This document shows positions 1 to 64,000 of a stretch of 64,000 nucleotides of DNA, one piece after another; positions within the stretch are counted from its first letter, which is position 1, and each line of letters opens with the position of its first letter. Below the pieces are notes generated by a model, which saw nothing but the letters and a program-made list of their open reading frames with translations, was not told the origin of the DNA and did not search any database. The stretch is from Bacteroidaceae bacterium (lineage in GTDB: Bacteria > Bacteroidota > Bacteroidia > Bacteroidales > Bacteroidaceae), in NCBI GenBank assembly GCA_017938245.1, contig JAGBBX010000045.1:1-64000 (forward strand), written 5' to 3'. A program made the translations under genes and the position numbers.

Positions 1-11
1 CGTAGATTAAT

Positions 12-143
12 ATGGCATTTCAAGCAGATCAACAACAGATTAGTTTCTTGTTAGGAAAGAAGATTTATTCTATACCTAGAAACCAACGAAAGTACGTTTG
101 GAAGACAGACAATTGGAAAAATTTATTGGAAGATTTGGACTGA
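12..143 (+). pseudogene. DUF262 N-terminal fragment (remnant)
   Basis: A 43-residue reading frame runs from an ATG at 12 to a TGA at 141. It contains IPRNQRKYVWK followed by NW and LLEDL, which matches the conserved N-terminal motif of DUF262 (GmrSD/ParB-like nuclease) proteins. Family members run to several hundred residues, so this is a small N-terminal piece that stops where the domain should continue. A strong hairpin terminator follows at once. I read it as a decayed remnant of a DUF262 defence or restriction gene. A short functional peptide is possible but less likely. Confidence 0.6.
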
Positions 144-155
144 TGAAGCAAAAAC

Positions 156-195
156 AGAGAGGCCGGAGCAAAAATACTTTTGACCCGGCCTCTTT
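156..195. terminator. Bidirectional hairpin terminator
   Basis: AGAGGCCGG (158-166) pairs with CCGGCCTCT (185-193), extended by two pairs outside and by an inner CAAAA/TTTTG helix. A T run follows on plus (193-196) and an A run precedes (151-154), so it can end transcription from both the DUF262 remnant and the symporter gene on the minus strand. Confidence 0.8.
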
Positions 196-215
196 TAGTA
201 TATGGTAGCAGACAA

Positions 216-1949
216 TTATTTTTGTTTGTAAACTCTATTGAGGTCCTGAGAGACATTAATCATAAAATCTCCCATTCGCTCCAGTTCATTTACAATGTCC
301 ATATAATAGACACTTGTTTGATAGTTCTTTCGGCTATTTTCAAGGTCTTCAATCTCTTTGTCTCTTAAATAGTTTCTAAGATTGTTTATACGCTCTTCGG
401 CGCTATAAGCATTTGTTATGTCGGTGAGGGTGCCGCTGTGTGCTGCCAATAGGTTGGCAATCATAACATTGTATGCATTCTCCACCGCATCAGTCATATT
501 GTTAAGTTGCTTTATAGTCTCTTCATCGAAACTTTTTCGGTGGATGTTGCGTCTCGAAAGAATTCGGCTTATAGCCTCGCCCGAGTCGCCAAGCGATTCA
601 AGCTCGCCTATAATCTTATACATTGCCTTTATCTCTATTGAGGTATTCTCGCTAACCTCTGATGCCGAAACATCGTTCAGAAATGCTGCAATCTCATATT
701 CTATGCGGTCGGATATCTCCTCATATTTTATAAGTTTTTCTCTTAGCTCCTCGAATTTATCGGAGTCTTTCTCGCTTATAGCGTTTTTGACATACGAAAG
801 ACCATTCTTGGATATCTGAGCAAAATGTATAATTTCATCAAATGCCTGTTCGATAGCAAGTTCGGGTGTTGCCAATGGGCCTGCCGAGATATATTTAAGA
901 CGGAATGTATCACTCTCTTGGTTGGCGGGTGTCTTAATGAGCCATACAACAACCCTCTCGATGTATTTAATAAACCATATAAGAATAAAGGTATTTATTG
1001 TATTAAAAAGGGTGTGCAGCATAGACAATCCGTAGAGCGCAGCAATTCCGCTTTCTGTATTGGGGCCTGTTACGGTAAATCCTTCTGCTGAGGGATTGGG
1101 CAGTCCAAAGAGCTCAATGATATTACCTATAAGTCCAAGGAAAGGAGCAAACAGAATCAACGCCCACACAACACCAAATACATTAAAAATGGTGTGCGAC
1201 ATAGCGGCTCTTTTGGCCTGAGTATTACCTACTGCAGCAGCAATGTTGGCGGTGATAGTCGTACCAATGTTCTCTCCAAGTACCATTGCACAAGCCATAT
1301 CAAATGGAATCCACCCCATACTTAACATAATAAGGGTAATAGCCATTGTGGCCGATGACGACTGAAGAATAAGTGTCAGTATAGTACCAAGAGCAAAGAA
1401 TATTAGTACCGAACCAAATCCGTGTCCCGACCAGGCCTTTACAAATTCAAGAACCTCAGGAGTCTGTCCAAGGTCGGGTACCGACTCCTTCATAAATGAT
1501 AGACCAAGGAAAAGTAGAGAGAATCCTACAATAAGTTCTCCAATGTTCTTACGCTGATCTTTTTTTGAGTTCGAGAACAAGAAACCGAATAGCATCAGCG
1601 GAACTGCAAGGATTGATATATCCGACTTGAATCCCAACCAAGAGACAAGCCATGCTGTTACTGTTGTTCCAATGTTGGCACCCATAATAACTCCTATGGC
1701 TTGTGCAAGTGTCAGAAGTCCTGCATTTACAAAGCTCACAACCATTACAGTCGTTGCCGAGGAGGATTGTATTATAGAGGTGATACTAAGTCCTGTCAAT
1801 ACACCTTTGAAAGGGTTGGAGGTCATTGCCGATAGTAGTGTGCGAAGCTTGTCTCCGGCTGATTTCTGAAGACCCGAGCTCATTAGATTCATTCCATAAA
1901 GGAACATTCCTAATGCTCCCAAGAGTGTGAAAATCTGTAATATTCCCAT
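216..1949 (-). CDS. Na/Pi cotransporter family protein with PhoU-like C-terminus
   Basis: A 577-residue inner-membrane protein of the NptA/YjbB family, which moves phosphate with sodium. The N-terminal half carries two copies of the family signature with the QSSSATT (import repeat) and QSSSATMA motifs, each followed by glycine-rich GxNIGTT segments. The last 200 residues are helical and hydrophilic, as in PhoU domains. I chose the ATG at 1949 because the longer frame begins only with TTG at 1976 and MGILQIFTLLG starts the first helix. It stands apart from the pst operon at 51-55 kb, which lacks a phoU of its own. Confidence 0.9.
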   Translation of the reverse strand: MGILQIFTLLGALGMFLYGMNLMSSGLQKSAGDKLRTLLSAMTSNPFKGVLTGLSITSIIQSSSATTVMVVSFVNAGLLTLAQAIGVIMGANIGTTVTAWLVSWLGFKSDISILAVPLMLFGFLFSNSKKDQRKNIGELIVGFSLLFLGLSFMKESVPDLGQTPEVLEFVKAWSGHGFGSVLIFFALGTILTLILQSSSATMAITLIMLSMGWIPFDMACAMVLGENIGTTITANIAAAVGNTQAKRAAMSHTIFNVFGVVWALILFAPFLGLIGNIIELFGLPNPSAEGFTVTGPNTESGIAALYGLSMLHTLFNTINTFILIWFIKYIERVVVWLIKTPANQESDTFRLKYISAGPLATPELAIEQAFDEIIHFAQISKNGLSYVKNAISEKDSDKFEELREKLIKYEEISDRIEYEIAAFLNDVSASEVSENTSIEIKAMYKIIGELESLGDSGEAISRILSRRNIHRKSFDEETIKQLNNMTDAVENAYNVMIANLLAAHSGTLTDITNAYSAEERINNLRNYLRDKEIEDLENSRKNYQTSVYYMDIVNELERMGDFMINVSQDLNRVYKQK

Positions 1950-2013
1950 TGTATTTAAGGTTTTTGAATTTAACAATATAGTTGTTTCGAGTGTTACCTG
2001 TTACAATATCTAT

Positions 2014-2460
2014 TTATTTAACAATCTTCTCAATCTTGTTGTACTCACACTCTGTTATCTCGGAGCAAGGTTCGTATTGATAAGGGACATATTTATAAAG
2101 CTGCAAAATTGCTTTGCCTGTTTTCTTGCTGTAGAAAATTTCAAGGCGCAAAGTGTTGCCTTTGTCGGCATCGGTGATGTCAATGTTTTCGGGATTGTTT
2201 TTTATTGCAGCGAGTAATTTCTCTTTTTTGTTATCCTCGAAATAAAACTCTTTTTTACAGAAAGTCTCTCCTGTCTCTACGCATTTATAGTTGCTTTTTA
2301 GAGCAAAAATTAGAACGATACCTGTAATGAAGAGAACGACCCCTATAAGGTTGGCCACAGTGACCATTGGTATCGCAAGGAGAATACAGCCTGCTATAAT
2401 TAGCGATATTGATATTATTTTGTTGTTAGTAGATGATACTTTCACGAATTTATCTTCCAT
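2014..2460 (-). CDS. Hypothetical protein with two membrane helices
   Basis: 148 residues from the ATG at 2460. The frame is open further upstream to 2616, but that extension is hydrophilic and lacks conservation clues, while MEDKFVKVS directly precedes a hydrophobic hairpin: two helices at about residues 17-54 rich in I, L and V. The C-terminal 90 residues are charged and likely cytoplasmic, with paired cysteines (residues about 59 and 68). I do not recognise a family. It lies between the symporter and a small secreted protein, all on the minus strand. Confidence 0.6.
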   Translation of the reverse strand: MEDKFVKVSSTNNKIISISLIIAGCILLAIPMVTVANLIGVVLFITGIVLIFALKSNYKCVETGETFCKKEFYFEDNKKEKLLAAIKNNPENIDITDADKGNTLRLEIFYSKKTGKAILQLYKYVPYQYEPCSEITECEYNKIEKIVK

Positions 2461-2624
2461 TTTTGTGCTATTTATTTGATTTGTAATGTGATGATTGATG
2501 TCTCTCTCTTGTTTGAGAGATACAATAGATGGTTTGCGCGCATTATGCGGCAGTTCGACTGTATGGTGAATATTACAGCCTGTTAAGACCTGTTTTGTGA
2601 AAGGCCTGATAATCAAATAAACTG

Positions 2625-3023
2625 CTAAATAATGAATTTCCCGAAGCGTAACAGAATGTTTTGCGGTTCGGAAAAGAAGGAGTCTTTTAATTTGAAAGTA
2701 TTATGAAAACCGAATATGGTACTTATATTTACAATTCTGCCTGCTTTAATGAATGAGAAGTTGTTTTTTTGCTCGGTATCGACTCTTCGCGAAGAGTGCT
2801 GCAGTCGCGTAGCGTGCGTAACTGAAGAGCGCTGATGTGTTATCTGTGAGTCGAAAAAGATAAAGTCGTTTGAATCGGAAAGAATAGGTTCGTTTGTGGT
2901 TTCTAACGACTCAATAACGGTTTTGTTTACCGTGCTTTCCATTGCAGAGACAAAACTGTTTCCGCCAAGCAGAAAGAGCACCAAGCAGAAAATAGTAAAT
3001 ATGTGTTTTTGCAATGTCTTCAT
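2625..3023 (-). CDS. Small secreted hypothetical protein
   Basis: 132 residues. The first 28 form a classic signal peptide (KHIFTIFCLVLFLLGG core, likely cut after VSA). The mature part is about 100 residues with no cysteine, rich in S, F and N, and with no motif I know. A good promoter (TTTG, 19 nt, TACATTTG on minus, 3064-3034) sits so close that the message would have only a few leader bases. Function unknown; periplasmic or surface location is inferred. Confidence 0.65.
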   Translation of the reverse strand: MKTLQKHIFTIFCLVLFLLGGNSFVSAMESTVNKTVIESLETTNEPILSDSNDFIFFDSQITHQRSSVTHATRLQHSSRRVDTEQKNNFSFIKAGRIVNISTIFGFHNTFKLKDSFFSEPQNILLRFGKFII

Positions 3024-3033
3024 AATTTCTTCG

Positions 3034-3064
3034 CAAATGTAATGATAAGTAAGGAAATTACAAA
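3034..3064 (-). promoter_or_regulatory. Bacteroidetes-type promoter for the small secreted protein
   Basis: On the minus strand TTTG (3064-3061) is followed after 19 nt by TACATTTG (3041-3034), an exact match to the TTTG/TAnnTTTG pattern. The expected start of transcription lies near 3027, only a few bases before the ATG at 3023. Confidence 0.7.
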
Positions 3065-3189
3065 GAATGATTAATGTGTTTGATGTATGTTTTAATTTTT
3101 TTTTAAATAAATTTCCTAAATTGTTTCTCGAATTATGTCGATGTTAAGAGAAATCCTAAAAATAGAGCTGTTTTTACGTTAGTTTTCAC

Positions 3190-3197
3190 TATCTTCG
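3190..3197 (+). promoter_or_regulatory. Candidate -7 element for ettA (TATCTTCG)
   Basis: TATCTTCG departs by one base from TAnnTTTG. No clear -33 TTTG is present at the right distance. The same TATCTTCGCG string precedes lepA and the U32 gene. Confidence 0.5.
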
Positions 3198-3266
3198 CGA
3201 AAAAATTGTATACTGCACTTAATATGTGCTATAAATATATAAAATTCAAAAAATAAATAATAGAAT

Positions 3267-4964
3267 ATGGCAACAGTTGATGACAAGAAAATCATCTTTT
3301 CGATGGTGGGTCTAAGCAAGACCATTAAACAGACAAACAAGCAGGTGCTTAAGAATATCTATCTTTCGTTCTTCTATGGCGCAAAGATTGGTATTGTGGG
3401 TATGAACGGTGCCGGAAAATCTACCCTTATGAAGATTATCGCAGGCCTTGATAACGATTTTCAGGGAAATGTAGTGTGGTCGCCCGGTTATTCGGTAGGA
3501 TATCTTCCCCAGGACCCGCATCTTCAGGATGGAAAAACCGTAATGGAGTGCGTTAAGGAGGGTGTACAGTCAATCGTTGATGCCCTTGCCGAGTATGAGG
3601 AGATAAATATGAAGTTCGGTCTTCCCGAGTATTATGAGAATGAGGATAAGATGAATGAACTTTTCACTCGTCAGGCCGAGTTGCAGGATATTATAGACGC
3701 TACCGATGCTTGGAATCTCGATAGTAAATTGGAGCGTGCAATGGCGGCGCTTCGTTGTCCTGCTCCCGATGAACTCGTCGACCATCTATCGGGTGGTGAG
3801 CGCCGTCGTGTGGCTCTGTGTCGTCTGCTGTTGCAGAAACCCGATGTTCTTCTTCTCGACGAGCCCACCAACCACCTTGATGCCGAGAGCATCGATTGGC
3901 TCGAACAGCATCTTAACCAGTACGAGGGTACGGTTATTGCTGTCACTCACGACCGTTACTTCCTTGACGATGTTGCAGGATGGATTCTCGAACTCGACCG
4001 TGGAGAGGGAATTCCCTGGCAGGGTAACTACTCATCTTGGCTCGACCAAAAGACCAAGCGTATGGAGCTGGAAGAGAAGAGCGCCAGCAAGCGTCGTAAA
4101 TCTCTTGAGCGCGAGCTCGAGTGGGTGCGTATGGCGCCTAAGGCACGTCAGGCAAAGGGTAAGGCACGTCTTAACTCATACGAGAGAATGCTTAACGAGG
4201 ACCAGAAAGAGCGCGAGGAAAAACTCGAGATTTTCATTCCTAACGGTCCCCGTTTGGGTAACAAGGTTATTATAGCCGACCATCTTGCAAAGTCATTCGG
4301 AAGCAAGACACTGTTTACCGACCTTAATTTCACGCTGCCTCCCAACGGCATTGTAGGTGTCATTGGTCCCAACGGTGCAGGTAAGACAACGCTGTTCCGT
4401 ATGATTATGGGGCTTGAAACTCCCGACGGTGGTACATTCGAGGTGGGCGAGACTGTTAAGTTGGCATACGTTGACCAGAATCACAAGGATATTGTTGCCG
4501 ATAAGACTGTATACGAGGTTATGAGTCAGGGCAACGAACTTATGCGCTTGGGTAGCAAAGAGATAAACGTTCGTGCCTATCTGTCGCGTTTCAATTTCTC
4601 GGGTGCCGACCAAGAGAAGAAGTGCGGTGTACTATCGGGTGGTGAGCGCAATCGTCTGCATCTTGCTATGGCACTGAAAGAGGGAGGTAACGTACTTCTG
4701 CTCGATGAGCCCACCAACGATATTGACGTAAACACACTGCGCGCACTCGAGGAGGGTCTTGAGAATTTTGCAGGTTGTGCCGTTGTTATCAGTCACGACC
4801 GTTGGTTCCTCGACCGTATCTGCACACATATCATTGCATTCGAGGGCGATGGTAACGTCTATAGCTATGAGGGTTCTTATTCCGATTACGAGGAGCACAA
4901 GATGAAACGTCTTGGAATCGAGGAGCCTAAGAAGGTGCGTTACCGTAAACTAATGGAGGATTAA
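3267..4964 (+). CDS. ettA: Energy-dependent translational throttle protein EttA (ABC-F)
   Basis: 565 residues, the usual EttA length. ABC-F ATPases bind the ribosomal E site and couple translation initiation to the ATP/ADP ratio. Two ABC domains are visible: Walker A GMNGAGKST at residues 45-53 with signature LSGGERRRVAL and Walker B DVLLLDEPTNHLD, then a second GPNGAGKTT with LSGGERNRLHL and LLLDEPTNDID. The charged linker between them carries the EttA-type arginine/lysine-rich segment, and there are no membrane helices. It is monocistronic in appearance, with its own promoter upstream and a palindrome downstream. Confidence 0.96.
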   Translation: MATVDDKKIIFSMVGLSKTIKQTNKQVLKNIYLSFFYGAKIGIVGMNGAGKSTLMKIIAGLDNDFQGNVVWSPGYSVGYLPQDPHLQDGKTVMECVKEGVQSIVDALAEYEEINMKFGLPEYYENEDKMNELFTRQAELQDIIDATDAWNLDSKLERAMAALRCPAPDELVDHLSGGERRRVALCRLLLQKPDVLLLDEPTNHLDAESIDWLEQHLNQYEGTVIAVTHDRYFLDDVAGWILELDRGEGIPWQGNYSSWLDQKTKRMELEEKSASKRRKSLERELEWVRMAPKARQAKGKARLNSYERMLNEDQKEREEKLEIFIPNGPRLGNKVIIADHLAKSFGSKTLFTDLNFTLPPNGIVGVIGPNGAGKTTLFRMIMGLETPDGGTFEVGETVKLAYVDQNHKDIVADKTVYEVMSQGNELMRLGSKEINVRAYLSRFNFSGADQEKKCGVLSGGERNRLHLAMALKEGGNVLLLDEPTNDIDVNTLRALEEGLENFAGCAVVISHDRWFLDRICTHIIAFEGDGNVYSYEGSYSDYEEHKMKRLGIEEPKKVRYRKLMED

Positions 4965-5017
4965 TTTCTCTATCCCGTTAGGGTATCGACAGATATAAAG
5001 AAGGATGGTGTCGTATT

Positions 5018-5045
5018 AGAGTTTGCATAGCGCTATGCAAACTCT
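5018..5045. repeat. Perfect 28-bp palindrome
   Basis: AGAGTTTGCATAGC is followed directly by its exact reverse complement, with no loop. TCGT and ACGA further extend it with a small bulge. It lies 54 nt after the ettA stop and 27 nt before the next start. There is no T tract, so it is a poor intrinsic terminator and could be a regulator site. Confidence 0.85.
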
Positions 5046-5072
5046 TGACGATACATAATATTTAATAAGATA

Positions 5073-6377
5073 ATGAGTGTTATTGACCCAAAAGTTGTTG
5101 ATGAGGTTGCAAAAGAACTCGAGATAAAGGATATTGCAAAGGCATCTATCAGGCAGATAGGTGCTCTTGTGCGTACTATTGAGGAGCGTTTTGGGGTAGA
5201 GTATATCCATTTCGAGATGGGAATACCGGGGCTTCCTCCATCGGCGGTGGGCGTTGAGGCCGAGTGCGAAGCACTTCGTCGTGGTGTTGCATCGGTGTAC
5301 CCTATTATAGATGGTATACAACCGGTGAAAGAGGCTGCCTCTCGTTTCGTAAAGGCATTTCTTGATGTAGATATAAACCCTTTGGGGTGTATTCCAACAG
5401 TCGGTTCAATGCAGGCCTCTTTTGCCTCTCTTATGTTGTGTTCGCATCTCGATGTAAAGCGCGATACAGTGCTTTATATCGACCCTGGTTTTCCGGTACA
5501 GAAGATGCAGGCGCAGGTAATAGGTGTTAAGGTGCAGTCGTTCGATATTGCCGATTATCGCAAAAGCGGTCTTGCCGAAAAGATTGAGAGCTGTTTTGCT
5601 CAAGGAGATATATGTGCAGTAATATATTCAAGCCCCAATAATCCTTCGTGGATGTGCCTTAATGAGCAAGAACTGGAGATTATCGGTCGATTGGCCAAGA
5701 AATACGATGTTATTGTAATTGAGGATCTTGCCTATATGACAATGGATTTTCGTCGAGACATTGGAAAGCCTTTCGAGCCACCTTACCAGCCTACTGTTGC
5801 AAAATATACCGACAACTACGTGCTTATGATGAGTGCGTCTAAGATATTCAGCTACGCGGGGCAGAGGATTGCGCTTGCCTGTATCTCGGATAAATTGTAT
5901 CATAGGCATTACGATAGCCTTGCTTCTCGTTACGGAATTTCTCGATTTGGAGCAGCATTTGCCTATACTTATCTTTATACATTTTCGTCGGGTGTGTCGC
6001 ACTCGGCACAATATGCTATGGCTGCAATGCTGAATGCAGCTTGCGACGGCAGTTACAGATTTGTCGAGGATATAAAGGAGTATGCGGTACGTACGGCAAA
6101 GATAAAAGAGATTCTTTATAGAAACGGCTTTCACGTTGTTTATGATAAGGATAACGATGAACCTGTGAGCGATGGATTTTTCTTTACTATAGGCTACCGT
6201 AATATGAGTGGTGAAGAGCTCATCAAGAATCTGCTATATTATGGTATCAGCGGCATCGACCTTGCAACAACAGGTAGTAGCAGGCAGGGAATACGTGCCT
6301 GCTCGTCGAATATAAAACAACATCATTATGCTCTGCTCGAAGAGCGGTTAAAGGCTTTTGACGAGGCTTTCAGATAG
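5073..6377 (+). CDS. PLP-dependent class I/II aminotransferase
   Basis: 434 residues of the fold-type I aminotransferase family. The N-terminus (residues 1-60) is a helical extension before the first substrate-binding segment FEMGIPGLPP. SSPNNPS matches the cofactor-contacting NPNNP motif, VIEDLAY the aspartate that pairs with the pyridine nitrogen, and SASK places the Schiff-base lysine at about residue 257. The substrate cannot be told from sequence. The ORF ends 34 nt before the GH20 gene, with which it may be cotranscribed; the palindrome at 5018 lies just upstream and could control both. Confidence 0.88.
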   Translation: MSVIDPKVVDEVAKELEIKDIAKASIRQIGALVRTIEERFGVEYIHFEMGIPGLPPSAVGVEAECEALRRGVASVYPIIDGIQPVKEAASRFVKAFLDVDINPLGCIPTVGSMQASFASLMLCSHLDVKRDTVLYIDPGFPVQKMQAQVIGVKVQSFDIADYRKSGLAEKIESCFAQGDICAVIYSSPNNPSWMCLNEQELEIIGRLAKKYDVIVIEDLAYMTMDFRRDIGKPFEPPYQPTVAKYTDNYVLMMSASKIFSYAGQRIALACISDKLYHRHYDSLASRYGISRFGAAFAYTYLYTFSSGVSHSAQYAMAAMLNAACDGSYRFVEDIKEYAVRTAKIKEILYRNGFHVVYDKDNDEPVSDGFFFTIGYRNMSGEELIKNLLYYGISGIDLATTGSSRQGIRACSSNIKQHHYALLEERLKAFDEAFR

Positions 6378-6411
6378 AAAAATAGAAAATACTAACCTAA
6401 AAAACATACCT

Positions 6412-8088
6412 ATGAGACTAAAAACAATTCTTTTGGCTGCTTTATGTGCAATTAGCAGCATTACTTTTGCACAGGAGATTTCTATTATCCCGCAACCGGC
6501 ACAAATGAGTGTAGGCAAAGGGGCTTTTCTCTTGCAAGGCAAAGTGGTAATATGTTATCCTGCCGACAAAGAGATAAAAAATGTTGTAAATAATTTTGTG
6601 GACGAAATTAAAACTACAACAGGAGTTAAGTTGAAGAAAAACTCTTATAAAAAGGGAAAATTGCTTGGTTTAGAGGTAGATAAATGCAATAAAAAGGGCG
6701 ATGCGCATATTGCATTGCGCGTAGATAAATCTCTTGGTGCCGAGGCTTACAAGCTTATTGTGCGCGAGGGACTGATAGAGATTACTGCTGCAAAGCCTGC
6801 CGGATTTTTCTATGCTTTTCAGACAATAAAACAGTTGCTCCCTGCAAATGTGATGGCCGGTGTTTATGACGCCTCTGCAACAGAGTGGAGAATTCCCGCA
6901 GTAGAAATAAACGACGAGCCTCGTTTCGCTTGGCGCGGTTTTATGCTCGACGAGGGACGTCATTTCTACGGAAAGGATGAGATAAAGAAGATTCTTGATG
7001 TTATGGCTGCATATAAAATGAACCGTTTCCATTGGCATCTTACCGAGGATCAGGGATGGCGCATCGAGATAAAGAAATATCCCAAACTCACCGAGGTAGG
7101 TGCGTGGCGCAACAGTAAAGTGTGCGGTTGGGGCGATGTAAAGCCCGACGGCATACGTTATGGCGGTTTTTATACACAAAAAGAGGCACGCGAGATAGTG
7201 GAGTATGCAAAGGAGCGTTTTATCGAGATTGTTCCCGAGGTTGACATTCCCGGACACTCGCAGGCCGCTGTTGCATCGTATCCCGAGTTTCTTGCTTGCG
7301 ACCCCGAAAAGCCTCACGAAGTGTGGCTGTGGCAGGGAGTATCGTCGGATGTTATAAATGTATCTAATCCTAAGGCTGTACAGTTTGCAAAGGATTTGAT
7401 TGACGAACTTACCGAGATTTTCCCATTCGAGTATATACACCTCGGTGGCGACGAATGCCCCACACATAAATGGGAACAGAATAGCGATTGTCAGGCACTT
7501 CTGAAGGAGATTGGTTCCAAGAACTATCGCGATCTGCAGATAAACTTCTATCGTCAGCTAAAAGAGCATATTGCTGCAAAGCCTGCTGAAGAGCAACGTA
7601 AACTCATTTTTTGGAACGAGGTGCTTCACGGTAATACTGCCCCTCTTGGTAACGATATAACCATTATGGCCTGGGTGGGTGCCGACAGAGCAGCAAAGGA
7701 GGCTGCCACACGTGGAATGAATACAATTCTCTCGCCGCAGATACCTTATTACATTAACCGTAAGCAGTCGAATCTGCCCACGGAACCTCATTCGCAAGGC
7801 TACGGTACCGAGACTGTTGAGGCTGTATACAATTATATCCCAATGAAGGGTATCCCTGCTGAATTACAAACTAAATATATGGGCGTGCAGGCCAATTTTT
7901 GGACCGAATGGGTAGAGACTGCCGACCACGTGCAGTATCTTATGCTTCCTCGTTTGGCTGCCGTTGCCGAGGCCGGATGGACGCCTCAAGCAGTGCGAAA
8001 TTATAAGAATTTTGAGCAGCGTTTGCAGGGGGAGGCATTATACTATCGCCTAAAGGGCGTGAATTACGGTAAACACGTTTTTAAGTAA
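6412..8088 (+). CDS. Beta-N-acetylhexosaminidase, GH20
   Basis: 558 residues from the ATG at 6412, chosen because MRLKTILLAALCAI begins a signal peptide cut near FAQ (residue 21). An N-terminal GH20b-type domain (about 22-165) precedes the catalytic barrel, which opens with RFAWRGFMLDEGRHF. HLGGDECPTHKWE gives the catalytic Asp-Glu pair at D347 and E348 used in substrate-assisted hydrolysis of terminal GlcNAc or GalNAc. Likely periplasmic or surface enzyme in host-glycan or chitooligosaccharide use. No SusC/D pair lies nearby. Confidence 0.95.
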   Translation: MRLKTILLAALCAISSITFAQEISIIPQPAQMSVGKGAFLLQGKVVICYPADKEIKNVVNNFVDEIKTTTGVKLKKNSYKKGKLLGLEVDKCNKKGDAHIALRVDKSLGAEAYKLIVREGLIEITAAKPAGFFYAFQTIKQLLPANVMAGVYDASATEWRIPAVEINDEPRFAWRGFMLDEGRHFYGKDEIKKILDVMAAYKMNRFHWHLTEDQGWRIEIKKYPKLTEVGAWRNSKVCGWGDVKPDGIRYGGFYTQKEAREIVEYAKERFIEIVPEVDIPGHSQAAVASYPEFLACDPEKPHEVWLWQGVSSDVINVSNPKAVQFAKDLIDELTEIFPFEYIHLGGDECPTHKWEQNSDCQALLKEIGSKNYRDLQINFYRQLKEHIAAKPAEEQRKLIFWNEVLHGNTAPLGNDITIMAWVGADRAAKEAATRGMNTILSPQIPYYINRKQSNLPTEPHSQGYGTETVEAVYNYIPMKGIPAELQTKYMGVQANFWTEWVETADHVQYLMLPRLAAVAEAGWTPQAVRNYKNFEQRLQGEALYYRLKGVNYGKHVFK

Positions 8089-8136
8089 TCCGATACGCCA
8101 ATAGATAAGGAAACGTCTAAAACATCTAAAATTATT

Positions 8137-8185
8137 AAAAAACCGAAAAACTTTTACATATATGTAGAAGACTTTCGGTTTTTTT
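8137..8185 (+). terminator. Hairpin terminator after the GH20 gene
   Basis: ACCGAAA (8142-8148) pairs with TTTCGGT (8173-8179) and an inner CTTTTACATA/TATGTAGAAG helix closes the loop, followed by a run of seven T. This is a strong intrinsic terminator. Confidence 0.88.
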
Positions 8186-8187
8186 AG

Positions 8188-8195
8188 TACTTTTG
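8188..8195 (+). promoter_or_regulatory. -7 element for the AsmA-like gene
   Basis: TACTTTTG fits TAnnTTTG exactly and begins 3 nt after the terminator T run, 37 nt before the chosen start at 8232. No clear -33 TTTG is seen. Confidence 0.5.
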
Positions 8196-8231
8196 AGGAG
8201 ATTGCGAATTATAATTTTCAAACTTAATACA

Positions 8232-10745
8232 ATGAAAAAGTTTTTTAAAATTACAGCTGCAATTATTACTATAATTGTACTGTTGTTGTTTACCTTGCCA
8301 TATCTTTTCAAAGATAAGATAGAGGCATTGGTAAAAGAGGAGGGTAATAAGATGCTTAATGCCGAGTTTAACTTTGGAGGTCTCGATATTAGCTTGATAC
8401 GCAACTTCCCACTTGCCTCGATAACTCTCGAGGATTTCTATCTTAAGGGTATTAATCAGTTCGAGAGTGACACTCTTGTATCAGCCAATGAAATTACGGC
8501 AGCAGTGAATGTAATGTCGCTGTTTGGTGACGAAGGTTTCGATATTAAAAAGGTACTTCTCGATGGTGTTTCGGTAAAGGCTATCGTGATGCCCGATAGT
8601 ACTGTCAATTGGGATGTTATGAAGCCCACAGATGAGGTAGAGGAGACGCCTGCAGATACAACATCGGCGCCTTTCCGTATTAAACTGCAACAACTTACAA
8701 TCAACGGTTTTAATCTTATATATGACGACCGTTTGGCAAATATGTATGCAAAAATCGAGAATATGGATGCCGGTTGCTCGGGCGACTTTGGCAGTGCACG
8801 TACTATGCTTGCTCTTGAAACAGCTGTAGAGGCACTTACTTTCAGTATGGATGGTGTGCCCTTCCTTAACAAAGCTCATATTGCCGCTAATATGAACGTA
8901 GATGCCGACCTTCAGAATAACAGATTTACCCTCAGTGAGAATACTATACAGTTGAATGCTATTAAAGCGGCTGTAGACGGTTGGGTGGCTCTTACCGACA
9001 AGGGTATTGATATGGATTTAAAACTCAATAGCAATGAGATTGGCTTTAAAGAGGTACTGTCGCTTGTTCCTGCTATTTATTCAAAGGATTTCGAAGGGCT
9101 TAAAACCGATGGAAGTGCCACTTTGGCTGCTTGGGCAAAGGGTAGTCTCATAGGGGATAGCATTGTGCCGCAGTTCAATGTCTCCTTTGATGTGAAAGAT
9201 GCAATGTTTCAGTATCCGTCGTTACCGGCAGGGTTGAACAAGATTAATATTAATGCAAAAGTCGAGAACCCCGGAGGTTCAATAGATGCAACAGTGGTTA
9301 ATGTTGCTCCCTTTAGCTTTGTACTGGCGGGTAATCCTTTCAGTATAGCTCTTAAGTTGCTTACTCCCATAAGTGATATGCAGTTCGATGCATCGGCAAA
9401 AGGTAAACTCGACCTTGGCAAGATAAAGGATGTATATCCTTTGGAGGATATGACTCTTAATGGTCTTGTAGATGCCGATATGAGTGTAAGCGGACGTATG
9501 TCGTATGTCGAGAAGGAGCAGTATGAAAAGGTTAAGGCGCAGGGCAGTGTACGACTGTATAATATGCTCTTGAATATGGAGGGAATACCCGACGTGAATA
9601 TAAAGAACTCGGCCTTGTCGTTCAATCCGCGATACCTCGAGCTAAGTCAGACAACAGTGAATATTGGCAAGAACGACGTTACGCTGGATAGTAAATTCGA
9701 GAATTATATGGGTTACGCCCTAAAGGGTACAACGCTGAAAGGTACTCTTAATGTAAAGAGTAACTATTTCAATCTTAATGATTTTGTTTCGGCAGATACT
9801 ACAGCCGTCAACGCTACTGCGTCGACAGAGGTAGATACCACTGCTATGGGTGTTATCTATGTCCCCGAGAATATCGACTTTAGAATGAAGGCCGATTTTG
9901 CAAAAGTCTTGTTCGATAATATGACCTTTGGTAATATGAATGGCGAACTGCTTGTGAAAGATGGAAAGGTTGATATGAAGAACCTGTCGATGAATACAAT
10001 GGGTGGCAGTGTTGTGGTAAATGGTTTTTACAAAGCTGTCGAGAAAAGTAAGCCTGAATTTGATGCAGGATTAAAACTCTCTAATATTGTATTTACTCAG
10101 GCTTATAAGGAGCTGGATATGGTGCAGAAACTTGCTCCTATATTCAATGGACTTACCGGTAATTTCTCGGGTAGTATGAAGATTGCAACAAAACTCGATG
10201 CAACAATGAGCCCTGTTATTCAGACACTTACCGGTAGTGGCTCGCTCTCGACACGTGATCTTAGCTTGAATAATGTAACTGTAATTCAGCAGGTGGCCGA
10301 TATAATAAAGAAGCCTTCTTTAAAGGATACACGTGTAAAGGATTTAAATGTTGAGTTTACAATAAAAGATGGCAGAGTAAATACTAAACCATTTAATATC
10401 AAGCTTGGAGATTGTACTATGCTACTCTCGGGTTCTACAGGATTAGACCAGACAATTGACTATCGTGGCGAGATAACATTGCCCGCATCTGTTGGAAAGG
10501 TGTCGCAACTCGGCACTGTTGATATGACAATCGGTGGCTCATTTACTTCGCCTAAGGTTGGTATAGATATGGAGGCTCTTGCCAAGAAGGCTGCATCAAA
10601 AGCTGCGGAAAGTGCGATTGATAAATTGCTTGGTGGAAAGTCGGATAAAGCAGCTTCGGATTCAACGAAAAGCTCGGCCGAGAAAAAAGCCGAGACGGTG
10701 AAGAATGTATTCAATAAAGCAAAAGACTTATTTAAAAAGAAATGA
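8232..10745 (+). CDS. AsmA family outer-membrane assembly/lipid transport protein
   Basis: 837 residues. The ATG at 8232 is chosen because MKKFFKITAAIITIIVLLL forms the single N-terminal membrane helix (residues about 4-24) and the earlier ATG at 8193 overlaps the promoter. After it come AsmA-type repeats of beta strands, with GGLDISLIRNFPLASITLEDF and a C-terminal AsmA_2-like region near residues 600-790. The last 40 residues are lysine- and serine-rich. The family is inner-membrane anchored with a long periplasmic groove and is implicated in lipid delivery to the outer membrane; the exact cargo is unknown. Confidence 0.9.
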   Translation: MKKFFKITAAIITIIVLLLFTLPYLFKDKIEALVKEEGNKMLNAEFNFGGLDISLIRNFPLASITLEDFYLKGINQFESDTLVSANEITAAVNVMSLFGDEGFDIKKVLLDGVSVKAIVMPDSTVNWDVMKPTDEVEETPADTTSAPFRIKLQQLTINGFNLIYDDRLANMYAKIENMDAGCSGDFGSARTMLALETAVEALTFSMDGVPFLNKAHIAANMNVDADLQNNRFTLSENTIQLNAIKAAVDGWVALTDKGIDMDLKLNSNEIGFKEVLSLVPAIYSKDFEGLKTDGSATLAAWAKGSLIGDSIVPQFNVSFDVKDAMFQYPSLPAGLNKININAKVENPGGSIDATVVNVAPFSFVLAGNPFSIALKLLTPISDMQFDASAKGKLDLGKIKDVYPLEDMTLNGLVDADMSVSGRMSYVEKEQYEKVKAQGSVRLYNMLLNMEGIPDVNIKNSALSFNPRYLELSQTTVNIGKNDVTLDSKFENYMGYALKGTTLKGTLNVKSNYFNLNDFVSADTTAVNATASTEVDTTAMGVIYVPENIDFRMKADFAKVLFDNMTFGNMNGELLVKDGKVDMKNLSMNTMGGSVVVNGFYKAVEKSKPEFDAGLKLSNIVFTQAYKELDMVQKLAPIFNGLTGNFSGSMKIATKLDATMSPVIQTLTGSGSLSTRDLSLNNVTVIQQVADIIKKPSLKDTRVKDLNVEFTIKDGRVNTKPFNIKLGDCTMLLSGSTGLDQTIDYRGEITLPASVGKVSQLGTVDMTIGGSFTSPKVGIDMEALAKKAASKAAESAIDKLLGGKSDKAASDSTKSSAEKKAETVKNVFNKAKDLFKKK

Positions 10746-10778
10746 TTTGACAGATTGAATTTCTTTTGAAATAATATT

Positions 10779-10814
10779 ACAAGGTGGGCGGCCGGCTCAC
10801 CTTGTTTTGTTTTT
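10779..10814 (+). terminator. Hairpin terminator after the AsmA-like gene
   Basis: ACAAGGTG (10779-10786) pairs with CACCTTGT (10798-10805) around a GC-rich loop, followed by TTTGTTTTT. Confidence 0.8.
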
Positions 10815-10897
10815 AAATCGAATCTTATGATAAAACTAATCTCTTATTTTCACGTTATATATTAATAATTTATAAATAATATTTAGATTTTTATTTG

Positions 10898-10905
10898 TAT
10901 CTTCG
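10898..10905 (+). promoter_or_regulatory. Candidate -7 element for the lepA operon (TATCTTCG)
   Basis: TATCTTCG followed by CG, the same variant seen before ettA and the U32 gene, 74 nt before the lepA start in an AT-rich leader. Confidence 0.5.
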
Positions 10906-10979
10906 CGCTTGAAAATGTAAATACTCTTTTATACACAAACTCGTGTAAATAGAGAATTAAGAAGAATGAATACGGAATT

Positions 10980-12761
10980 ATGGAGAAAATCAGAAACTTT
11001 TGCATTATTGCTCACATTGACCACGGAAAATCGACTCTTGCCGACCGCTTGCTTGAATATACGCAGACAATTAAGGTTACCGAGGGCCAGATGCTCGATA
11101 ATATGGAACTTGAGAAAGAGCGTGGAATTACCATCAAGAGCCACGCTATTCAAATGGAATACAATTACAAAGGCGAAAAATATATACTTAATCTTATTGA
11201 TACTCCGGGACACGTCGATTTTTCATACGAGGTGTCGCGCTCTATAGCTGCCTGCGAGGGTGCTCTCTTGGTGGTGGATGCTACTCAGGGTGTGCAAGCG
11301 CAGACTATTTCAAACCTCTATATGGCTATAGAACAAAACCTTGAGATTATTCCTGTTGTTAACAAATGCGATATGATTAACGCAATGCCCGAGGAGGTGA
11401 AAGACGAGATTGTCGACCTCATTGGTTGCGACCGAGACGATATTATCGAAGCTTCGGGTAAGACCGGTTTGGGTGTCGAGGAGATTCTTCAAGCGGTTAT
11501 AGAACGTATTCCGGCACCAAAAGGTAACGAGGATGCTCCTTTGCAGGCACTTATCTTCGACTCGGTGTTTAACTCTTTTCGCGGAATTATTGCCTATTTC
11601 AAGGTTGTAAATGGTGTTATACGTAAAGGCGATAAGGTAAAATTTTTCAATACGGGCAAGGAGTACGATGCCGATGAGGTTGGAGTGCTTAAGATGGACC
11701 TTTCGCCACGTACCGAGTTACGTACCGGCGATGTGGGATATATAATCTCGGGAATTAAAACTTCTCGTGAGGTTAAGGTGGGTGATACAATTACACATAT
11801 AGCTCGTCCTTGTTCTTCGGCGATTGCGGGATTCGAGGAGGTTAAGCCTATGGTGTTTGCAGGAGTGTATCCCATTGATGCCGAGGACTATGAGGATTTG
11901 CGTTCGTCGCTCGAAAAACTGCAGCTAAACGATGCTTCGCTGACATTTACTCCCGAGTCGTCGGCGGCACTTGGTTTCGGTTTCCGCTGCGGATTCTTGG
12001 GACTGTTGCATATGGAGATTGTTCAGGAACGTCTCGACCGTGAGTTCGATATGAGCGTCATAACAACAGTGCCTAACGTGTCGTATATGGTTTACGATAA
12101 GCAAGGTGGTGTGCAAGAGGTTCATAATCCCGGTGGTATGCCCGACCTTACATTGATAGACCACATCGAGGAGCCGTATATCAATGCAAGTATAATTACT
12201 CGTGCCGAGTACATTGGTCCCATTATGACGCTGTGTCTGGGTAAGCGTGGCGAGCTACAGAAGCAGGATTTCATTACCGGTAACCGAGTTGATATAAGTT
12301 TCTTGTTGCCGTTGGGCGAGATTGTGATTGATTTTTACGATAAACTCAAGAGTATATCAAAGGGATATGCCTCGTTCGACTATCACCCCGCAGGCTATCG
12401 TACTTCGAAACTGATAAAACTTGATATTCTTCTTAATGGCGAGCCCGTAGATGCTCTCTCTACGCTCACTCACGTAGATAATGCATACGGTCTTGGTCGA
12501 CAGATGTGCGAGAAACTGCGTGACCTTATTCCTCGTCAGCAGTTTGATGTTGCCCTTCAGGCTGCCATCGGTACTAAGATTATTGCTCGTGAGACAATTA
12601 AACAGGTACGTAAGGATGTGACCGCAAAGTGTTATGGTGGTGACGTATCGCGTAAACGTAAACTGCTCGAAAAACAGAAGAAAGGTAAGAAACGTATGAA
12701 GCAGATTGGTAACGTTGAGGTTCCACAGAAGGCATTCCTTGCAGTACTTAAACTAGATTAA
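10980..12761 (+). CDS. lepA: Elongation factor 4 (LepA)
   Basis: 593 residues, typical of LepA. It is a ribosome-dependent GTPase that acts during initiation or back-translocation. G motifs are clear: AHIDHGKST (P loop, residues 11-19), DTPGHVDF and NKCD. The C-terminal LepA-specific domain ends with [17 protein letters not shown]. Domain II and the EF-G-like alpha/beta domains lie between. It heads a run of closely spaced genes (gaps of 15, 3, 19 and 5 nt) that also holds ftsY, rimO and two HU-type genes. Confidence 0.97.
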
Positions 12762-12776
12762 ATTATAACTGTTACT

Positions 12777-13730
12777 ATGGGATTTTTTAGTTTTTTCTCG
12801 AAAGAAAAGAAAGAGGTTCTCGATCAGGGACTCTCAAAGACCAAAGAGAGCGTGTTTGGTAAAATAGCACGCGCCATTGTTGGTAAAACCGAGATTGATG
12901 ATGATGTACTCGATAACCTGGAGGAGGTACTTGTGACCTCGGATGTAGGTGTCGAGACGACACTTAAGATAATAGAGCGTATTCAGGCACGTGCTGCGCG
13001 TGATAAGTATATGAATACAAAGGAGTTGAACCGACTGCTGAAAGAAGAGATAGCAGAGTTGCTGATGGAGAACAATACTGCCGACAGCGGTTCGTTCGAC
13101 TTTCCTACAACACCCGGTAATCCTTACGTGATTATGGTGGTTGGTGTAAATGGAGTGGGTAAGACCACTACAATAGGAAAGCTGGCGCATCAGTTCAAGA
13201 AAGCCGGCAAGAAGGTGTATCTTGGTGCTGCCGATACATTCCGAGCGGCAGCCGTTGAACAGCTTGTCGAGTGGGGGCGTCGTGCCGATGTCCCCGTTGT
13301 AAAGCAGAATATGGGTTCCGACCCTGCATCGGTGGCATACGATACTCTTGCTTCGGCTGTTGCCAACAATGCAGATGTTGTAATAATTGATACAGCGGGA
13401 CGTTTGCATAACAAAGTGGGACTGATGAATGAGCTGACAAAGATTAAGAATGTGATGAAAAAGATTCTTCCCGATGCTCCAAATGATGTACTGCTTGTAC
13501 TCGATGGTTCAACAGGACAGAATGCTTTTGAACAGGCCAAGCAATTTACATTGGCTACCGAAGTTACTTCGCTTGCCATAACAAAGCTCGATGGTACAGC
13601 AAAGGGTGGTGTGGTTATTGGTATAAGCGAACAATTCAAGATACCGGTAAAATATATTGGACTTGGCGAGGGAATGGACCATCTTCAGGTCTTTAACCGT
13701 ATGGAATTTGTAGATTCTCTTTTCGGATAA
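12777..13730 (+). CDS. ftsY: Signal recognition particle receptor FtsY
   Basis: 317 residues. The short N domain (about 1-95) follows a small basic leader without the long acidic A domain of E. coli FtsY, as is common in this phylum. The SRP-type GTPase domain shows GVNGVGKTTT (P loop), DTFRAAA, DTAGR and TKLDGTAKGG. It docks the SRP-ribosome complex at the membrane. It begins 15 nt after lepA and ends 3 nt before rimO. Confidence 0.97.
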   Translation: MGFFSFFSKEKKEVLDQGLSKTKESVFGKIARAIVGKTEIDDDVLDNLEEVLVTSDVGVETTLKIIERIQARAARDKYMNTKELNRLLKEEIAELLMENNTADSGSFDFPTTPGNPYVIMVVGVNGVGKTTTIGKLAHQFKKAGKKVYLGAADTFRAAAVEQLVEWGRRADVPVVKQNMGSDPASVAYDTLASAVANNADVVIIDTAGRLHNKVGLMNELTKIKNVMKKILPDAPNDVLLVLDGSTGQNAFEQAKQFTLATEVTSLAITKLDGTAKGGVVIGISEQFKIPVKYIGLGEGMDHLQVFNRMEFVDSLFG

Positions 13731-13733
13731 AAG

Positions 13734-15035
13734 ATGATTAAGAACAGAGTAGATATAATTACAATGGGATGCTCCAAGAATCTTGTCGATTCGGAGCATC
13801 TTATGCGTCAACTGCAAGAGTGTGGTTATGAGGTTACACACGACAGTGAGGCTCCCGAGGGGGCAATAGCTGTGATAAATACCTGCGGATTCATAGGAGA
13901 TGCAAAAGAGGAGTCGATAAATATGATTCTCGAGTTTTGCCAGCGAAAAGAGGAGGGCGATCTTGAGCGTCTCTATGTGATGGGATGCCTCTCGGAGCGT
14001 TATCTCGACGAGTTGCGCGAAGAAATTTCGCAGGTCGACCGGTTCTATGGCAAGTTTAATTGGAGCGAACTGCTGGCCGAACTTAAACAAGAGTATAAGC
14101 AGCAGATTGCCAATGAACGTGTTATTACGACTCCCGACCATTATGCTTTTCTGAAAATATCGGAAGGGTGTAATCGTCGATGCGCATATTGTGCAATTCC
14201 AATAATCACAGGCAGTCACGTATCGCGTCCAATGGAAGAGATTCTCGACGAGGTGCGTTATCTCGTTTCACAAGGGGTAAAAGAGTTTCAGATTATAGCA
14301 CAGGAACTTACGTTCTATGGTGTCGACATTTATAAGAAACAGAGTATTGCCGAATTGGTCGAGAAAATTTCGGATATCGAAGGAGTGGAGTGGATTCGTC
14401 TGCACTATGCCTATCCTGCTAACTTTCCGTACGACCTATTGCGTGTAATGCGCGAGAGAGATAATGTCTGCAAATATCTTGATATTGCGCTTCAACACGT
14501 AAGTACCAAGATTCTGAAAAAAATGTTGCGACAGGTGACAAAGGATGATACATACGCGCTTGTCGAGAGAATGCGTGCCGAGGTACCCGGAATTTGTTTG
14601 CGCACTACAATGATGGTAGGATTCCCCGGTGAGACCGACAAAGAGTTTGAGGAGCTTATTGAGTTTATAAAATGGGCAAAATTCGACCGTCTTGGAGCTT
14701 TCGCCTATAGCGAGGAGGATGGCACGTATGCCGCTCTCAACTATCGTGACAGTATTTCGCGCAAAAAGAAACAAGAGAGACTCGACCGCCTTATGGAGGT
14801 TCAGCAAAGAATATCTTCGAACCTAAACTACGAAAAAGTGGGCAAGACATTTAAGACCATTATAGATCGCGTAGAGGGTGAGTATTATATTGGTCGTACC
14901 GAGTTCGACTCGCCCGATGTAGACACCGAGGTACTTGTTCCAATAGCTGACAGGGAACTGAAAATCGGTAATTTCTATAATGTAGAGATTGAGGATGCAA
15001 CCGAATTCGACCTTATGGGTAGAGTGGTTTTCTGA
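13734..15035 (+). CDS. rimO: Ribosomal protein S12 methylthiotransferase RimO
   Basis: 433 residues, a radical-SAM methylthiotransferase that modifies the conserved aspartate of S12. The UPF0004 domain carries three cluster cysteines (MGCSKN, NTCGF, MGCLSER). The radical SAM motif is CNRRCAYC at about residues 146-153. A TRAM domain (about 370-433) closes the protein. RimO rather than MiaB is favoured by the LVDSEHLM segment and the SHVSRP region after the SAM motif. Start 3 nt after the ftsY stop. Confidence 0.95.
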   Translation: MIKNRVDIITMGCSKNLVDSEHLMRQLQECGYEVTHDSEAPEGAIAVINTCGFIGDAKEESINMILEFCQRKEEGDLERLYVMGCLSERYLDELREEISQVDRFYGKFNWSELLAELKQEYKQQIANERVITTPDHYAFLKISEGCNRRCAYCAIPIITGSHVSRPMEEILDEVRYLVSQGVKEFQIIAQELTFYGVDIYKKQSIAELVEKISDIEGVEWIRLHYAYPANFPYDLLRVMRERDNVCKYLDIALQHVSTKILKKMLRQVTKDDTYALVERMRAEVPGICLRTTMMVGFPGETDKEFEELIEFIKWAKFDRLGAFAYSEEDGTYAALNYRDSISRKKKQERLDRLMEVQQRISSNLNYEKVGKTFKTIIDRVEGEYYIGRTEFDSPDVDTEVLVPIADRELKIGNFYNVEIEDATEFDLMGRVVF

Positions 15036-15054
15036 TTGCCAAAAGAGAAGAGAT

Positions 15055-15339
15055 ATGAATAACAAAGAGTTTGTCGGTAAATTGGCTCATCGAAATAATA
15101 TGTCTGTAGCAGAGACAACTGCCGCAGTAGATGGGCTTGTAGAACTGCTTACAGATAGGCTGAAAGAGAATGACCAGATAAATATTTCGGGATTTGGAGT
15201 ATTCGAGGTGAAAATGCGTCGCGAGAGAATATCTGTTAATCCAAAAACGGGACAGCGTATGCTTATCCCGCCAAAGATTGTACCGGCTTTTCGTCCAAGC
15301 AGTAAGATGAAAGACAAATTCAAAGAGAGTGAGGAGTAG
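15055..15339 (+). CDS. HU family DNA-binding protein
   Basis: 94 residues from the ATG at 15055; the frame is open upstream only because it overlaps rimO. It has the HU/IHF fold: a helical pair (1-40), the ISGFGVFEV strand, and the DNA-grasping arm with RRERISVNPKTG and a proline (PPKIVPAF) at the tip, all intact. A small cytoplasmic nucleoid protein. It sits 5 nt ahead of the membrane-bound HU-LysM gene, which suggests that the two are translated together. Confidence 0.92.
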   Translation: MNNKEFVGKLAHRNNMSVAETTAAVDGLVELLTDRLKENDQINISGFGVFEVKMRRERISVNPKTGQRMLIPPKIVPAFRPSSKMKDKFKESEE

Positions 15340-15344
15340 GACTT

Positions 15345-16478
15345 ATGGATGCAAAATTAAATCATTCCGATTTTAGTGCTTTGCTATCGAAGCAACTCGA
15401 TATTTCGGCTTCCAAAGCCGAACAATTTACAAAGGCTTTTTTTGACATTCTTATAGAGGGATTAGAGAGCGATGGCATTGTGAAGATAAACGGTTTGGGC
15501 ACATTCAAGATGATTGATGTGGCAAGTCGAGGCAGTGTGAATGTAAATACAGGCGAGAAAATCGAAATTAAGGGACATCGTAAGTTGACTTTTATTCCAG
15601 CCGATACTCTTAAGGATAAAATAAACCAACCCTTTGCTATGTTCGAGCCTGTTGAGGTTGACGATGATTATGTTGATGATAGTGATGAGACACAGCCTGT
15701 CGAGCCTTCATCTGATGAACAAACAGCCGAGTCGGTATTAGCCGAGCCTTCATCTGACGAACAAACAGCCGAGTCGGTATTAGCCGAGCCTTCATCTGAC
15801 GAACAAACAGTCGAGCCGGTATTAGTCGAGCCTTCATCTGATGAACAAACAGCCGAGCCGGTATTAGCCGAGCCTTCATCTGACGAACAAACAGCCGAGC
15901 CGGTATTACTCGAGCCTTCATCTGACGAACAAACAGCCGAGCCGGTATTAGCCGAGCCTTCATCTGACGAACAAACAGCCGAGCCGGTAGAAACAACAAA
16001 GAGTAAGAAGGGACATATAGTTATATCTACCTTATTTATAATAAATATGATTATAACCTTCTCAATTATAATAGCTGTTGTAATAATTTTCTATAGTCAA
16101 TTCAGCAGTAATGAAAAAATAGATGAGAGTAATAATATTGTACCTGAACTCATAGCTAAAGATACGCTTGAAAAGACTGTATTATCAGATACTGTTGACA
16201 AGCAGCCCGAGGTATTAGAGGAATTTGTTATGGTAGAGGCAATGAACAATCTTACTCTGGCGCAGATAACTATAAAAGATACAGCAATTTATAGGATAAA
16301 AGGAACAAAGACAGTGCATCGAGTAGGGCTTGATGAGACATTGACAAAGATATCTCTGCTCTATTTCGAAGATAAACGATTCTGGCCCTACATTGTGCAA
16401 TATAACAAAATAAAAAATTATAACAGCCTTGAGATTGGTACAGAACTGCTTATACCCAATCTGGTACCACGAAAATAG
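15345..16478 (+). CDS. Membrane-anchored HU-like/LysM protein with acidic repeat linker
   Basis: 377 residues. Residues 1-90 resemble HU (KINGLGTFKMIDV, SVNVNTGEKIEIKGHR). Residues 100-118 are acidic (DDDYVDDSDE). Residues 120-215 are seven tandem copies of EPSSDEQTAEPVLA, coded by a 42-bp DNA repeat. KSKK (219-222) then precedes one membrane helix (about 223-250), and a LysM-like domain ends the protein (about 323-374, with the LysM-like GTELLIPN end). Positive-inside topology puts HU in the cytoplasm and LysM in the periplasm. I infer a DNA-to-peptidoglycan tether; no such function is proven here. Confidence 0.85.
   Translation: MDAKLNHSDFSALLSKQLDISASKAEQFTKAFFDILIEGLESDGIVKINGLGTFKMIDVASRGSVNVNTGEKIEIKGHRKLTFIPADTLKDKINQPFAMFEPVEVDDDYVDDSDETQPVEPSSDEQTAESVLAEPSSDEQTAESVLAEPSSDEQTVEPVLVEPSSDEQTAEPVLAEPSSDEQTAEPVLLEPSSDEQTAEPVLAEPSSDEQTAEPVETTKSKKGHIVISTLFIINMIITFSIIIAVVIIFYSQFSSNEKIDESNNIVPELIAKDTLEKTVLSDTVDKQPEVLEEFVMVEAMNNLTLAQITIKDTAIYRIKGTKTVHRVGLDETLTKISLLYFEDKRFWPYIVQYNKIKNYNSLEIGTELLIPNLVPRK
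15702..15989 (+). repeat. 42-bp tandem repeat, 7 copies (last partial)
   Basis: Unit starts GAGCCTTCATCTGAYGAAC and encodes EPSSDEQTxExVLx. Copies begin at 15702, 15744, 15786, 15828, 15870, 15912 and 15954; the last is 36 nt. Substitutions are few (A/V, S/P, A/V/L), so expansion looks recent. Confidence 0.95.
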
Positions 16479-16562
16479 CAGTAATGAGTTAAAGTTTGCT
16501 TAACGCAAACAGTTGTTAAGTCTATTTTAATATAATTAACACGTTTAGTTAATATAAAGACT

Positions 16563-16570
16563 TAAATTTG
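16563..16570 (+). promoter_or_regulatory. -7 element for the moxR-bat operon
   Basis: TAAATTTG matches TAnnTTTG, 34 nt before the moxR start. The -33 region lacks a TTTG at the usual spacing. A small GTTTGC/GCAAAC hairpin (16494-16510) upstream, without a T tract, may separate it from the HU-LysM gene. Confidence 0.5.
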
Positions 16571-16604
16571 TCAAGCTAAAAATTATATAATAAACATTGA
16601 AAAT

Positions 16605-17600
16605 ATGAGTGCACCTATTGACATTCGCGAATTGAACGAAATGATTGAAAGACAGAGTGGTTTTGTAACCAATCTGCAGACAGGAATGGATCAGATTATT
16701 GTCGGGCAGAAGCATCTTGTTGAGTCGCTGCTCATTGGACTTCTGGCCGATGGACACGTACTCCTGGAAGGTGTTCCCGGATTGGCTAAAACATTGGCTA
16801 TTAAAACGTTGTCGAGTCTTATCGATGCCGATTTTAACCGTATACAGTTTACTCCCGACCTTTTGCCTGCCGATGTGATAGGTACAATGGTATATAGTCA
16901 GAAAGATGAGTCGTTTAAGCCTAACAAAGGCCCGGTGTTTGCAAATTTCGTTCTTGCCGATGAGATTAACCGTGCTCCGGCAAAGGTGCAGAGTGCACTG
17001 CTCGAGGCTATGCAGGAGCGTCAGGTGACAATTGGTAAGGAGACATTCTCGCTTCCCGAGCCTTTCCTTGTGCTCGCCACACAGAACCCGATAGAGCAGG
17101 AAGGTACCTATCCTCTGCCCGAGGCACAGGTCGACCGTTTTATGCTGAAAGTGGTTATCGGATACCCCGAGCTTTCGGAAGAGAAACGTATCATACGTCA
17201 GAATATTACAGGAGAGAAGATTTCTGTTCGTCCAATCCTTAAACCACAGGAGATTATAGAGGCTCGTAAGGTGGTACGTCAGGTTTATCTTGATGAGAAA
17301 ATCGAGCAGTATATTGCCGATATTGTATTTGCAACACGCTATCCCGACAAATACGGAATGAAAGAACTCAAGGATATGATTGCTTTCGGAGGTTCGCCTC
17401 GTGCATCTATAAATTTGGCTCTTGCTGCACGCGCATACGCCTTTATTAAGCGTCGCGGATACGTTATTCCCGAGGATGTACGTGCCGTTGCCCACGATGT
17501 GCTGCGTCATAGAATAGGACTCAGTTACGAGGCCGAGGCAAGCAATATGACATCCGATGAAATTGTAAGCCAGATTCTGAATAAAGTCGAGGTACCCTAA
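16605..17600 (+). CDS. MoxR family AAA+ ATPase
   Basis: 331 residues. MoxR ATPases act as chaperones for VWA-domain partners. The AAA_3 core shows EGVPGLAKT (Walker A), LADEINRAP (Walker B), and the TQNPIEQEGTYPLPEAQVDRF stretch that is near-invariant in the family (sensor 1 and arginine finger region), followed by a lid domain. It is the first gene of a run that continues with DUF58, two VWA proteins and TPR proteins, the standard order of the Bacteroides aerotolerance (bat) operon. Confidence 0.95.
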   Translation: MSAPIDIRELNEMIERQSGFVTNLQTGMDQIIVGQKHLVESLLIGLLADGHVLLEGVPGLAKTLAIKTLSSLIDADFNRIQFTPDLLPADVIGTMVYSQKDESFKPNKGPVFANFVLADEINRAPAKVQSALLEAMQERQVTIGKETFSLPEPFLVLATQNPIEQEGTYPLPEAQVDRFMLKVVIGYPELSEEKRIIRQNITGEKISVRPILKPQEIIEARKVVRQVYLDEKIEQYIADIVFATRYPDKYGMKELKDMIAFGGSPRASINLALAARAYAFIKRRGYVIPEDVRAVAHDVLRHRIGLSYEAEASNMTSDEIVSQILNKVEVP

Positions 17601-17609
17601 TTTCTTTAT

Positions 17610-18479
17610 ATGGAGACCACAGAGCTTATAAAAAGAGTTCGTAAAATTGAGATAAAGACCCGAGGACTGTCCTACAATATTTTTGCAGGGCAGTACCATA
17701 GCGCCTTTAAGGGACGTGGTATGTCGTTCAGCGAGGTGCGTGAGTATCAGTATGGCGACGATATGCGCGACATCGATTGGAATGTGACTGCACGTTTCAA
17801 TAAACCATACGTCAAGGTCTTTGAGGAGGAGCGTGAGCTTACTGTGATGCTACTTATCGATGTTTCGGGAAGTCTTGATTTTGGTACGGTGAAACAGACC
17901 AAGCGCGATATGATTACCGAGATTGCAGCCACCATTGCATTTGCTGCAATACAGAATAACGACAAGATTGGTGTAATATTCTTCTCAGATAGAATAGAGA
18001 AGTTTATTCCCCCACAAAAGGGACGTAAGCACATTCTTTATATCATACGTGAACTTCTAAATTTCGAGCCTCAGAGTAATAGAACCGATGTAAAAGTTCC
18101 ACTCGAGTTCTTGACAAATGCACTGAAGAAACGCTCTACTGCATTTATAATGAGTGATTTTATAGCGGAACCCGACTATCAGAATGCACTCACTATTGCC
18201 AACCGTAAACACGATGTTGTTGCTCTGCAGGTGTACGACCGTCGACTTGCGGAGTTACCGAGCATTGGACTTATGAAAGTGTTGGATGCCGAGAGCGGTG
18301 AGGAGATGTATATCGATACCTCTTCGTCAAAAGTGCAGCGTGCACAGCGTGAGTGGTGGCAGCAGCAGCGCGAGACTCTCTCGGAAATTCTTAAGAAGAG
18401 CAGGGTCGATTCTGTTTCGGTGCGTACCGATGAAGATTATGTAAAGGCTCTTATGACACTGTTTGCCCAGCGTGGGTAA
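17610..18479 (+). CDS. DUF58 domain-containing protein (Bat operon)
   Basis: 289 residues without signal peptide or membrane helix. The DUF58 signature GRGMSFSEVREYQYGDDMRDIDWNVTA-type region occupies residues about 32-58, and a degenerate VWA-like fold follows (LLIDVSGSLDFG, a DxSxS metal site). Such proteins are partners of MoxR ATPases. It starts 9 nt after moxR and precedes the membrane members of the operon by 28 nt. Confidence 0.92.
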   Translation: METTELIKRVRKIEIKTRGLSYNIFAGQYHSAFKGRGMSFSEVREYQYGDDMRDIDWNVTARFNKPYVKVFEEERELTVMLLIDVSGSLDFGTVKQTKRDMITEIAATIAFAAIQNNDKIGVIFFSDRIEKFIPPQKGRKHILYIIRELLNFEPQSNRTDVKVPLEFLTNALKKRSTAFIMSDFIAEPDYQNALTIANRKHDVVALQVYDRRLAELPSIGLMKVLDAESGEEMYIDTSSSKVQRAQREWWQQQRETLSEILKKSRVDSVSVRTDEDYVKALMTLFAQRG

Positions 18480-18507
18480 TGCTGTAGTATCAAAATTCTA
18501 TAGATAA

Positions 18508-19578
18508 ATGAAAAGAGTATTCTCTATATTATTCCTGTTGTCGATGCTTCTTATTGGAGCACAAGCGCAGAGTGTTGTAGTAAATGCCGAGATTGACTCG
18601 GTACAGCGCTTTATAGGACAACAGGCAAAAGTTAAGTTGGTTGTCAGTTACGATGCCGACAAGCACCTTGCTATGCCCGATTTTGATAAAGAATTGGTTG
18701 AGGGCGTCGAAATTTTGGGACACAATTCAGATACCGTTGCACTAAACGAAGGTAAACGCTATTCGGTAACACAAGAGTACACTGTAACCTCTTTTGATAC
18801 AGCGTTGTACGTTATACCTCCATTCGAAGTGATTGTCGATTCAACATCTTACTATTCGCAGGAGTTGGCATTGGCTGTATATTCATTCCCGGTAGATACT
18901 GCAAACGTCGACCAATTTTTTGGCCCTAAGGATATTTGGGAGATTCCGCTTGAATGGCAAGACGTAAAGCACAGTGTTTACTATTCGCTTATGCTAATTC
19001 TGTTTGTGGCTGCCCTTGTGTGGGTAATTATCTCGTACCGAAACAATAAACCCATAATAAGAATAGTAAAGGTTAAACCTAAATTGCCTGCCCACGTTAT
19101 AGCATTAGACGAACTGAACAGGATAAAAAATGAATCGGATTGGCGCACCTCGAGCAATCATAAGGAGTTTTATATTGCTATTACCGATGCACTGCGTTGT
19201 TATTTGAATGAGCGTTTCGGGTTTAATGCTACCGAGATGACAAGCGACGAAATTATCGATAATTTGAAGCAACATATCGATAAAGATGCTCTTAAGGAGC
19301 TAAGAGCGATACTTGCTACAGCCGACCTTGCAAAATTTGCAAAATATAAACCTATGATGAACGAGAACGACCATAACCTAATGGGAATCATTGAGTTCGT
19401 CGATAATACTAAACCCGATGCCGGCGATGTGACTCCTCAGCCCACCGAGCGCAAGGTTGTGGATAAACGCTCGGCTAAGGAGAAACGTTTGTTGCTTGTA
19501 GGGATTGTCTTGCTGTCGATTGTCTCTATTGCGTTGCTTGTGCTGTTGATAATGGATTTATACAATATTTTTATTTAA
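18508..19578 (+). CDS. Bat operon membrane protein (DUF4381-like)
   Basis: 356 residues. A signal peptide (about 1-20, ends QAQS) is followed by a beta-rich periplasmic domain (21-150), a membrane helix near 155-175 (YYSLMLILFVAALVWVII), a cytoplasmic segment with LDELNRIKN and a helical region typical of DUF4381 proteins, and a second helix at the C-terminus (about 330-353). This gene regularly sits between the DUF58 gene and batA in the Bacteroidetes. Its role is unknown; association with the VWA proteins is inferred from position. Confidence 0.8.
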   Translation: MKRVFSILFLLSMLLIGAQAQSVVVNAEIDSVQRFIGQQAKVKLVVSYDADKHLAMPDFDKELVEGVEILGHNSDTVALNEGKRYSVTQEYTVTSFDTALYVIPPFEVIVDSTSYYSQELALAVYSFPVDTANVDQFFGPKDIWEIPLEWQDVKHSVYYSLMLILFVAALVWVIISYRNNKPIIRIVKVKPKLPAHVIALDELNRIKNESDWRTSSNHKEFYIAITDALRCYLNERFGFNATEMTSDEIIDNLKQHIDKDALKELRAILATADLAKFAKYKPMMNENDHNLMGIIEFVDNTKPDAGDVTPQPTERKVVDKRSAKEKRLLLVGIVLLSIVSIALLVLLIMDLYNIFI

Positions 19579-19584
19579 TAGAAT

Positions 19585-20574
19585 ATGGTTCTTCTTAATA
19601 TAGGCTATCTGCTTCTGTTTATACCGCTTATAGGATATATTGTTTGGTATATTCTAAGAGGCCGACACTGCAACCCGTCGATGAAAGTGTCTACGGTATT
19701 GCCATATATGAAAGGTGTAAAAAGCTATAAGAATTATCTTCTGCACCTGCCGTTTGTGTTGCGTGTAGTAACTCTTTCTATGGTGATAATTGTTCTTGCA
19801 CGTCCACAATCGACCAACAGTTGGCAGAATACCGAGGTCGAAGGAATAGATATTATGCTTGCTATGGACGTCTCTACAAGTATGTTGGCAATGGACTTTA
19901 AGCCCAACAGAATAGAGGCTGCCAAGGAGGTTGCCGCCGAATTTATAAACGGTCGTCCCAACGATAATATCGGTCTTACCATTTTTGCAGGTGAAAGCTT
20001 TACTCAATGTCCATTGACAATAGACCACACAGTGTTGCTAAATATGCTGAATGGTGTAAAATGTGATATCGCTGCTCAGGGAATTATTGAAGACGGTACA
20101 GCCATAGGAATGGGTGTTGCCAATGCTGTAAGTCGTTTGAAGGACAGTAAGGCAAAATCGAAAGTGATAATACTGCTCACCGATGGTTCGAACAACGGCG
20201 GAGAAATTTCTCCGGAGATGTCGGCCGATATTGCAAAACAATTTGGAATAAGAGTCTATACCATTGGTGTAGGAAAGAATGGCGAAGCGCCTTATCCCTA
20301 TTATGGTGGACAGATTATAAATGTTCCGGTTGAGATTGACGAGAATACTCTTCAAAAAATAGCTGATATTACAGACGGTAATTACTATCGTGCAACAAGT
20401 AATACCAAACTAAAAGAGATTTACGAACAGATAGATAAATTGGAGCGCACTAAGTTGAATGTCAAAGAGTTTTCTAAACGCGAAGAGGAATATCTTGTTT
20501 TTGCAATAATGGCATTCGCAGCGCTTTTCTTAGAGATTTTGTTGCGTAACACAATATTAAAGAGAATACCTTAA
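19585..20574 (+). CDS. batA: VWA domain protein BatA
   Basis: 329 residues. Two helices at the N-terminus (about 5-22 and 52-70), a von Willebrand A domain (about 85-290) facing the periplasm or cytoplasm, and a helix at the C-terminus (about 305-325). The metal site is complete: DVSTS (DxSxS), with TDGSNNGG further on. In B. fragilis the bat genes were linked to aerotolerance. It begins 6 nt after the preceding gene and 13 nt before batB. Confidence 0.9.
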   Translation: MVLLNIGYLLLFIPLIGYIVWYILRGRHCNPSMKVSTVLPYMKGVKSYKNYLLHLPFVLRVVTLSMVIIVLARPQSTNSWQNTEVEGIDIMLAMDVSTSMLAMDFKPNRIEAAKEVAAEFINGRPNDNIGLTIFAGESFTQCPLTIDHTVLLNMLNGVKCDIAAQGIIEDGTAIGMGVANAVSRLKDSKAKSKVIILLTDGSNNGGEISPEMSADIAKQFGIRVYTIGVGKNGEAPYPYYGGQIINVPVEIDENTLQKIADITDGNYYRATSNTKLKEIYEQIDKLERTKLNVKEFSKREEEYLVFAIMAFAALFLEILLRNTILKRIP

Positions 20575-20587
20575 ATAAAGAGTAGTT

Positions 20588-21613
20588 ATGAAGTTTGCAA
20601 ATCCCGAATTCTTTTATCTTTTTATACTGCTTGCAGTGTTGCTTGCAGTATATATCTACTCTAATTATAAGAGGGCCAAAAATCTTAAAGCTTATGGTGA
20701 GTATCGTTTGGTCGAGAAACTTATGCCCGATGTCTCATTTGTGCGTCCGGCAATAAAATTCTGGCTTTCGTTCATTGCTTTGGCACTGCTTATTGTTGTA
20801 CTTGCACGCCCGCAGTTCGGTTCCAAGAAGGAGAGTGTGACACGTCAGGGTATCGAGACTGTAATTGCGCTCGATATTTCAAACTCAATGCTTGCCGAGG
20901 ATATTGCTCCCAATCGTTTGGAAAAGGCAAAGAATATAATATCGAAATTGATTGATAAATTAGAGAACGATAAAGTGGGTCTTATTGTCTTTGCCGGCGA
21001 TGCTTTTGTGCAACTGCCTATAACAAATGATTTTGTATCGGCAAAGATGTTTTTGGAGAGTATTACGCCGTCACTTATTTCGCGTCAGGGAACCGACATC
21101 GGTGCTGCTATAAATATGGCAATGAAGAGCTTTACTCCAAATGAGGAGGTAGGCAAGGCGATAATAGTAATAACCGACGGTGAGAATCACGAGGGTGGTG
21201 CCGAGGAGGCCGCTAAAGCTGCAACTGAGAAAGGTATGACAGTTTATATGCTGGGTGTTGGTACCACTGATGGCGCTCCGATACCTACAGGCAAGGCAAA
21301 TGAGTTCCGAAAAGACAAAAGCGGAAATGTTGTAATGACAAAGCTTAATGAGCAGATGGGGCAACAGATTGCAAAAGCAGGAGGTGGAGCCTACATAAGG
21401 GTGGACAACACCAATAACGCTCAGAAGCTGTTATTAAAGGAATTAGATAAACTTTCCAAAGATGAAGTAACAACCGAAGTGTATAGCGACTACAACGACC
21501 AGTTCGAGTTCATAGCTTGGGTTGTCCTCTTCCTTCTTTTATTGGATGTTCTGCTGTTACCCGGCAAAAGTCGACTTACACGTAAATTTAAACTATTTGA
21601 TGAACAAAAATAA
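20588..21613 (+). CDS. batB: VWA domain protein BatB
   Basis: 341 residues, a paralogue of BatA with the same layout: two N-terminal helices, VWA domain with DISNS metal-site motif and VITDGENHEGG, C-terminal helix (WVVLFLLLLDVLLL, about 312-328). It differs from BatA by an insertion around APIPTGKANEFRKD. BatA and BatB are thought to form a membrane complex with the TPR proteins. It ends 6 nt before batC. Confidence 0.9.
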   Translation: MKFANPEFFYLFILLAVLLAVYIYSNYKRAKNLKAYGEYRLVEKLMPDVSFVRPAIKFWLSFIALALLIVVLARPQFGSKKESVTRQGIETVIALDISNSMLAEDIAPNRLEKAKNIISKLIDKLENDKVGLIVFAGDAFVQLPITNDFVSAKMFLESITPSLISRQGTDIGAAINMAMKSFTPNEEVGKAIIVITDGENHEGGAEEAAKAATEKGMTVYMLGVGTTDGAPIPTGKANEFRKDKSGNVVMTKLNEQMGQQIAKAGGGAYIRVDNTNNAQKLLLKELDKLSKDEVTTEVYSDYNDQFEFIAWVVLFLLLLDVLLLPGKSRLTRKFKLFDEQK

Positions 21614-21619
21614 TATAAT

Positions 21620-22327
21620 ATGCTTAGAATGAGGTATATATATCTATTGCTTTTGTTGCTGCCTGTTACCACGATGACAGCACAGAAGAGCTACCGCGAA
21701 CACCTTAGAAGCGGTAATAGAATATACAGCGACAGTATATATGATAAGTCCGAGGTAGAGTATCGCAAAGCCATTGAGAAAGATGGAAAAGATGCCGACG
21801 CTCACTTTAATCTTGGCAATGCATTGCTTTTTCAGAATAAAGCCGAAGAGGCATTGAAAGAGTATGAGCTTGCAGCAATGTACGAGACCGATAAAGAGCG
21901 CCTTGCACAGGTTTATCACAATACAGGTGTTCTGATGCAAGCTGCAAAGGATTATAAAAATGCAGTTGAGGCATATAAGCAATCGTTGAGAAATAATCCT
22001 AATGACCACGAGACACGCTATAATCTTGCACTTGCTATGAGCCAGCTGAAAAAAGAAGAGCAGCAGAATCAAGACCAACAGCAAGATAAGCAGGACGAGC
22101 AACAGCAGCAAGAACAACAGCAGCAGAATCAAGACCAACAGCAACAGAAAGACCGGCAACAGCAACAGAAAGACCAACAACAGCAACAGCAAAATCAGCA
22201 GCAACAGATGTCGAAAGAGAATGCCGAACAGTTGTTAGAGGCTGCAATGCAGGACGAGAAAGAGACCCAGGAAAGAGTGAAGAAACTGTTGCAGCTAAAA
22301 GGCAAGAAATTAGAAAAAGATTGGTAA
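21620..22327 (+). CDS. batC: TPR protein BatC with glutamine-rich tail
   Basis: 235 residues. A signal peptide (LLLLLLPVTTMTAQ) leads into three or so TPR units (about 35-145; HFNLGNALLFQNKAEEALKEY, VYHNTGVLMQAAKDYKNAVEAY). Residues about 150-195 are almost only Q, with D, E, K, N and R, coded by CAG/CAA runs at about 22065-22210. A charged helix ends the protein. TPRs suggest a scaffold role for the Bat VWA proteins. The Q-rich linker length probably varies between strains. Confidence 0.88.
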   Translation: MLRMRYIYLLLLLLPVTTMTAQKSYREHLRSGNRIYSDSIYDKSEVEYRKAIEKDGKDADAHFNLGNALLFQNKAEEALKEYELAAMYETDKERLAQVYHNTGVLMQAAKDYKNAVEAYKQSLRNNPNDHETRYNLALAMSQLKKEEQQNQDQQQDKQDEQQQQEQQQQNQDQQQQKDRQQQQKDQQQQQQNQQQQMSKENAEQLLEAAMQDEKETQERVKKLLQLKGKKLEKDW

Positions 22328-22352
22328 AAACAGTATCAAACCATTAGTTGAA

Positions 22353-22378
22353 CGATGAAAAACCGATATTTTTCATCG
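22353..22378 (+). promoter_or_regulatory. Perfect 10-bp hairpin between batC and batD
   Basis: CGATGAAAAA (22353-22362) and TTTTTCATCG (22369-22378) pair exactly around a 6-nt loop in the 88-nt batC-batD gap, the largest gap inside the operon. No T run follows. A TATATTCG string at 22387-22394 could be a weak internal -7 element. Confidence 0.6.
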
Positions 22379-22415
22379 GATTATGCTATATTCGCAGAAT
22401 ATTTCAGTTTTAGAG

Positions 22416-24239
22416 ATGAAAAGAGTATTTTTTGCAATAATAGGAATTATTTTATTTTCGGCAGCACTCTTTGCCGACGAGGTATCGTTTGTTATTTCTG
22501 CACCAAAATCGGTAGTGGTAGGCCGGAATTTTCAAGTTCAGTATACAGTTAATAGTACAAAGGTTGGTGAGCCTATTGTTCCGTTTGCCGATTTCAAGCT
22601 ATTGGCAGGGCCATATCAAAGCACTTACAGCCGTATGATGAGTAGTGAGGTAAATGGAGTATATACTACTCATTCCGAAAATGGAATAACATATACATAT
22701 ACTCTTTTAGCCGAGAAAGAGGGTACATTCACGCTACCGGCTGCAACAATAGAGGTTGAAGGCAAAAAAATCTCTTCCAATACTGCTAAAATTAAAGTGT
22801 TGCCACAAGATAAGACTAACCAATCGGCAAACGGTCGTTCGCGTCGTGATAACCGTGAGCAGTGGTCATCGTCGGTAAATATTTCTAATGAGGAATTGTT
22901 TGTACGTGCAATCATAAATAAAACAACTGTGTACGAGCAAGAGGCTGTACTGCTTACATTCAAGGCATATACTCTTGTGAATCTTACTAATTTGAGCATT
23001 CCTAACATAGATATAAAAGATTGTGTTTTGCAGAGTGTCGACCTACCACAGAGTAGAGAGGGTGACATAGAACATTATAATGGAACGAATTATCGTGTAT
23101 ATACGTGGCAGCAGTTTGTACTTTTCCCACAAAAAAGCGGTGAGATTGCCATTCCCTCAATAGAGTATGAGGCAACAGTAGGTGTAGGAGGTGATGTCTT
23201 TGACATTATGTTTAATGGGCGCCCAAGTTCTGTGAAAAAAGTACTGCGTACTGCACCGATAAAACTTAATGTAAAAGAACTGCCGGCAGGCAAACCAATA
23301 GGTTTCTCGGGTGGTGTAGGAAATTTCAGATTGAAATCGTCTCTTAGCACTAACGAACTTAAAGCCAATGAGGCTGTTACACTGCGTCTGGTAATTTCGG
23401 GTGTAGGTAATATGAAACTGATTAAGACCCCCGAAATTGAATTCCCAGAGAGTTTCGAGGTTTATGACCCCAAGATAGAGAACCGCTTTAAACTCACAAA
23501 CTCGGGATTCAGTGGCGACAAGGTGATAGAGTATCTTGCTATTCCACGTCAGCCGGGAGAATTTACAATACCTGCGCCCAAATTATCTTATTTCGACACT
23601 CAAAGTGGTGAATATAAGACAATTGAGACCGAGAGTTATACGCTGAATGTGGCCAAAGGCAAAGAGGGTAGTAACGAGGTCGTTGCATCGTTTGTAAGCA
23701 AAGAGGAACTGAAAATGCTTGGACAAGATGTCCGTTATATAAAGACCGGTGCTGCAAAACTGCAAAAAGCAGGTGAGTATTTCTTTGCGTCGACAACCTA
23801 TCTGCTATGCTATATTGTTCCTCTATTGCTTTTTGCAATATACATAATGCTGTATTACAAACAGATGCGCGACAATGCCGATATATCGGGACTGCGCATA
23901 AAAAAGGCTAACAGCATTGCAGTAAAGCGCCTTAAGGTATCTCAGAAACTCCTGAAAGAGAACAACAAAGAGCTGTTCTACGACGAAATTCTTAAGGCAT
24001 TGTGGGGATACGTAAGCGATAAACTTAATATTCCTGTGTCGCGTCTCACAAAGGATAATGTTGCAGCCGAACTATCGGCAAAGGGTGTAAGTGCAGATAT
24101 TATTTCGGAATTGGAGACTGTGCTTAACGAGTGTGAGTTTGCTCGTTACGCTCCGGGTGATGCTGCCGCGGCAATGGACAATGTCTACAAGAAGGCAATG
24201 GAGATAATAGGGAAAATGGAAAATACTATAAAGAGATAA
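22416..24239 (+). CDS. batD: BatD protein (oxygen tolerance family)
   Basis: 607 residues from the ATG at 22416, where MKRVFFAIIGIILF starts a signal peptide (cut near LFAD); the ATG at 22383 would add 11 residues and overlap the candidate promoter. A long beta-rich periplasmic region (about 25-440) of repeated Ig-like folds is followed by a membrane helix (about 475-497) and a cytoplasmic helical tail. It starts 88 nt after batC and is followed 4 nt later by batE. Confidence 0.9.
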   Translation: MKRVFFAIIGIILFSAALFADEVSFVISAPKSVVVGRNFQVQYTVNSTKVGEPIVPFADFKLLAGPYQSTYSRMMSSEVNGVYTTHSENGITYTYTLLAEKEGTFTLPAATIEVEGKKISSNTAKIKVLPQDKTNQSANGRSRRDNREQWSSSVNISNEELFVRAIINKTTVYEQEAVLLTFKAYTLVNLTNLSIPNIDIKDCVLQSVDLPQSREGDIEHYNGTNYRVYTWQQFVLFPQKSGEIAIPSIEYEATVGVGGDVFDIMFNGRPSSVKKVLRTAPIKLNVKELPAGKPIGFSGGVGNFRLKSSLSTNELKANEAVTLRLVISGVGNMKLIKTPEIEFPESFEVYDPKIENRFKLTNSGFSGDKVIEYLAIPRQPGEFTIPAPKLSYFDTQSGEYKTIETESYTLNVAKGKEGSNEVVASFVSKEELKMLGQDVRYIKTGAAKLQKAGEYFFASTTYLLCYIVPLLLFAIYIMLYYKQMRDNADISGLRIKKANSIAVKRLKVSQKLLKENNKELFYDEILKALWGYVSDKLNIPVSRLTKDNVAAELSAKGVSADIISELETVLNECEFARYAPGDAAAAMDNVYKKAMEIIGKMENTIKR

Positions 24240-24243
24240 GAAA

Positions 24244-24999
24244 ATGAAGGCAATTATATATTTTATACTAATGCTTATCCCTTGTGCTGCAGTTGCTCAG
24301 GTGGATGCAGTGGGTAAGGAGGTTGGAGACAGTGCATACGCAAAGGGCGATTATCAGGCGGCAATAGAGGCGTATAAAGCAATTCTTGCCGATAACAGCG
24401 TCTCACCCGAGATATATTACAATCTTGGAAATGCCTACTATAAAGCCTCTGAGATTGGAAAAGCGATACTGAATTACGAACGTGCTCTGTTGCTCGATCC
24501 CTCGGACGAAGATATACGCTTTAATCTTGAACTTGCCCAAAGTAAGGCGGTGGATAAGGTAGACGATGGATTCAAACTCTTTTTGACAGAGTGGATAGAG
24601 GCTCTTGTAAATGTAGCAAGTATGGGAACGTGGGCTGTAATTGCTATAGTCACATTCGTTGTTATGCTCATTGCTTTGCTGTTGCTGTTCTTTGGAAAAT
24701 CAATAGCGTTACGTAAGGCTTCTATGTGGTGCTCAATAATAATGCTTATCATTACTTTATTTGCCAATTACGCAGCAATGAGCCATTACTCGAAACTTAC
24801 CTCAAGAGAGATGGCAATTATAATGTCACCCACAGTAACAGCCAAGAGTACCCCCGATAATTCGGGAACAAATCTTTTTGAGGTTCACGAAGGACGAAAG
24901 GTGAGGGTCTCTGACGACTCTATGAAGGAATGGAAAGAGATTGAACTTGAGAATGGTACTGTAGGTTGGGTACCGGCTAACGCACTCGAAGTTATTTAA
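24244..24999 (+). CDS. batE: BatE, TPR and SH3-like protein
   Basis: 251 residues. Signal peptide (about 1-19), two or three TPRs (about 25-105; ISPEIYYNLGNAYYKASEIGKA-like), two membrane helices (about 125-160), then a bacterial SH3-like domain (about 190-250) that ends WKEIELENGTVGWVPANALE. It closes the bat set and starts 4 nt after batD. Membrane scaffold role inferred. Confidence 0.88.
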   Translation: MKAIIYFILMLIPCAAVAQVDAVGKEVGDSAYAKGDYQAAIEAYKAILADNSVSPEIYYNLGNAYYKASEIGKAILNYERALLLDPSDEDIRFNLELAQSKAVDKVDDGFKLFLTEWIEALVNVASMGTWAVIAIVTFVVMLIALLLLFFGKSIALRKASMWCSIIMLIITLFANYAAMSHYSKLTSREMAIIMSPTVTAKSTPDNSGTNLFEVHEGRKVRVSDDSMKEWKEIELENGTVGWVPANALEVI

Positions 25000-25023
25000 T
25001 AAACACAATTATTTTAAAGGGGA

Positions 25024-25734
25024 ATGTTCGATTTTGAAAAACTCGTAGAGGCCGACAAATATCTGTTGCTCACGCTCAATGGTAGTGAATCGCTATTTTG
25101 GGATGGCTGTATGACGGTATATACCACAATGATGGTGTGGATACCATTGGCTGTCGTGTTGCTGTATGTGCTTATCAAGAACAATAATATAAAAACATTT
25201 TTTATATTGCTGATAGCTATTGCATTGGTATTTGTTATTACCGATGGTGTGACCTCTACAATATGTAAACCGCTGTTCGAAAGATTCCGTCCTACACGTG
25301 ACCCGGAACTTATGTATATTGTAGACGTTGTAAATGGTTACAGATGTGCTGCATACGGCTTTATGTCGAGTCACGCTGCCAATTCTTTCGGAATTGCTAC
25401 CTTTATAATGTTGCTTATGCGCAATAGAGCTCTCTCTCTCTCACTGTTTATATGGGCAATGATAAACTGCTATTCGAGAATATATCTTGGTGTGCACTAT
25501 CCCGGTGATATTCTTGGTGGTATTACTGTAGGTGTATTGGGTGGAGTGTTGATGTATAAGCTCTATAAGTTTGTATGCAATAAAATTCGAAATGCAGGTG
25601 GACGCGATTGGATATCTACGCAATATACAAAGAGTGGATACCTTGTGTCGGATATTCATCTGTTGTTATTGGTACTTTATGGTACCTTTGCTGCAATACC
25701 TATAATAGCTTTTTTTGTGCTTCAGCAGCATTGA
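25024..25734 (+). CDS. PAP2 superfamily membrane phosphatase
   Basis: 236 residues with about six helices. The three PAP2 motifs are present: KPLFERFRP (KxxxxxxRP), MSSHAANS (PSGH-like, with SSH) and SRIYLGVHYPGDILGG (SRxxxxxHxxxD). Candidate substrates are undecaprenyl diphosphate or lipid A phosphate. It begins 24 nt after batE and may be read with that operon. A weak CCGAT/ATCGG stem (25737-25757) lies in the 33-nt gap to the convergent gene. Confidence 0.9.
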   Translation: MFDFEKLVEADKYLLLTLNGSESLFWDGCMTVYTTMMVWIPLAVVLLYVLIKNNNIKTFFILLIAIALVFVITDGVTSTICKPLFERFRPTRDPELMYIVDVVNGYRCAAYGFMSSHAANSFGIATFIMLLMRNRALSLSLFIWAMINCYSRIYLGVHYPGDILGGITVGVLGGVLMYKLYKFVCNKIRNAGGRDWISTQYTKSGYLVSDIHLLLLVLYGTFAAIPIIAFFVLQQH

Positions 25735-25767
25735 TTCCGATGTTATTGTTGTATCGGTCGATAAAGC

Positions 25768-26265
25768 TTAATACATCTCTATATATTCATAGCTGTTGCC
25801 AACCTCGCCAAGATAGCGCATAAACTCGCTTTGCGAGATTACCACAGTTGCGTGGTTGTCGTTGGGATGAAAACTCAGTGATTGGTAATTCTTTAGATTG
25901 GCATCGAGAAACAGATGCACGTGATTGTCAAGGTCATTGATAAGTCCAAAAGGAGATACCGAGCCGGGTTGCAGTCCAAGATAACGCTCCATACGCTGTG
26001 GCGATGCAAAAGATAGCTTTCCTTGATGCAGACGTTTCTCGAGGTCGTGAATATCCAGGTCTTGTTCGCAATCGAGCACTACGAGGTAGTGACGGTTTCC
26101 TTTGTGATTGCGAAAAAAAAGGTTTTTACAATGCTTAGAGCCGTCATTGCGCCATTGTGTGCGCGCAATTTCTATAGTGGGGGCCTCGTCGTGTGTGTAC
26201 CAAGAGTGTTTAATACCTCTCTCATTAAGATAGCTTAGTACTTTCTCAATTCTTTCGCTCTGCAT
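25768..26265 (-). CDS. Prolyl-tRNA editing protein (YbaK/ProX-type deacylase)
   Basis: 165 residues, a free-standing editing domain that hydrolyses mischarged Ala- or Cys-tRNA(Pro). Motifs include KNLFFRNHKGNRHYLVVLD, the lysine-containing LSFASPQRMERYLGLQPGSVSPFGLIND segment, and HPN near the end, as in ProX/PrdX proteins. Cytoplasmic. Same strand as the lyase gene upstream (13 nt gap), so likely cotranscribed. Confidence 0.9.
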   Translation of the reverse strand: MQSERIEKVLSYLNERGIKHSWYTHDEAPTIEIARTQWRNDGSKHCKNLFFRNHKGNRHYLVVLDCEQDLDIHDLEKRLHQGKLSFASPQRMERYLGLQPGSVSPFGLINDLDNHVHLFLDANLKNYQSLSFHPNDNHATVVISQSEFMRYLGEVGNSYEYIEMY

Positions 26266-26278
26266 TATCGTATAACTC

Positions 26279-27322
26279 TTATAGTTTTTCTATTGCACTG
26301 CATAGCGCATCTACCGACTCGGTGCGTGTTGCCCAGCTTGTGCAGAAACGTACAATATCGCGCTCGTCGTCGTACTTACCCCAATATTCAAAGACGAATT
26401 CTTTGCCAAGAGTCTCCTGTTGTGCTTTTGTGAGAAGCGGAAATTGCATATTGGTAACAGACCCGTTCCATAATTCTATTCCTTTTGCCTCGAATGTTCT
26501 ACGTATGCGCATTGCTTGTGTATCGGCGTGCTTGGCAAGTGTGAAATAGAGGCAATTTTCGCCGCCTTGCATCAGTTCCTGGAACTGTAAGCCAAGCAGA
26601 CGGCCTTTTGCCAACATTCCTCCGTGTTGCTTTATTGCGTAGCGGAAACTACGTTGCATCTCCTTGTCGCTGAACACTACTGCCTCGCCAAAAAGGGCAC
26701 CTACTTTTGTGCCTCCAATATAGAAGGCATCGCACAGACGTGCAAGGTCGGATAGGGTGACGTCGCATCCCTCGGCCTGTAGGCCATATCCCATACGTGC
26801 ACCGTCGATGAAAAGATATAGTCCGTTTTTATGGCAGAATTCCGATATTGCGCTAAGCTCGGCTTTGCTATAGATTAGTCCGTTCTCGGCAGGAAACGAG
26901 AGATACACCATACCGGGTTGCACCGTGTGCTCGTGAGCGTGGTCGTTCCAATGATTATCGAAGCACTCTTTTATCTTTGCAAGTGATAGACGACCGTCGT
27001 TGGTGGATATTGCCAGCACTTTATGTCCTGTAGCCTCGGGAGCGCCGGTCTCGTGTACGTTTATGTGTCCGCTTTCGGCCGATATTACTCCCTGGTAGCT
27101 GCGCAGCAGTGCATCTATTACTGTTACATTTGTCTGTGTTCCACCAACGAGGAATTGTACTCCTAACGTGTTGTCGGCACAATGCTTGCGTATTGTTTCG
27201 CGAGCCTGAGAGCAATAGGGATCCTCACCGTATCCGGCAGTCTGGTCGAAGTTTGTTCTTACAAGTGCATCAAGAATAGAGGGGTGCGCTCCCTCGATAT
27301 AATCGGAATCGAATCGTATCAT
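26279..27322 (-). CDS. Threonine aldolase-like PLP lyase
   Basis: 347 residues of the beta-eliminating lyase family that includes low-specificity L-threonine aldolase (threonine to glycine and acetaldehyde). I chose the ATG at 27322 (MIRFDSDYIEGAHPSIL) because longer starts overlap the FHA gene and family members begin this way. HINVHETGAPEATGHK and FIDGARMGYGLQ carry the cofactor-binding histidine and aspartate, and GGTKVGALFGEAVV the Schiff-base lysine. Specificity is not certain. Confidence 0.85.
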   Translation of the reverse strand: MIRFDSDYIEGAHPSILDALVRTNFDQTAGYGEDPYCSQARETIRKHCADNTLGVQFLVGGTQTNVTVIDALLRSYQGVISAESGHINVHETGAPEATGHKVLAISTNDGRLSLAKIKECFDNHWNDHAHEHTVQPGMVYLSFPAENGLIYSKAELSAISEFCHKNGLYLFIDGARMGYGLQAEGCDVTLSDLARLCDAFYIGGTKVGALFGEAVVFSDKEMQRSFRYAIKQHGGMLAKGRLLGLQFQELMQGGENCLYFTLAKHADTQAMRIRRTFEAKGIELWNGSVTNMQFPLLTKAQQETLGKEFVFEYWGKYDDERDIVRFCTSWATRTESVDALCSAIEKL

Positions 27323-27362
27323 TTTATAGTGTGTAGTCGGTAGTTTTGCACACAACGGCTTG

Positions 27363-27860
27363 TTATTCCTCACCTCCCGGTGTGTGTAGGATGAGTGTTG
27401 TTGCGCCTAATGTTATAATTGCGCCATCTTCGATGCGCAGTCTCTCGCGGTCGCCCAATATGCGGTTCATTACAAAGGTGCCTGTTACGCTTGGATTGTC
27501 TCGCAGAGTGTAAACAAGTTCGCCTGCACCATTGCGCTTTACATTAAGGATACAATGCCTGCGGTCCATACTCGGGTCGCGTGTTTCAATGGGATGGGAT
27601 ATTACAGTGCCTTTGTTGTATCGTCCTATAACATTGTCTCCTTCAGTTAATTGTAGCGTTTGTTTAAAGCAAAACTTATTCTCTATTACAACTAAATGGC
27701 CAAAATCCTGTTCGGGTACCTCTTCCTCTTTTTCACCTATTCTTATGGTGAAGCTCTTTCGGCAGTGATCGCACTCGAATACAAGGGCCATTCCCTCGGG
27801 GTAGCCGTTATCATCGAATACAATAGGGTGGTCGCACTTGGGACAAGTAACTCTTTTCAT
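27363..27860 (-). CDS. Zinc-ribbon/FHA domain protein
   Basis: 165 residues. Residues 1-42 form a zinc ribbon (CPKC at 5-8 and CDHC at 30-33). An FHA domain follows (about 70-160) with GRYN, SMDRRHC and N..SVTGTFV, the core residues for phosphothreonine binding. Cytoplasmic. It lies 26 nt downstream of the HU/SPOR membrane gene on the same strand, which hints at a shared envelope or signalling role. Partners are unknown. Confidence 0.85.
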   Translation of the reverse strand: MKRVTCPKCDHPIVFDDNGYPEGMALVFECDHCRKSFTIRIGEKEEEVPEQDFGHLVVIENKFCFKQTLQLTEGDNVIGRYNKGTVISHPIETRDPSMDRRHCILNVKRNGAGELVYTLRDNPSVTGTFVMNRILGDRERLRIEDGAIITLGATTLILHTPGGEE

Positions 27861-27886
27861 CCTTTAATCCTTAAATTTGAAGCGTC

Positions 27887-28987
27887 TTAATTGTTGAGTA
27901 TCCAGGCATCGGGGAATGTTGCCTGAATTGCTGGTAGATTATCGATAGCCTCTTTCTCTGTTGTGTATGTGGCAACTGCTACGCGGTGACGTTTGCCGCA
28001 CACAACAACCTTGTAGTCCGATTGTAGTTTTACACTCAGCTCCTTAATTGCCAGTTGGGCATTGTCGGCATTTGGAGAACTTGCAACAATTATGTGAAAC
28101 TGTTGTGTCTGTTCGCTCTTAGGCTTCTCTTGTTGCATTGCTGTATTGTTTGCTGCACCTTCTCCCAAACCGCTCTCTTGCGGGATGGCAGTGGGCAAAA
28201 CAGCAGGCAAATTGTTGTTATTCTCTTTTGGAGGTGATACAACCGATTGATAATCGTTTATTTGAGTGTTAGATGTCGTAGGGCAGGGATATGTGCTTTC
28301 TTTGGCTTTTGTTTTTGAAAAGCCAATAGGTGATATCTCGCATTCTGTTGTACTTGATATTTGCTGCGGAGCCTCAGATGTGAGTTGCTGCATCATTGAA
28401 ATGTGTTCGGACGATGCAAAGTTACCCATTGACGCCTTAATACTCTTCTCGAAAGCCTGTTCGCTTAAAGGTGTTACGAATATGAAAGTGAGTATTACTG
28501 CTGCTATTGCTGCAATATATTTGCTTATGTCTCGGCGTTTTATTGTAATTGTACGCTCCTCGATGTTATGCACTTGAGCTATCTGCAAAGGCATAAAGCC
28601 AAAATTCTCGGGGTCGTCTATGCTGTTTGCCGCAGCTTCGAACATAACCTCGCCATTGATGTTCATTGAGAATGTGCCAAGCTCGCCGAAACGCACGCAT
28701 CCTTTGCGTGAGAGGGTGCGCTTTAATGAGAGTATATCGTTGTGTAACATTGCCGCTGCAGCCTCGTAGGGGAGGTTGTGGACATTCATATACTGCGATG
28801 TAAGAAGTGCATCGTTCACCTTTACCTGAGGGTTGAATCCTAAGGCGCGGTGAGGCGGCATAAATGTCTGATCTTCTATGTTGTAGTGTGCAGGTACGCT
28901 GTGTGCCAAAAAAGCTCCGAAATCGGGTATAATAACGCAATTATGGCGTGCTATAAGGTGCACTATATGTTGTTCTAAATTTTTCAT
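27887..28987 (-). CDS. HU-CCDC81-like membrane protein with SPOR domain
   Basis: 366 residues from the ATG at 28987. Residues 1-135 match the two-part bacterial HU-CCDC81 module (start LEQHIVHLIARHNCVIIPDFGAF; second half LSRKGCVRFGELGTFSMNING). IKRRDISK precedes one membrane helix (about 157-173), giving an N-in topology. A low-complexity periplasmic stretch leads to a SPOR domain (about 296-366; HIIVASSPNADNAQLAIKEL). SPOR domains bind bare septal peptidoglycan, so the protein may link DNA-bound or polymerised HU modules to the wall. Confidence 0.87.
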   Translation of the reverse strand: MKNLEQHIVHLIARHNCVIIPDFGAFLAHSVPAHYNIEDQTFMPPHRALGFNPQVKVNDALLTSQYMNVHNLPYEAAAAMLHNDILSLKRTLSRKGCVRFGELGTFSMNINGEVMFEAAANSIDDPENFGFMPLQIAQVHNIEERTITIKRRDISKYIAAIAAVILTFIFVTPLSEQAFEKSIKASMGNFASSEHISMMQQLTSEAPQQISSTTECEISPIGFSKTKAKESTYPCPTTSNTQINDYQSVVSPPKENNNNLPAVLPTAIPQESGLGEGAANNTAMQQEKPKSEQTQQFHIIVASSPNADNAQLAIKELSVKLQSDYKVVVCGKRHRVAVATYTTEKEAIDNLPAIQATFPDAWILNN

Positions 28988-29066
28988 GTTGCAGGTTTTA
29001 TTCATTGGTTTAGGCTTATTTGCCTTATAATCAACTTTTTGCACTATTATGGCAAAACCTCTTCTG

Positions 29067-29100
29067 CAAATGTAATAAAAATAGTTTATATGATGACAAA
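29067..29100 (-). promoter_or_regulatory. Promoter for the HU/SPOR-FHA genes
   Basis: TACATTTG on minus (29074-29067) fits the -7 pattern; TTTG at 29100-29097 is 22 nt upstream, slightly longer than ideal. It leaves a leader of roughly 70 nt. Confidence 0.5.
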
Positions 29101-29160
29101 TTGTGATATGTTTTTTTATAATATTTTTCTTTTAACACAAATTGGTTGCTGTTTTTTATG

Positions 29161-29168
29161 TATCTTCG
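29161..29168 (+). promoter_or_regulatory. Candidate -7 element for the U32 gene (TATCTTCG)
   Basis: TATCTTCG followed by CG, 25 nt before the ATG at 29193; third example of this variant in the window. Confidence 0.5.
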
Positions 29169-29192
29169 CGAAAATAAACAAGAAAAATACAG

Positions 29193-31022
29193 ATGATGTT
29201 GCGTAAACCTATTGAAATAGAGCTGCTTGCACCTGCTCGTAATGCCGAAACGGGTATTGCTGCCATTGATAATGGAGCTGATGCGGTGTATATTGGTGCC
29301 GGTAGTTACGGTGCTCGTCAAGCGGCAGGTAACTCCATTGAAGATATTGAAAGCCTTGTGAATTATGCTCATATTTTTGGTGTAAAAGTATATGTTACAC
29401 TGAATACCATTATTGCTGAAGAGGACGTTCAGGATGTAAAAGAGCTTATAGTAAAGCTTTATTCAATAGGTGTCGATGCGTTGATTATTCAGGATTTGGG
29501 AATCCTGGAAATGGATATCCCGCCTATTGCATTGCACGCGAGTACGCAGATGGATAATCGCACTCCCGGGAAGGTCGCTTTTTTGCACAAAGCGGGCATT
29601 CCTCGTGTTGTATTGGCGCGTGAACTCTCACTTCAGCAGATTTCCGCTATTCGCAATGCGGTTCCAGGTGTCGAGATTGAAGCTTTTGTGCACGGCGCAT
29701 TATGTGTCAGTTACAGCGGGCAGTGCTATGCTTCGCAACACAGTTTCGGTCGCAGTGCGAATAGGGGTGAGTGTGCTCAGTTTTGTCGTCTCCCATTCGA
29801 CCTTGTCGATGCCGAAGGTAATGTAATATCGCGTCAGAAACATTTTTTATCGCTTAAGGATATGAATCGCAGCGGTTATGTCGAGCAGATGATGGATGCA
29901 GGCGTTGTCTCTTTTAAAATTGAGGGGCGTTTGAAAGATGTTTCTTATGTTAAAAATATAACGGCGCACTATCGTAAACTTATAGATGCTGTACTTGCTC
30001 GTCGTCCCGAGTATGTCCGCTCATCCTATGGACGTAACGACTTGCAGTTTACCCCTTCGCCTTACAAGAGTTTTAATAGGGGATTCACCGATTATTTCTT
30101 GTCGGGAGAGCGTGGTGATATAACCTCTTTCGACACTCCAAAGTCTATGGGTGAACCTATGGGGCACGTAAGGGTAGTCTCTCGGCAATTTTTTACAATG
30201 CAAGAGGGAGTTGAATTCAACAATGGCGATGGCGCCTGTTTTGTTGGAAATGACGGTCGTCTGCACGGATTCCGCATAAACAGGGTAGATGGTATTCGAA
30301 TTTTTCCCCAGAGTATGCCGCCGCTTTTCCCGGGTGCTATGCTTTATCGTAATGCAGATATTGCGTTCGAGCGTGAGCTGGCGCGTCCCGATGCTCCTCG
30401 TCGTCTGTCTGTTTCATTGGAGTTTGGCGAGAATGTTGATGGGTTTGCTCTTTTGGCAAAAGATGAAAGTGGTATTGAAGTGAGTGTGTCTGTTCCATTT
30501 ACAAAGGACGAGGCGCGTAAGCCGCAGAGTGAAAATATTAAGAATCAATTAAGTAAATGGGGTAACACTCCATTTGTTGTAGATAGGGTAGATGTTAATC
30601 TTGCAAAAGAGTGGTTTGTACCGTCCTCTCTTTTGTCGGATATTCGTCGCAGGGCGTGTGATGCGCTCATCGAGGCTCATAATATGCAGTATATTAGAGA
30701 AGAGTCAGCAATTTTGCCAACCAATCATCCGTATGTCGAGAGTAAACTTAGTTATCTTGGCAATGTTTCTAATTCGTTGGCGCGAAAGTTTTATAGTCGT
30801 CATTCTGTTGAGAAAATTTCTCCTGCATTCGAGGTGGAGCCTGTTGCAGGTGTACCAATAATGTATTGTAAGCACTGCATAAAGTATAGCTTCGGGTGGT
30901 GTAGTAAGAGTGGCGAGAAACATTCTTATAAAGAGCCTTTCTATCTTGTCTCAGGTGATGGTCGTCGCTTTCGTCTGCAGTTCGATTGTGCCGAGTGTAT
31001 GATGAAAGTAATAGCCGAATAG
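29193..31022 (+). CDS. U32 family protein (RlhA/TrhP-like RNA hydroxylation enzyme)
   Basis: 609 residues, annotated in relatives as peptidase U32. The core shows IELLAPARNAETGIAAIDNGADAVYIGA at the N-terminus and the cysteine-rich family motif GQCYASQHSFGRSANRGECAQFCRLPF at about 169-196. Further cysteines near the end (CKHCIKYSFGWC, CAEC) are consistent with a metal or Fe-S site. E. coli relatives RlhA and TrhP hydroxylate 23S rRNA or tRNA, so RNA modification is likelier than proteolysis. Which RNA is modified cannot be read from sequence. Confidence 0.85.
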   Translation: MMLRKPIEIELLAPARNAETGIAAIDNGADAVYIGAGSYGARQAAGNSIEDIESLVNYAHIFGVKVYVTLNTIIAEEDVQDVKELIVKLYSIGVDALIIQDLGILEMDIPPIALHASTQMDNRTPGKVAFLHKAGIPRVVLARELSLQQISAIRNAVPGVEIEAFVHGALCVSYSGQCYASQHSFGRSANRGECAQFCRLPFDLVDAEGNVISRQKHFLSLKDMNRSGYVEQMMDAGVVSFKIEGRLKDVSYVKNITAHYRKLIDAVLARRPEYVRSSYGRNDLQFTPSPYKSFNRGFTDYFLSGERGDITSFDTPKSMGEPMGHVRVVSRQFFTMQEGVEFNNGDGACFVGNDGRLHGFRINRVDGIRIFPQSMPPLFPGAMLYRNADIAFERELARPDAPRRLSVSLEFGENVDGFALLAKDESGIEVSVSVPFTKDEARKPQSENIKNQLSKWGNTPFVVDRVDVNLAKEWFVPSSLLSDIRRRACDALIEAHNMQYIREESAILPTNHPYVESKLSYLGNVSNSLARKFYSRHSVEKISPAFEVEPVAGVPIMYCKHCIKYSFGWCSKSGEKHSYKEPFYLVSGDGRRFRLQFDCAECMMKVIAE

Positions 31023-31063
31023 CGCAAAAAAGAATTTTCTTGAATAAAAAACAGGATTTTTCT

Positions 31064-31093
31064 TTTGTTTTAGTGAAGAATTCACTACTTTTG
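31064..31093 (+). promoter_or_regulatory. tRNA-Ser promoter
   Basis: TTTG at 31064-31067 and TACTTTTG at 31086-31093 with an 18-nt spacer, 14 nt before the mature tRNA end. A textbook Bacteroidetes promoter. Confidence 0.8.
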
Positions 31094-31106
31094 CACCGAA
31101 TTTATT

Positions 31107-31194
31107 GGAAAGATGCCAGAGTGATCGAATGGACCGGACTCGAAATCCGGCGTACGGCTTTGCCGTACCGTGGGTTTGAATCCCACTCTTTCCG
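31107..31194 (+). tRNA. tRNA-Ser (CGA)
   Basis: 88 nt with acceptor GGAAAGA/TCTTTCC and discriminator G at 31194. The anticodon stem CCGGA/TCCGG encloses CTCGAAA, so the anticodon is CGA (reads UCG). A long class II variable arm (GTACGGCTTTGCCGTAC) and a TGGGTTTGAATCCCA T arm confirm serine. CCA is not encoded. Confidence 0.95.
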
Positions 31195-31255
31195 CAAGAT
31201 TTCAAACAGAGAAAAGCCCAAGTTTACTTGAGGCTTTTTTTGTTTGAAATCTTGC
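31194..31255 (+). terminator. tRNA terminator inside a 15-bp inverted repeat
   Basis: An inner stem AAGCC..AAG (from 31213) / CTT..GGCTT (to 31236) is followed by a T run. Outside it GCAAGATTTCAAACA (31194-31208) pairs exactly with TGTTTGAAATCTTGC (31241-31255). Confidence 0.8.
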
Positions 31256-31269
31256 AAAGGATGCCCGCG

Positions 31270-31430
31270 GCAGCGTTGGGATGCGCTTTAGCGAATCCTA
31301 CGATGTGGTTAGCGGGTAGACTTTTAAGTATTTAGATATGCAGCGTTGGGATGCGCTTAGACTTGGCACACAGAGAACCCCCGAACCATCATTCTTATGG
31401 ATACCATAGCGAATCCCACGATGTGGTTAG
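31270..31430 (+). repeat. Paired direct repeats A and B after tRNA-Ser
   Basis: Repeat A, 19 nt starting GCAGCGTTGGGATG, occurs at 31270-31288 and 31340-31358. Repeat B, 24 nt starting TAGCGAATCC, occurs at 31289-31312 and 31407-31430 with one mismatch. In the first unit A and B abut; in the second they are 48 nt apart. The 31195-31466 gap holds no gene that I can support. Confidence 0.85.
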
Positions 31431-31466
31431 GTCGCGAACCGAAAATAATTATAAAACAAACATATT

Positions 31467-32222
31467 ATGAAGATAACAGTACTGCAGCAAGATATTGTAT
31501 GGAAGAATATTCCTGCAAATCTGCGACATATGGGCGAATTGCTCGAGAAAGCTCCTCGTTCCGATATTTATCTTTTTCCCGAAATGTGTTCAACAGGGTT
31601 CTGTATGCAGCCACAGGGGGTTGCCGAAGAGGTAAACGGCCCGACAGTTCAGCGTATGTCCGAGTGGGCCAAGAAGTATGATGCAGCCATTGCCGGCACA
31701 GTGATGACTCACGAGGATGGTAAATATTATAACCGTATGTATTTTGTGACTCCCGAAGGTGTTCTTGGACACTACGATAAGGTGCATCTGTTTGAATATA
31801 GTGGCGAGAATTTGGTCTATTCACCGGGTAGCGAGCGTACAATTTGGGAGTGGCGCGGACTGCGCATACGTCCTGCTATATGCTACGACCTTCGTTTCCC
31901 ACTGTTCTTGCATAACGACCAGGGTTATGATCTGTTACTTATCTCGGCCAATTTTCCCGAAAGTCGTATCCTTGCCTGGGATACTCTGGTTAGGGCTCGC
32001 GCCATCGAGAATCAGTGTTATGTAGCTGCTTCTAATCGTGTGGGAGTAGATGAATATGGCAACTATGTAGGACATAGCGTTGTCCTGAGTCCATACGGCG
32101 AGAAATTGGGCGGATGCCGTTCTAAAAGTCAGGGTAGCGCTTCGGGAGATATCGACTTCGAAATGGTTGCTAAAATGCGCAAGGCATTTCCTCTGATGCA
32201 AGAGAGCATTGATTGGCGCTGA
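31467..32222 (+). CDS. Nitrilase-family amidase (omega-amidase-like)
   Basis: 251 residues. The carbon-nitrogen hydrolase triad is visible: E39 (FPEMCSTGF), K105 (YDKVHLF) and C139 (RPAICYDLRFP). Length and the motif contexts resemble YafV/Nit2 omega-amidases, which deaminate alpha-ketoglutaramate or ketosuccinamate left by glutamine and methionine-salvage transamination. Cytoplasmic. It is flanked by the A/B repeats upstream and a strong hairpin downstream, so it is probably monocistronic. Confidence 0.88.
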   Translation: MKITVLQQDIVWKNIPANLRHMGELLEKAPRSDIYLFPEMCSTGFCMQPQGVAEEVNGPTVQRMSEWAKKYDAAIAGTVMTHEDGKYYNRMYFVTPEGVLGHYDKVHLFEYSGENLVYSPGSERTIWEWRGLRIRPAICYDLRFPLFLHNDQGYDLLLISANFPESRILAWDTLVRARAIENQCYVAASNRVGVDEYGNYVGHSVVLSPYGEKLGGCRSKSQGSASGDIDFEMVAKMRKAFPLMQESIDWR

Positions 32223-32227
32223 TGCAT

Positions 32228-32273
32228 ATAAACAAATTAAGCAGTTCTTTAGAGAGCTGCTTAATTTGTTTAT
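32228..32273 (+). terminator. 17-bp perfect hairpin between convergent genes
   Basis: ATAAACAAATTAAGCAG (32228-32244) pairs exactly with 32257-32273 around a 12-nt loop. T-rich right arm; could stop transcription from both sides (next gene ends at 32293 on minus). Confidence 0.75.
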
Positions 32274-32292
32274 AGACAATGTCTTATGTTTG

Positions 32293-32742
32293 TTATATTT
32301 CGTGATAGGGTGGTATTCCCTGCATAAAAGTATAGCGGTTGTTGGCGTAGTCCATTTTACAACAATAGTGCTGAAGGCCGTTGCTTACAACAAGGTAGTC
32401 GACACGTAGTACAAGGTTGTATCGCGATATCTGTGCAAATACTTTTGAGTCAATCTTCACTGTCGGCGCCTTATATTCGATAATCATTCGTGGGCGAAGT
32501 GTACGGTCGTAAACTACTGTGTCGCATCGTCGCCGTGTGTTGTTGAGTGTTATGCTTGTCTCGTTTGCCATAAGGGTGGCAGGGTAGTTTTGTTGCTCGA
32601 TAAGGTAGTGTATAAAGTGCTGCCTTACCCACTCCTCGGGGGTAAGGGCCACATATATGCGCCTAAGATTGTCGAAAATCATAGGCTTGCCATCTTTTTC
32701 TGTTATTGTGGCGTTGTATTCTGGTAGGTTTAGTTTTTGCAT
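32293..32742 (-). CDS. HsdR N-terminal domain-like PD-(D/E)XK protein
   Basis: 149 residues that match the stand-alone 'type I restriction enzyme R protein N-terminus' domain common in Bacteroidetes. RCDTVVYD (Asp at about 80) and MIIEYKAP (E-x-K) form a PD-(D/E)XK nuclease site; QISRYN provides the trailing glutamine. There is no helicase and no hsdM or hsdS nearby, so it is not a restriction system. The protein is conserved as a single gene, and its role is not known to me. Confidence 0.82.
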   Translation of the reverse strand: MQKLNLPEYNATITEKDGKPMIFDNLRRIYVALTPEEWVRQHFIHYLIEQQNYPATLMANETSITLNNTRRRCDTVVYDRTLRPRMIIEYKAPTVKIDSKVFAQISRYNLVLRVDYLVVSNGLQHYCCKMDYANNRYTFMQGIPPYHEI

Positions 32743-32755
32743 ATTTGTGTATTGG

Positions 32756-32882
32756 GAAAAATATTGAAGTAAACTTCATATTTCTCGCTCGTTTCTTTTT
32801 TTTCTTTGAGCAGTGCTCTAAGATACAGTGCACTCGCTTAGAAAAATATTGAAGTAAACTTCATATTTCTCGCTCGTTTCTT
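32756..32882. repeat. 42-bp perfect direct repeat before holA
   Basis: Copies at 32756-32797 and 32841-32882, starting GAAAAATATTGAAGTAAACT, are identical. Each holds the dyad TGAAGTAAACTTCA. Copy 2 leads into TATCTTTG (holA -7); copy 1 leads into TTTCTTTG, one base off. Confidence 0.92.
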
Positions 32883-32884
32883 AG

Positions 32885-32892
32885 TATCTTTG
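32885..32892 (+). promoter_or_regulatory. -7 element for holA
   Basis: TATCTTTG fits TAnnTTTG, 24 nt before the holA ATG. The -33 position falls inside the second copy of the 42-bp repeat and has no TTTG. Confidence 0.6.
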
Positions 32893-32916
32893 CAAAGATA
32901 GATAAAAGTTTATAAG

Positions 32917-33924
32917 ATGGCAAAATATACATACGAATCAATTCTAAGCGAACTTAAGTCGGGAGTGTTTCATCCCGTCTATTATCTTATGGGCGAAGAG
33001 GGGTATTACACCGATCGTATTACCGATTATATTGCTAATAACATACTTACCGATATTGAACAGGAGTTTAATCTCACTGTGTTCTATGGTATGGATACCA
33101 ATATAGAGACTGTAATATCTGCTGCAAGACGCTATCCTATGATGGCCGAGCATCAGGTGGTAATTGTTAAAGAGGCGCAGATGATAAAGAATCTCGATGC
33201 GCTTGTTGGTTATCTTCATAATCCTCAGCCATCGACTATTTTGGTGTTTGCTCATAAAAACGGCTCGCTTGATAAACGTAAAAAAGTGGCATCGGAACTC
33301 GATAAGTTAGCAGTAGTGCTCGATTCAAAGAAGGTTAAGGATGATAAATTGCCGGCATTTATAATGGGCTATGTGCGTGAGAAAGGATTTGCTATAGATG
33401 GTAAGGCTGTTATGATGCTTGCCGAATCGGTTGGAGTTGATCTTTCTCGTATGGCGGGTGAAATTGATAAACTTACTATCGTGCTTTCTAAAGAATCTAA
33501 ACTTATCACGCCCGAGATAGTAGAGGAGAATATTGGTATCAGTAAGGAGTTCAATAATTTTGAGCTACAGAATGCTATTGTTAATAAAGATATTTATAAA
33601 GCTAACCGTATTATCAATTATTTTGCTCAGAATCCTAAGAAGAATCCAATTCAGATGACGCTTGCTCTGCTTTTTGGTTTCTTCTCGAATTTGATGATGG
33701 CTTATTATGCTCCTGAAAAAACTGAACGAGGTATTGGGGATTTCCTTGGTGTCCGATGGGGTGTTGCAGATTATCTTAAGGCGATGCAAAATTATAGGGC
33801 TCTTCACGTAATGGAAATTCTTCATCTCATTCGTTTGGCCGATGCGCAGTCGAAGGGTGCCGAAGGTGCTGTTGTTTCAGATGGCGAGATTATGCGAGAG
33901 CTTCTTTACAAAATTATGCATTGA
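32917..33924 (+). CDS. holA: DNA polymerase III delta subunit
   Basis: 335 residues, the clamp-loader delta subunit that opens the sliding clamp. N-terminal domain begins VYYLMGEEGYYTDRI, matching the degenerate P-loop region of delta (xLxGEExYLxD). The middle and the C-terminal collar domain (about 215-335) are helical, with FNNFELQNAIVNKD typical of the family. Cytoplasmic. It is transcribed away from the HsdR-N gene from a promoter region that contains a recent duplication. Confidence 0.92.
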   Translation: MAKYTYESILSELKSGVFHPVYYLMGEEGYYTDRITDYIANNILTDIEQEFNLTVFYGMDTNIETVISAARRYPMMAEHQVVIVKEAQMIKNLDALVGYLHNPQPSTILVFAHKNGSLDKRKKVASELDKLAVVLDSKKVKDDKLPAFIMGYVREKGFAIDGKAVMMLAESVGVDLSRMAGEIDKLTIVLSKESKLITPEIVEENIGISKEFNNFELQNAIVNKDIYKANRIINYFAQNPKKNPIQMTLALLFGFFSNLMMAYYAPEKTERGIGDFLGVRWGVADYLKAMQNYRALHVMEILHLIRLADAQSKGAEGAVVSDGEIMRELLYKIMH

Positions 33925-33948
33925 TAACATTGTTATTTTTTAATCTTT

Positions 33949-33981
33949 TTCCCTCGTTTCTTGTGAATGAGGGATTTTTTT
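33949..33981 (+). terminator. Hairpin terminator after holA
   Basis: TCCCTC (33950-33955) pairs with GAGGGA (33969-33974), followed by TTTTTTTG. Confidence 0.75.
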
Positions 33982-34844
33982 GTCTCTTTTTCTATTTCGA
34001 CATTTTTTTTTAACACAAAAATAGGGTGTAATCGATTGTTTATTAGTGAGTTGGTGCGTTTTGAGGTCTCTGAGAATTTAAAAATGTAATTAACTTTTGT
34101 ACTTAGCTCGAAATATTCAAAATTTTCCATTCTCACACTCTTGTGTGATGCTTTTTTGTCGTTGGTTTCTGAAATGGTAATCATTTTTTTAACTATATTC
34201 AAATATACTGTTGTTACAAATGTATTTTTAGTCTGTTTAACTTTGTTGTTTGTATGGTGACAAGGTTTTACGAATATTGTTTAATTTGTATATTGTAAAT
34301 TCATTGATTAATGTTTTTGCAAACAACGGATGTTTGTAGAATTGTATATTCACCGCTTGGAGCTTGTAAATACTAATATCTGTTAACAATACAATGCTGT
34401 CGATTATTCGTGTATGCAAAAAATATACAATAAATAGAATCTAATCATAATGTAATAAAAATCAATCAATTAGCACTTAATTTATGTTTACTTGCTTTAA
34501 ATGTTTGGCTATTCTCTGATAGAGAAATTGCATAAGTAGGTTTTTAATTGTTGTATATGGTTATATATATTGCTAAAAATCAACGTTTTATCTTATTTTG
34601 TTAAACTGGTTTATATGTGTATGTTTTTTACGATTCAAACGGTGTGTTTTGGGAATAATTGTTTATGATGATGTTATCTGTGTTGTTTGCAAATGTAAAT
34701 ATACTTTTGTTTCAAAATGCTGTGCTGTTTTTTTTGTCGTTGGTGATTGTTTTGGTTGCGGGTGTTGTGTATGTGAAAAATAATGTCTACATTTGTACGT
34801 CTTGTGTGATAAACATTTGTAATAGCTAAGTAAATGCATAAAAT
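33982..34844. other. AT-rich 0.86-kb region without a convincing gene
   Basis: The stretch is markedly richer in A and T than its flanks and carries scattered stops in all frames. An 89-codon lysine-rich minus frame at 33933-34202 has low-complexity composition and overlaps the terminator, so I do not call it. TACTTTTG at 34702-34709 and TACATTTG at 34788-34795 look like -7 elements on plus; the latter suits the XRE gene, the former has no coding partner and could start a small RNA. Confidence 0.6.
34765..34795 (+). promoter_or_regulatory. Promoter for the XRE regulator
   Basis: TTG (34765-34767) and TACATTTG (34788-34795) with a 20-nt spacer; start of transcription expected near 34802, about 40 nt before the ATG. 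Confidence 0.5.
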
Positions 34845-35384
34845 ATGAATGAGCGTGAACGTATAGAATTTATTATGAACGGCTACGGTCTTACATCGTC
34901 GCAGTTTGCCGACAAGACGGGGATTCCAAGAGCTTCGGTATCGCATATTCTAAGTGGTAGAAATAAACCGAGTCTTGAGGTCTTGCAGAAGGTGGCAGCG
35001 GTGTTTCCCGATATAGATATTCAGTGGCTTATGCTGGGCGTAGGTCAAAAGCCCGATTTCTCGCAAGCTGTGGTGCAGGGAGAATCCTCAAAGGTTGTCG
35101 CTGAAGAAAGTGCTGTTGCCCGGGAGGCCAATCTCTTTATGCAGTACAATGAACCGGAACAGCCGGTTGTTTCTATCCGTCAGCAGTCTAAACAATCTGT
35201 TGTGCAACCCGAAAAGCCGCGTGTCGAAGAGACGCGTCAGCAAAGGGTTGCACCTAAGAATCCTCAACAGGTACAGCGACGCACTCCTCAGCAACGTGCT
35301 GTTGTCGAGCAGGTTCGTCGTATAAAAGAGATTCGGGTTTTTTATAGCGATGGAACATACGAGATATTGTATCCCGAGAAATAG
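34845..35384 (+). CDS. XRE-family helix-turn-helix regulator
   Basis: 179 residues. Residues 1-68 are a Cro/C1-type HTH (LTSSQFADKTGIPRASVSHILSGRNKPSLEVLQKV) ending IQWLMLG as in Bacteroidales relatives. Residues 75-150 are low-complexity, rich in Q, V, P and R, and a short conserved-looking tail follows (IKEIRVFYSDGTYEILYPE). No toxin partner lies next to it. It has its own promoter and terminator. DNA target unknown. Confidence 0.88.
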   Translation: MNERERIEFIMNGYGLTSSQFADKTGIPRASVSHILSGRNKPSLEVLQKVAAVFPDIDIQWLMLGVGQKPDFSQAVVQGESSKVVAEESAVAREANLFMQYNEPEQPVVSIRQQSKQSVVQPEKPRVEETRQQRVAPKNPQQVQRRTPQQRAVVEQVRRIKEIRVFYSDGTYEILYPEK

Positions 35385-35407
35385 TATAATAATTTAGTTT
35401 TTGAGTG

Positions 35408-35441
35408 CAGATGTTACTTTATATGTAGCATCTGTTTTTTT
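35408..35441 (+). terminator. Hairpin terminator after the XRE gene
   Basis: CAGATGTTAC (35408-35417) pairs with GTAGCATCTG (35425-35434) with one G-T pair, then seven T. Confidence 0.85.
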
Positions 35442-35551
35442 ACCTTATATATTAATGGCCCGGAGTGCAAAAAACAGAATAAAATTGTAATCTCTTGATA
35501 AATTTGTACTATATTAGCACCAGATAAAAACAAAAACGAAATAGCTATTCT

Positions 35552-36319
35552 ATGAAAAAAGTTCTTGTTGACTTGACTATTAAAGAGATGCACGAGCTGA
35601 ATGCTTCGTGCGTATTGTTGGTAATGACCGACGATAAACCCTTGCCGGCTTGCCGTCCGGGACAGTTTGCCGAGCTTCGTATCGATGAAACACCTACAGT
35701 GATGCTTCGTCGCCCTATATCTATCCACTGTTTCGATGCCGATACCAATGAGATTGGTTTTCTTGTTCAAGTGGTGGGTGATGGTACTCGTTGGCTTGCT
35801 TCTTTAAAAGAGGGTGATAAGGTGAATGTGCTGTTGCCTCTTGGCAACGGGTTTACAATTCCCGAGGATGAGAATGTTCGTATGCTTCTTGTGGGAGGTG
35901 GTGTAGGCTCGGCGCCGTTGTATGGCCTTGCTCAGGAGTTGAAGCGTCTGGGGCGCGATTTTGCCATACTTATTGGCGCACGTTCTGCTAAGGATCTTTA
36001 TCGTCGTAATGAGTTTGAGGCGCTTGGTCGCGTAGAGTATACAACCGAGGATGGTACGCTTGGTCAGAAAGGTTTTGTTACCAATCATACTATGCTCGAT
36101 GAGAAGTTCGATTATATATGCACCTGCGGTCCTAAGCCAATGATGATGGCTGTTGCAAAATATGCTCGTGCGAATGGTATACCTTGTGAGGCTTCGCTCG
36201 AGAATAAGATGGCTTGCGGTCTTGGTGCCTGTCTCTGTTGTGTCGAGGATACAACGAGTGGTCATAAGTGTGTTTGTACTGATGGTCCTGTATTTTCAAT
36301 AGATGAATTAAAATGGTAA
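35552..36319 (+). CDS. pyrK: Dihydroorotate dehydrogenase electron-transfer subunit
   Basis: 255 residues. PyrK passes electrons from the PyrD1B flavin to NAD in pyrimidine synthesis. The FAD-binding barrel includes MLRRPISIH (RPxS motif), the NAD domain starts [16 protein letters not shown], and the [2Fe-2S] cysteines are in CGLGACLCC and [10 protein letters not shown] near the C-terminus. The stop overlaps the start of pyrD by 7 nt (ATGGTAA), so the two subunits are translationally coupled. Confidence 0.95.
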
Positions 36320-37224
36320 AGACGGATGTAAAAATAGGTGGGTTGAATCTTAAGAACCCTGTGATGACAGCTTCGGGCACATTTGGTTATGGTATTGAAT
36401 TTGCCGATTTTGTCGACCTTAATAAATTAGGTGGTTTTATTGTAAAGGGAACAACGCTTAATGCGCGCGAGGGTAACCCTTATCCTCGCAGTGCCGAGAC
36501 TCCTCTTGGTATGCTTAATGCTGTAGGATTACAGAATAAGGGCGTCGACTACTTTGCCGAGAATATTTATCCGCAGCTGAAGGATTTTGATACAAATGTT
36601 ATTGTGAATGTGTCGGGAGCCTGTATCGAGGATTATGTTGCTTGTGCCGAGAAGGTTGCTGCGCTTGATAAAATCCCCGGCATCGAGCTAAATATCTCTT
36701 GTCCCAACGTGAAACAGGGTGGTATGGCATTTGGTGTGCAGCCGCAGTCGGCTGCCGAGGTCGTTGCCGCTGTTCGTAAGGCCTATCCTAAGACTCTTAT
36801 TGTGAAGCTCTCGCCAAACGTAACCGACATTACCGAGATAGCTCGTGCTGTTGAGGGTGCAGGTGCCGATAGTGTGTCATTGATTAACACCCTGTTGGGT
36901 ATGGCTATCGACTCGGAGAAACGTCGTCCTTTGCTTTCTACTATTACCGGCGGTATGAGTGGCCCGGCTGTTAAGCCTATTGCTCTTAGAATGGTGTGGC
37001 AGGTGGCTAAGGCTGTGAAGATCCCTGTGGTGGGTATCGGAGGTATTACTACCGGCAGGGATGCTATAGAGTTTTTGCTTGCAGGAGCTACTGCTATCGA
37101 GGTGGGAACAGCTAACTTTATGAATCCAGCCGTAACGGGTGAGATTGTCGATTATATCGAAGATTATCTTGTGCGTCACAAGATGAGTTCGATTGATGAG
37201 CTCATAGGTGCTCTCGAGGTGTAA
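36313..37224 (+). CDS. pyrD: Dihydroorotate dehydrogenase, class 1B catalytic subunit
   Basis: 303 residues of TIM-barrel FMN enzyme that oxidises dihydroorotate to orotate. [13 protein letters not shown] starts the barrel, [13 protein letters not shown] carries the class 1 active-site cysteine, and [27 protein letters not shown] forms the FMN phosphate site. Class 1B is confirmed by the adjacent pyrK. A strong hairpin ends the two-gene unit. Confidence 0.96.
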
Positions 37225-37247
37225 ATTGAATATAGAATATAAATATA

Positions 37248-37284
37248 AAAAGGTTTACTTTCGTTGATGAAGGTAAACCTTTTC
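37248..37284 (+). terminator. Hairpin terminator after pyrD
   Basis: AAAGGTTTAC (37249-37258) pairs with GTAAACCTTT (37273-37282), with A/T flanks. The 100 nt beyond it repeat GTAAAC and GTTTAC several times. Confidence 0.8.
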
Positions 37285-37392
37285 TGTTTATTGAATATTG
37301 GTAAACTATTATCCTGTTTACAACTGTGTTTACAATGCTATATTTATTGAGATATTTGTAAATTTACTTTTGTTATTGTAAACAAAATTTAT

Positions 37393-38067
37393 TTATTTCA
37401 ATAGGTCGGGGCGCAGTCTTTTAGTGCGTTCCATAGATTGCTCGAACTCCCATTGACGTATCTTTGCCTCGTGTCCCGAGAGGAGAATATCGGGTACTTT
37501 CCATCCTTTATACTCGGCAGGGCGTGTATATACGGGAGGAGCAAGCAAATTATCCTGGAAAGAGTCGGAAAGAGCTGAAGTTTCATCGGAAATTACACCC
37601 GGAATAAGGCGAATGATAGCGTCGCATATTACCGATACAGCCAATTCGCCACCCGTTAATACGTAATCCCCAATACTTATCTCTTTGGTAATCAGATGTT
37701 CTCGTATTCTGTGGTCGATTCCTTTATAATGTCCGCATAAAAATATGAGATTTTGCGCCATCGAGAGGCTGTTTGCCATAGGTTGGTTAAAAACTTCGCC
37801 ATCGGGCGAGGTGTAAATAACCTCGTCGTACTCTCTTTCGGCTTTTAGAGCCGATATACAGTTGTCAATAGGCTCTATTTTCATAACAAGGCCTGCGCAT
37901 CCTCCAAAAGGATAATCATCGGTGCGTCTGTGCTTATCATTTGTATAATCTCGTAAATTATGTAAATGAATTTCGGTGTATCCGTGTCGTTGTGAACGAC
38001 CGAGAATGGAGGTGTTGAAGAAGCTCTCCATCATCTCGGGGAATGTGGTAATAATGTCTACGCGCAT
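37393..38067 (-). CDS. trmD: tRNA (guanine37-N1)-methyltransferase TrmD
   Basis: 224 residues, SPOUT-class knotted enzyme that makes m1G37 and so prevents +1 frameshifting. [12 protein letters not shown] is the standard start; [25 protein letters not shown] (knot region), [14 protein letters not shown] and the C-terminal [26 protein letters not shown] are all present. Not beside rpsP/rimM/rplS here. Confidence 0.96.
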
Positions 38068-38435
38068 AGTATAATTTAATTTTGTAAATTGCTTGATTGT
38101 TCTAATTAGTCTCTCTTTTATCTGCAGATGATTCTGCAGTGCGAAGATAGGACTTTTATTTTGAACTCCATAAATTAGAAGCGAATAAAAGTTTGTTCAA
38201 GAGTAATAGTGGAGGCGATAGGGTCTTTTCCTACCCTCTTTTTACAGCCTCTAAAATAGCGATTCTGAGCCAATCTCCTCGTAGCGGCCGTTTTATGGGC
38301 CAATAAAGCTATTTTTACTTAATTTAATGGTAATAATTCTTAAAATGTTTGTCCGAGTCGCTGTTTTTGTGTAATTTTACATTGTTTTAAGAGGAAAAAC
38401 ACATAAAATAATTATAAAATAATAAGGTAAATTAA
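38068..38435. promoter_or_regulatory. Divergent trmD-gyrA intergenic region
   Basis: 368 nt without a gene. For gyrA, TTTG (38348-38351) and TAATTTTA (38372-38379) with a 20-nt spacer is the best candidate promoter, though the -7 is imperfect. CTGCAG appears twice around ATGATT (about 38122-38139). No recognisable riboswitch. Confidence 0.4.
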
Positions 38436-41003
38436 ATGATTGACAACGACAGAATTATAAAAGTCAATGTTGAGGAGGAGATGAGTTCCGCCTACATCAA
38501 CTACTCAATGTCGGTTATTGTGCAGCGTGCTTTGCCCGATGTTCGCGATGGACTAAAGCCTGTTCAGCGCCGTATTTTGTATGGTATGAGAGAACTTGGA
38601 AATACATCAGACAAGCCGCATAAGAAATCGGCTCGTACGGTGGGTGATGTGCTTGGTAAGTATCACCCTCACGGCGATTCATCGGTTTATGGCGCTTTGA
38701 CACGTATGGCTCAGGATTGGATTATGCGTTATCCGTTGATTGACGGCCAGGGTAACTTCGGTTCTATCGACGGAGACTCGCCTGCTGCTATGCGTTATAC
38801 CGAGGCACGTTTGAAGAAGATTGGCGAGGAGATGGCCGAGGATTTGGAAAAAGAGACAGTAGACTTTGTACCCAACTATAACGATGAGTTTGTAGAGCCT
38901 ACCGTGCTTCCTACACGTATTCCCAACCTTTTGGTTAATGGTTCATCGGGTATTGCTGTGGGTATGGCAACAAATATTCCCCCTCATAATATTAGTGAGG
39001 TGCTTGATGCAAGTATTGCGTATATCGACAATCCCGAGATTGATACCGATGGTCTTATGCACTATGTAAAGGCACCCGATTTTCCCACAGGGTGCGATAT
39101 CTTTGGTCTTGCCGGTGTGCGTGAGGCATACGAGACAGGTCGCGGTCGCGTAATTATGCGCGCCGTAGCCGAGATTGAAGAGGCGGCTGCCCACGAGAAG
39201 ATTATCGTAACAGCAATACCTTATAATGTAAATAAGGAGGAACTCATCAAGGACATCGCCTCGATGGTAAACGAGAAGAAGATTGAGGGAATATCCAATA
39301 TCAACGACGAGTCGGACCAATCGGGAATGCGTATTGTGATAGATGTTAAGCGCGATTCAAATGCAAATGTGATTCTTAACAAGCTATACAAGATGAGCGC
39401 TTTGCAGACATCGTTCAGTGTTAACTGTATTGCGCTGGTACCCAAGTGTGACATTGAGATTGGCAAAAAGGGCGGTTTCCGCCTTGAGCCCCGTCTGCTG
39501 ACACTAAAGGATTGCATTGCAAACTTTGTTGAGCATCGTCACGAGGTTATAATACGTCGTACACAGTACGATTTGCGTAAGGCGCAAGAGCGTGCTCACA
39601 TTATCGAGGGACTTATTATCGCATCGGATAATATCGATGAGGTTGTACGTCTTATAAAGGCCGCAAAATCGCCTTCCGAGGCAAAATTTGCACTTATAGA
39701 GCGTTTCTCGCTTAGCGAGGTACAGGCAAATGCCATCGTGGAGATGCGTTTGGGACAGCTCACCGGCATCAACCAGGATAAACTGCACGCCGAGTATGAT
39801 GATTTGCAGAAGAAGATTGCCTACTACAACGAGATACTTTCTAACGAAGAACTGTGCAAGCAGGTTATGAAAGACGAACTTGCCGAGGTAAAAGAGAAAT
39901 ATGGCGATGACCGTAAGTGTCGCATCGATTACAGTGCATCCGAAGGCTTTAATCCCGAGGACTTCTATGCCGATGATGAGATGGTAATAACCATTTCTCA
40001 TATGGGATATATCAAGCGTACGTCTCTTACCGAGTATCGCAGCCAGTTGCGTGGCGGAGTAGGTTCAAAGGGTAGCGATACACGAGACAGCGACTTTATC
40101 GAGTATATCTACACAGCCACTATGCACAACACAATGCTGTTCTTTACACAGCGAGGAAAGTGTTATTGGTTAAAAGTATATGAGATACCCGAGGGTAACA
40201 AGAACTCTAAGGGTCGTGCTATACAGAATATGCTCAACATCGAGTCGGACGATGCCGTAAACGCATTTGTACGTGTTAAGACACTTGCCGATAAGAACTT
40301 CATCGAGAGTCATAATATTGTATTCTGCACCAAGCAGGGTATAATAAAGAAGACAAGCCTTGAGCAGTATTCTCGTCCACGTACAAACGGTATCATTGCC
40401 ATCAGCATACGTGAGGACGACCGTGTAATAGGCGTAGCACTCACCGATGGCAATAGCGATATTATCCTTGCCAACCGCAACGGTAAAGCTGTTCGTTTCA
40501 ACGAGAGTACAGTGCGTACAATGGGACGTACGGCAACAGGTGTCAAAGGTATGGCTCTTGACGAGAATGATGAGATTGTAGGTATGATTGTATTGCCCAA
40601 GGACGAGGCCGATCACAGTATTCTTGTCCTCTCGGAGCAAGGATACGGCAAACGTTCTAACCCCGAAGAGTATCCTATCGTTGGACGCGGTTGTAAGGGT
40701 GTAAAGACATTGAACGTAACCGAAAAGACAGGCTCTCTTGTAGCGGTGTTGGATGTTAACGACGATAACGACCTTATGATAATAAATAAGTCGGGTATCA
40801 CAATCCGCACCGGTGTCGACCAGATTCCTGTTCAGGGTCGTGCTACACAAGGTGTACGCATCATTAACCTGACAAAGAAAAACGACTGCATAGGTTCGGT
40901 ATGTAAGGTAACACGCGAAGAAGAGATACCGGAGAATACCGATAACATAGAGAACAGTCAGCCCGATAATCAGGTTGTCGATAGTGAGAATAATGAGAAC
41001 TAA
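38436..41003 (+). CDS. gyrA: DNA gyrase subunit A
   Basis: 855 residues. The breakage-reunion domain has the catalytic tyrosine in [10 protein letters not shown]. The quinolone pocket reads [10 protein letters not shown], so the serine equivalent to E. coli Ser83 is kept; the following Asp87 position is glycine. The C-terminal beta-pinwheel includes [13 protein letters not shown], a GyrA-box-like basic motif. The last 30 residues are acidic and Asn-rich ([10 protein letters not shown]). A gyrA rather than parC call rests on this pinwheel motif and the full length. Confidence 0.93.
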
Positions 41004-41033
41004 TAAATACGATTGACTAATAATTTAAATTTA

Positions 41034-42329
41034 ATGATTATGATGAAGAAATTATTGTTATCAGTAACTTTGATGCTTGCTGTAGCCGTATCATTCGGTC
41101 AGGCTTTGTCAAAGGAGGAGTTAAAGCAGCAAAAGAGACAGAAAAAGGCCCTTATGGGACTTATTGCCGATGCCGAGAAGTCTATTATCAATGATCCCGA
41201 AGCTGCAATCAATGCACTTAAACCTGCACTTGAGGGCGATCACAAGGCACTTGTAGCTAATGAGCCTTATCTATGGTATGTACTTGCAAATGCAAAGCTG
41301 GCCATCGTTAACCAGGAGAATCTGAAGCATTCCGAGAATAAACCTTATGATGCTAACAAGCTCTATCGTTACAGCTACGAGATTTTCGAGCATCTTACAT
41401 TGTGCGATAAGCTCGATAATACCCCCGATGCAAAGGGTAAGGTAAAGCCTCAGTACACCGAGCAGATAAAGAAGATTCTTTACGAGACACGTAACCAGCT
41501 CTTCAACGGTGGTGCACACTTCTACAATGAAGAGGATTTCAACCTTGCTTTTAATCTGTTCGATACATTTATTTCATCGGCCGAGCATCCTCGTCTTGTT
41601 GAGTTTAATCTGAACGGCAATGCTCAGCTTGTCGAGATTAACAGAATGGCAGCTTACTATTCATCGCTTTGCGGTATGCGTCTCGAGAAGTATGACCTTG
41701 TACTTAAAAACATCGACATTGCTGTGCAGGATTCAGCTAATGCCGAGTCGGCATACGAGTTCAAGTCACAGGCATTGGTAAATCTTGGTGATACAACTGC
41801 TTGGCTTGCAACACTCAAGGAGTGTGCAGCTAAGTATCCCGGAAATGTTTACTTCTATCAGTCACTTATCCAGTACTACGATAGCAAGAATCAGCAGGAT
41901 GAGTTGATGAAGTTTGCCGACGAAATGATTGCACGTGAGCCCGGCAATGCACTCTTCACATACGTTAAGGGTTATATCCTTCAGCAGAACGAGAAACTGG
42001 AAGAGGCTATTGAGTGGTACAAAAAGGCTCTTGAGGTTAATCCAAACTACGAGAGTGCACTTGGTAATCTTGGACTCTGCTACTTGCAGTTGGCTCAGAA
42101 ATTCAGTAACAGTGAGGCTTCTTTGAATATCAAGGACAAGGCTAAGATGAGTAAGGACAAAGAGATTCTTGATGGTTATTATCGCAATGCACTTCCTCTT
42201 TATGAGAAACTCCGCGAGCTTGCTCCTGACAAGCAGAATCTTTGGGTAAACGGTCTTGCGCAGTGCTATTACAACCTGAATATGGATGATAAGCTTGCCG
42301 AGATTGAGAAACTATTACCTCAGGATTAA
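41034..42329 (+). CDS. Periplasmic TPR-repeat protein
   Basis: 431 residues from the ATG at 41034 (ATGs at 41040 and 41043 are also possible; the longer frame starts with TTG). A signal peptide (KKLLLSVTLMLAVAVSFGQA) leads to a lysine-rich helix and then TPRs across the C-terminal half, clearest at about 300-360 (FTYVKGYILQQNEKLEEAIEWYKKALEVNPNYESALGNLGLCYL). It starts 30 nt after gyrA and ends at a very strong terminator, so it may be partly read with gyrA. Function unknown; TPRs imply protein binding. Confidence 0.82.
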   Translation: MIMMKKLLLSVTLMLAVAVSFGQALSKEELKQQKRQKKALMGLIADAEKSIINDPEAAINALKPALEGDHKALVANEPYLWYVLANAKLAIVNQENLKHSENKPYDANKLYRYSYEIFEHLTLCDKLDNTPDAKGKVKPQYTEQIKKILYETRNQLFNGGAHFYNEEDFNLAFNLFDTFISSAEHPRLVEFNLNGNAQLVEINRMAAYYSSLCGMRLEKYDLVLKNIDIAVQDSANAESAYEFKSQALVNLGDTTAWLATLKECAAKYPGNVYFYQSLIQYYDSKNQQDELMKFADEMIAREPGNALFTYVKGYILQQNEKLEEAIEWYKKALEVNPNYESALGNLGLCYLQLAQKFSNSEASLNIKDKAKMSKDKEILDGYYRNALPLYEKLRELAPDKQNLWVNGLAQCYYNLNMDDKLAEIEKLLPQD

Positions 42330-42340
42330 CTAATATCTAT

Positions 42341-42390
42341 AATATCTATAAAAAAAGTCACCCAAACAGGTGACTTTTTTTATAGATATT
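42341..42390. terminator. 22-bp perfect hairpin terminator
   Basis: 22 nt from 42341 (AATATCTATAAAAAAAGTCA..) pair exactly with 42369-42390 around the 6-nt loop CAAACA. A7 and T7 arms make it work for both strands; the next gene is convergent. Confidence 0.92.
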
Positions 42391-42446
42391 AATTCAATTA
42401 ATATAGTCGGATTCTTATACTTTGTTGTTATATTGAAACTATAGTA

Positions 42447-43649
42447 TCATTTATCTACTCGGCCGGGGTATTGCTCAAGTGCCTTGCCTAATATAAATAC
42501 AGCACGTTTAAGATCGGCTTTATCGAGTGCGTATGCGATGCGCACCTCGTTTTTACCATATCCCTCTTCTGAATAGAAACCCGATGCCGGTGCCATCATA
42601 ATAGTCTCTCCTTCGTAATTGAATTCCGATAAGCACCACTCACAGAATCTGTCGCTATCGTCAATAGGCAGACGTGCAACAGTGTAGAAAGCACCCATAG
42701 GAATAGGGGAGTATACACCGGGAAGCTTATTAAGCTCATCAATCAGGCAGTTGCGGCGCTCGATATATTTTTCGTATGTATTTATTGCGTATGAACGGGG
42801 CGCATCTAATGAGGCTTCGGCTGCTATTTGTCCAAGTAATGGAGGACTAAGACGTGCCTGGCAGAACTTCATAACAGCCTTACGCAGGGTTTTATTCTTT
42901 GTGATAAGCGCACCGATTCTAATTCCACATTCCGAATATCTCTTTGAAACAGAGTCAATTAGGACGACATTGTCCTCGATTCCTTCGAGGTGGCAGGCCG
43001 AGATATAAGGCGAGCCGGTGTAGATGAATTCGCGATAAACCTCGTCCGAGAATAGGAATAAATCGTGCTTTTTAACAAGGTCGCGTATGCGGTTCATCTC
43101 GGTTCGAGTATACAGATATCCAGTTGGATTATTGGGGTTACAGATGAGAATACCTCGTGTGCGTTCATTTATAAGCTCCTCGAAACGCTCCATAGGTGGA
43201 AGTGCAAACGACTCCTCAATAGTAGAACGTATAGGACGAATTACTGCACCTGCAGAAATTGCAAAAGCCATATAATTGGCATATGCCGGTTCGGGTACAA
43301 TAATCTCATCGCCGGGGTTCAGACACGACATAAATGCAAAAAGCACCGCCTCGGAGCCACCGGTAGTAACAATAATATCATCGGCCTTAAGTTTTATTTG
43401 GTATTGGTCGTAGTATCCAACCAATTTTTCTCGCAAAGAAAGGAAACCGTCGCTTGGCGAATATTCAAGAATCTTGCGGTCGATATTTTTAATTGCCTCA
43501 ATGGCAACAGCCGGTGACTCAAGGTCGGGCTGACCGATATTTAAGTGATAGACGTGAATACCACGAGCTTTGGCTTCATTTGCAAACGGTGCCAATTTTC
43601 TGATTGGAGAAGATGGCATCAGAATTGCACGTTCCGATAGGTTTGGCAT
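42447..43649 (-). CDS. Class I aminotransferase (aspartate/aromatic type)
   Basis: 400 residues, subgroup I-gamma-like PLP aminotransferase. YHLNIGQPD begins the fold; NPNNPTG (171-177), FSDEVY (D202, Y205) and SVSKRYSECGIRIG (Schiff-base K236) are intact. Closest by motif to aspartate aminotransferases, but SVSKRYSECG differs from the usual SFSKxxxxxG, so the substrate may differ. It has its own -7 element on minus (43700-43693). Confidence 0.88.
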   Translation of the reverse strand: MPNLSERAILMPSSPIRKLAPFANEAKARGIHVYHLNIGQPDLESPAVAIEAIKNIDRKILEYSPSDGFLSLREKLVGYYDQYQIKLKADDIIVTTGGSEAVLFAFMSCLNPGDEIIVPEPAYANYMAFAISAGAVIRPIRSTIEESFALPPMERFEELINERTRGILICNPNNPTGYLYTRTEMNRIRDLVKKHDLFLFSDEVYREFIYTGSPYISACHLEGIEDNVVLIDSVSKRYSECGIRIGALITKNKTLRKAVMKFCQARLSPPLLGQIAAEASLDAPRSYAINTYEKYIERRNCLIDELNKLPGVYSPIPMGAFYTVARLPIDDSDRFCEWCLSEFNYEGETIMMAPASGFYSEEGYGKNEVRIAYALDKADLKRAVFILGKALEQYPGRVDK

Positions 43650-43692
43650 ATTTATTATTATTAAATTGTTTACGTATTACAATAAAGTTTTG

Positions 43693-43700
43693 CAAATTTA
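43693..43700 (-). promoter_or_regulatory. -7 element for the aminotransferase gene
   Basis: TAAATTTG on the minus strand, 44 nt before the ATG at 43649; no clear -33 partner. The rest of the 43701-43840 stretch is AT-rich with no gene. Confidence 0.45.
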
Positions 43701-43840
43701 TTAAATTAATTCATTTATAATGATATTCTGTATTAATAATTTCTTGTTTCAGAGAATTTTGTTCGATACAATTACTTTTATTAGTCGCGATATAAGCCCT
43801 ACCATTAATATTTAAAATACTTTTGAATGATAATGAATAT

Positions 43841-44185
43841 TATGTTTAATAGGATTTCAAAATTTCAGATACACCGCTCTGTTGATGAGAATTTCGCAAA
43901 TCATCATAACGCAAGATGCGGGCGATTAGAAATCGCCCCTACAAAAAATAAACATAACTTATGTTTAATAGGATTTCGGAATTTCAGATACACCGCTCTG
44001 TTGATGGGAATTTTGCAAATCATCATAACGCAAGATGCGGGCGATTAGAAATCGCCCCTACAAAAAATAAACATAACTTATGTTTAATAGGATTTCAAAA
44101 TTTCAGATACACCGCTCTGTTGATGAGAATTTCGCAAATCATCATAACGCAAGATGCGGGCGATTAGAAATCGCCCCTACAAAAA
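43841..44185. repeat. 119-bp tandem repeat, three copies, each with a GGGCGATT hairpin
   Basis: Copies start at 43841, 43960 and 44079 (TATGTTTAATAGGATTTC). Copies 1 and 3 agree; copy 2 has four substitutions. Each ends with GGGCGATTAGAAATCGCCC (43920-43938, 44039-44057, 44158-44176), an 8-bp hairpin with a 3-nt loop, then CCTACAAAAA. The third copy is cut at 44185 and supplies the stop codon of the dus gene. Because 119 is not a multiple of three, the small ORFs across it are not conserved frames. Confidence 0.95.
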
Positions 44186-45106
44186 TTTTAGCTCTGAAAC
44201 AGCAGAAAGATAATTTTTAAGGTTACCGCTTTTCATAACCTTCTTATACGGTTTACGTCCAAGCAGTTGCTCGGAATACTCCCAAAAGGTACGCATCTTG
44301 TTAAGCATCTGAGTATCTCCTTTAAGAATTCTTGAATACTCGGCCATAAGTGCGTCGTGCATTTTCAACATAAGCGCTATTCGCTCGCTGTTGTTCCATT
44401 GCTTATCATTTGCATATTCAACAGCCAACGAAGGCGCGCAAAGCAATCCTCGACCGAGCATAATGCCTTTTATATTCGGATATTTATTCTCGATACGTTT
44501 AATATCCTCCAATGTTACAATATCTCCATTATATATAATAGGATTCCTGCTTTGCCTATAAACTCTTTCGAAAGCGTTGTAATCTACTGTTCCTTTGTAC
44601 TGTTGTATTCCTGTACGCGGATGCAGTGTAATGTGTCTGAGTTGCACATTATTAAGTAGTTCTATGATTTTTTCACACTCACTTGGATTATCCCGGCCCA
44701 ATCGCATTTTCACCGAGAATGTAGTGTCGTTGTGCTCTTTTATTCCCTCTATAATCTCGGATACAATATCGGGATGAGCAAGGATGCCACAACCTCGTCC
44801 GTGTCGTGCCTGAAGAGGGAACGGACAACCCATATTGAGGTCTATTTCGTTGTATCCCAATGATTTTACTCTGTCTGTGAGATATTCGAACTCTTTACGG
44901 TTATTAAATATAATTTGTGGTACAACAGGTACTCCGGAATTATTTTCCGGAGCAATATCACGTTGGTCTTTAGAGCGAACTGCACCCACCTCGACACGTA
45001 CAAAAGGTGTATAATAGTTCTTTACACCCCCAATATGCTTGTAGTGAATACGGCGGTAAACATCATCGGTATATCCTTGTATAGGGGCAAAAAATATATC
45101 TAACAT
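44177..45106 (-). CDS. tRNA-dihydrouridine synthase
   Basis: 309 residues, FMN-dependent Dus. FAPIQGYTDDVYR starts the barrel, NMGCPFP holds the catalytic cysteine (C94), and VKMRLGRD, LHPRTGIQQYKG and NGDI follow as in the family. The class (A, B or C) is not clear. The final codons and the TAG stop lie inside the third copy of the 119-bp repeat, so the true ancestral C-terminus may have been altered. Confidence 0.92.
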   Translation of the reverse strand: MLDIFFAPIQGYTDDVYRRIHYKHIGGVKNYYTPFVRVEVGAVRSKDQRDIAPENNSGVPVVPQIIFNNRKEFEYLTDRVKSLGYNEIDLNMGCPFPLQARHGRGCGILAHPDIVSEIIEGIKEHNDTTFSVKMRLGRDNPSECEKIIELLNNVQLRHITLHPRTGIQQYKGTVDYNAFERVYRQSRNPIIYNGDIVTLEDIKRIENKYPNIKGIMLGRGLLCAPSLAVEYANDKQWNNSERIALMLKMHDALMAEYSRILKGDTQMLNKMRTFWEYSEQLLGRKPYKKVMKSGNLKNYLSAVSELKFL

Positions 45107-45243
45107 TTAGAGTTTTATGAAGTATTGTTTCTATTAAGAATTGGTAAAGTTCTACAAAGATGCTATATTTTTTTTGTTTTACCTCTTATTATTCATTTTT
45201 TTTCTATAAGTTTACAAGTTGAATAACTAAAAACAATTATTAA

Positions 45244-45828
45244 ATGAAACGTATTTCTTATATTCTTTTAGCTTTGCTTGCAGTTGCATGCAGCGGAGCA
45301 AGCAAACAGACAAGTGAGACACAAGAGACACCACAGGAGGTAGTAGAAAAGAAAGATTCTGTAGTTGTTTACGAGCACGACTATCTTGTAAAGGTTGGTG
45401 ACGTTGCCCCCGATTTTACTTTGAATTACACCGATGGCAAGGAGTTTACCCTATCGCATATGCGCGGTAAGGTGGTTATGTTGCAGTTCACTGCAAGCTG
45501 GTGTGGAATCTGCCGTAATGAGATGCCGCATATTGAGAGCGATATTTGGCAGCGCCATAAAGATAATTCCGATTTTGTCCTTGTAGGTGTCGACCGCGAA
45601 GAGACCAAAGATATTGTAGAGGCATATACAAAGAAATTGGGTACCACCTACCCTATGCTGCTCGACGATAAAGGCGATGTTTTTGCAAGCTATGCTGTGC
45701 GCAAGTCGGGAATTACACGTAATGTGCTCATCGACCGCGACGGACGTATTGTGATGCTCACTCGTAGATATGTCGAGCCCGAGTTCAAGCAGTTGGTTTC
45801 GACAATTGACAGCCTATTGGCAAAGTAA
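45244..45828 (+). CDS. TlpA-like thioredoxin-fold lipoprotein
   Basis: 194 residues. Lipoprotein signal with lipobox LLAVAC (C16). A disordered acidic linker (17-45) leads to an AhpC/TSA-thioredoxin fold: GDVAPDFTLNYTDGKEFTL and the redox site FTASWCGIC (C87, C90), then DRDGRIVMLTRRY. Envelope thiol oxidoreductase or resistance to thiol stress is the family role. Single gene with its own terminator. Confidence 0.9.
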   Translation: MKRISYILLALLAVACSGASKQTSETQETPQEVVEKKDSVVVYEHDYLVKVGDVAPDFTLNYTDGKEFTLSHMRGKVVMLQFTASWCGICRNEMPHIESDIWQRHKDNSDFVLVGVDREETKDIVEAYTKKLGTTYPMLLDDKGDVFASYAVRKSGITRNVLIDRDGRIVMLTRRYVEPEFKQLVSTIDSLLAK

Positions 45829-45849
45829 TCTAAACGATTGTATAACAAT

Positions 45850-45885
45850 AAAAAGGCATTTTCTTTTGAGGAAAATGCCTTTTTA
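45850..45885. terminator. Bidirectional hairpin terminator
   Basis: AGGCATTTTC (45854-45863) pairs with GAAAATGCCT (45871-45880), flanked by A and T runs. It serves the convergent TlpA-like and zinc-ribbon genes. Confidence 0.9.
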
Positions 45886-45901
45886 TATTAAAGAGTGTTT
45901 T

Positions 45902-46714
45902 TTACTCGGCGCTCTTGCGGCGGATGCTGCGACGCTTGGGTGCGGGTGCCTCGGGCTGGTCTTGTTTGATACCTGCAAGCTCGGGGTCAATCATAATGCG
46001 ACCGCAGTTCTCACATACGATAATTTTTTTGCGCATACGAATATCCATCTGACGCTGAGGGGGTATCTTGCTGAAACAACCTGCACAAGCATCACGCTCT
46101 ACATATACGATACCAAGACCGTTGCGTGAGTTCTTGCGGATACGCTTGAACGATGTGAGCAGACGCAACTCTATGTTAAGTTCAAGGTTACGTGCCTGTT
46201 CGCGAAGCTTCTCTTCCTCGGCTTTTGTCTCGGCAACAATCTCGTCGAGCTCCGAGCGCTTAAGATCGAGGTCTTTCTGACGCTCCTCGAGCTGATTCTT
46301 TGCTCTCTCAAGCTCTTCGTTCTTCTGCTTCTCCTCGCGACGTGCATCGTTTATTTTTTTCTCGTCGTGCTCGATAACCAGTTTGTTATACTCAATCTCC
46401 TTGTTCAGAAGGTCGAACTCACGGTTGTTGCGAACATTATTCTGGTCTTCGGTATACTTCTCGATGCTTTTCTGAGCCTGCTCCATCTCGGCTTTAAAAC
46501 CAAGAACATTTTCGCGCATCTTTTTAATATCATTTGTAATATTCTCGATACGTGTACCAAGACCCACAATCTCATCTTCCAGGTCTTTTACTTCGAGGGG
46601 AAGCTCGCCACGAAGAATTTTTATCTTGTCAATCTCGGTAAGGATTGTCTGCAACTGATACAAACTCTTCAGTTTCTCTTCTACTGTAAATTCAGAAGGA
46701 TCTTTCTTTGCCAT
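45902..46714 (-). CDS. Coiled-coil protein with C4 zinc ribbon (DUF164-type)
   Basis: 270 residues. Residues 10-185 are a long coiled coil rich in E, K and R. A zinc ribbon follows (about 210-245; CAGC and CENC) and the tail is basic (APKRRSIRRK). Homologues in the family next to Nif3-like genes are nucleic-acid-binding or unknown. It begins 33 nt after the nif3-like gene, a pairing conserved in many bacteria. Confidence 0.88.
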   Translation of the reverse strand: MAKKDPSEFTVEEKLKSLYQLQTILTEIDKIKILRGELPLEVKDLEDEIVGLGTRIENITNDIKKMRENVLGFKAEMEQAQKSIEKYTEDQNNVRNNREFDLLNKEIEYNKLVIEHDEKKINDARREEKQKNEELERAKNQLEERQKDLDLKRSELDEIVAETKAEEEKLREQARNLELNIELRLLTSFKRIRKNSRNGLGIVYVERDACAGCFSKIPPQRQMDIRMRKKIIVCENCGRIMIDPELAGIKQDQPEAPAPKRRSIRRKSAE

Positions 46715-46747
46715 TTTATTAATTATTTATGGTTAATATCTTTTTAT

Positions 46748-47848
46748 TTATAAATGTCTTATAGGATTTGTGCACACTGTTGTTGTTGCAACCGGAATAT
46801 CCGGAAAATTGCTTCGCATAATTTCGTGCAGAATCTCGGTCGTGTATTGCTCGCTTTCGTAATGCCCTATTATTGCATATACCATTTTATCGGTGTTGTC
46901 GAACAGTTCGTGGTAACGTGCCTCTCCGGTCAGATAGAGGTCGGCACCCGACGATAGTGCAGCTCCTGCAAATGATGCTCCGGCGCCACCGCATAGTGCC
47001 ACACGTTTTATCTTTCTTCCACGAATGGGAGTGTGCATTATCGCATCGGTTGCAAATATCTCTTTTATTCTGTGCAGAAAAGCTACCTCTTCGCACTCCT
47101 CGTCAAGTTCTCCTATGACACCCGAACCTGCTGCATACCAATCGTTTAGCATTGGGAAAAGGTCGTAGGCCGGCTCTTCGTATGGGTGAACTTTTAACAG
47201 AGCGCTCACTACCCTGTTCTTTAGATACGAAGGAAGCACAGTTTCGATGCGCACCTCATTCTCCTTATGTATCTCCCCTATTTCTCCACAGAAAGGAGTG
47301 CATCCCTCGTTGGCTCTGAACGTACCTGTCCCATCAATATTATAGCTGCAACAGTCGTAGTTGCCAATAGCACCGCATCCTGCTGCAAAAAGTGCATTGC
47401 GAACCTCAGAGGCCTGTGCCATAGGAACGTAGGTAACAAGCTTAAGCAATGAATTTTCTTTTGGAACAAGGATTTTTACATTTTTAAGTCCAAGCTTAGA
47501 TGCAATATGATAGTTTACACCGCCTTGTGCATTGTCAAGATTGGTGTGTGCCGAGTATATGGCAATGCCGTTGCTTAGTGCTTTTATAACGCAACGCTCG
47601 ACATAATTACTGCCTGTAATTCTCTTTAGTGGACGAAACAAAAGGGGATGATGCGATATAATGAGATTGTATCCCAACGCAACAGCCTCGTCAATCACTT
47701 TTTCTGTTACGTCCAGACACAATAATACCCCTGTAATTTCCGCATCTGTTAATCCAATTTGCAGTCCGGCATTATCGAATCCATCTTGCAACGGCAGAGG
47801 CGCGAACTTTTCAAGGGCATTCGCTATCTCTTTTAATGTAGTAGCCAA
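46748..47848 (-). CDS. Nif3-like dinuclear metal centre protein (DUF34)
   Basis: 366 residues, the long form with a central PII/CutA-like insertion (about 125-235). Metal ligands: ISHHPLLF (HH), SAHTNLDNA and, near the end, GHYESEQ. The start is TTG at 47848, supported by a perfect promoter ending at 47866, only about 17 nt upstream, and an AAGAAG stretch before it; no ATG lies nearby. Biochemical role unresolved, possibly a GTP cyclohydrolase-type or metal-insertion role. Confidence 0.9.
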   Translation of the reverse strand: MATTLKEIANALEKFAPLPLQDGFDNAGLQIGLTDAEITGVLLCLDVTEKVIDEAVALGYNLIISHHPLLFRPLKRITGSNYVERCVIKALSNGIAIYSAHTNLDNAQGGVNYHIASKLGLKNVKILVPKENSLLKLVTYVPMAQASEVRNALFAAGCGAIGNYDCCSYNIDGTGTFRANEGCTPFCGEIGEIHKENEVRIETVLPSYLKNRVVSALLKVHPYEEPAYDLFPMLNDWYAAGSGVIGELDEECEEVAFLHRIKEIFATDAIMHTPIRGRKIKRVALCGGAGASFAGAALSSGADLYLTGEARYHELFDNTDKMVYAIIGHYESEQYTTEILHEIMRSNFPDIPVATTTVCTNPIRHL

Positions 47849-47865
47849 ATTCTTCTTATTTTCTG

Positions 47866-47896
47866 CAAAAGTAATGTTTTTTCTCGAAACTTCAAA
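47866..47896 (-). promoter_or_regulatory. Promoter for the nif3-like gene
   Basis: On minus TTTG (47896-47893), 19 nt, TACTTTTG (47873-47866): an exact consensus match. It fixes the TTG start by leaving only about 10 nt of leader. Confidence 0.75.
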
Positions 47897-47923
47897 ATTT
47901 TGTCTCTGTAGCTTTACCTCTTT

Positions 47924-48706
47924 TTATTTGAAAGGCTCTATAATCCTTCCCATCGCATCGAAAGAGGCACGTTTCGACAGATAAAGGGTAGACATAAGTG
48001 AAATAATAGATGCCGAAATTGTAATTACAATTATCATCATCTGATATTTTATCGCAACATCGGGGCTGCTGCCACCAAGAATCTGCCCTATCATTGTGCC
48101 GGGAAGTGCAACAAGTCCCATTACCGCCATATTTGCTATTGCCGGACTGAAGGCTCGTGTAAGTGCCTGACGCACGAATGGCGCTGTCGCTTCATCGATA
48201 GTAGCGCCATTGCCTATAAGATAGTAGTAACAACTCTTTTCTCGCATCAGATTATAATAGAAAGTATTAAGTCCTATTACATTCACACCAAGCATATTAC
48301 CCATAAGAATTCCAAGTATTGGAATAAAATATTGCGCATCGAATATATTATCGAGTTTTAGCACAATACCAAGAAAATAACCGCCTATCAATAGCGCGGC
48401 GGTAATGAAACCAACCAATAGCGGAATCATCATCACCGAGCGTTTCAGTTTTGTGCGTGTGAGTGACGTTTCGGTTGCTACTACAACCATTATCAGTACC
48501 CAGGCAATATTCAGTAGTGGGTTGTCCCATAGAAACAGATACTTCAGATACAGACCAACGAGCTGCAGTTGCACCACCATACGCACAACTGCGATAATGG
48601 TGCTTTTTACCATCCCGGTGTTATATTTCCCGAAAAAATATATTGGCAGTGCCATAAGCAGCAGTCCAAGCAGCATACTTATGTTCGATATATCAGTTGT
48701 TTGCAT
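47924..48706 (-). CDS. fetB: FetB-type ABC exporter permease (UPF0014)
   Basis: 260 residues, seven or so membrane helices, with RMVVQLQLVGLYL and the family stretch NTFYYNLMREKSCYYYLIGNGAT and ALPGTMIGQILGG. FetAB in E. coli exports iron under oxidative stress; export of iron here is inferred. The start overlaps the stop of the ATPase by 14 nt, so the two are coupled. Confidence 0.88.
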   Translation of the reverse strand: MQTTDISNISMLLGLLLMALPIYFFGKYNTGMVKSTIIAVVRMVVQLQLVGLYLKYLFLWDNPLLNIAWVLIMVVVATETSLTRTKLKRSVMMIPLLVGFITAALLIGGYFLGIVLKLDNIFDAQYFIPILGILMGNMLGVNVIGLNTFYYNLMREKSCYYYLIGNGATIDEATAPFVRQALTRAFSPAIANMAVMGLVALPGTMIGQILGGSSPDVAIKYQMMIIVITISASIISLMSTLYLSKRASFDAMGRIIEPFK

Positions 48707-49325
48707 AGTTGCTTATATTAATACTTTTGTCACACTTTTGTGCGAATACTTTATCGTGTGTCACAGCTATTATCGTCGGGCGATGCTTAAGGGTTGTGAG
48801 GAAATCGAATGTTCTGTGTGTCGACTCGCTGTCGAGTGCCGATGTAGGTTCGTCCAGCAGAATAACATCTTTTTTCAGTAGTGCAGCAACTGCAATCATT
48901 ACCCTTTGTCGCTGTCCACCCGAAATTTCCGATAGTCGTTTTTCTAAAATATCTTTTTCGAGTCCGAGTTTTACGAAATAATCAAGCAACACTCCCCTAT
49001 TATCGCATCCTTGGTTGGCTTTAAGATTCAGTGTAAGTTCGATTATCTCTCTTACCCACTCGCAGGGAAATGTCAGTTCCTGGGGCAGATAAGCTATGCG
49101 ACGTCGATATTCATAGACACTTTGTGGCGATAGCACTACCCCATTCAATTTAATAGAACCGCAGTTCATTGGAACAATGCCTATAATCGCTTTCAGCAGT
49201 GAACTTTTTCCGCATCCCGATGCTCCAATAACCGCTACCGATGTTCCACCCTCGGCGCTCATCGAAAAATTGCGCAGTACACACTTTTTATCATATTCAA
49301 TAGTAATATTCTCTATCTCAAGCAT
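48693..49325 (-). CDS. fetA: FetA-type ABC ATPase
   Basis: 210 residues, a minimal ABC ATPase. GASGCGKSS (Walker A), PQELTF (Q loop), ISGGQRQRVMIA (signature), VILLDEPTSALD (Walker B) and VTHD (H loop) are complete. Pairs with the overlapping FetB permease. Candidate minus promoter TAACTTCG (49364-49357) is weak. Confidence 0.9.
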   Translation of the reverse strand: MLEIENITIEYDKKCVLRNFSMSAEGGTSVAVIGASGCGKSSLLKAIIGIVPMNCGSIKLNGVVLSPQSVYEYRRRIAYLPQELTFPCEWVREIIELTLNLKANQGCDNRGVLLDYFVKLGLEKDILEKRLSEISGGQRQRVMIAVAALLKKDVILLDEPTSALDSESTHRTFDFLTTLKHRPTIIAVTHDKVFAQKCDKSINISNYANN

Positions 49326-49460
49326 AATGCTTATTCTCCTATTCTGTTTTTCGGCGCGAAGTTAACCAAAAAAATGCTAATCCCAATCTCATTGATAGAT
49401 AAAGGCAGTTAAAAAGCTGTTTGAACTAATAAAATACGCTGATAATTCAAGAATTATGTG

Positions 49461-49468
49461 TATATTCG
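49461..49468 (+). promoter_or_regulatory. Candidate -7 element for the alanine symporter
   Basis: TATATTCG, one base from TAnnTTTG, 59 nt before the ATG. The leader contains a CCCC...GGGG stem (49472-49498). Confidence 0.35.
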
Positions 49469-49526
49469 CAACCCCTTGGCTGAGAATGGCTGTACGGGGC
49501 GATTTTATGATTAAGAAGAGTTTTAT

Positions 49527-50939
49527 ATGAATGAATTAAGATTGTGGATTGAGGGGCTTTTTGCAAGCCTCAATGATTGGGTGCAGAGTATAAACGATGT
49601 TATATGGGGATGGCCAATGTTGCTTATCCTGCTTGGTACACATCTTTATCTTACTATCAGACTGCGTTTCCCGCAGCGTTATATTTTCAAGGCGATACGC
49701 CTCTCTGTAAAGAGTGAAAAAGGTGCCGAGGGCGAAGTTAGTCCATACGCCGCACTTGTAACTACGCTTGCAGGAACAATTGGTACAGGAAATATCGTTG
49801 GTGTTGCTTCTGCACTCGTTATTGGTGGTCCGGGCGCTCTTGTTTGGTGTCTGCTGACAGGTGTTTTGGGTATTGCCACAAAATATGCCGAGTCGTTGTT
49901 GGCGGTAAAATATCGTGTACAACGCAGCGATGGTACTGTATCGGGAGGGCCAATGTATGTATTGTCGCGCGCACTTAATTTGAAGTCACTTGCTGTAATT
50001 TTCTGTGTTTTTACTCTTATAATGGGCTTCAGTGCAGGAAATTTCATACAGTGCAATGCCATTGCTGAGACACTTAAAGAGGCATATAACATCGATATTT
50101 ACATTACCGCAACAGTACTTACCATCCTTGTCTGCTCGGTTGTCTTTTTTGGTCTTAAAGGTATAGCACGTGTGTGCGAGAGCCTTGTGCCTATAATGAC
50201 TATTATGTATATGTTAGGTTGCGTAACATTGCTTATCATAAATTACGAGTATATATGGCAGGCAATTAATCTTATTGTTGATTCGGCTTTTCAGCCTGTT
50301 GCATTGGGCGGAGGTGCCATTGGAGGATTGATGATTTCTTTGCAATATGGTGTCAGTCGAGGTCTTTTGTCCAATGAATCGGGTATGGGTTCGGCTGCCA
50401 TAATAGCTGCTGCCGCAAAATCGCGTAACCCTGTTCGTTTGGCACTTATCTCCTCTACTACAACATTCTGGGATACAGTGGTAGTGTGTACAATGACCGG
50501 TATCGTGGCTGTTAGCAGTATGCTCGCCATAGGATTCGATTGGAATCCCTCTTCGGGAGGTTTGGTAATGCAGCACGCCTTCTCGCAGATTCCTTCTTTG
50601 GGTTCACATTTGCTTACAATTATAACATTTACCTTTGCCTTTAGCACTGTGCTTGGTTGGACATATTGTGGCGAAAAGGCTATTGAATATATATACGGTG
50701 GAAAGAGTCGCAAAGCAATTCAATCATTTCGTGTTTTTTGGGTTATAGCAACCTTCATCGGTTCTATAATGCCACTTCAGCTTGTATGGAATTTTGGAAC
50801 GACAGCTGCCGCATTTATGATTATTCCCAATATTATTCCGCTGTTTGTTCTTTCAAAAATACTTGTTAAGGATACTCATCACTATTTGTGGAACGATAAC
50901 CTTGATGAGTATGATAATGAAAACAGTCCCGAGATTTAA
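49527..50939 (+). CDS. Sodium:alanine symporter family protein
   Basis: 470 residues, about ten or more membrane helices, AGCS family. Signatures: TTLAGTIGTGNIVGVASALVIGGPGALVW, GFSAGNFIQCNAIAE, SRGLLSNESGMGSAAI and FTFAFSTVLGW. Imports alanine or glycine with Na+ at the inner membrane. Single gene between the divergent fetAB and convergent pst operons. Confidence 0.93.
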   Translation: MNELRLWIEGLFASLNDWVQSINDVIWGWPMLLILLGTHLYLTIRLRFPQRYIFKAIRLSVKSEKGAEGEVSPYAALVTTLAGTIGTGNIVGVASALVIGGPGALVWCLLTGVLGIATKYAESLLAVKYRVQRSDGTVSGGPMYVLSRALNLKSLAVIFCVFTLIMGFSAGNFIQCNAIAETLKEAYNIDIYITATVLTILVCSVVFFGLKGIARVCESLVPIMTIMYMLGCVTLLIINYEYIWQAINLIVDSAFQPVALGGGAIGGLMISLQYGVSRGLLSNESGMGSAAIIAAAAKSRNPVRLALISSTTTFWDTVVVCTMTGIVAVSSMLAIGFDWNPSSGGLVMQHAFSQIPSLGSHLLTIITFTFAFSTVLGWTYCGEKAIEYIYGGKSRKAIQSFRVFWVIATFIGSIMPLQLVWNFGTTAAAFMIIPNIIPLFVLSKILVKDTHHYLWNDNLDEYDNENSPEI

Positions 50940-50961
50940 GAAAAAAGAGATTGTTTATAAT

Positions 50962-51014
50962 AGTTTTGCGTGAGGAATTTCCAAATAATTATTGGAAATT
51001 CCTCACGCAAAACT
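50962..51014. terminator. 23-bp perfect hairpin between symporter and pstB
   Basis: 23 nt from 50962 (AGTTTTGCGTGAGGAATTTC..) pair exactly with 50992-51014 around a 7-nt loop. T tracts on either side are short, but its position between convergent genes fits termination. Confidence 0.75.
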
Positions 51015-51047
51015 TTAGGAGATATTGTCTACTGCAACAGAGTCTTA

Positions 51048-51815
51048 TTACCCCATTTTTCCGGTAAGGTAGGCTTTAGTGCGCTCGTCCGAAGGATTAG
51101 AGAACATAGTTGCAGTATCGTCATACTCTACCAGTTCGCCCAGGTACATAAACATCGATTTCGATGATATTCGCATTGCTTGTCCCATATTGTGAGTAAC
51201 GATAAGGATTGTCACCTCCTTTTGAAGTTCCTGCATCAGTTCCTCGATGTGAGCCGTTGCGATGGGGTCAAGAGCCGAGGTCGGCTCGTCCATCAGCAAT
51301 ATATCGGGTTTCATTGCCAACGCACGGGCAATACACAAACGCTGTTGCTGACCACCCGACAGGAATGTACCTTTCTTATTCAATACATCTTTTACCTCGT
51401 CCCATAGAGCAACGTTTTTCAAACAACGTTCAATGGTTTCTTCTTTCTCTGTTTTTGACAAGCGTATGCCATTTAGTGCATATCCCGAAAGTGCATTATC
51501 GTAGATGCTCATCGTGGGAAATGGAGCAGGACGCTGAAAAACCATACCCACCCGACGGCGAACATCAATAGGTTCCATCGAAAGGATATTTTCACCGTTC
51601 AATAAGATTTCGCCATCGACTCGGATATTGGGATATAGGTTGTGCATCAGGTTTACGGCACGCAACAGTGTGCTTTTACCACAACCCGAAGGTCCCATTA
51701 TTGCGGTTATGGTATTTCTATCTATGGCTGCTGATACATATTTTACCGCCATTGTCTGCTTGGTGTATGATACACAAGTCTTTTTAAACTCAAGTATAGG
51801 TGTTATTGATTCCAT
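51048..51815 (-). CDS. pstB: Phosphate ABC transporter ATPase
   Basis: 255 residues from the ATG at 51815 (the longer frame starts TTG at 51824). GPSGCGKST (Walker A), VFQRPAPFPTMSIYDN (PstB-type Q loop), LSGGQQQRLCIARAL and LLMDEPTSALDPIAT are typical of PstB. Last gene of porin-pstS-pstC-pstA-pstB; no phoU follows, the next gene downstream being convergent. Confidence 0.96.
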   Translation of the reverse strand: MESITPILEFKKTCVSYTKQTMAVKYVSAAIDRNTITAIMGPSGCGKSTLLRAVNLMHNLYPNIRVDGEILLNGENILSMEPIDVRRRVGMVFQRPAPFPTMSIYDNALSGYALNGIRLSKTEKEETIERCLKNVALWDEVKDVLNKKGTFLSGGQQQRLCIARALAMKPDILLMDEPTSALDPIATAHIEELMQELQKEVTILIVTHNMGQAMRISSKSMFMYLGELVEYDDTATMFSNPSDERTKAYLTGKMG

Positions 51816-51836
51816 TTTTTGCAAGATATTAGTTTA

Positions 51837-52700
51837 CTATTGATTATGGGCACGCCATAATTTAGCTGTTAGATTCAATGTAAGAACAAATAATAACAAG
51901 AAGAGAGATGCGCCCCAAATGAGCTCTTGTAGATTGGGATCGTTGAAGAACTCCCATATAAGCAGTGGTACTGCTGATATTGGTTTGTCGATAGCAAAGC
52001 GTATAAAAGAGCAACCAAGTGCGGTAAACATAAGTGGAGCCGTCTCGCCAATTACACGCGAGATAGCCAATAGAATACCGGTAAAAATACCTCCGAAAGC
52101 GGCAGGGAGCTGTACTTTCAGCATTACACGAGCGCGATTACCTCCAAGCGCCAACCCTGCCTCTTTGAGTGACGACGGCAGAATTATCAAAGTCTCCTCG
52201 GTGGAGCGGATAATAAGCGGTAACATCATAATAAAGAGTGCCACGCTACCGGCAATAGCCGAATAGCCTTTCATAGGAACGACTATCCAGATGTAAACGA
52301 CAATACCAATGATAACCGAGGGAGTCCCTTGCAATAGGTCGGTAAGATAACTCACTGTCTGAGCAAATCTGTTTTTGGGGTTCTCAGCCAAATATGCACC
52401 ACATAAGATACCTATTGGAATAGCTATGACTGCTGCCATACCCAACATAAGCATCGTTCCAATAATTCCATTTGCAATACCGCCGGGAATAGGTTCGCCG
52501 GCCTCTATTGCCTTCATTGCTTTATATGCTGTCGGGGTCGGCTCGGTAAAGAATGACCACGAAAGTTGGTCGTAACCACGCAGAAAGACCTCTCCCAAAA
52601 TGGCGAACAGAGGAACAGCCGTAAGGGTGGCTAATATACACACAGCCCACAGCAACGCCTTATCTTTTGTCAAACGATTTTTAATTTTCGATTTATCCAT
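51837..52700 (-). CDS. pstA: Phosphate ABC transporter permease PstA
   Basis: 287 residues, six helices. The permease motif EAGLALGGNRARVMLKVQLPAAFGGIFTG is the EAA loop that contacts PstB. TPSVIIGIVVYIW and ISRVIGETAPLMFTAL are conserved in the family. It begins 2 nt after pstC, and pstB starts 21 nt later. Confidence 0.95.
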   Translation of the reverse strand: MDKSKIKNRLTKDKALLWAVCILATLTAVPLFAILGEVFLRGYDQLSWSFFTEPTPTAYKAMKAIEAGEPIPGGIANGIIGTMLMLGMAAVIAIPIGILCGAYLAENPKNRFAQTVSYLTDLLQGTPSVIIGIVVYIWIVVPMKGYSAIAGSVALFIMMLPLIIRSTEETLIILPSSLKEAGLALGGNRARVMLKVQLPAAFGGIFTGILLAISRVIGETAPLMFTALGCSFIRFAIDKPISAVPLLIWEFFNDPNLQELIWGASLFLLLFVLTLNLTAKLWRAHNQ

Positions 52701-52702
52701 AG

Positions 52703-53560
52703 TTATGCTATTCTTGCGCGTTTAATCATTATTTTACCAATCAAATTGATAAATGCCGTAATCAGAAACAATATCAAGGCTATGGCAATTAGTGAAGAGA
52801 GCCTTAAATCATCGGCCTCACCAAACTGGTTGGCAATAATAGAAGCCATAGAGTTTCCTGTCGAGGTAATTGAATCGGGAATATTATTAGTGTTTCCAAT
52901 GAGCATTGTTACAGTCATTGTCTCGCCCAATGCACGACCTATTGCCAGAACATACGACGAAAAGATACCCGAACCTGCAACAGGAAATACCACCTTGCGA
53001 ATAACCTCGGCACGAGTTGCACCTAAACTGTATGCGCCCTCTTTTAAATCGTTTGGCACCATTTTGATAAACTCGGCACTTAGCGAGGCTGCGTATGGAA
53101 CAATCATAATAGCAAGTACCAGCGAAGCGGTCAATATGCCCGAACCCTGTGGCGAAATGTTGAGTGCCATAATAAGCGGGCGCAAAGTGTAGAATCCCCA
53201 CAAACCATAGATAATAGAGGGAATACCCGCCAAAAGGTCGGTTACGGTGCTTAATATGGCGGCAATACGTGTTCCTTTAAAATACTCCCCTACAAATAGT
53301 GCGACGGGCAGTGAGAACGGTATGCAAAATATAAGAGCCAACAGAGTTGTCATTAGCGTACCGGTAATAAACGGTAATGCTCCATACTGTTCTGCTCCCT
53401 CGGTGTAGCTCCACTGCGAAGAGGTTAGAAACTTAAAGAATCCGAAATGTTCGAAAGCTTCGTATGCGTCAGTGACGAGGGCGTACACTACGCCCCCGCA
53501 CACTATCGGCATTATCAATGCTGCTGCGAACAATAGAATTTTGTATAATTTATCGTTCAT
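52703..53560 (-). CDS. pstC: Phosphate ABC transporter permease PstC
   Basis: 285 residues, six helices. LLAGIPSIIYGLWGFYTL and the EAA loop KEGAYSLGATRAEVIRKVVFPVAGSGIFSS identify PstC, then AIGRALGETMTVTMLIGN. The pair with PstA forms the phosphate channel. It lies 9 nt after pstS. Confidence 0.95.
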   Translation of the reverse strand: MNDKLYKILLFAAALIMPIVCGGVVYALVTDAYEAFEHFGFFKFLTSSQWSYTEGAEQYGALPFITGTLMTTLLALIFCIPFSLPVALFVGEYFKGTRIAAILSTVTDLLAGIPSIIYGLWGFYTLRPLIMALNISPQGSGILTASLVLAIMIVPYAASLSAEFIKMVPNDLKEGAYSLGATRAEVIRKVVFPVAGSGIFSSYVLAIGRALGETMTVTMLIGNTNNIPDSITSTGNSMASIIANQFGEADDLRLSSLIAIALILFLITAFINLIGKIMIKRARIA

Positions 53561-53569
53561 AGCATTTTA

Positions 53570-54631
53570 TTATTGCAATATTGAGATTCCGTTATATGTA
53601 ACGGCCTTCAAATTTGTCATACTCAACTCCTTGGCTTTGGCAGGCAGCGGAGCATAATGTACCTCTGAGGTAATCTTTTGTGCCTCGTCCGAGAGGATAT
53701 ATTTCAGTAGGTCGAGTGTTGCCTCAGCTTGCTCCTTTGTGCGGTCGGAATAGTTCTGCTCCTTGTAGATAATCATCCAGGTAAATGTCGAGATGGGATA
53801 TGCACCGGCAGCATCGGCATTGGTAATTGAACAGCGTGTGTCTGTCGGAATTTCGCCCGATGCAGCAGCCGAGATTGTTGCCGATGATGGTTGAACAAAT
53901 TCACCTCGCTGATTCTCGACAAGTGCATAAGGTATCTTCTGTGCAAAGGCATACTCCGAACCTACATAACCTATTGTGTTCTTTGTCTGTTTAATTACAC
54001 CTGCTACACCGGGATTGCCTTTCGCTGCCTGCCCCGATGGAAAGTTCACCGATTTGCCCGCACCATATTTTGAAGCCCACATCGAACTAACCTTTGTCAG
54101 GTAATCGGTGAACACGAAAGTGGTACCCGAACCGTCCGAACGATAAACAGGGATGATAGCCTCCTCGGGTAGTTTTACATCGGGATTGAGTGTCGCAATA
54201 CGCTCATCGTTCCACATCTTTATCTCGCCTGCAAAAATGTTTGCTATAATCTCACCCGATAACTTCAACTCTTTTACGCCATCGAGGTTGTAGGCAAGAA
54301 CCACAGCACCCATACAGGTGGGTATATGCACTACGGGAGCCATCTCTGGCATCTCCTTATCCGAAAGGAAAGCATCGCTACCGGCAAAATCGACAATCTT
54401 ATCACGCAAATTGCGTACACCGCCACCCGAGCCAATGCCACCGTATGCAACCTGGTCGCCATTTACTTGTCCGAACTGCTCGAAAATCACATTGTAGAAA
54501 GGTAGTGGGAATGTTGCACCTGCACCCGAGAGTTCCTGAGCCTCACGTCCTTCATTATTTGCATTACCGCCACAAGCTGCAAAAGCAATGGCAATCACTA
54601 ATGTTATTACTGTTGAAAAAATCTTTCTCAT
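53570..54631 (-). CDS. pstS: Phosphate-binding lipoprotein PstS
   Basis: 353 residues. Lipobox AFAAC at about residue 19 gives a lipid anchor. Phosphate-binding residues are in GAGATFPLPFYN, DFAGSDAFLS and the RSDGSGTTFVFTDYL loop. It feeds PstCAB. It follows the porin gene by 50 nt, which implies a joint transcript. Confidence 0.95.
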   Translation of the reverse strand: MRKIFSTVITLVIAIAFAACGGNANNEGREAQELSGAGATFPLPFYNVIFEQFGQVNGDQVAYGGIGSGGGVRNLRDKIVDFAGSDAFLSDKEMPEMAPVVHIPTCMGAVVLAYNLDGVKELKLSGEIIANIFAGEIKMWNDERIATLNPDVKLPEEAIIPVYRSDGSGTTFVFTDYLTKVSSMWASKYGAGKSVNFPSGQAAKGNPGVAGVIKQTKNTIGYVGSEYAFAQKIPYALVENQRGEFVQPSSATISAAASGEIPTDTRCSITNADAAGAYPISTFTWMIIYKEQNYSDRTKEQAEATLDLLKYILSDEAQKITSEVHYAPLPAKAKELSMTNLKAVTYNGISILQ

Positions 54632-54681
54632 AATATTTGTGTATTAAATGTTTATTAATTTCGCTTAACAAAAAGGTTATA

Positions 54682-55665
54682 TTACAATCCGAAATAGCAG
54701 TTTATATATGCCGAGTAAACATTCTTTGCACCATCTGCTTTTGGCATACTCATTCTGAAGTTAGGAGCAACCTTTACATATTTACCGAGCTTGAATTGTG
54801 CGCCGAGGATTGCAGCCTGTTCATCCTTTCCGATGTTCCAATCGTCTTTAGAGTATAAATCATCGAATCGTGCATATAGGTCAGAAGTCTTAGATAATTT
54901 AGCCGAAGCAAATATAGAGTAACCACTTTGGTCGGCACCATCTGTATGTGAGGCATTCCACATTTGGTTGTATTCTGCTCCAATAGTAAATTTCTCGTGT
55001 TTGTATCCTGCAAATGCAGCAAAGTTTGTAATATCCTTCTTACCCTCTTCTCCACTCTCGTTCAATCCTCCATAGAGGCGAATTTGAAAGCCCTTGATAG
55101 GGGTAAGTGTTATACCCAAGCCATAGTTGAGTCCATCATTTTTCTGAATCTTTTTGTAACCCTCGCCATTGACGATAATTGCATCGGCAGATACCCAGTC
55201 GGCAAACTTATAAGCCACAGAAATACCTAAATCGGCGCTGCTGCCAAATTTATATTCATCTTGGAACGACTTCATAATATAGCGGTAGCCCCAGAATTTC
55301 TCTTGGAAATTGAACTGTGTGGTCGAGATTAAACCACCGTTGAGTGTCAGTGCTCCCTTTTTCCAAGATACCATCGCATTCTTGATATAGGCAATACGCT
55401 GATAATCGGATACATCGCTCGATTTACCTATATCCATTACACCCTTAACCGAAAGACCTTTGCCTAGGTTGTACTCATAGCCCAGATAGCTACGCTCCAG
55501 TTCGAAGCCTCGGTCATCATTTTCTGCTCCAAAACCTGTGTGGAAATTTCCAAACACCTGTACAATCGCTTTGCCCTTAGGCTCCATTGATTTTTTGACA
55601 TCCTGCGCCTGTGCGCTGATACCGATGCAGGCTAAAATACCTGCCAAGATTACTTTTGTTTTCAT
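54682..55665 (-). CDS. Phosphate-selective porin (OprO/P-like)
   Basis: 327 residues from the ATG at 55665 (upstream extension to 55713 would cross the promoter). Signal peptide ends AQAQ. The rest alternates aromatic/polar beta strands and ends with the outer-membrane sorting residue pattern NVYSAYINCYFGL (C-terminal F-G-L rather than plain F). LERSYLGYEYNLGKGLSVKGVMDIG resembles OprO/P beta-barrels. First gene of the pst unit, so phosphate uptake across the outer membrane is likely. Confidence 0.82.
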   Translation of the reverse strand: MKTKVILAGILACIGISAQAQDVKKSMEPKGKAIVQVFGNFHTGFGAENDDRGFELERSYLGYEYNLGKGLSVKGVMDIGKSSDVSDYQRIAYIKNAMVSWKKGALTLNGGLISTTQFNFQEKFWGYRYIMKSFQDEYKFGSSADLGISVAYKFADWVSADAIIVNGEGYKKIQKNDGLNYGLGITLTPIKGFQIRLYGGLNESGEEGKKDITNFAAFAGYKHEKFTIGAEYNQMWNASHTDGADQSGYSIFASAKLSKTSDLYARFDDLYSKDDWNIGKDEQAAILGAQFKLGKYVKVAPNFRMSMPKADGAKNVYSAYINCYFGL

Positions 55666-55693
55666 TCTCTTTAATTGTTTAAAATTGACACTG

Positions 55694-55701
55694 CAAAAGT
55701 A
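55694..55701 (-). promoter_or_regulatory. -7 element of the porin-pst operon
   Basis: TACTTTTG on the minus strand, 29 nt before the porin ATG. There is no -33 TTTG at normal spacing; a Pho-box-like site lies there instead, as at activator-dependent promoters. Confidence 0.65.
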
Positions 55702-55711
55702 TCGGGATAAC

Positions 55712-55729
55712 ATTTCATAAATGTTTCAA
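55712..55729. promoter_or_regulatory. Pho-box-like direct repeat
   Basis: ATTTCATAAATGTTTCAA matches 13 of 18 positions of the E. coli PHO box. TTTCA occurs twice exactly 11 bp apart. It lies 10 bp from the porin -7 element and about 70 bp from the regulator promoter. Confidence 0.5.
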
Positions 55730-55801
55730 AAAAATTAGGCTTTTGTGAAATGCAGGCAGTGAGTAAAATATTACATTTTTATTAAATCTTGTTTAAGGCG
55801 T

Positions 55802-55831
55802 TTTGTCATTCGTCAAATCTCTGTACTTTTG
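55802..55831 (+). promoter_or_regulatory. Promoter of the two-component operon
   Basis: TTTG (55802-55805), 18 nt, TACTTTTG (55824-55831). It overlaps the longer frame's start at 55829, so translation begins at the ATG at 55856. Confidence 0.75.
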
Positions 55832-55855
55832 CAGAGTAATTATATAAATAGGTAT

Positions 55856-56554
55856 ATGGCAACAGAGCGTATTTTGATAGTAGATGACGAGGAGACCTTG
55901 TGTGAGGTCCTAAAACTGAATCTCGAGAATGAGGGATATGATGTAGATACAGCCTTCAGTGCCGAACAAGCACTCGGCTATAATTTAAAAGAGTATTCGC
56001 TTATTCTACTGGATATAATGATGGGTGAAATCAGCGGTATAAAGATGGCAAAAATGCTGAAAGCCGATGTTGCTACCGCCGAAATTCCCATTATATTTTG
56101 TACGGCTCGTGACACAGAGGATGATATGATTATGGGACTGAACCTCGGTGCCGATGATTATATAATGAAGCCCTACACAGTTCGTAATGTTATTGCCCGC
56201 GTCAAGAGTGTACTGCGTCGCACAGCCAACCATAAAATAAATAACGCCCCATCCGAAAAAACAAACCGATTGGTAGTTGAAGGCTTGTGCCTTGATTTGG
56301 AATTTAAGCATTGTACCATAGATGGTGAGGAGATAAAACTTGCTCGCAAGGAGTTCGAGTTATTGGTATATTTAGTATCGCATCGTGGAAAAATATGTTC
56401 GCGCGAACAGATAATGAGTCGTGTATGGAGCAATGAGGTTGTAGTATTAGACCGCACCATAGATGTAAATATCACCCGATTGCGCTCGAAAATTGGAGCA
56501 TACGGCTCCTACATTGTAACCCGTTCAGGTTTTGGTTATGGCTTCCGAGATTAA
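55856..56554 (+). CDS. OmpR/PhoB-type response regulator
   Basis: 232 residues. Receiver domain (1-118) with the acidic pocket IVDDEE, phosphoacceptor D53 (LILLDIMMG), T81-type CTA and lysine in IMKPY. A winged-helix DNA-binding domain follows (about 135-232; RKEFELLVYLVSHRGKICSREQIMSRVW, DRTIDVNITRLRSKIG). Divergent from the porin-pst operon across a 190-nt region with a Pho-box-like site, so it is probably the PhoB of this organism. Its last 17 nt overlap the kinase gene. Confidence 0.92.
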   Translation: MATERILIVDDEETLCEVLKLNLENEGYDVDTAFSAEQALGYNLKEYSLILLDIMMGEISGIKMAKMLKADVATAEIPIIFCTARDTEDDMIMGLNLGADDYIMKPYTVRNVIARVKSVLRRTANHKINNAPSEKTNRLVVEGLCLDLEFKHCTIDGEEIKLARKEFELLVYLVSHRGKICSREQIMSRVWSNEVVVLDRTIDVNITRLRSKIGAYGSYIVTRSGFGYGFRD

Positions 56555-57848
56555 AATATCGTTTCATAAACGCCTGTTTCTGATGTTGCTTGCTTTTTCG
56601 TGGGCAATAGTACTCTGTTTTATAGTATTCCAATATCTGCGCGAAAAGGAGTATAAATCGGAGTTTTTGAATGCACAACTTCAACAATATAATCGTCATC
56701 TGCTCGATACAGTCGAAGAGGGACTATCTTATGAAGAATATATCGCTACGCACGACAAACCATTTGACGAATTGCGAATATCTATTATCACTCTTTCCGG
56801 TGCTGTGGTTTACGACAATATCGTATCGCTCGACTCGCTCGACAATCATCGAAACCGTCCCGAAGTGGCAAATGCTTTGGCAAGGGGTAAAGGGTATAAC
56901 ATCAGCCGACAGTCGGCAAGTGACGGACGCGAGTATTTCTACTCGGCCACACGAGGCGAGAGGGTTATTGTACGTACTGCCATTCCATATTCAAATACGC
57001 TGCGGGATATGCTTGAAACGGATTGGTCGTTTCTAATGGTAATGATTTCTATAAGCTTAGCTATGAGTATATTGGCATACTTTACCACTCGCAAACTCGG
57101 TAAGGATATCGAGCGTGTAAATCGTTATGAAGCCGAGCAAGAGAAAAATCGTCTCAAAAGACAACTTACAAACAATATAAACCACGAGCTAAAGACACCG
57201 GTAGCATCAATTCAAGTCTGTCTCGAGACACTGTTGTCGGGGATAACACTAAGCGAAGAGAAACGTCAGGAACTTATCGAGCGTTGCTACACCCACAACG
57301 AGCGTCTACGCCGATTGCTCAACGATGTATCACTTATTACCCGAATGGAGGATGGAAGTGCTTTAATTAGCAAGGAACCGGTTATAATAAACGAAATAAT
57401 AAATGAGGTTGCCGAGGAACTGAATGTAATGCCCGAGGAGGAACGATTGACGTTGCACACCGAGTTTTGCGAGGTGGTTACAATTGAAGGAAACACTTCG
57501 TTGATAGGTTCAATATTCAGCAATCTTACAGAGAATGCCATTGCCTATTCCGGAGGTAAAAATATCTATATCACACTGCTCGAAAATTCACAAGAACTGG
57601 TTTGTATTCGCTTTGAAGATGATGGAAAAGGTGTTGGAAAAGAGCAACTGCCACTCCTCTTCGAACGATTCTATCGAGTAGATAAAGGGCGTTCCCGTCA
57701 GAAAGGCGGAACGGGGCTTGGGCTTGCCATAGTAAAACACGCTGTTCTGTTTCACGGTGGCACAATCACTGCCACTAATCGCCCCAGTGGTGGATTAAGG
57801 TTCGATTTTACCCTGAGTAAACATAACATAACACCGACGACCACATAA
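56538..57848 (+). CDS. Sensor histidine kinase (PhoR-like by context)
   Basis: 436 residues from the ATG at 56538, inside the regulator gene. Two membrane helices (about 11-33 and 163-183) enclose a periplasmic sensor of 130 residues. No clear HAMP domain. HisKA motif NHELKTPVAS (H216), then N box LTENAIAYSGG, G boxes DDGKGVG and GGTGLGLAIVKHA. It phosphorylates the adjacent regulator; a phosphate signal is inferred from the neighbouring pst genes, not from the sensor domain. Confidence 0.92.
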   Translation: MASEIKISFHKRLFLMLLAFSWAIVLCFIVFQYLREKEYKSEFLNAQLQQYNRHLLDTVEEGLSYEEYIATHDKPFDELRISIITLSGAVVYDNIVSLDSLDNHRNRPEVANALARGKGYNISRQSASDGREYFYSATRGERVIVRTAIPYSNTLRDMLETDWSFLMVMISISLAMSILAYFTTRKLGKDIERVNRYEAEQEKNRLKRQLTNNINHELKTPVASIQVCLETLLSGITLSEEKRQELIERCYTHNERLRRLLNDVSLITRMEDGSALISKEPVIINEIINEVAEELNVMPEEERLTLHTEFCEVVTIEGNTSLIGSIFSNLTENAIAYSGGKNIYITLLENSQELVCIRFEDDGKGVGKEQLPLLFERFYRVDKGRSRQKGGTGLGLAIVKHAVLFHGGTITATNRPSGGLRFDFTLSKHNITPTTT

Positions 57849-57880
57849 TTGCAGTCGCCGGTGTCAATCTCCTCTGATAG
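57831..57880 (+). terminator. Hairpin at the end of the kinase gene
   Basis: ACACCGACGAC (57831-57841) pairs with GTCGCCGGTGT (57854-57864) with one mismatch; a T run (57875-57880) follows 10 nt later. It overlaps the last codons. Confidence 0.4.
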
Positions 57881-57892
57881 CTTTTTTATACG

Positions 57893-59062
57893 TTATAGTT
57901 TATCGTATGCAGCTTTAATCCGGCACATCGCCTTTTCGATAACCGATAACGGACATCCCACATTCATTCGCATAAATCCTTCTCCACCCTCGCCGAACAT
58001 TGCGCCGTCGTTCATTCCCACTTTGGCACGTTTTACAAAGAAATCAATAAGCGCGTCGTGCGAGAGTCCTAATCGGCGAGCATCTATAAAAATAAGATAC
58101 GACGCCTCGGGACGTATCATAGAGAGCTTGGGCATATTCTCTTTAATAAACTCCTGAACATAGTCGATATTCTTCTCGACATACTCCAACATCTGTGTCA
58201 GCCACTCCTCGCCCTCTTCGTAAGCAGCAGCAACTGCCTCAGTCGAGAAAAGCGGTGCAAAATCGAGCTCGTTTATACGCAGATATTCACTGTAACGGTG
58301 TCGTAACTCGGGATTGGGGATTATGTGATACGAACTCTTTAGGCCTGCGATGTTGAATGTTTTGCTTGCTGCCATAAGTGTTATGCTGTTCTGTTCTGCA
58401 CTATCGCTTACCATCGCAAAGGGGGTATGCGAATAACCTTTTAACAGCATATCGCAGTGAATCTCATCGGATATCACAAGTACATTGTTGGCATTGCATA
58501 TTTCGGCCATACGCAGTAGCTCTTCGCGGTTCCACACGCGTCCACCCGGGTTGTGAGGGTGGCACAGAAGAAACATCTTGCACTCTTTTGCTTTGCGCTC
58601 AAAATCTTCAAAATCGATGTAGTATCTGCCATCGATTAGTTTAAGAGGGTTGGTCACTACCTTGCGTCCGTGGTCGCGTGTGACGTGGTCGTATGGGTGA
58701 TAAACCGGTGGTTGTATAAGTACTCCGTCACCTGGCTTTGTGAAGCACTCTATGGCAAAGGCGAGAGCAGGTACAATGCCACCGACAAAACCAATCTCCT
58801 CTTCGGTAACACTCCAAGAGTATCTTCTCTTTACCCAATTTATTATGGCAGGTTTCCATCGTGGCGCGAGGAATGTATACCCATATACAGGGTGCTCGGC
58901 TCGACGGCGTAGTGTTTCAATAACGCAAGGTGGCGCTGCAAAGTCCATATCGGCTACCCACATAGGTATCACGTCGTCGCATCCAAAAATATCGTTCAGA
59001 GCATCGTGTTTTACGCTTGCAGTTCCACGACGTTCTATTATCTCATCGAAATTGTATCTCAT
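57893..59062 (-). CDS. MalY/PatB-type PLP lyase
   Basis: 389 residues, fold type I. WVADMDFAAPP is the family N-terminal signature, HPHNPGGRVW and VISDEIHCDM bind the cofactor, and AASKTFNIAGLK holds the Schiff-base K234. Known members are cystathionine beta-lyases (cystathionine to homocysteine). Its ATG overlaps the stop of the ATPase gene (ATGA), so the two are coupled. Confidence 0.92.
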   Translation of the reverse strand: MRYNFDEIIERRGTASVKHDALNDIFGCDDVIPMWVADMDFAAPPCVIETLRRRAEHPVYGYTFLAPRWKPAIINWVKRRYSWSVTEEEIGFVGGIVPALAFAIECFTKPGDGVLIQPPVYHPYDHVTRDHGRKVVTNPLKLIDGRYYIDFEDFERKAKECKMFLLCHPHNPGGRVWNREELLRMAEICNANNVLVISDEIHCDMLLKGYSHTPFAMVSDSAEQNSITLMAASKTFNIAGLKSSYHIIPNPELRHRYSEYLRINELDFAPLFSTEAVAAAYEEGEEWLTQMLEYVEKNIDYVQEFIKENMPKLSMIRPEASYLIFIDARRLGLSHDALIDFFVKRAKVGMNDGAMFGEGGEGFMRMNVGCPLSVIEKAMCRIKAAYDKL

Positions 59063-59841
59063 AATTTACTTTTTATTTCTATACGATTTTCAGTTGCATT
59101 GTACTCTATTCCATCGCCATCTATAAACCTCTTCAGTGTACCGTTTGCAGCAAGTTCTTCTACTCCTCCTGTATACATCTTTTTATCCTGTATAAGCCAT
59201 ACTTTATCGGCAAGTTGCAGCACAAGTTCAAGGTCGTGAGTCGATACGAGTATCGCTTTTCCTGTTTCGTGTGCCAATCGTTGCAGTAGTCGGAATAGTT
59301 GTACGCGGCTGTTGAAATCGAGAAACGCGGTAGGTTCATCAAGCATAATCACCGGAGTCTGCTGTGCGAGTGCTTTTGCTATCATTGCCTTTTGTCGCTC
59401 GCCATCGCTCAGTGTCTCTACCCTTCTCTCGGCAAGTTGTGTTATACCTACCATTGTGAGTGCCTCGGCGATAATCTCTTCGTCGTGTTTGCGCAAACGT
59501 CCCAGGAAATTGGTATATGGCGACCGCCCCATTGCGACAACCTCGCGCACTGTGAGATTTTGTATATTACCGTTTCCTGTGAGCACCACTGCCAACTGTG
59601 TCGATAGTTCCGATGCTGTGCGGCTATCGCTCTTGCCATCGGGATATGTTATGCTGCCCGATAGCGTCTGTTGGAAAGCCGATAGTGTGCGCAGCAGTGT
59701 CGATTTTCCGGCACCATTGGCACCTATCAGCGCAACAAGTTCTCCCCTCTCCAGTGTAGCATCAATTACACCCATAACAGGCATTTGTTGCCTGTTATGG
59801 GTGTAACCAATTGATAATTTATTTAGTTCTATTGCTGCCAT
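59059..59841 (-). CDS. FecE-like ABC ATPase (siderophore/heme/B12 type), orphan
   Basis: 260 residues from the ATG at 59841, which shares its A with the stop of the upstream gene (TAATG). GANGAGKST (Walker A), LSDGERQKAMIAKAL (signature with D for the usual G), VIMLDEPTAFLD and STHDLEL. Typical partner of FecCD permeases, yet no permease or binding protein lies in the window. Codons for residues about 12-25 lie in an 18-bp perfect inverted repeat. It may serve a transporter encoded elsewhere. Confidence 0.88.
   Translation of the reverse strand: MAAIELNKLSIGYTHNRQQMPVMGVIDATLERGELVALIGANGAGKSTLLRTLSAFQQTLSGSITYPDGKSDSRTASELSTQLAVVLTGNGNIQNLTVREVVAMGRSPYTNFLGRLRKHDEEIIAEALTMVGITQLAERRVETLSDGERQKAMIAKALAQQTPVIMLDEPTAFLDFNSRVQLFRLLQRLAHETGKAILVSTHDLELVLQLADKVWLIQDKKMYTGGVEELAANGTLKRFIDGDGIEYNATENRIEIKSKL
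59766..59806. repeat. 18-bp perfect inverted repeat inside the ABC ATPase gene
   Basis: 18 nt from 59766 (TTACACCCATAACAGGCA) pair exactly with 59789-59806 across the loop TTTGT. On the message it lies 35 nt after the start codon, between GY and the GVIDATLERGE strand. Confidence 0.93.
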
Positions 59842-61142
59842 TAACGATACTGCATCCACTCGTTCAGTTTATTCAGTATCTCGGTCTGTGTAGCAGCCGG
59901 CATTGTGCCAATGCGTGCCTTGTGGCTACCGTTAGGCTCAATGTAAATGTGTATGTTCTTCTTGTTACGGTCGCGCAACCAAGTAACACCGCTGGCTGTC
60001 CAGGGGTCCCACTCGCCATAGATGAATATCATCTTCGGGTCGTTCTCGGTAAGGAAGTCGGTAACGAAACGATAGTTGTAGTCGTCGAAAACAGTGTTTG
60101 CCCACTGCGAGGGAAGCATTACTCGTTTGTAATAACCCTCGACATCCTCTACATTGATATAATCTTTGAAGGGGTCTACATTGTAGCCATAGTAACCGAA
60201 ATCTTTTACTGCCTGAACCGAGAATGACTCGAGGTCGTTTTTGCGTGAGAAGTAGTTAGGCTCACATTTTCTTATGAAATACTCGAATTTCTCCTTGTCG
60301 CTTGCTGTTGCAACGGGAATCTCAGCTACCGACTCACCCCACTGCCAGAAAGAGAACTGATACTCTAGAACACACAGGTCATAAATTGTCTCAATGGGAA
60401 CATAGAATGTGTACTCTTTGTCGGCGCAGTATTTGCTGAACATTGGCAACAGCGCCTCCTTACGCTCTAACAGCTGAAACTGGAAGTTACGAATGGCATC
60501 GCGATTGGCTTTTGTCGATGCTTGCTCGAGGAACGACTCGTGACGTCCATCCTCCAAAGCGCGGCTCAATGGTGCAACGTAGGGAACAGAAACATCGACA
60601 TCCTCGGGATAGTAGGCGCGGTAGAAGATTGTTGTCGAACCACCCTTGCTGATACCTGTTGCAGCCCACTTACCGGTGTAGTATTTCTTGAATGCTGTAG
60701 TAATTGCGTGATAGTCGTGCATTGAGTTTGCTATTGTCATATAGTCCCAATTAAGATTCTCGGGCTTTGACTTTGAGAAGAAGCGGTACTCCACGAATAA
60801 GATGTTTGCATCGAGGATGCGTGTGAGTTCCTCCATATAACGTTTGCTGCCAAAAGCATAGTCACCACCGTAACCCTCGGTGACAATTACTGTGGGACGG
60901 TCGAAGCCTTTGTGTCCCAACATTACACGCTGCTCAAAAGTACCGACTTCGGCATTGTTAGGGTCGATTAGCTGGGTGAATTTCATAAGATAATAGCTAC
61001 GTGTGGTATCGGCTTTTTCGAGCTTTTCATATCCCGAGATTGCCGATATTTTGCCGAGCATCGCCTCGACACCGTCGTTGCTTGCAAATGCTGTAGTCAC
61101 TGCAAACAGCATCATTGCAATAGTGAGAATGTGTTTACGCAT
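59841..61142 (-). CDS. Peptidase S37 family (PS-10-like) secreted serine peptidase
   Basis: 433 residues. Signal peptide ends TTAFAS (about 20). The alpha/beta-hydrolase-like core has GISKGGS with the likely nucleophile S165, IYGEWDPWTASG (aspartate) and EPNGSHKAR (histidine). Family PF05576 is named for Streptomyces tripeptidyl aminopeptidase. It heads a coupled trio with the ATPase and the lyase, an unusual combination that may reflect peptide scavenging, though that is inference. Promoter and dyad upstream at 61187-61220. Confidence 0.85.
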   Translation of the reverse strand: MRKHILTIAMMLFAVTTAFASNDGVEAMLGKISAISGYEKLEKADTTRSYYLMKFTQLIDPNNAEVGTFEQRVMLGHKGFDRPTVIVTEGYGGDYAFGSKRYMEELTRILDANILFVEYRFFSKSKPENLNWDYMTIANSMHDYHAITTAFKKYYTGKWAATGISKGGSTTIFYRAYYPEDVDVSVPYVAPLSRALEDGRHESFLEQASTKANRDAIRNFQFQLLERKEALLPMFSKYCADKEYTFYVPIETIYDLCVLEYQFSFWQWGESVAEIPVATASDKEKFEYFIRKCEPNYFSRKNDLESFSVQAVKDFGYYGYNVDPFKDYINVEDVEGYYKRVMLPSQWANTVFDDYNYRFVTDFLTENDPKMIFIYGEWDPWTASGVTWLRDRNKKNIHIYIEPNGSHKARIGTMPAATQTEILNKLNEWMQYR

Positions 61143-61186
61143 AATTTTTATTTTTTGTGTTAATTGATTGCACTGAATACAAAAAA

Positions 61187-61220
61187 CCTTTGCAAATGAA
61201 AGGTATCAAATGCAAAGGTA
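61187..61220 (-). promoter_or_regulatory. S37 gene promoter with overlapping operator-like dyad
   Basis: TACCTTTG on minus (61220-61213) fits the -7 pattern. CCTTTGCA (61187-61194) and TGCAAAGG (61211-61218) form a dyad, extended to 11 of 13 pairs, over the -7 element and start site. Confidence 0.55.
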
Positions 61221-61260
61221 ATTAAATTTAATAAGATGCAGTTTATCTTTCTTTTAAAAA

Positions 61261-63219
61261 TTACTCAATCACTGCTGCATAACCACCGTTTCGCACCATT
61301 TTAATGGTGACGGTATCGCCTTTGCGCACTTTTGCGACTTTTTTTACATAGTGCATGGCCTGACGGTCGGCATTTGAACCATCTTCGAACGAAGTTAGTG
61401 TAAACTCTTTGCCCTCGGGTAGGAAATCGAGTGTTATCTCTTTTACGAGCGGCTCTTTCTGCTCGGCTGACATTCCACCAACGAACCACTTCTCACCGCT
61501 ACGTTTGGCAACTATAAGGTGGTTACCCAGCTTTGCCGAGAGTGCCTTTGTCTCGTCCCACAAGAGTGGTACCGATGCAATGAATCTCGTACAATCGTCG
61601 TTGTTATAATAAAGTGTGGGATTATCGGCAAGCATTTGAAGACCCGATTCGAATATTACAAACAGTGCCATCTGATAGGCGCGTGTACCGATACTACCCG
61701 AGTTGGGACGACGTGCCGAGTAGTTATCGGGCTGCATACTGTTCATTGCTCCCGGGGTATACTCCATAGCTCCAACTACATTGCGTATAAAGGGCAGATA
61801 TATGCTGTTCTCGGGTCGACAGTTGCCCATCTGTTCCATTCCTGTAACACCTTCATAGGAGAGCAGATTGGGGTACGTATATTCCAATCCGGCAGGCTTG
61901 TATGCTCCGTGGAAATTTACAAAAATCTTATGACGTGCAGCCTCTTTAACGGTTCTTTCGTAGAAGTTTACCATCCACTGGTCGCTACGGTCCATAAAAT
62001 CTATCTTCACACCTTTAACTCCCCACTCGGCAAATTTCTCGAAGAGGCCGGGGTTCTCCTCGACGCAGCGCCAAGTAAGCCACAGGATAATACCCACATT
62101 TTTTTCTTTGCCGTGAGCAATAATTTTATGTAGGTCGCAGTCGGGATTGGGTGTGTATGGGTCCATATTATCTTTTGCCCAACCCTCGTCCATTACAATG
62201 TATTCAATGCCATACTTCGATGCAAAGTCAATGAAATAATTATATGTTTCTACATTCAGTCCGGCTTTAAAAGTGATTTCGGGACCGTAAGGAACAGCGC
62301 CGTTCCACCACTCCCAGCTTGCTTGTCCGGGCTTAATCCACGATACGTCCTCTAATTTGCTATCCTGTGCAAGACGGCATCCCATTGTAGTCTCTATAAG
62401 GTTGCCTTCGTCCTTTGTTATCACAAAATAGCGCCAGGGGAACTCTCTTGTGCCATTGGTCTTTGCTATGTATCTGTGACGCATAAGCACGTCGTTGCTT
62501 TTGTCGCTGCGTGGTTTCTCTTTTGAGGGTACTTTAGGAAATACCGATGAAAATCCATTGGCATCGTTGCTGCGGAAGAACGGTGCAGGATAGTCTCTTA
62601 AATCCGATTCGCTCATAAGAATTTTTGTGCCACCGGCTGTGATGGCAAGTATCGGATAATGTGCCATCTTCTGATAACTGTGCCACTCACTCGATTTTAC
62701 AAATGAGTAACGCTCTTCGTACGATGTTCTGAAACGGTCGCTCTGTTGAAGAACAAGATTTGCTTCCTGGGGAAAGAAGAGGGTTATATCCTCGTCGTTA
62801 ACCTCAATCGTCTTTCCTAAATTGGTAACGAAACGATAGGCAATTCCGTCGTCGTATGCACGAAATTCCACCGAGTAATTTCCTTTCATTTTTAGTAGCA
62901 TCTCGTTGTATATGTTGGGTACCTCGGCATATTTCAGATGAAGGAAAGGTCTTTTAATTTCGTTTACCGACCTGCGCTGTGTTCCTTTCAGCTGTGGTTG
63001 CGAACCCAATACATTTCCTGCAACGTCAAGCGACATACGACAGTTGTCGAGAATCTGTTCACCATCGCAGAATACATCATACGTGATGCCGTCGGCAAGT
63101 TCTACCTCTATTTTAATCTTTTCGTTTGGCGAAACAAGTGTGTGTTTTGTCTGCGATAAAACTGTTGTTGCGCAGAATACCGCAACTAATAATAGTACCG
63201 AAAATCTTTTCATATTCAT
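61261..63219 (-). CDS. Glycoside hydrolase family 97 (alpha-glucosidase/galactosidase)
   Basis: 652 residues. Signal peptide to about residue 22 (VLSQ). N-terminal beta-sandwich, TIM barrel (about 290-560; SWEWWNGAVPYGPE, YIVMDEGWAKD, VKGVKIDFMDRSDQ at 401-413, FVNFHGAYKPAGLEYTYPNLLSYEGV) and C-terminal beta domain. Where inverting SusB-like members have His-Glu, this one has H437-G438, while the Asp-rich KIDFMD motif is kept, which suggests the retaining alpha-galactosidase-like subgroup. It follows the SGNH gene by 4 nt. Confidence 0.92.
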   Translation of the reverse strand: MNMKRFSVLLLVAVFCATTVLSQTKHTLVSPNEKIKIEVELADGITYDVFCDGEQILDNCRMSLDVAGNVLGSQPQLKGTQRRSVNEIKRPFLHLKYAEVPNIYNEMLLKMKGNYSVEFRAYDDGIAYRFVTNLGKTIEVNDEDITLFFPQEANLVLQQSDRFRTSYEERYSFVKSSEWHSYQKMAHYPILAITAGGTKILMSESDLRDYPAPFFRSNDANGFSSVFPKVPSKEKPRSDKSNDVLMRHRYIAKTNGTREFPWRYFVITKDEGNLIETTMGCRLAQDSKLEDVSWIKPGQASWEWWNGAVPYGPEITFKAGLNVETYNYFIDFASKYGIEYIVMDEGWAKDNMDPYTPNPDCDLHKIIAHGKEKNVGIILWLTWRCVEENPGLFEKFAEWGVKGVKIDFMDRSDQWMVNFYERTVKEAARHKIFVNFHGAYKPAGLEYTYPNLLSYEGVTGMEQMGNCRPENSIYLPFIRNVVGAMEYTPGAMNSMQPDNYSARRPNSGSIGTRAYQMALFVIFESGLQMLADNPTLYYNNDDCTRFIASVPLLWDETKALSAKLGNHLIVAKRSGEKWFVGGMSAEQKEPLVKEITLDFLPEGKEFTLTSFEDGSNADRQAMHYVKKVAKVRKGDTVTIKMVRNGGYAAVIE

Positions 63220-63223
63220 TTGG

Positions 63224-64000
63224 TTATTTCTTTAGAATTTTCTGTATAATCTCTTCCATCACTAAGTATCCTGCTTTATTGGGGTGCACAGCATCCTCTT
63301 GATACTCTTTCTTAAGCGCCATATTCTCGTCGACCATTGCCGAGTAGAAATCGGCATACTGAAGCTTGTTTTTCTTTGCATACGTGCGCAGTTTCTCATT
63401 AAGAGTCTTAATAGACTCTATTGCACGTTCGCGGTCTATCTCCCACGACCAACCGTAACGGTCGGCGGGAAGTACCGAGCAAAGAACAACTTTAATTCCG
63501 TTGCATTTGGCAAGCTCGGCCATAGAGACAATATTCTCGTATATATGTTCAATGGATACATATCCCTGGTTCATTGCAATATCATTGGTTCCTGCAAGAA
63601 TAACCACCTTTTTGGGGTGCAGATTTATTACATCAGAACGGAAGCGGGCGAGCATCTGTGCAGTAACCTGTCCGCTGATGCCGCGACAAAGATAACCTTC
63701 GTTCTCGTTGAAAAACTCGGGACGATAGCGGAACCAGTTCCGTGTTATTGAATTACCCATAAAAACAACTTTTGCCTCTTTGCACTTCTCATTGTCTTTA
63801 CTATAAAAGTTATACTGCGCCCAATCCTGCGGTGCACGCAGTCGGGGTAGTTCAACCACTGCGTCTATGGGATAATGATCCGATAGTACGCAAGACTTAT
63901 GCAGCGCAACACCTTCTGCTCCTTCGGCAATAGCTTTTAGTTTCTCGGGAGTAGCCTCAATGGGTTGCCAATAGTTATATGTGTTAAGGCCGAATTTATG
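63224..64000 (-). CDS. SGNH/GDSL hydrolase, 5' end beyond the window
   Basis: 258 residues are visible; the frame is open through 64000, so the N-terminus is missing. A GTG at 63859 is not a likely start. Residues after the first 47 show the SGNH blocks: FMGNSITRNW (block I serine), GISGQVTAQM, VILAGTNDIA and EDAVHPNKAG (Asp and His). Probably a carbohydrate esterase or lysophospholipase-like acetylxylan/rhamnogalacturonan-type esterase. The 80-residue leader before GNSI includes YNYWQPIEATPEKLKAIAEG, which I do not recognise. Spacing of 4 nt to GH97 implies a shared operon. Confidence 0.88.
   Translation of the reverse strand, partial: HKFGLNTYNYWQPIEATPEKLKAIAEGAEGVALHKSCVLSDHYPIDAVVELPRLRAPQDWAQYNFYSKDNEKCKEAKVVFMGNSITRNWFRYRPEFFNENEGYLCRGISGQVTAQMLARFRSDVINLHPKKVVILAGTNDIAMNQGYVSIEHIYENIVSMAELAKCNGIKVVLCSVLPADRYGWSWEIDRERAIESIKTLNEKLRTYAKKNKLQYADFYSAMVDENMALKKEYQEDAVHPNKAGYLVMEEIIQKILKK

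Follow-up and report, generated by a model that had tools for sequence, protein, structure and literature searches.

A conserved pair of HU proteins, one carrying a membrane helix and a LysM domain, as a candidate nucleoid-wall tether in Bacteroidota

Results

In a 64,000-nucleotide stretch of a Bacteroidaceae contig, the whole of which we call the window, a gene for a small soluble HU protein ends 5 nt upstream of a gene for a second HU protein that continues into an acidic linker, a membrane helix and a LysM domain (HU-TM-LysM; Table 1). We consider it probable (roughly 0.6) that the two genes encode an asymmetric HU dimer linking the nucleoid to the cell wall, and that an HU-CCDC81-SPOR protein encoded further along the window is its single-chain counterpart. 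We favour a dimer with one wall-anchored subunit because the constant pairing of the genes, the separation of the two halves into two clades, natural fusions and an asymmetry of the arms in one genus all fit it. How chromosomes are held and separated against the envelope in bacteria, which have no spindle, is an open question; a two-part HU clamp anchored to the wall by one of its halves would, if true, be a direct mechanical link between DNA and peptidoglycan in a gut bacterium.

Table 1. Positions of the two putative tethers and their neighbouring genes in the window.
Feature	Position	Strand	Basis
rimO, upstream neighbour	13734..15035	+	ORF
Small soluble HU (94 aa, conserved ATG, MNNKEF); proposed partner subunit	15055..15339	+	PF00216, 93.3 bits
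HU - acidic linker - TM - LysM protein, 377 aa	15345..16478	+	ORF, Pfam, AlphaFold2, profile search
HU domain, residues 5-97; full-length arm, Val replaces intercalating Pro	15357..15635	+	
42-bp tandem repeat (6.9 copies) encoding the acidic linker, 14 residues per repeat unit	15701..15989	+	
Single transmembrane helix, residues 222-253, after KSKK	16008..16103	+	AlphaFold2; hydropathy peak 230-248
LysM domain, residues 316-375	16290..16469	+	Pfam, AlphaFold2, alignment profile
Zinc-ribbon/FHA protein, next gene downstream of SPOR gene, same strand	27363..27860	-	PF00498, 42.9 bits
HU-CCDC81_1 - HU-CCDC81_2 - TM - SPOR protein, 366 aa	27887..28987	-	
SPOR domain	27896..28102	-	Pfam; below curated cut-off in window protein
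Hydrophobic transmembrane segment after IKRRDISK	28466..28519	-	Conserved in alignment of relatives; position set by eye
HU-CCDC81_bac_2 domain, arm region short (by eye)	28610..28807	-	Pfam
HU-CCDC81_bac_1 domain	28811..28987	-	Pfam

Domain architecture of the HU-TM-LysM protein

The HU assignment of this protein is certain. PF00216 scores 66.4 bits over residues 6-94 against a cut-off of 22.4, and all 46 diverse HU-TM-LysM rows, the window's among them, give a match at E <= 0.01. In the AlphaFold2 model, built from a 42-row alignment (mean pLDDT 73.2, pTM 0.34), residues 7-97 lie mostly at pLDDT 92-97, and the matches listed from a Foldseek search of the PDB with this model (50 of 331) are all HU/IHF-type proteins, which bears out the HU fold that a first-pass annotation of the letters had predicted for residues 1-90. 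A profile of the same alignment places the N-terminus with IHF (2iie_A, E = 9.3e-18). By Pfam the protein stands outside the HU-CCDC81 family, with 14.6 bits for PF18175 (cut-off 35) and no match to PF18174.

The LysM domain falls slightly short of the Pfam cut-off (PF01476, 17.7 bits against 20.9, residues 325-371), yet it is supported by relatives and by a confidently modelled fold: 13 of these 46 rows reach E <= 0.01, the best at 4.5e-8, with 33 giving no match at that level, and residues 316-375 are modelled as strand-helix-helix-strand, a LysM-type fold, at pLDDT 92-96. The alignment profile matches LysM chains in the PDB at its C-terminus (Kbp, 7pvc, E = 2.3e-9; TsaP, 6.8e-4; and others). 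Searched alone, the window's LysM stretch matched no PDB chain significantly (E 0.13 at best, to a LysM protein), and no LysM chain stood among the 50 of 331 Foldseek matches listed. By alignment profile the closest PDB LysM is that of the potassium-binding protein Kbp, and peptidoglycan binding is not universal among LysM domains. Together with the one helix of the model, the order of HU domain, acidic repeat linker, helix and LysM domain first read from the letters holds.

Of the 132 sequences in which the helix is clear, 105 carry more K+R on the N-terminal flank than on the C-terminal one, 18 carry as many and 9 carry fewer. This bias makes the N-in/C-out orientation the likelier one, in agreement with the annotated positive-inside signal that put the HU domain in the cytoplasm and the wall module outside.

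Constant pairing with a soluble HU gene

We collected 134 distinct HU-TM-LysM ORFs, 76 from named records and 58 from other genomes, the window's own included, after removing copies with identical residues 6-150; a 190-aa length limit removed none, and in the relatives set the best 80 of 115 were kept. A small HU gene lies directly upstream on the same strand in every one (134/134), across two classes of the phylum, overlapping the start of the HU-TM-LysM gene in 72 and separated from it by 43 nt at most. One carrier of the pair is Dysgonomonas macrotermitis DSM 27370, a species of the termite gut (locus L109). A rimO-motif ORF accompanies 98 of the 110 locus rows outside one family of another class (f48), against 0 of 25 f48 rows (duplicates included), and at three f48 loci that we read the neighbours differ from the window's; the pairing is therefore independent of the rimO neighbourhood. 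Constant pairing could mean co-regulation and not a dimer. A scan for promoters and terminators counted 8 promoter-like sites (4.9 +- 2.3 in shuffled sequence) and a single terminator-like site (1.4 +- 1.6 in shuffled sequence).

In a tree of 95 rows the tethered halves form one clade (100/96) and the partners another (100/98). In another genus (G411), where 57 genomes matched and we examined the best 30 loci, the partner HU and the HU-TM-LysM protein are a single chain at 4 loci and separate but adjacent at 25, the remaining locus being ended by a contig edge. A count of 14 fusions in this genus, obtained from frame lengths, was rejected, as those frames ran through stops, and reading the ORFs left the 4 given here. 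The earlier suggestion that the soluble HU might be the partner of the neighbouring gene product gains support from the pairing and from these fusions.

Unequal halves and alternative readings

The two halves differ in arm and charge. In the same genus, the arm of the tethered half has at most 16 residues in 16 of 28 loci and 26 residues in 10 (28 of the best 30 loci, also used in the tree; L302 and L306 have no measurable arm), whereas the partner arm is shortened in none of 29 and keeps its intercalating proline in 23 of these (again from the best 30); the window's own tethered half has its full arm. Outside f48, Val or Ile takes the place of this proline in 95 of 101 tethered halves, and only 3 of these rows have a gap at the position; partner HUs keep it in 131/134 of the wider set. 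Median net charge is 0 for the tethered HU, +5 for the partner and +6 for other soluble HUs. With a net charge near 0, the tethered half may not bind DNA itself. The linker, net acidic in 131/133 sequences, could moreover repel DNA.

Such a neutral half, with its short arm in many loci of one genus, its replaced proline and its acidic linker, would also suit an HU pair that serves as a protein-protein module, dimerising to bring a cytoplasmic partner to the envelope with DNA binding lost. We regard this as rather unlikely: the partner, almost as basic as soluble HU, has kept its arm in all 29 loci measured and nearly always its proline, and loss of the proline is by itself uninformative, since 7 of the 17 ordinary soluble HUs have Ile there. 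On this count, and because all 33 f48 tethered halves retain the residue, proline loss was rejected as a mark of the tethered half.

A membrane-bound regulator, whose LysM domain would sense the wall and whose HU pair would alter how genes close to the sites it binds are expressed, seems quite improbable. A one-pass layout with a cytoplasmic DNA-binding fold occurs in other families of such regulators, but HU is an architectural protein and not sequence-specific, the long linker is disordered (pLDDT below 50 for most of it in the AlphaFold2 model), and the 1.5-kb flanks of the three f48 loci that we read showed no counterpart of the MoxR-type gene that follows the window's HU-TM-LysM gene. Finally, that the pair is an old tandem duplication, two HU paralogues side by side that gene order has preserved and that do not act together, is very improbable given its retention in two classes amid unlike neighbourhoods, the fusions, and the unequal change of the halves in the genus with shortened arms.

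Proposed mechanism and comparison with known systems

Under the asymmetric-dimer reading, the small subunit would be soluble and carry the full DNA-clamping arm, while the tethered subunit would dimerise with it through its own HU domain; the flexible acidic linker and single membrane helix would connect that domain to a periplasmic LysM domain gripping peptidoglycan. Bound to DNA on the cytoplasmic side and to the wall on the other, the complex would tie the nucleoid to the envelope, and may act in nucleoid positioning or in division. The SPOR protein, with two HU domains in one chain, would be a counterpart aimed at septum-exposed glycan, and is predicted to tether the chromosome. The model predicts binding of the two HU proteins to one another, to DNA and to sacculi.

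FtsN, DamX and similar SPOR proteins, as well as MapZ, combine a cytoplasmic module, one helix and an outer wall-binding module, as the putative tethers described here would; the cytoplasmic parts of those proteins bind division proteins and, unlike these tethers, have no HU fold. A 2017 paper on HU/IHF proteins is said to have predicted a chromosome-partition role for HU-CCDC81-SPOR proteins, and reportedly proposed eukaryotic CCDC81 to be a module for protein-protein contacts that does not bind DNA. With IHF/HU dimers the HU-LysM pair has the fold in common, its best PDB matches being IHF, and would share with IHF a build from two unlike subunits; it differs in that one of its subunits carries a membrane helix and a LysM domain and in the arm shortened in some relatives. 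HU-CCDC81-SPOR proteins, of which the window encodes a member, likewise join HU domains, one membrane helix and a domain of wall-binding type, but the HU-LysM system is spread over two genes in most loci examined, and has PF00216-type HU domains, LysM in place of SPOR, and an acidic linker. The HU-CCDC81 family of Bacteroidota (Pfam PF18174/PF18175) is already published (Burroughs et al. 2017, Cell Cycle 16:1093). The paired LysM version may be new, no paper on HU-LysM having been found among the matches listed from the open-licence literature; the evidence for novelty is weak, since the search covered open-licence papers only.

The SPOR protein and the distribution of the two tethers

Both HU-CCDC81 domains of the window's SPOR protein exceed their Pfam cut-offs (bac_1, 87 bits against 26; bac_2, 48.2 against 35), and its start at 28987 is an ATG conserved in the alignment of relatives. 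The SPOR domain scores 19.3 bits against a cut-off of 21 (PF05036) and is supported by relatives, with a match at E <= 0.01 in 29/29 rows (the window and 28 genus relatives; best 2.8e-11). The annotated order of HU-CCDC81 pair, helix and SPOR domain stands. The profile of these 29 rows matched nothing in the PDB at E <= 1, and a single-sequence model (mean pLDDT 39.5) was too poor for judging the fold. Alignment A5 comprises 29 of the 30 best-scoring loci, from 90 genomes matched; L215, incomplete, was excluded.

HU-CCDC81 domain 1 has its closest resemblance to the partner HU; that of domain 2 is, narrowly, to the tethered HU. This resemblance suggests that the two HU pairs are related, leaves the annotated view of the LysM version as an independent second type unsupported, and is consistent with an ancestral HU pair that the LysM and SPOR tethers may share, the SPOR protein being perhaps a fused relative. 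The paired model would also offer an origin for the HU-CCDC81 family. Extended further, and here we are tentative, since we find the whole somewhat doubtful, Bacteroidota would have an ancient asymmetric HU dimer, with a free arm-bearing half and a wall-bound half able to lose its arm, mooring the nucleoid to peptidoglycan; HU-CCDC81-SPOR, and thence CCDC81, a protein of the eukaryotic centrosome, would descend from that dimer by fusion.

The survey of co-occurrence proposed with the annotation gives no argument for a joint system: among 149 genomes of the order, HU-CCDC81 occurs in 20 of 24 genomes with HU-LysM and in 111 of 125 without, and the LysM and SPOR tethers show no signal of co-occurrence. 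HU-LysM can be no general need, as 125 of the 149 sampled genomes lack it at E <= 1e-25. The zinc-ribbon/FHA gene does adjoin the SPOR gene as annotated, and at the 30 genus loci listed the next gene after SPOR is an ORF with a CPKC motif, recognised by strict pattern in 24 and by eye, with a longer start, in 6.

Two membrane-tethered HU proteins

The reading best supported by these sequences is an HU heterodimer in which one half, the HU domain of the HU-LysM protein, would be bolted to the wall, with the small soluble HU encoded directly upstream as its partner. The architecture proposed for the HU-LysM protein in the first-pass annotation holds: an HU domain (PF00216, 66.4 bits vs a Pfam cut-off of 22.4) is followed by an acidic linker, a helix following KSKK, and LysM. 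The LysM domain scores 17.7 bits, under the Pfam cut-off of 20.9, but the region is modelled as strand-helix-helix-strand at pLDDT 92-96 and the family profile matches solved LysM chains; the 50 Foldseek rows listed for the modelled product include no LysM chain. The HU fold expected of the N-terminal part is likewise borne out, being modelled mostly at pLDDT 92-97 with IHF and HU as top PDB matches. Among relatives, the stretch from HU to helix varies in length between 25 and 360 residues; 131 of 133 are net acidic there. The predicted topology of HU-LysM derives from the positive-inside rule, for which 105 of 132 sequences speak, with 18 neutral and 9 against. By the look of their products, the genes at window positions 16605-20574, 3' of the HU-LysM gene, may code for a MoxR-type ATPase, then a DUF58-like protein and membrane proteins of von Willebrand type, a set we take to be Bat-operon-like.

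The HU-CCDC81-SPOR architecture proposed for the second protein also stands: its domains are matched, with SPOR slightly below cut-off, yet matched at E <= 0.01 in 29/29 rows (28 relatives from the genus plus the window). At the same threshold SPOR is also matched in all of a set of 29 HU-CCDC81 proteins, including that of the window, drawn from the 30 best-scoring loci in the phylum sample after exclusion of one cut-short ORF.

Coordinates of the features discussed (window positions unless a locus is named)
Feature	Position	Strand	Details
HU-acidic linker-one helix-LysM protein	15345-16478	+	377 residues
Tandem repeat coding the acidic linker	15701-15989		42-bp unit, 6.9 copies, 95% matches, near-perfect
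Zinc-ribbon/FHA gene	27363-27860
HU-CCDC81_bac_1 + HU-CCDC81_bac_2 + helix + SPOR protein	27887-28987	-
HU-SPOR locus of family f48	L288:1197-2879, then 2895-3602		Pfam: SPOR 32.9 bits, MotA_ExbB 103.3 bits

Gene pairing of the tethered HU with a soluble HU

From the loci retrieved we took all ORFs that have a tethered-type HU domain and reach 190 residues or more; removal of copies left 134 distinct ORFs (the window's own counted; 76 from named records). A small HU ORF lies immediately upstream on the same strand in all 134, overlapping the start of the HU-LysM ORF in 72, and the widest gap is 43 nt. A clear hydrophobic helix is present in 132 and our custom LysM profile matches 125; among the other nine, one leaves its contig (L099), two stop ahead of LysM (L116, L118), and six have an unscored LysM-like end or extra tail. 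Counting duplicates, a rimO-motif ORF occurs in 98 of 110 locus rows outside f48, a family in another class of the phylum, and in 0 of 25 f48 rows; neighbours differ at the three f48 loci read.

HU-LysM is matched in 57 of 60 genomes in the genus of genome G411. Among the best 30 loci there, four (L292, L294, L296, L310) encode partner HU, tethered HU, helix and LysM as a single chain; at 25 the two genes lie side by side, and a contig end truncates the remaining one. To explain the fused state, the tree needs two or more gains or losses, and none of the bootstrap trees gets by with one. By established reasoning, genes that are fused in certain species tend to work jointly in others, which is no test of binding. 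Invariable adjacency and these fusions strengthen the earlier suggestion that the soluble HU next door is the partner of HU-LysM.

In a tree of 95 rows, built from an alignment of only 95 columns and with uncertain inner forks, the 39 tethered halves all fall into a single clade (100/96), and the 39 partners all into another (100/98). The Bacteroidales tethered halves cluster (95/59), as do the f48 partners (98/89), among which one Bacteroidales partner (L254) is placed; the tethered and partner histories therefore agree only roughly.

The two halves are unequal

In the G411 genus, the DNA-clamping arm of the tethered half has at most 16 residues at 16 of 28 loci, 19-24 at two, and its full 26 at ten. 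No shortened partner arm was found at 29 loci (20 residues at 27; 23 at two, where the pattern took an earlier glycine), and 23 of the 29 retain the intercalating Pro. The window's tethered half has a full-length arm with Pro replaced by Val. Outside f48, tethered halves carry Val or Ile at this position in 95 of 101 (Pro in two, Glu in one, a gap in three), and partners carry Pro in 98 of 101; within f48, Pro is present in 33/33 of both. Of 17 ordinary soluble HUs, ten carry Pro there and seven Ile (L002, L270, L274, L275, L277, L281, L282). Median net charge is 0 for tethered halves, +5 for partners and +6 for other soluble HUs. We infer that the partner would be the main source of the predicted DNA grip. 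In the main rival to a wall-bolted heterodimer, the HU pair would by now serve as a module for binding proteins.

Distribution

Of 37 genomes in the genus, 34 have a match to the LysM protein and 32 to the SPOR protein; absences in these genome searches are soft because a subset of candidates was scored per genome. Most of the closest named relatives (L065-L101; best 80 of 115) are ruminant-gut genomes of Bacteroidaceae. In a sample of 149 genomes of the order, 24 match the LysM protein (E <= 1e-25) and 131 match PF18174 (E <= 0.001); across the phylum sample PF18174 is found in 90 of 395, 76 above cut-off. The HU-LysM profile matches 379 of the 395 at E <= 1e-8, most listed rows being ordinary soluble HU; among the matches listed, frames longer than 300 aa belong to families f1, f26 and f48.

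For HU-CCDC81 proteins, fusion to SPOR and a predicted role in partition have reportedly been described. The family as such is published (2017, Cell Cycle). Among the papers listed in searches of an open-licence library we found none on the two-gene HU/HU-LysM version, weak evidence that it is new.

Probable kinship with the SPOR protein

The HU-CCDC81 domain 1 profile scores partners highest (46.4; tethered halves 32.3, other HUs 24.3), and that of domain 2 tethered halves (39.5; partners 36.3, other HUs 36.7), the latter by a small margin. Across 40 random subsamples, which overlap and hence are not independent trials, domain 1 favoured the partner over the tethered half in 39 and over other HUs in 40, and domain 2 the tethered half over the partner in 35 and over other HUs in 37. 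The order within the SPOR protein (partner-like, tethered-like, helix, wall domain) is that of the operon, and we read this protein as a probable fused relative of the HU pair. A zinc-ribbon/FHA gene adjoins the SPOR-protein gene in the 30 genus loci examined; its FHA domain suggests a phosphorylation-dependent partner.

Proteins that combine a single short-armed HU domain with an acidic linker, a helix and SPOR occur in family f48 as well. A TolQ/ExbB-type gene follows within 15 nt at all three loci read (L288 by Pfam, L289 and L290 judged by eye), hinting at a tie of f48 HU-SPOR to an envelope-constriction motor.
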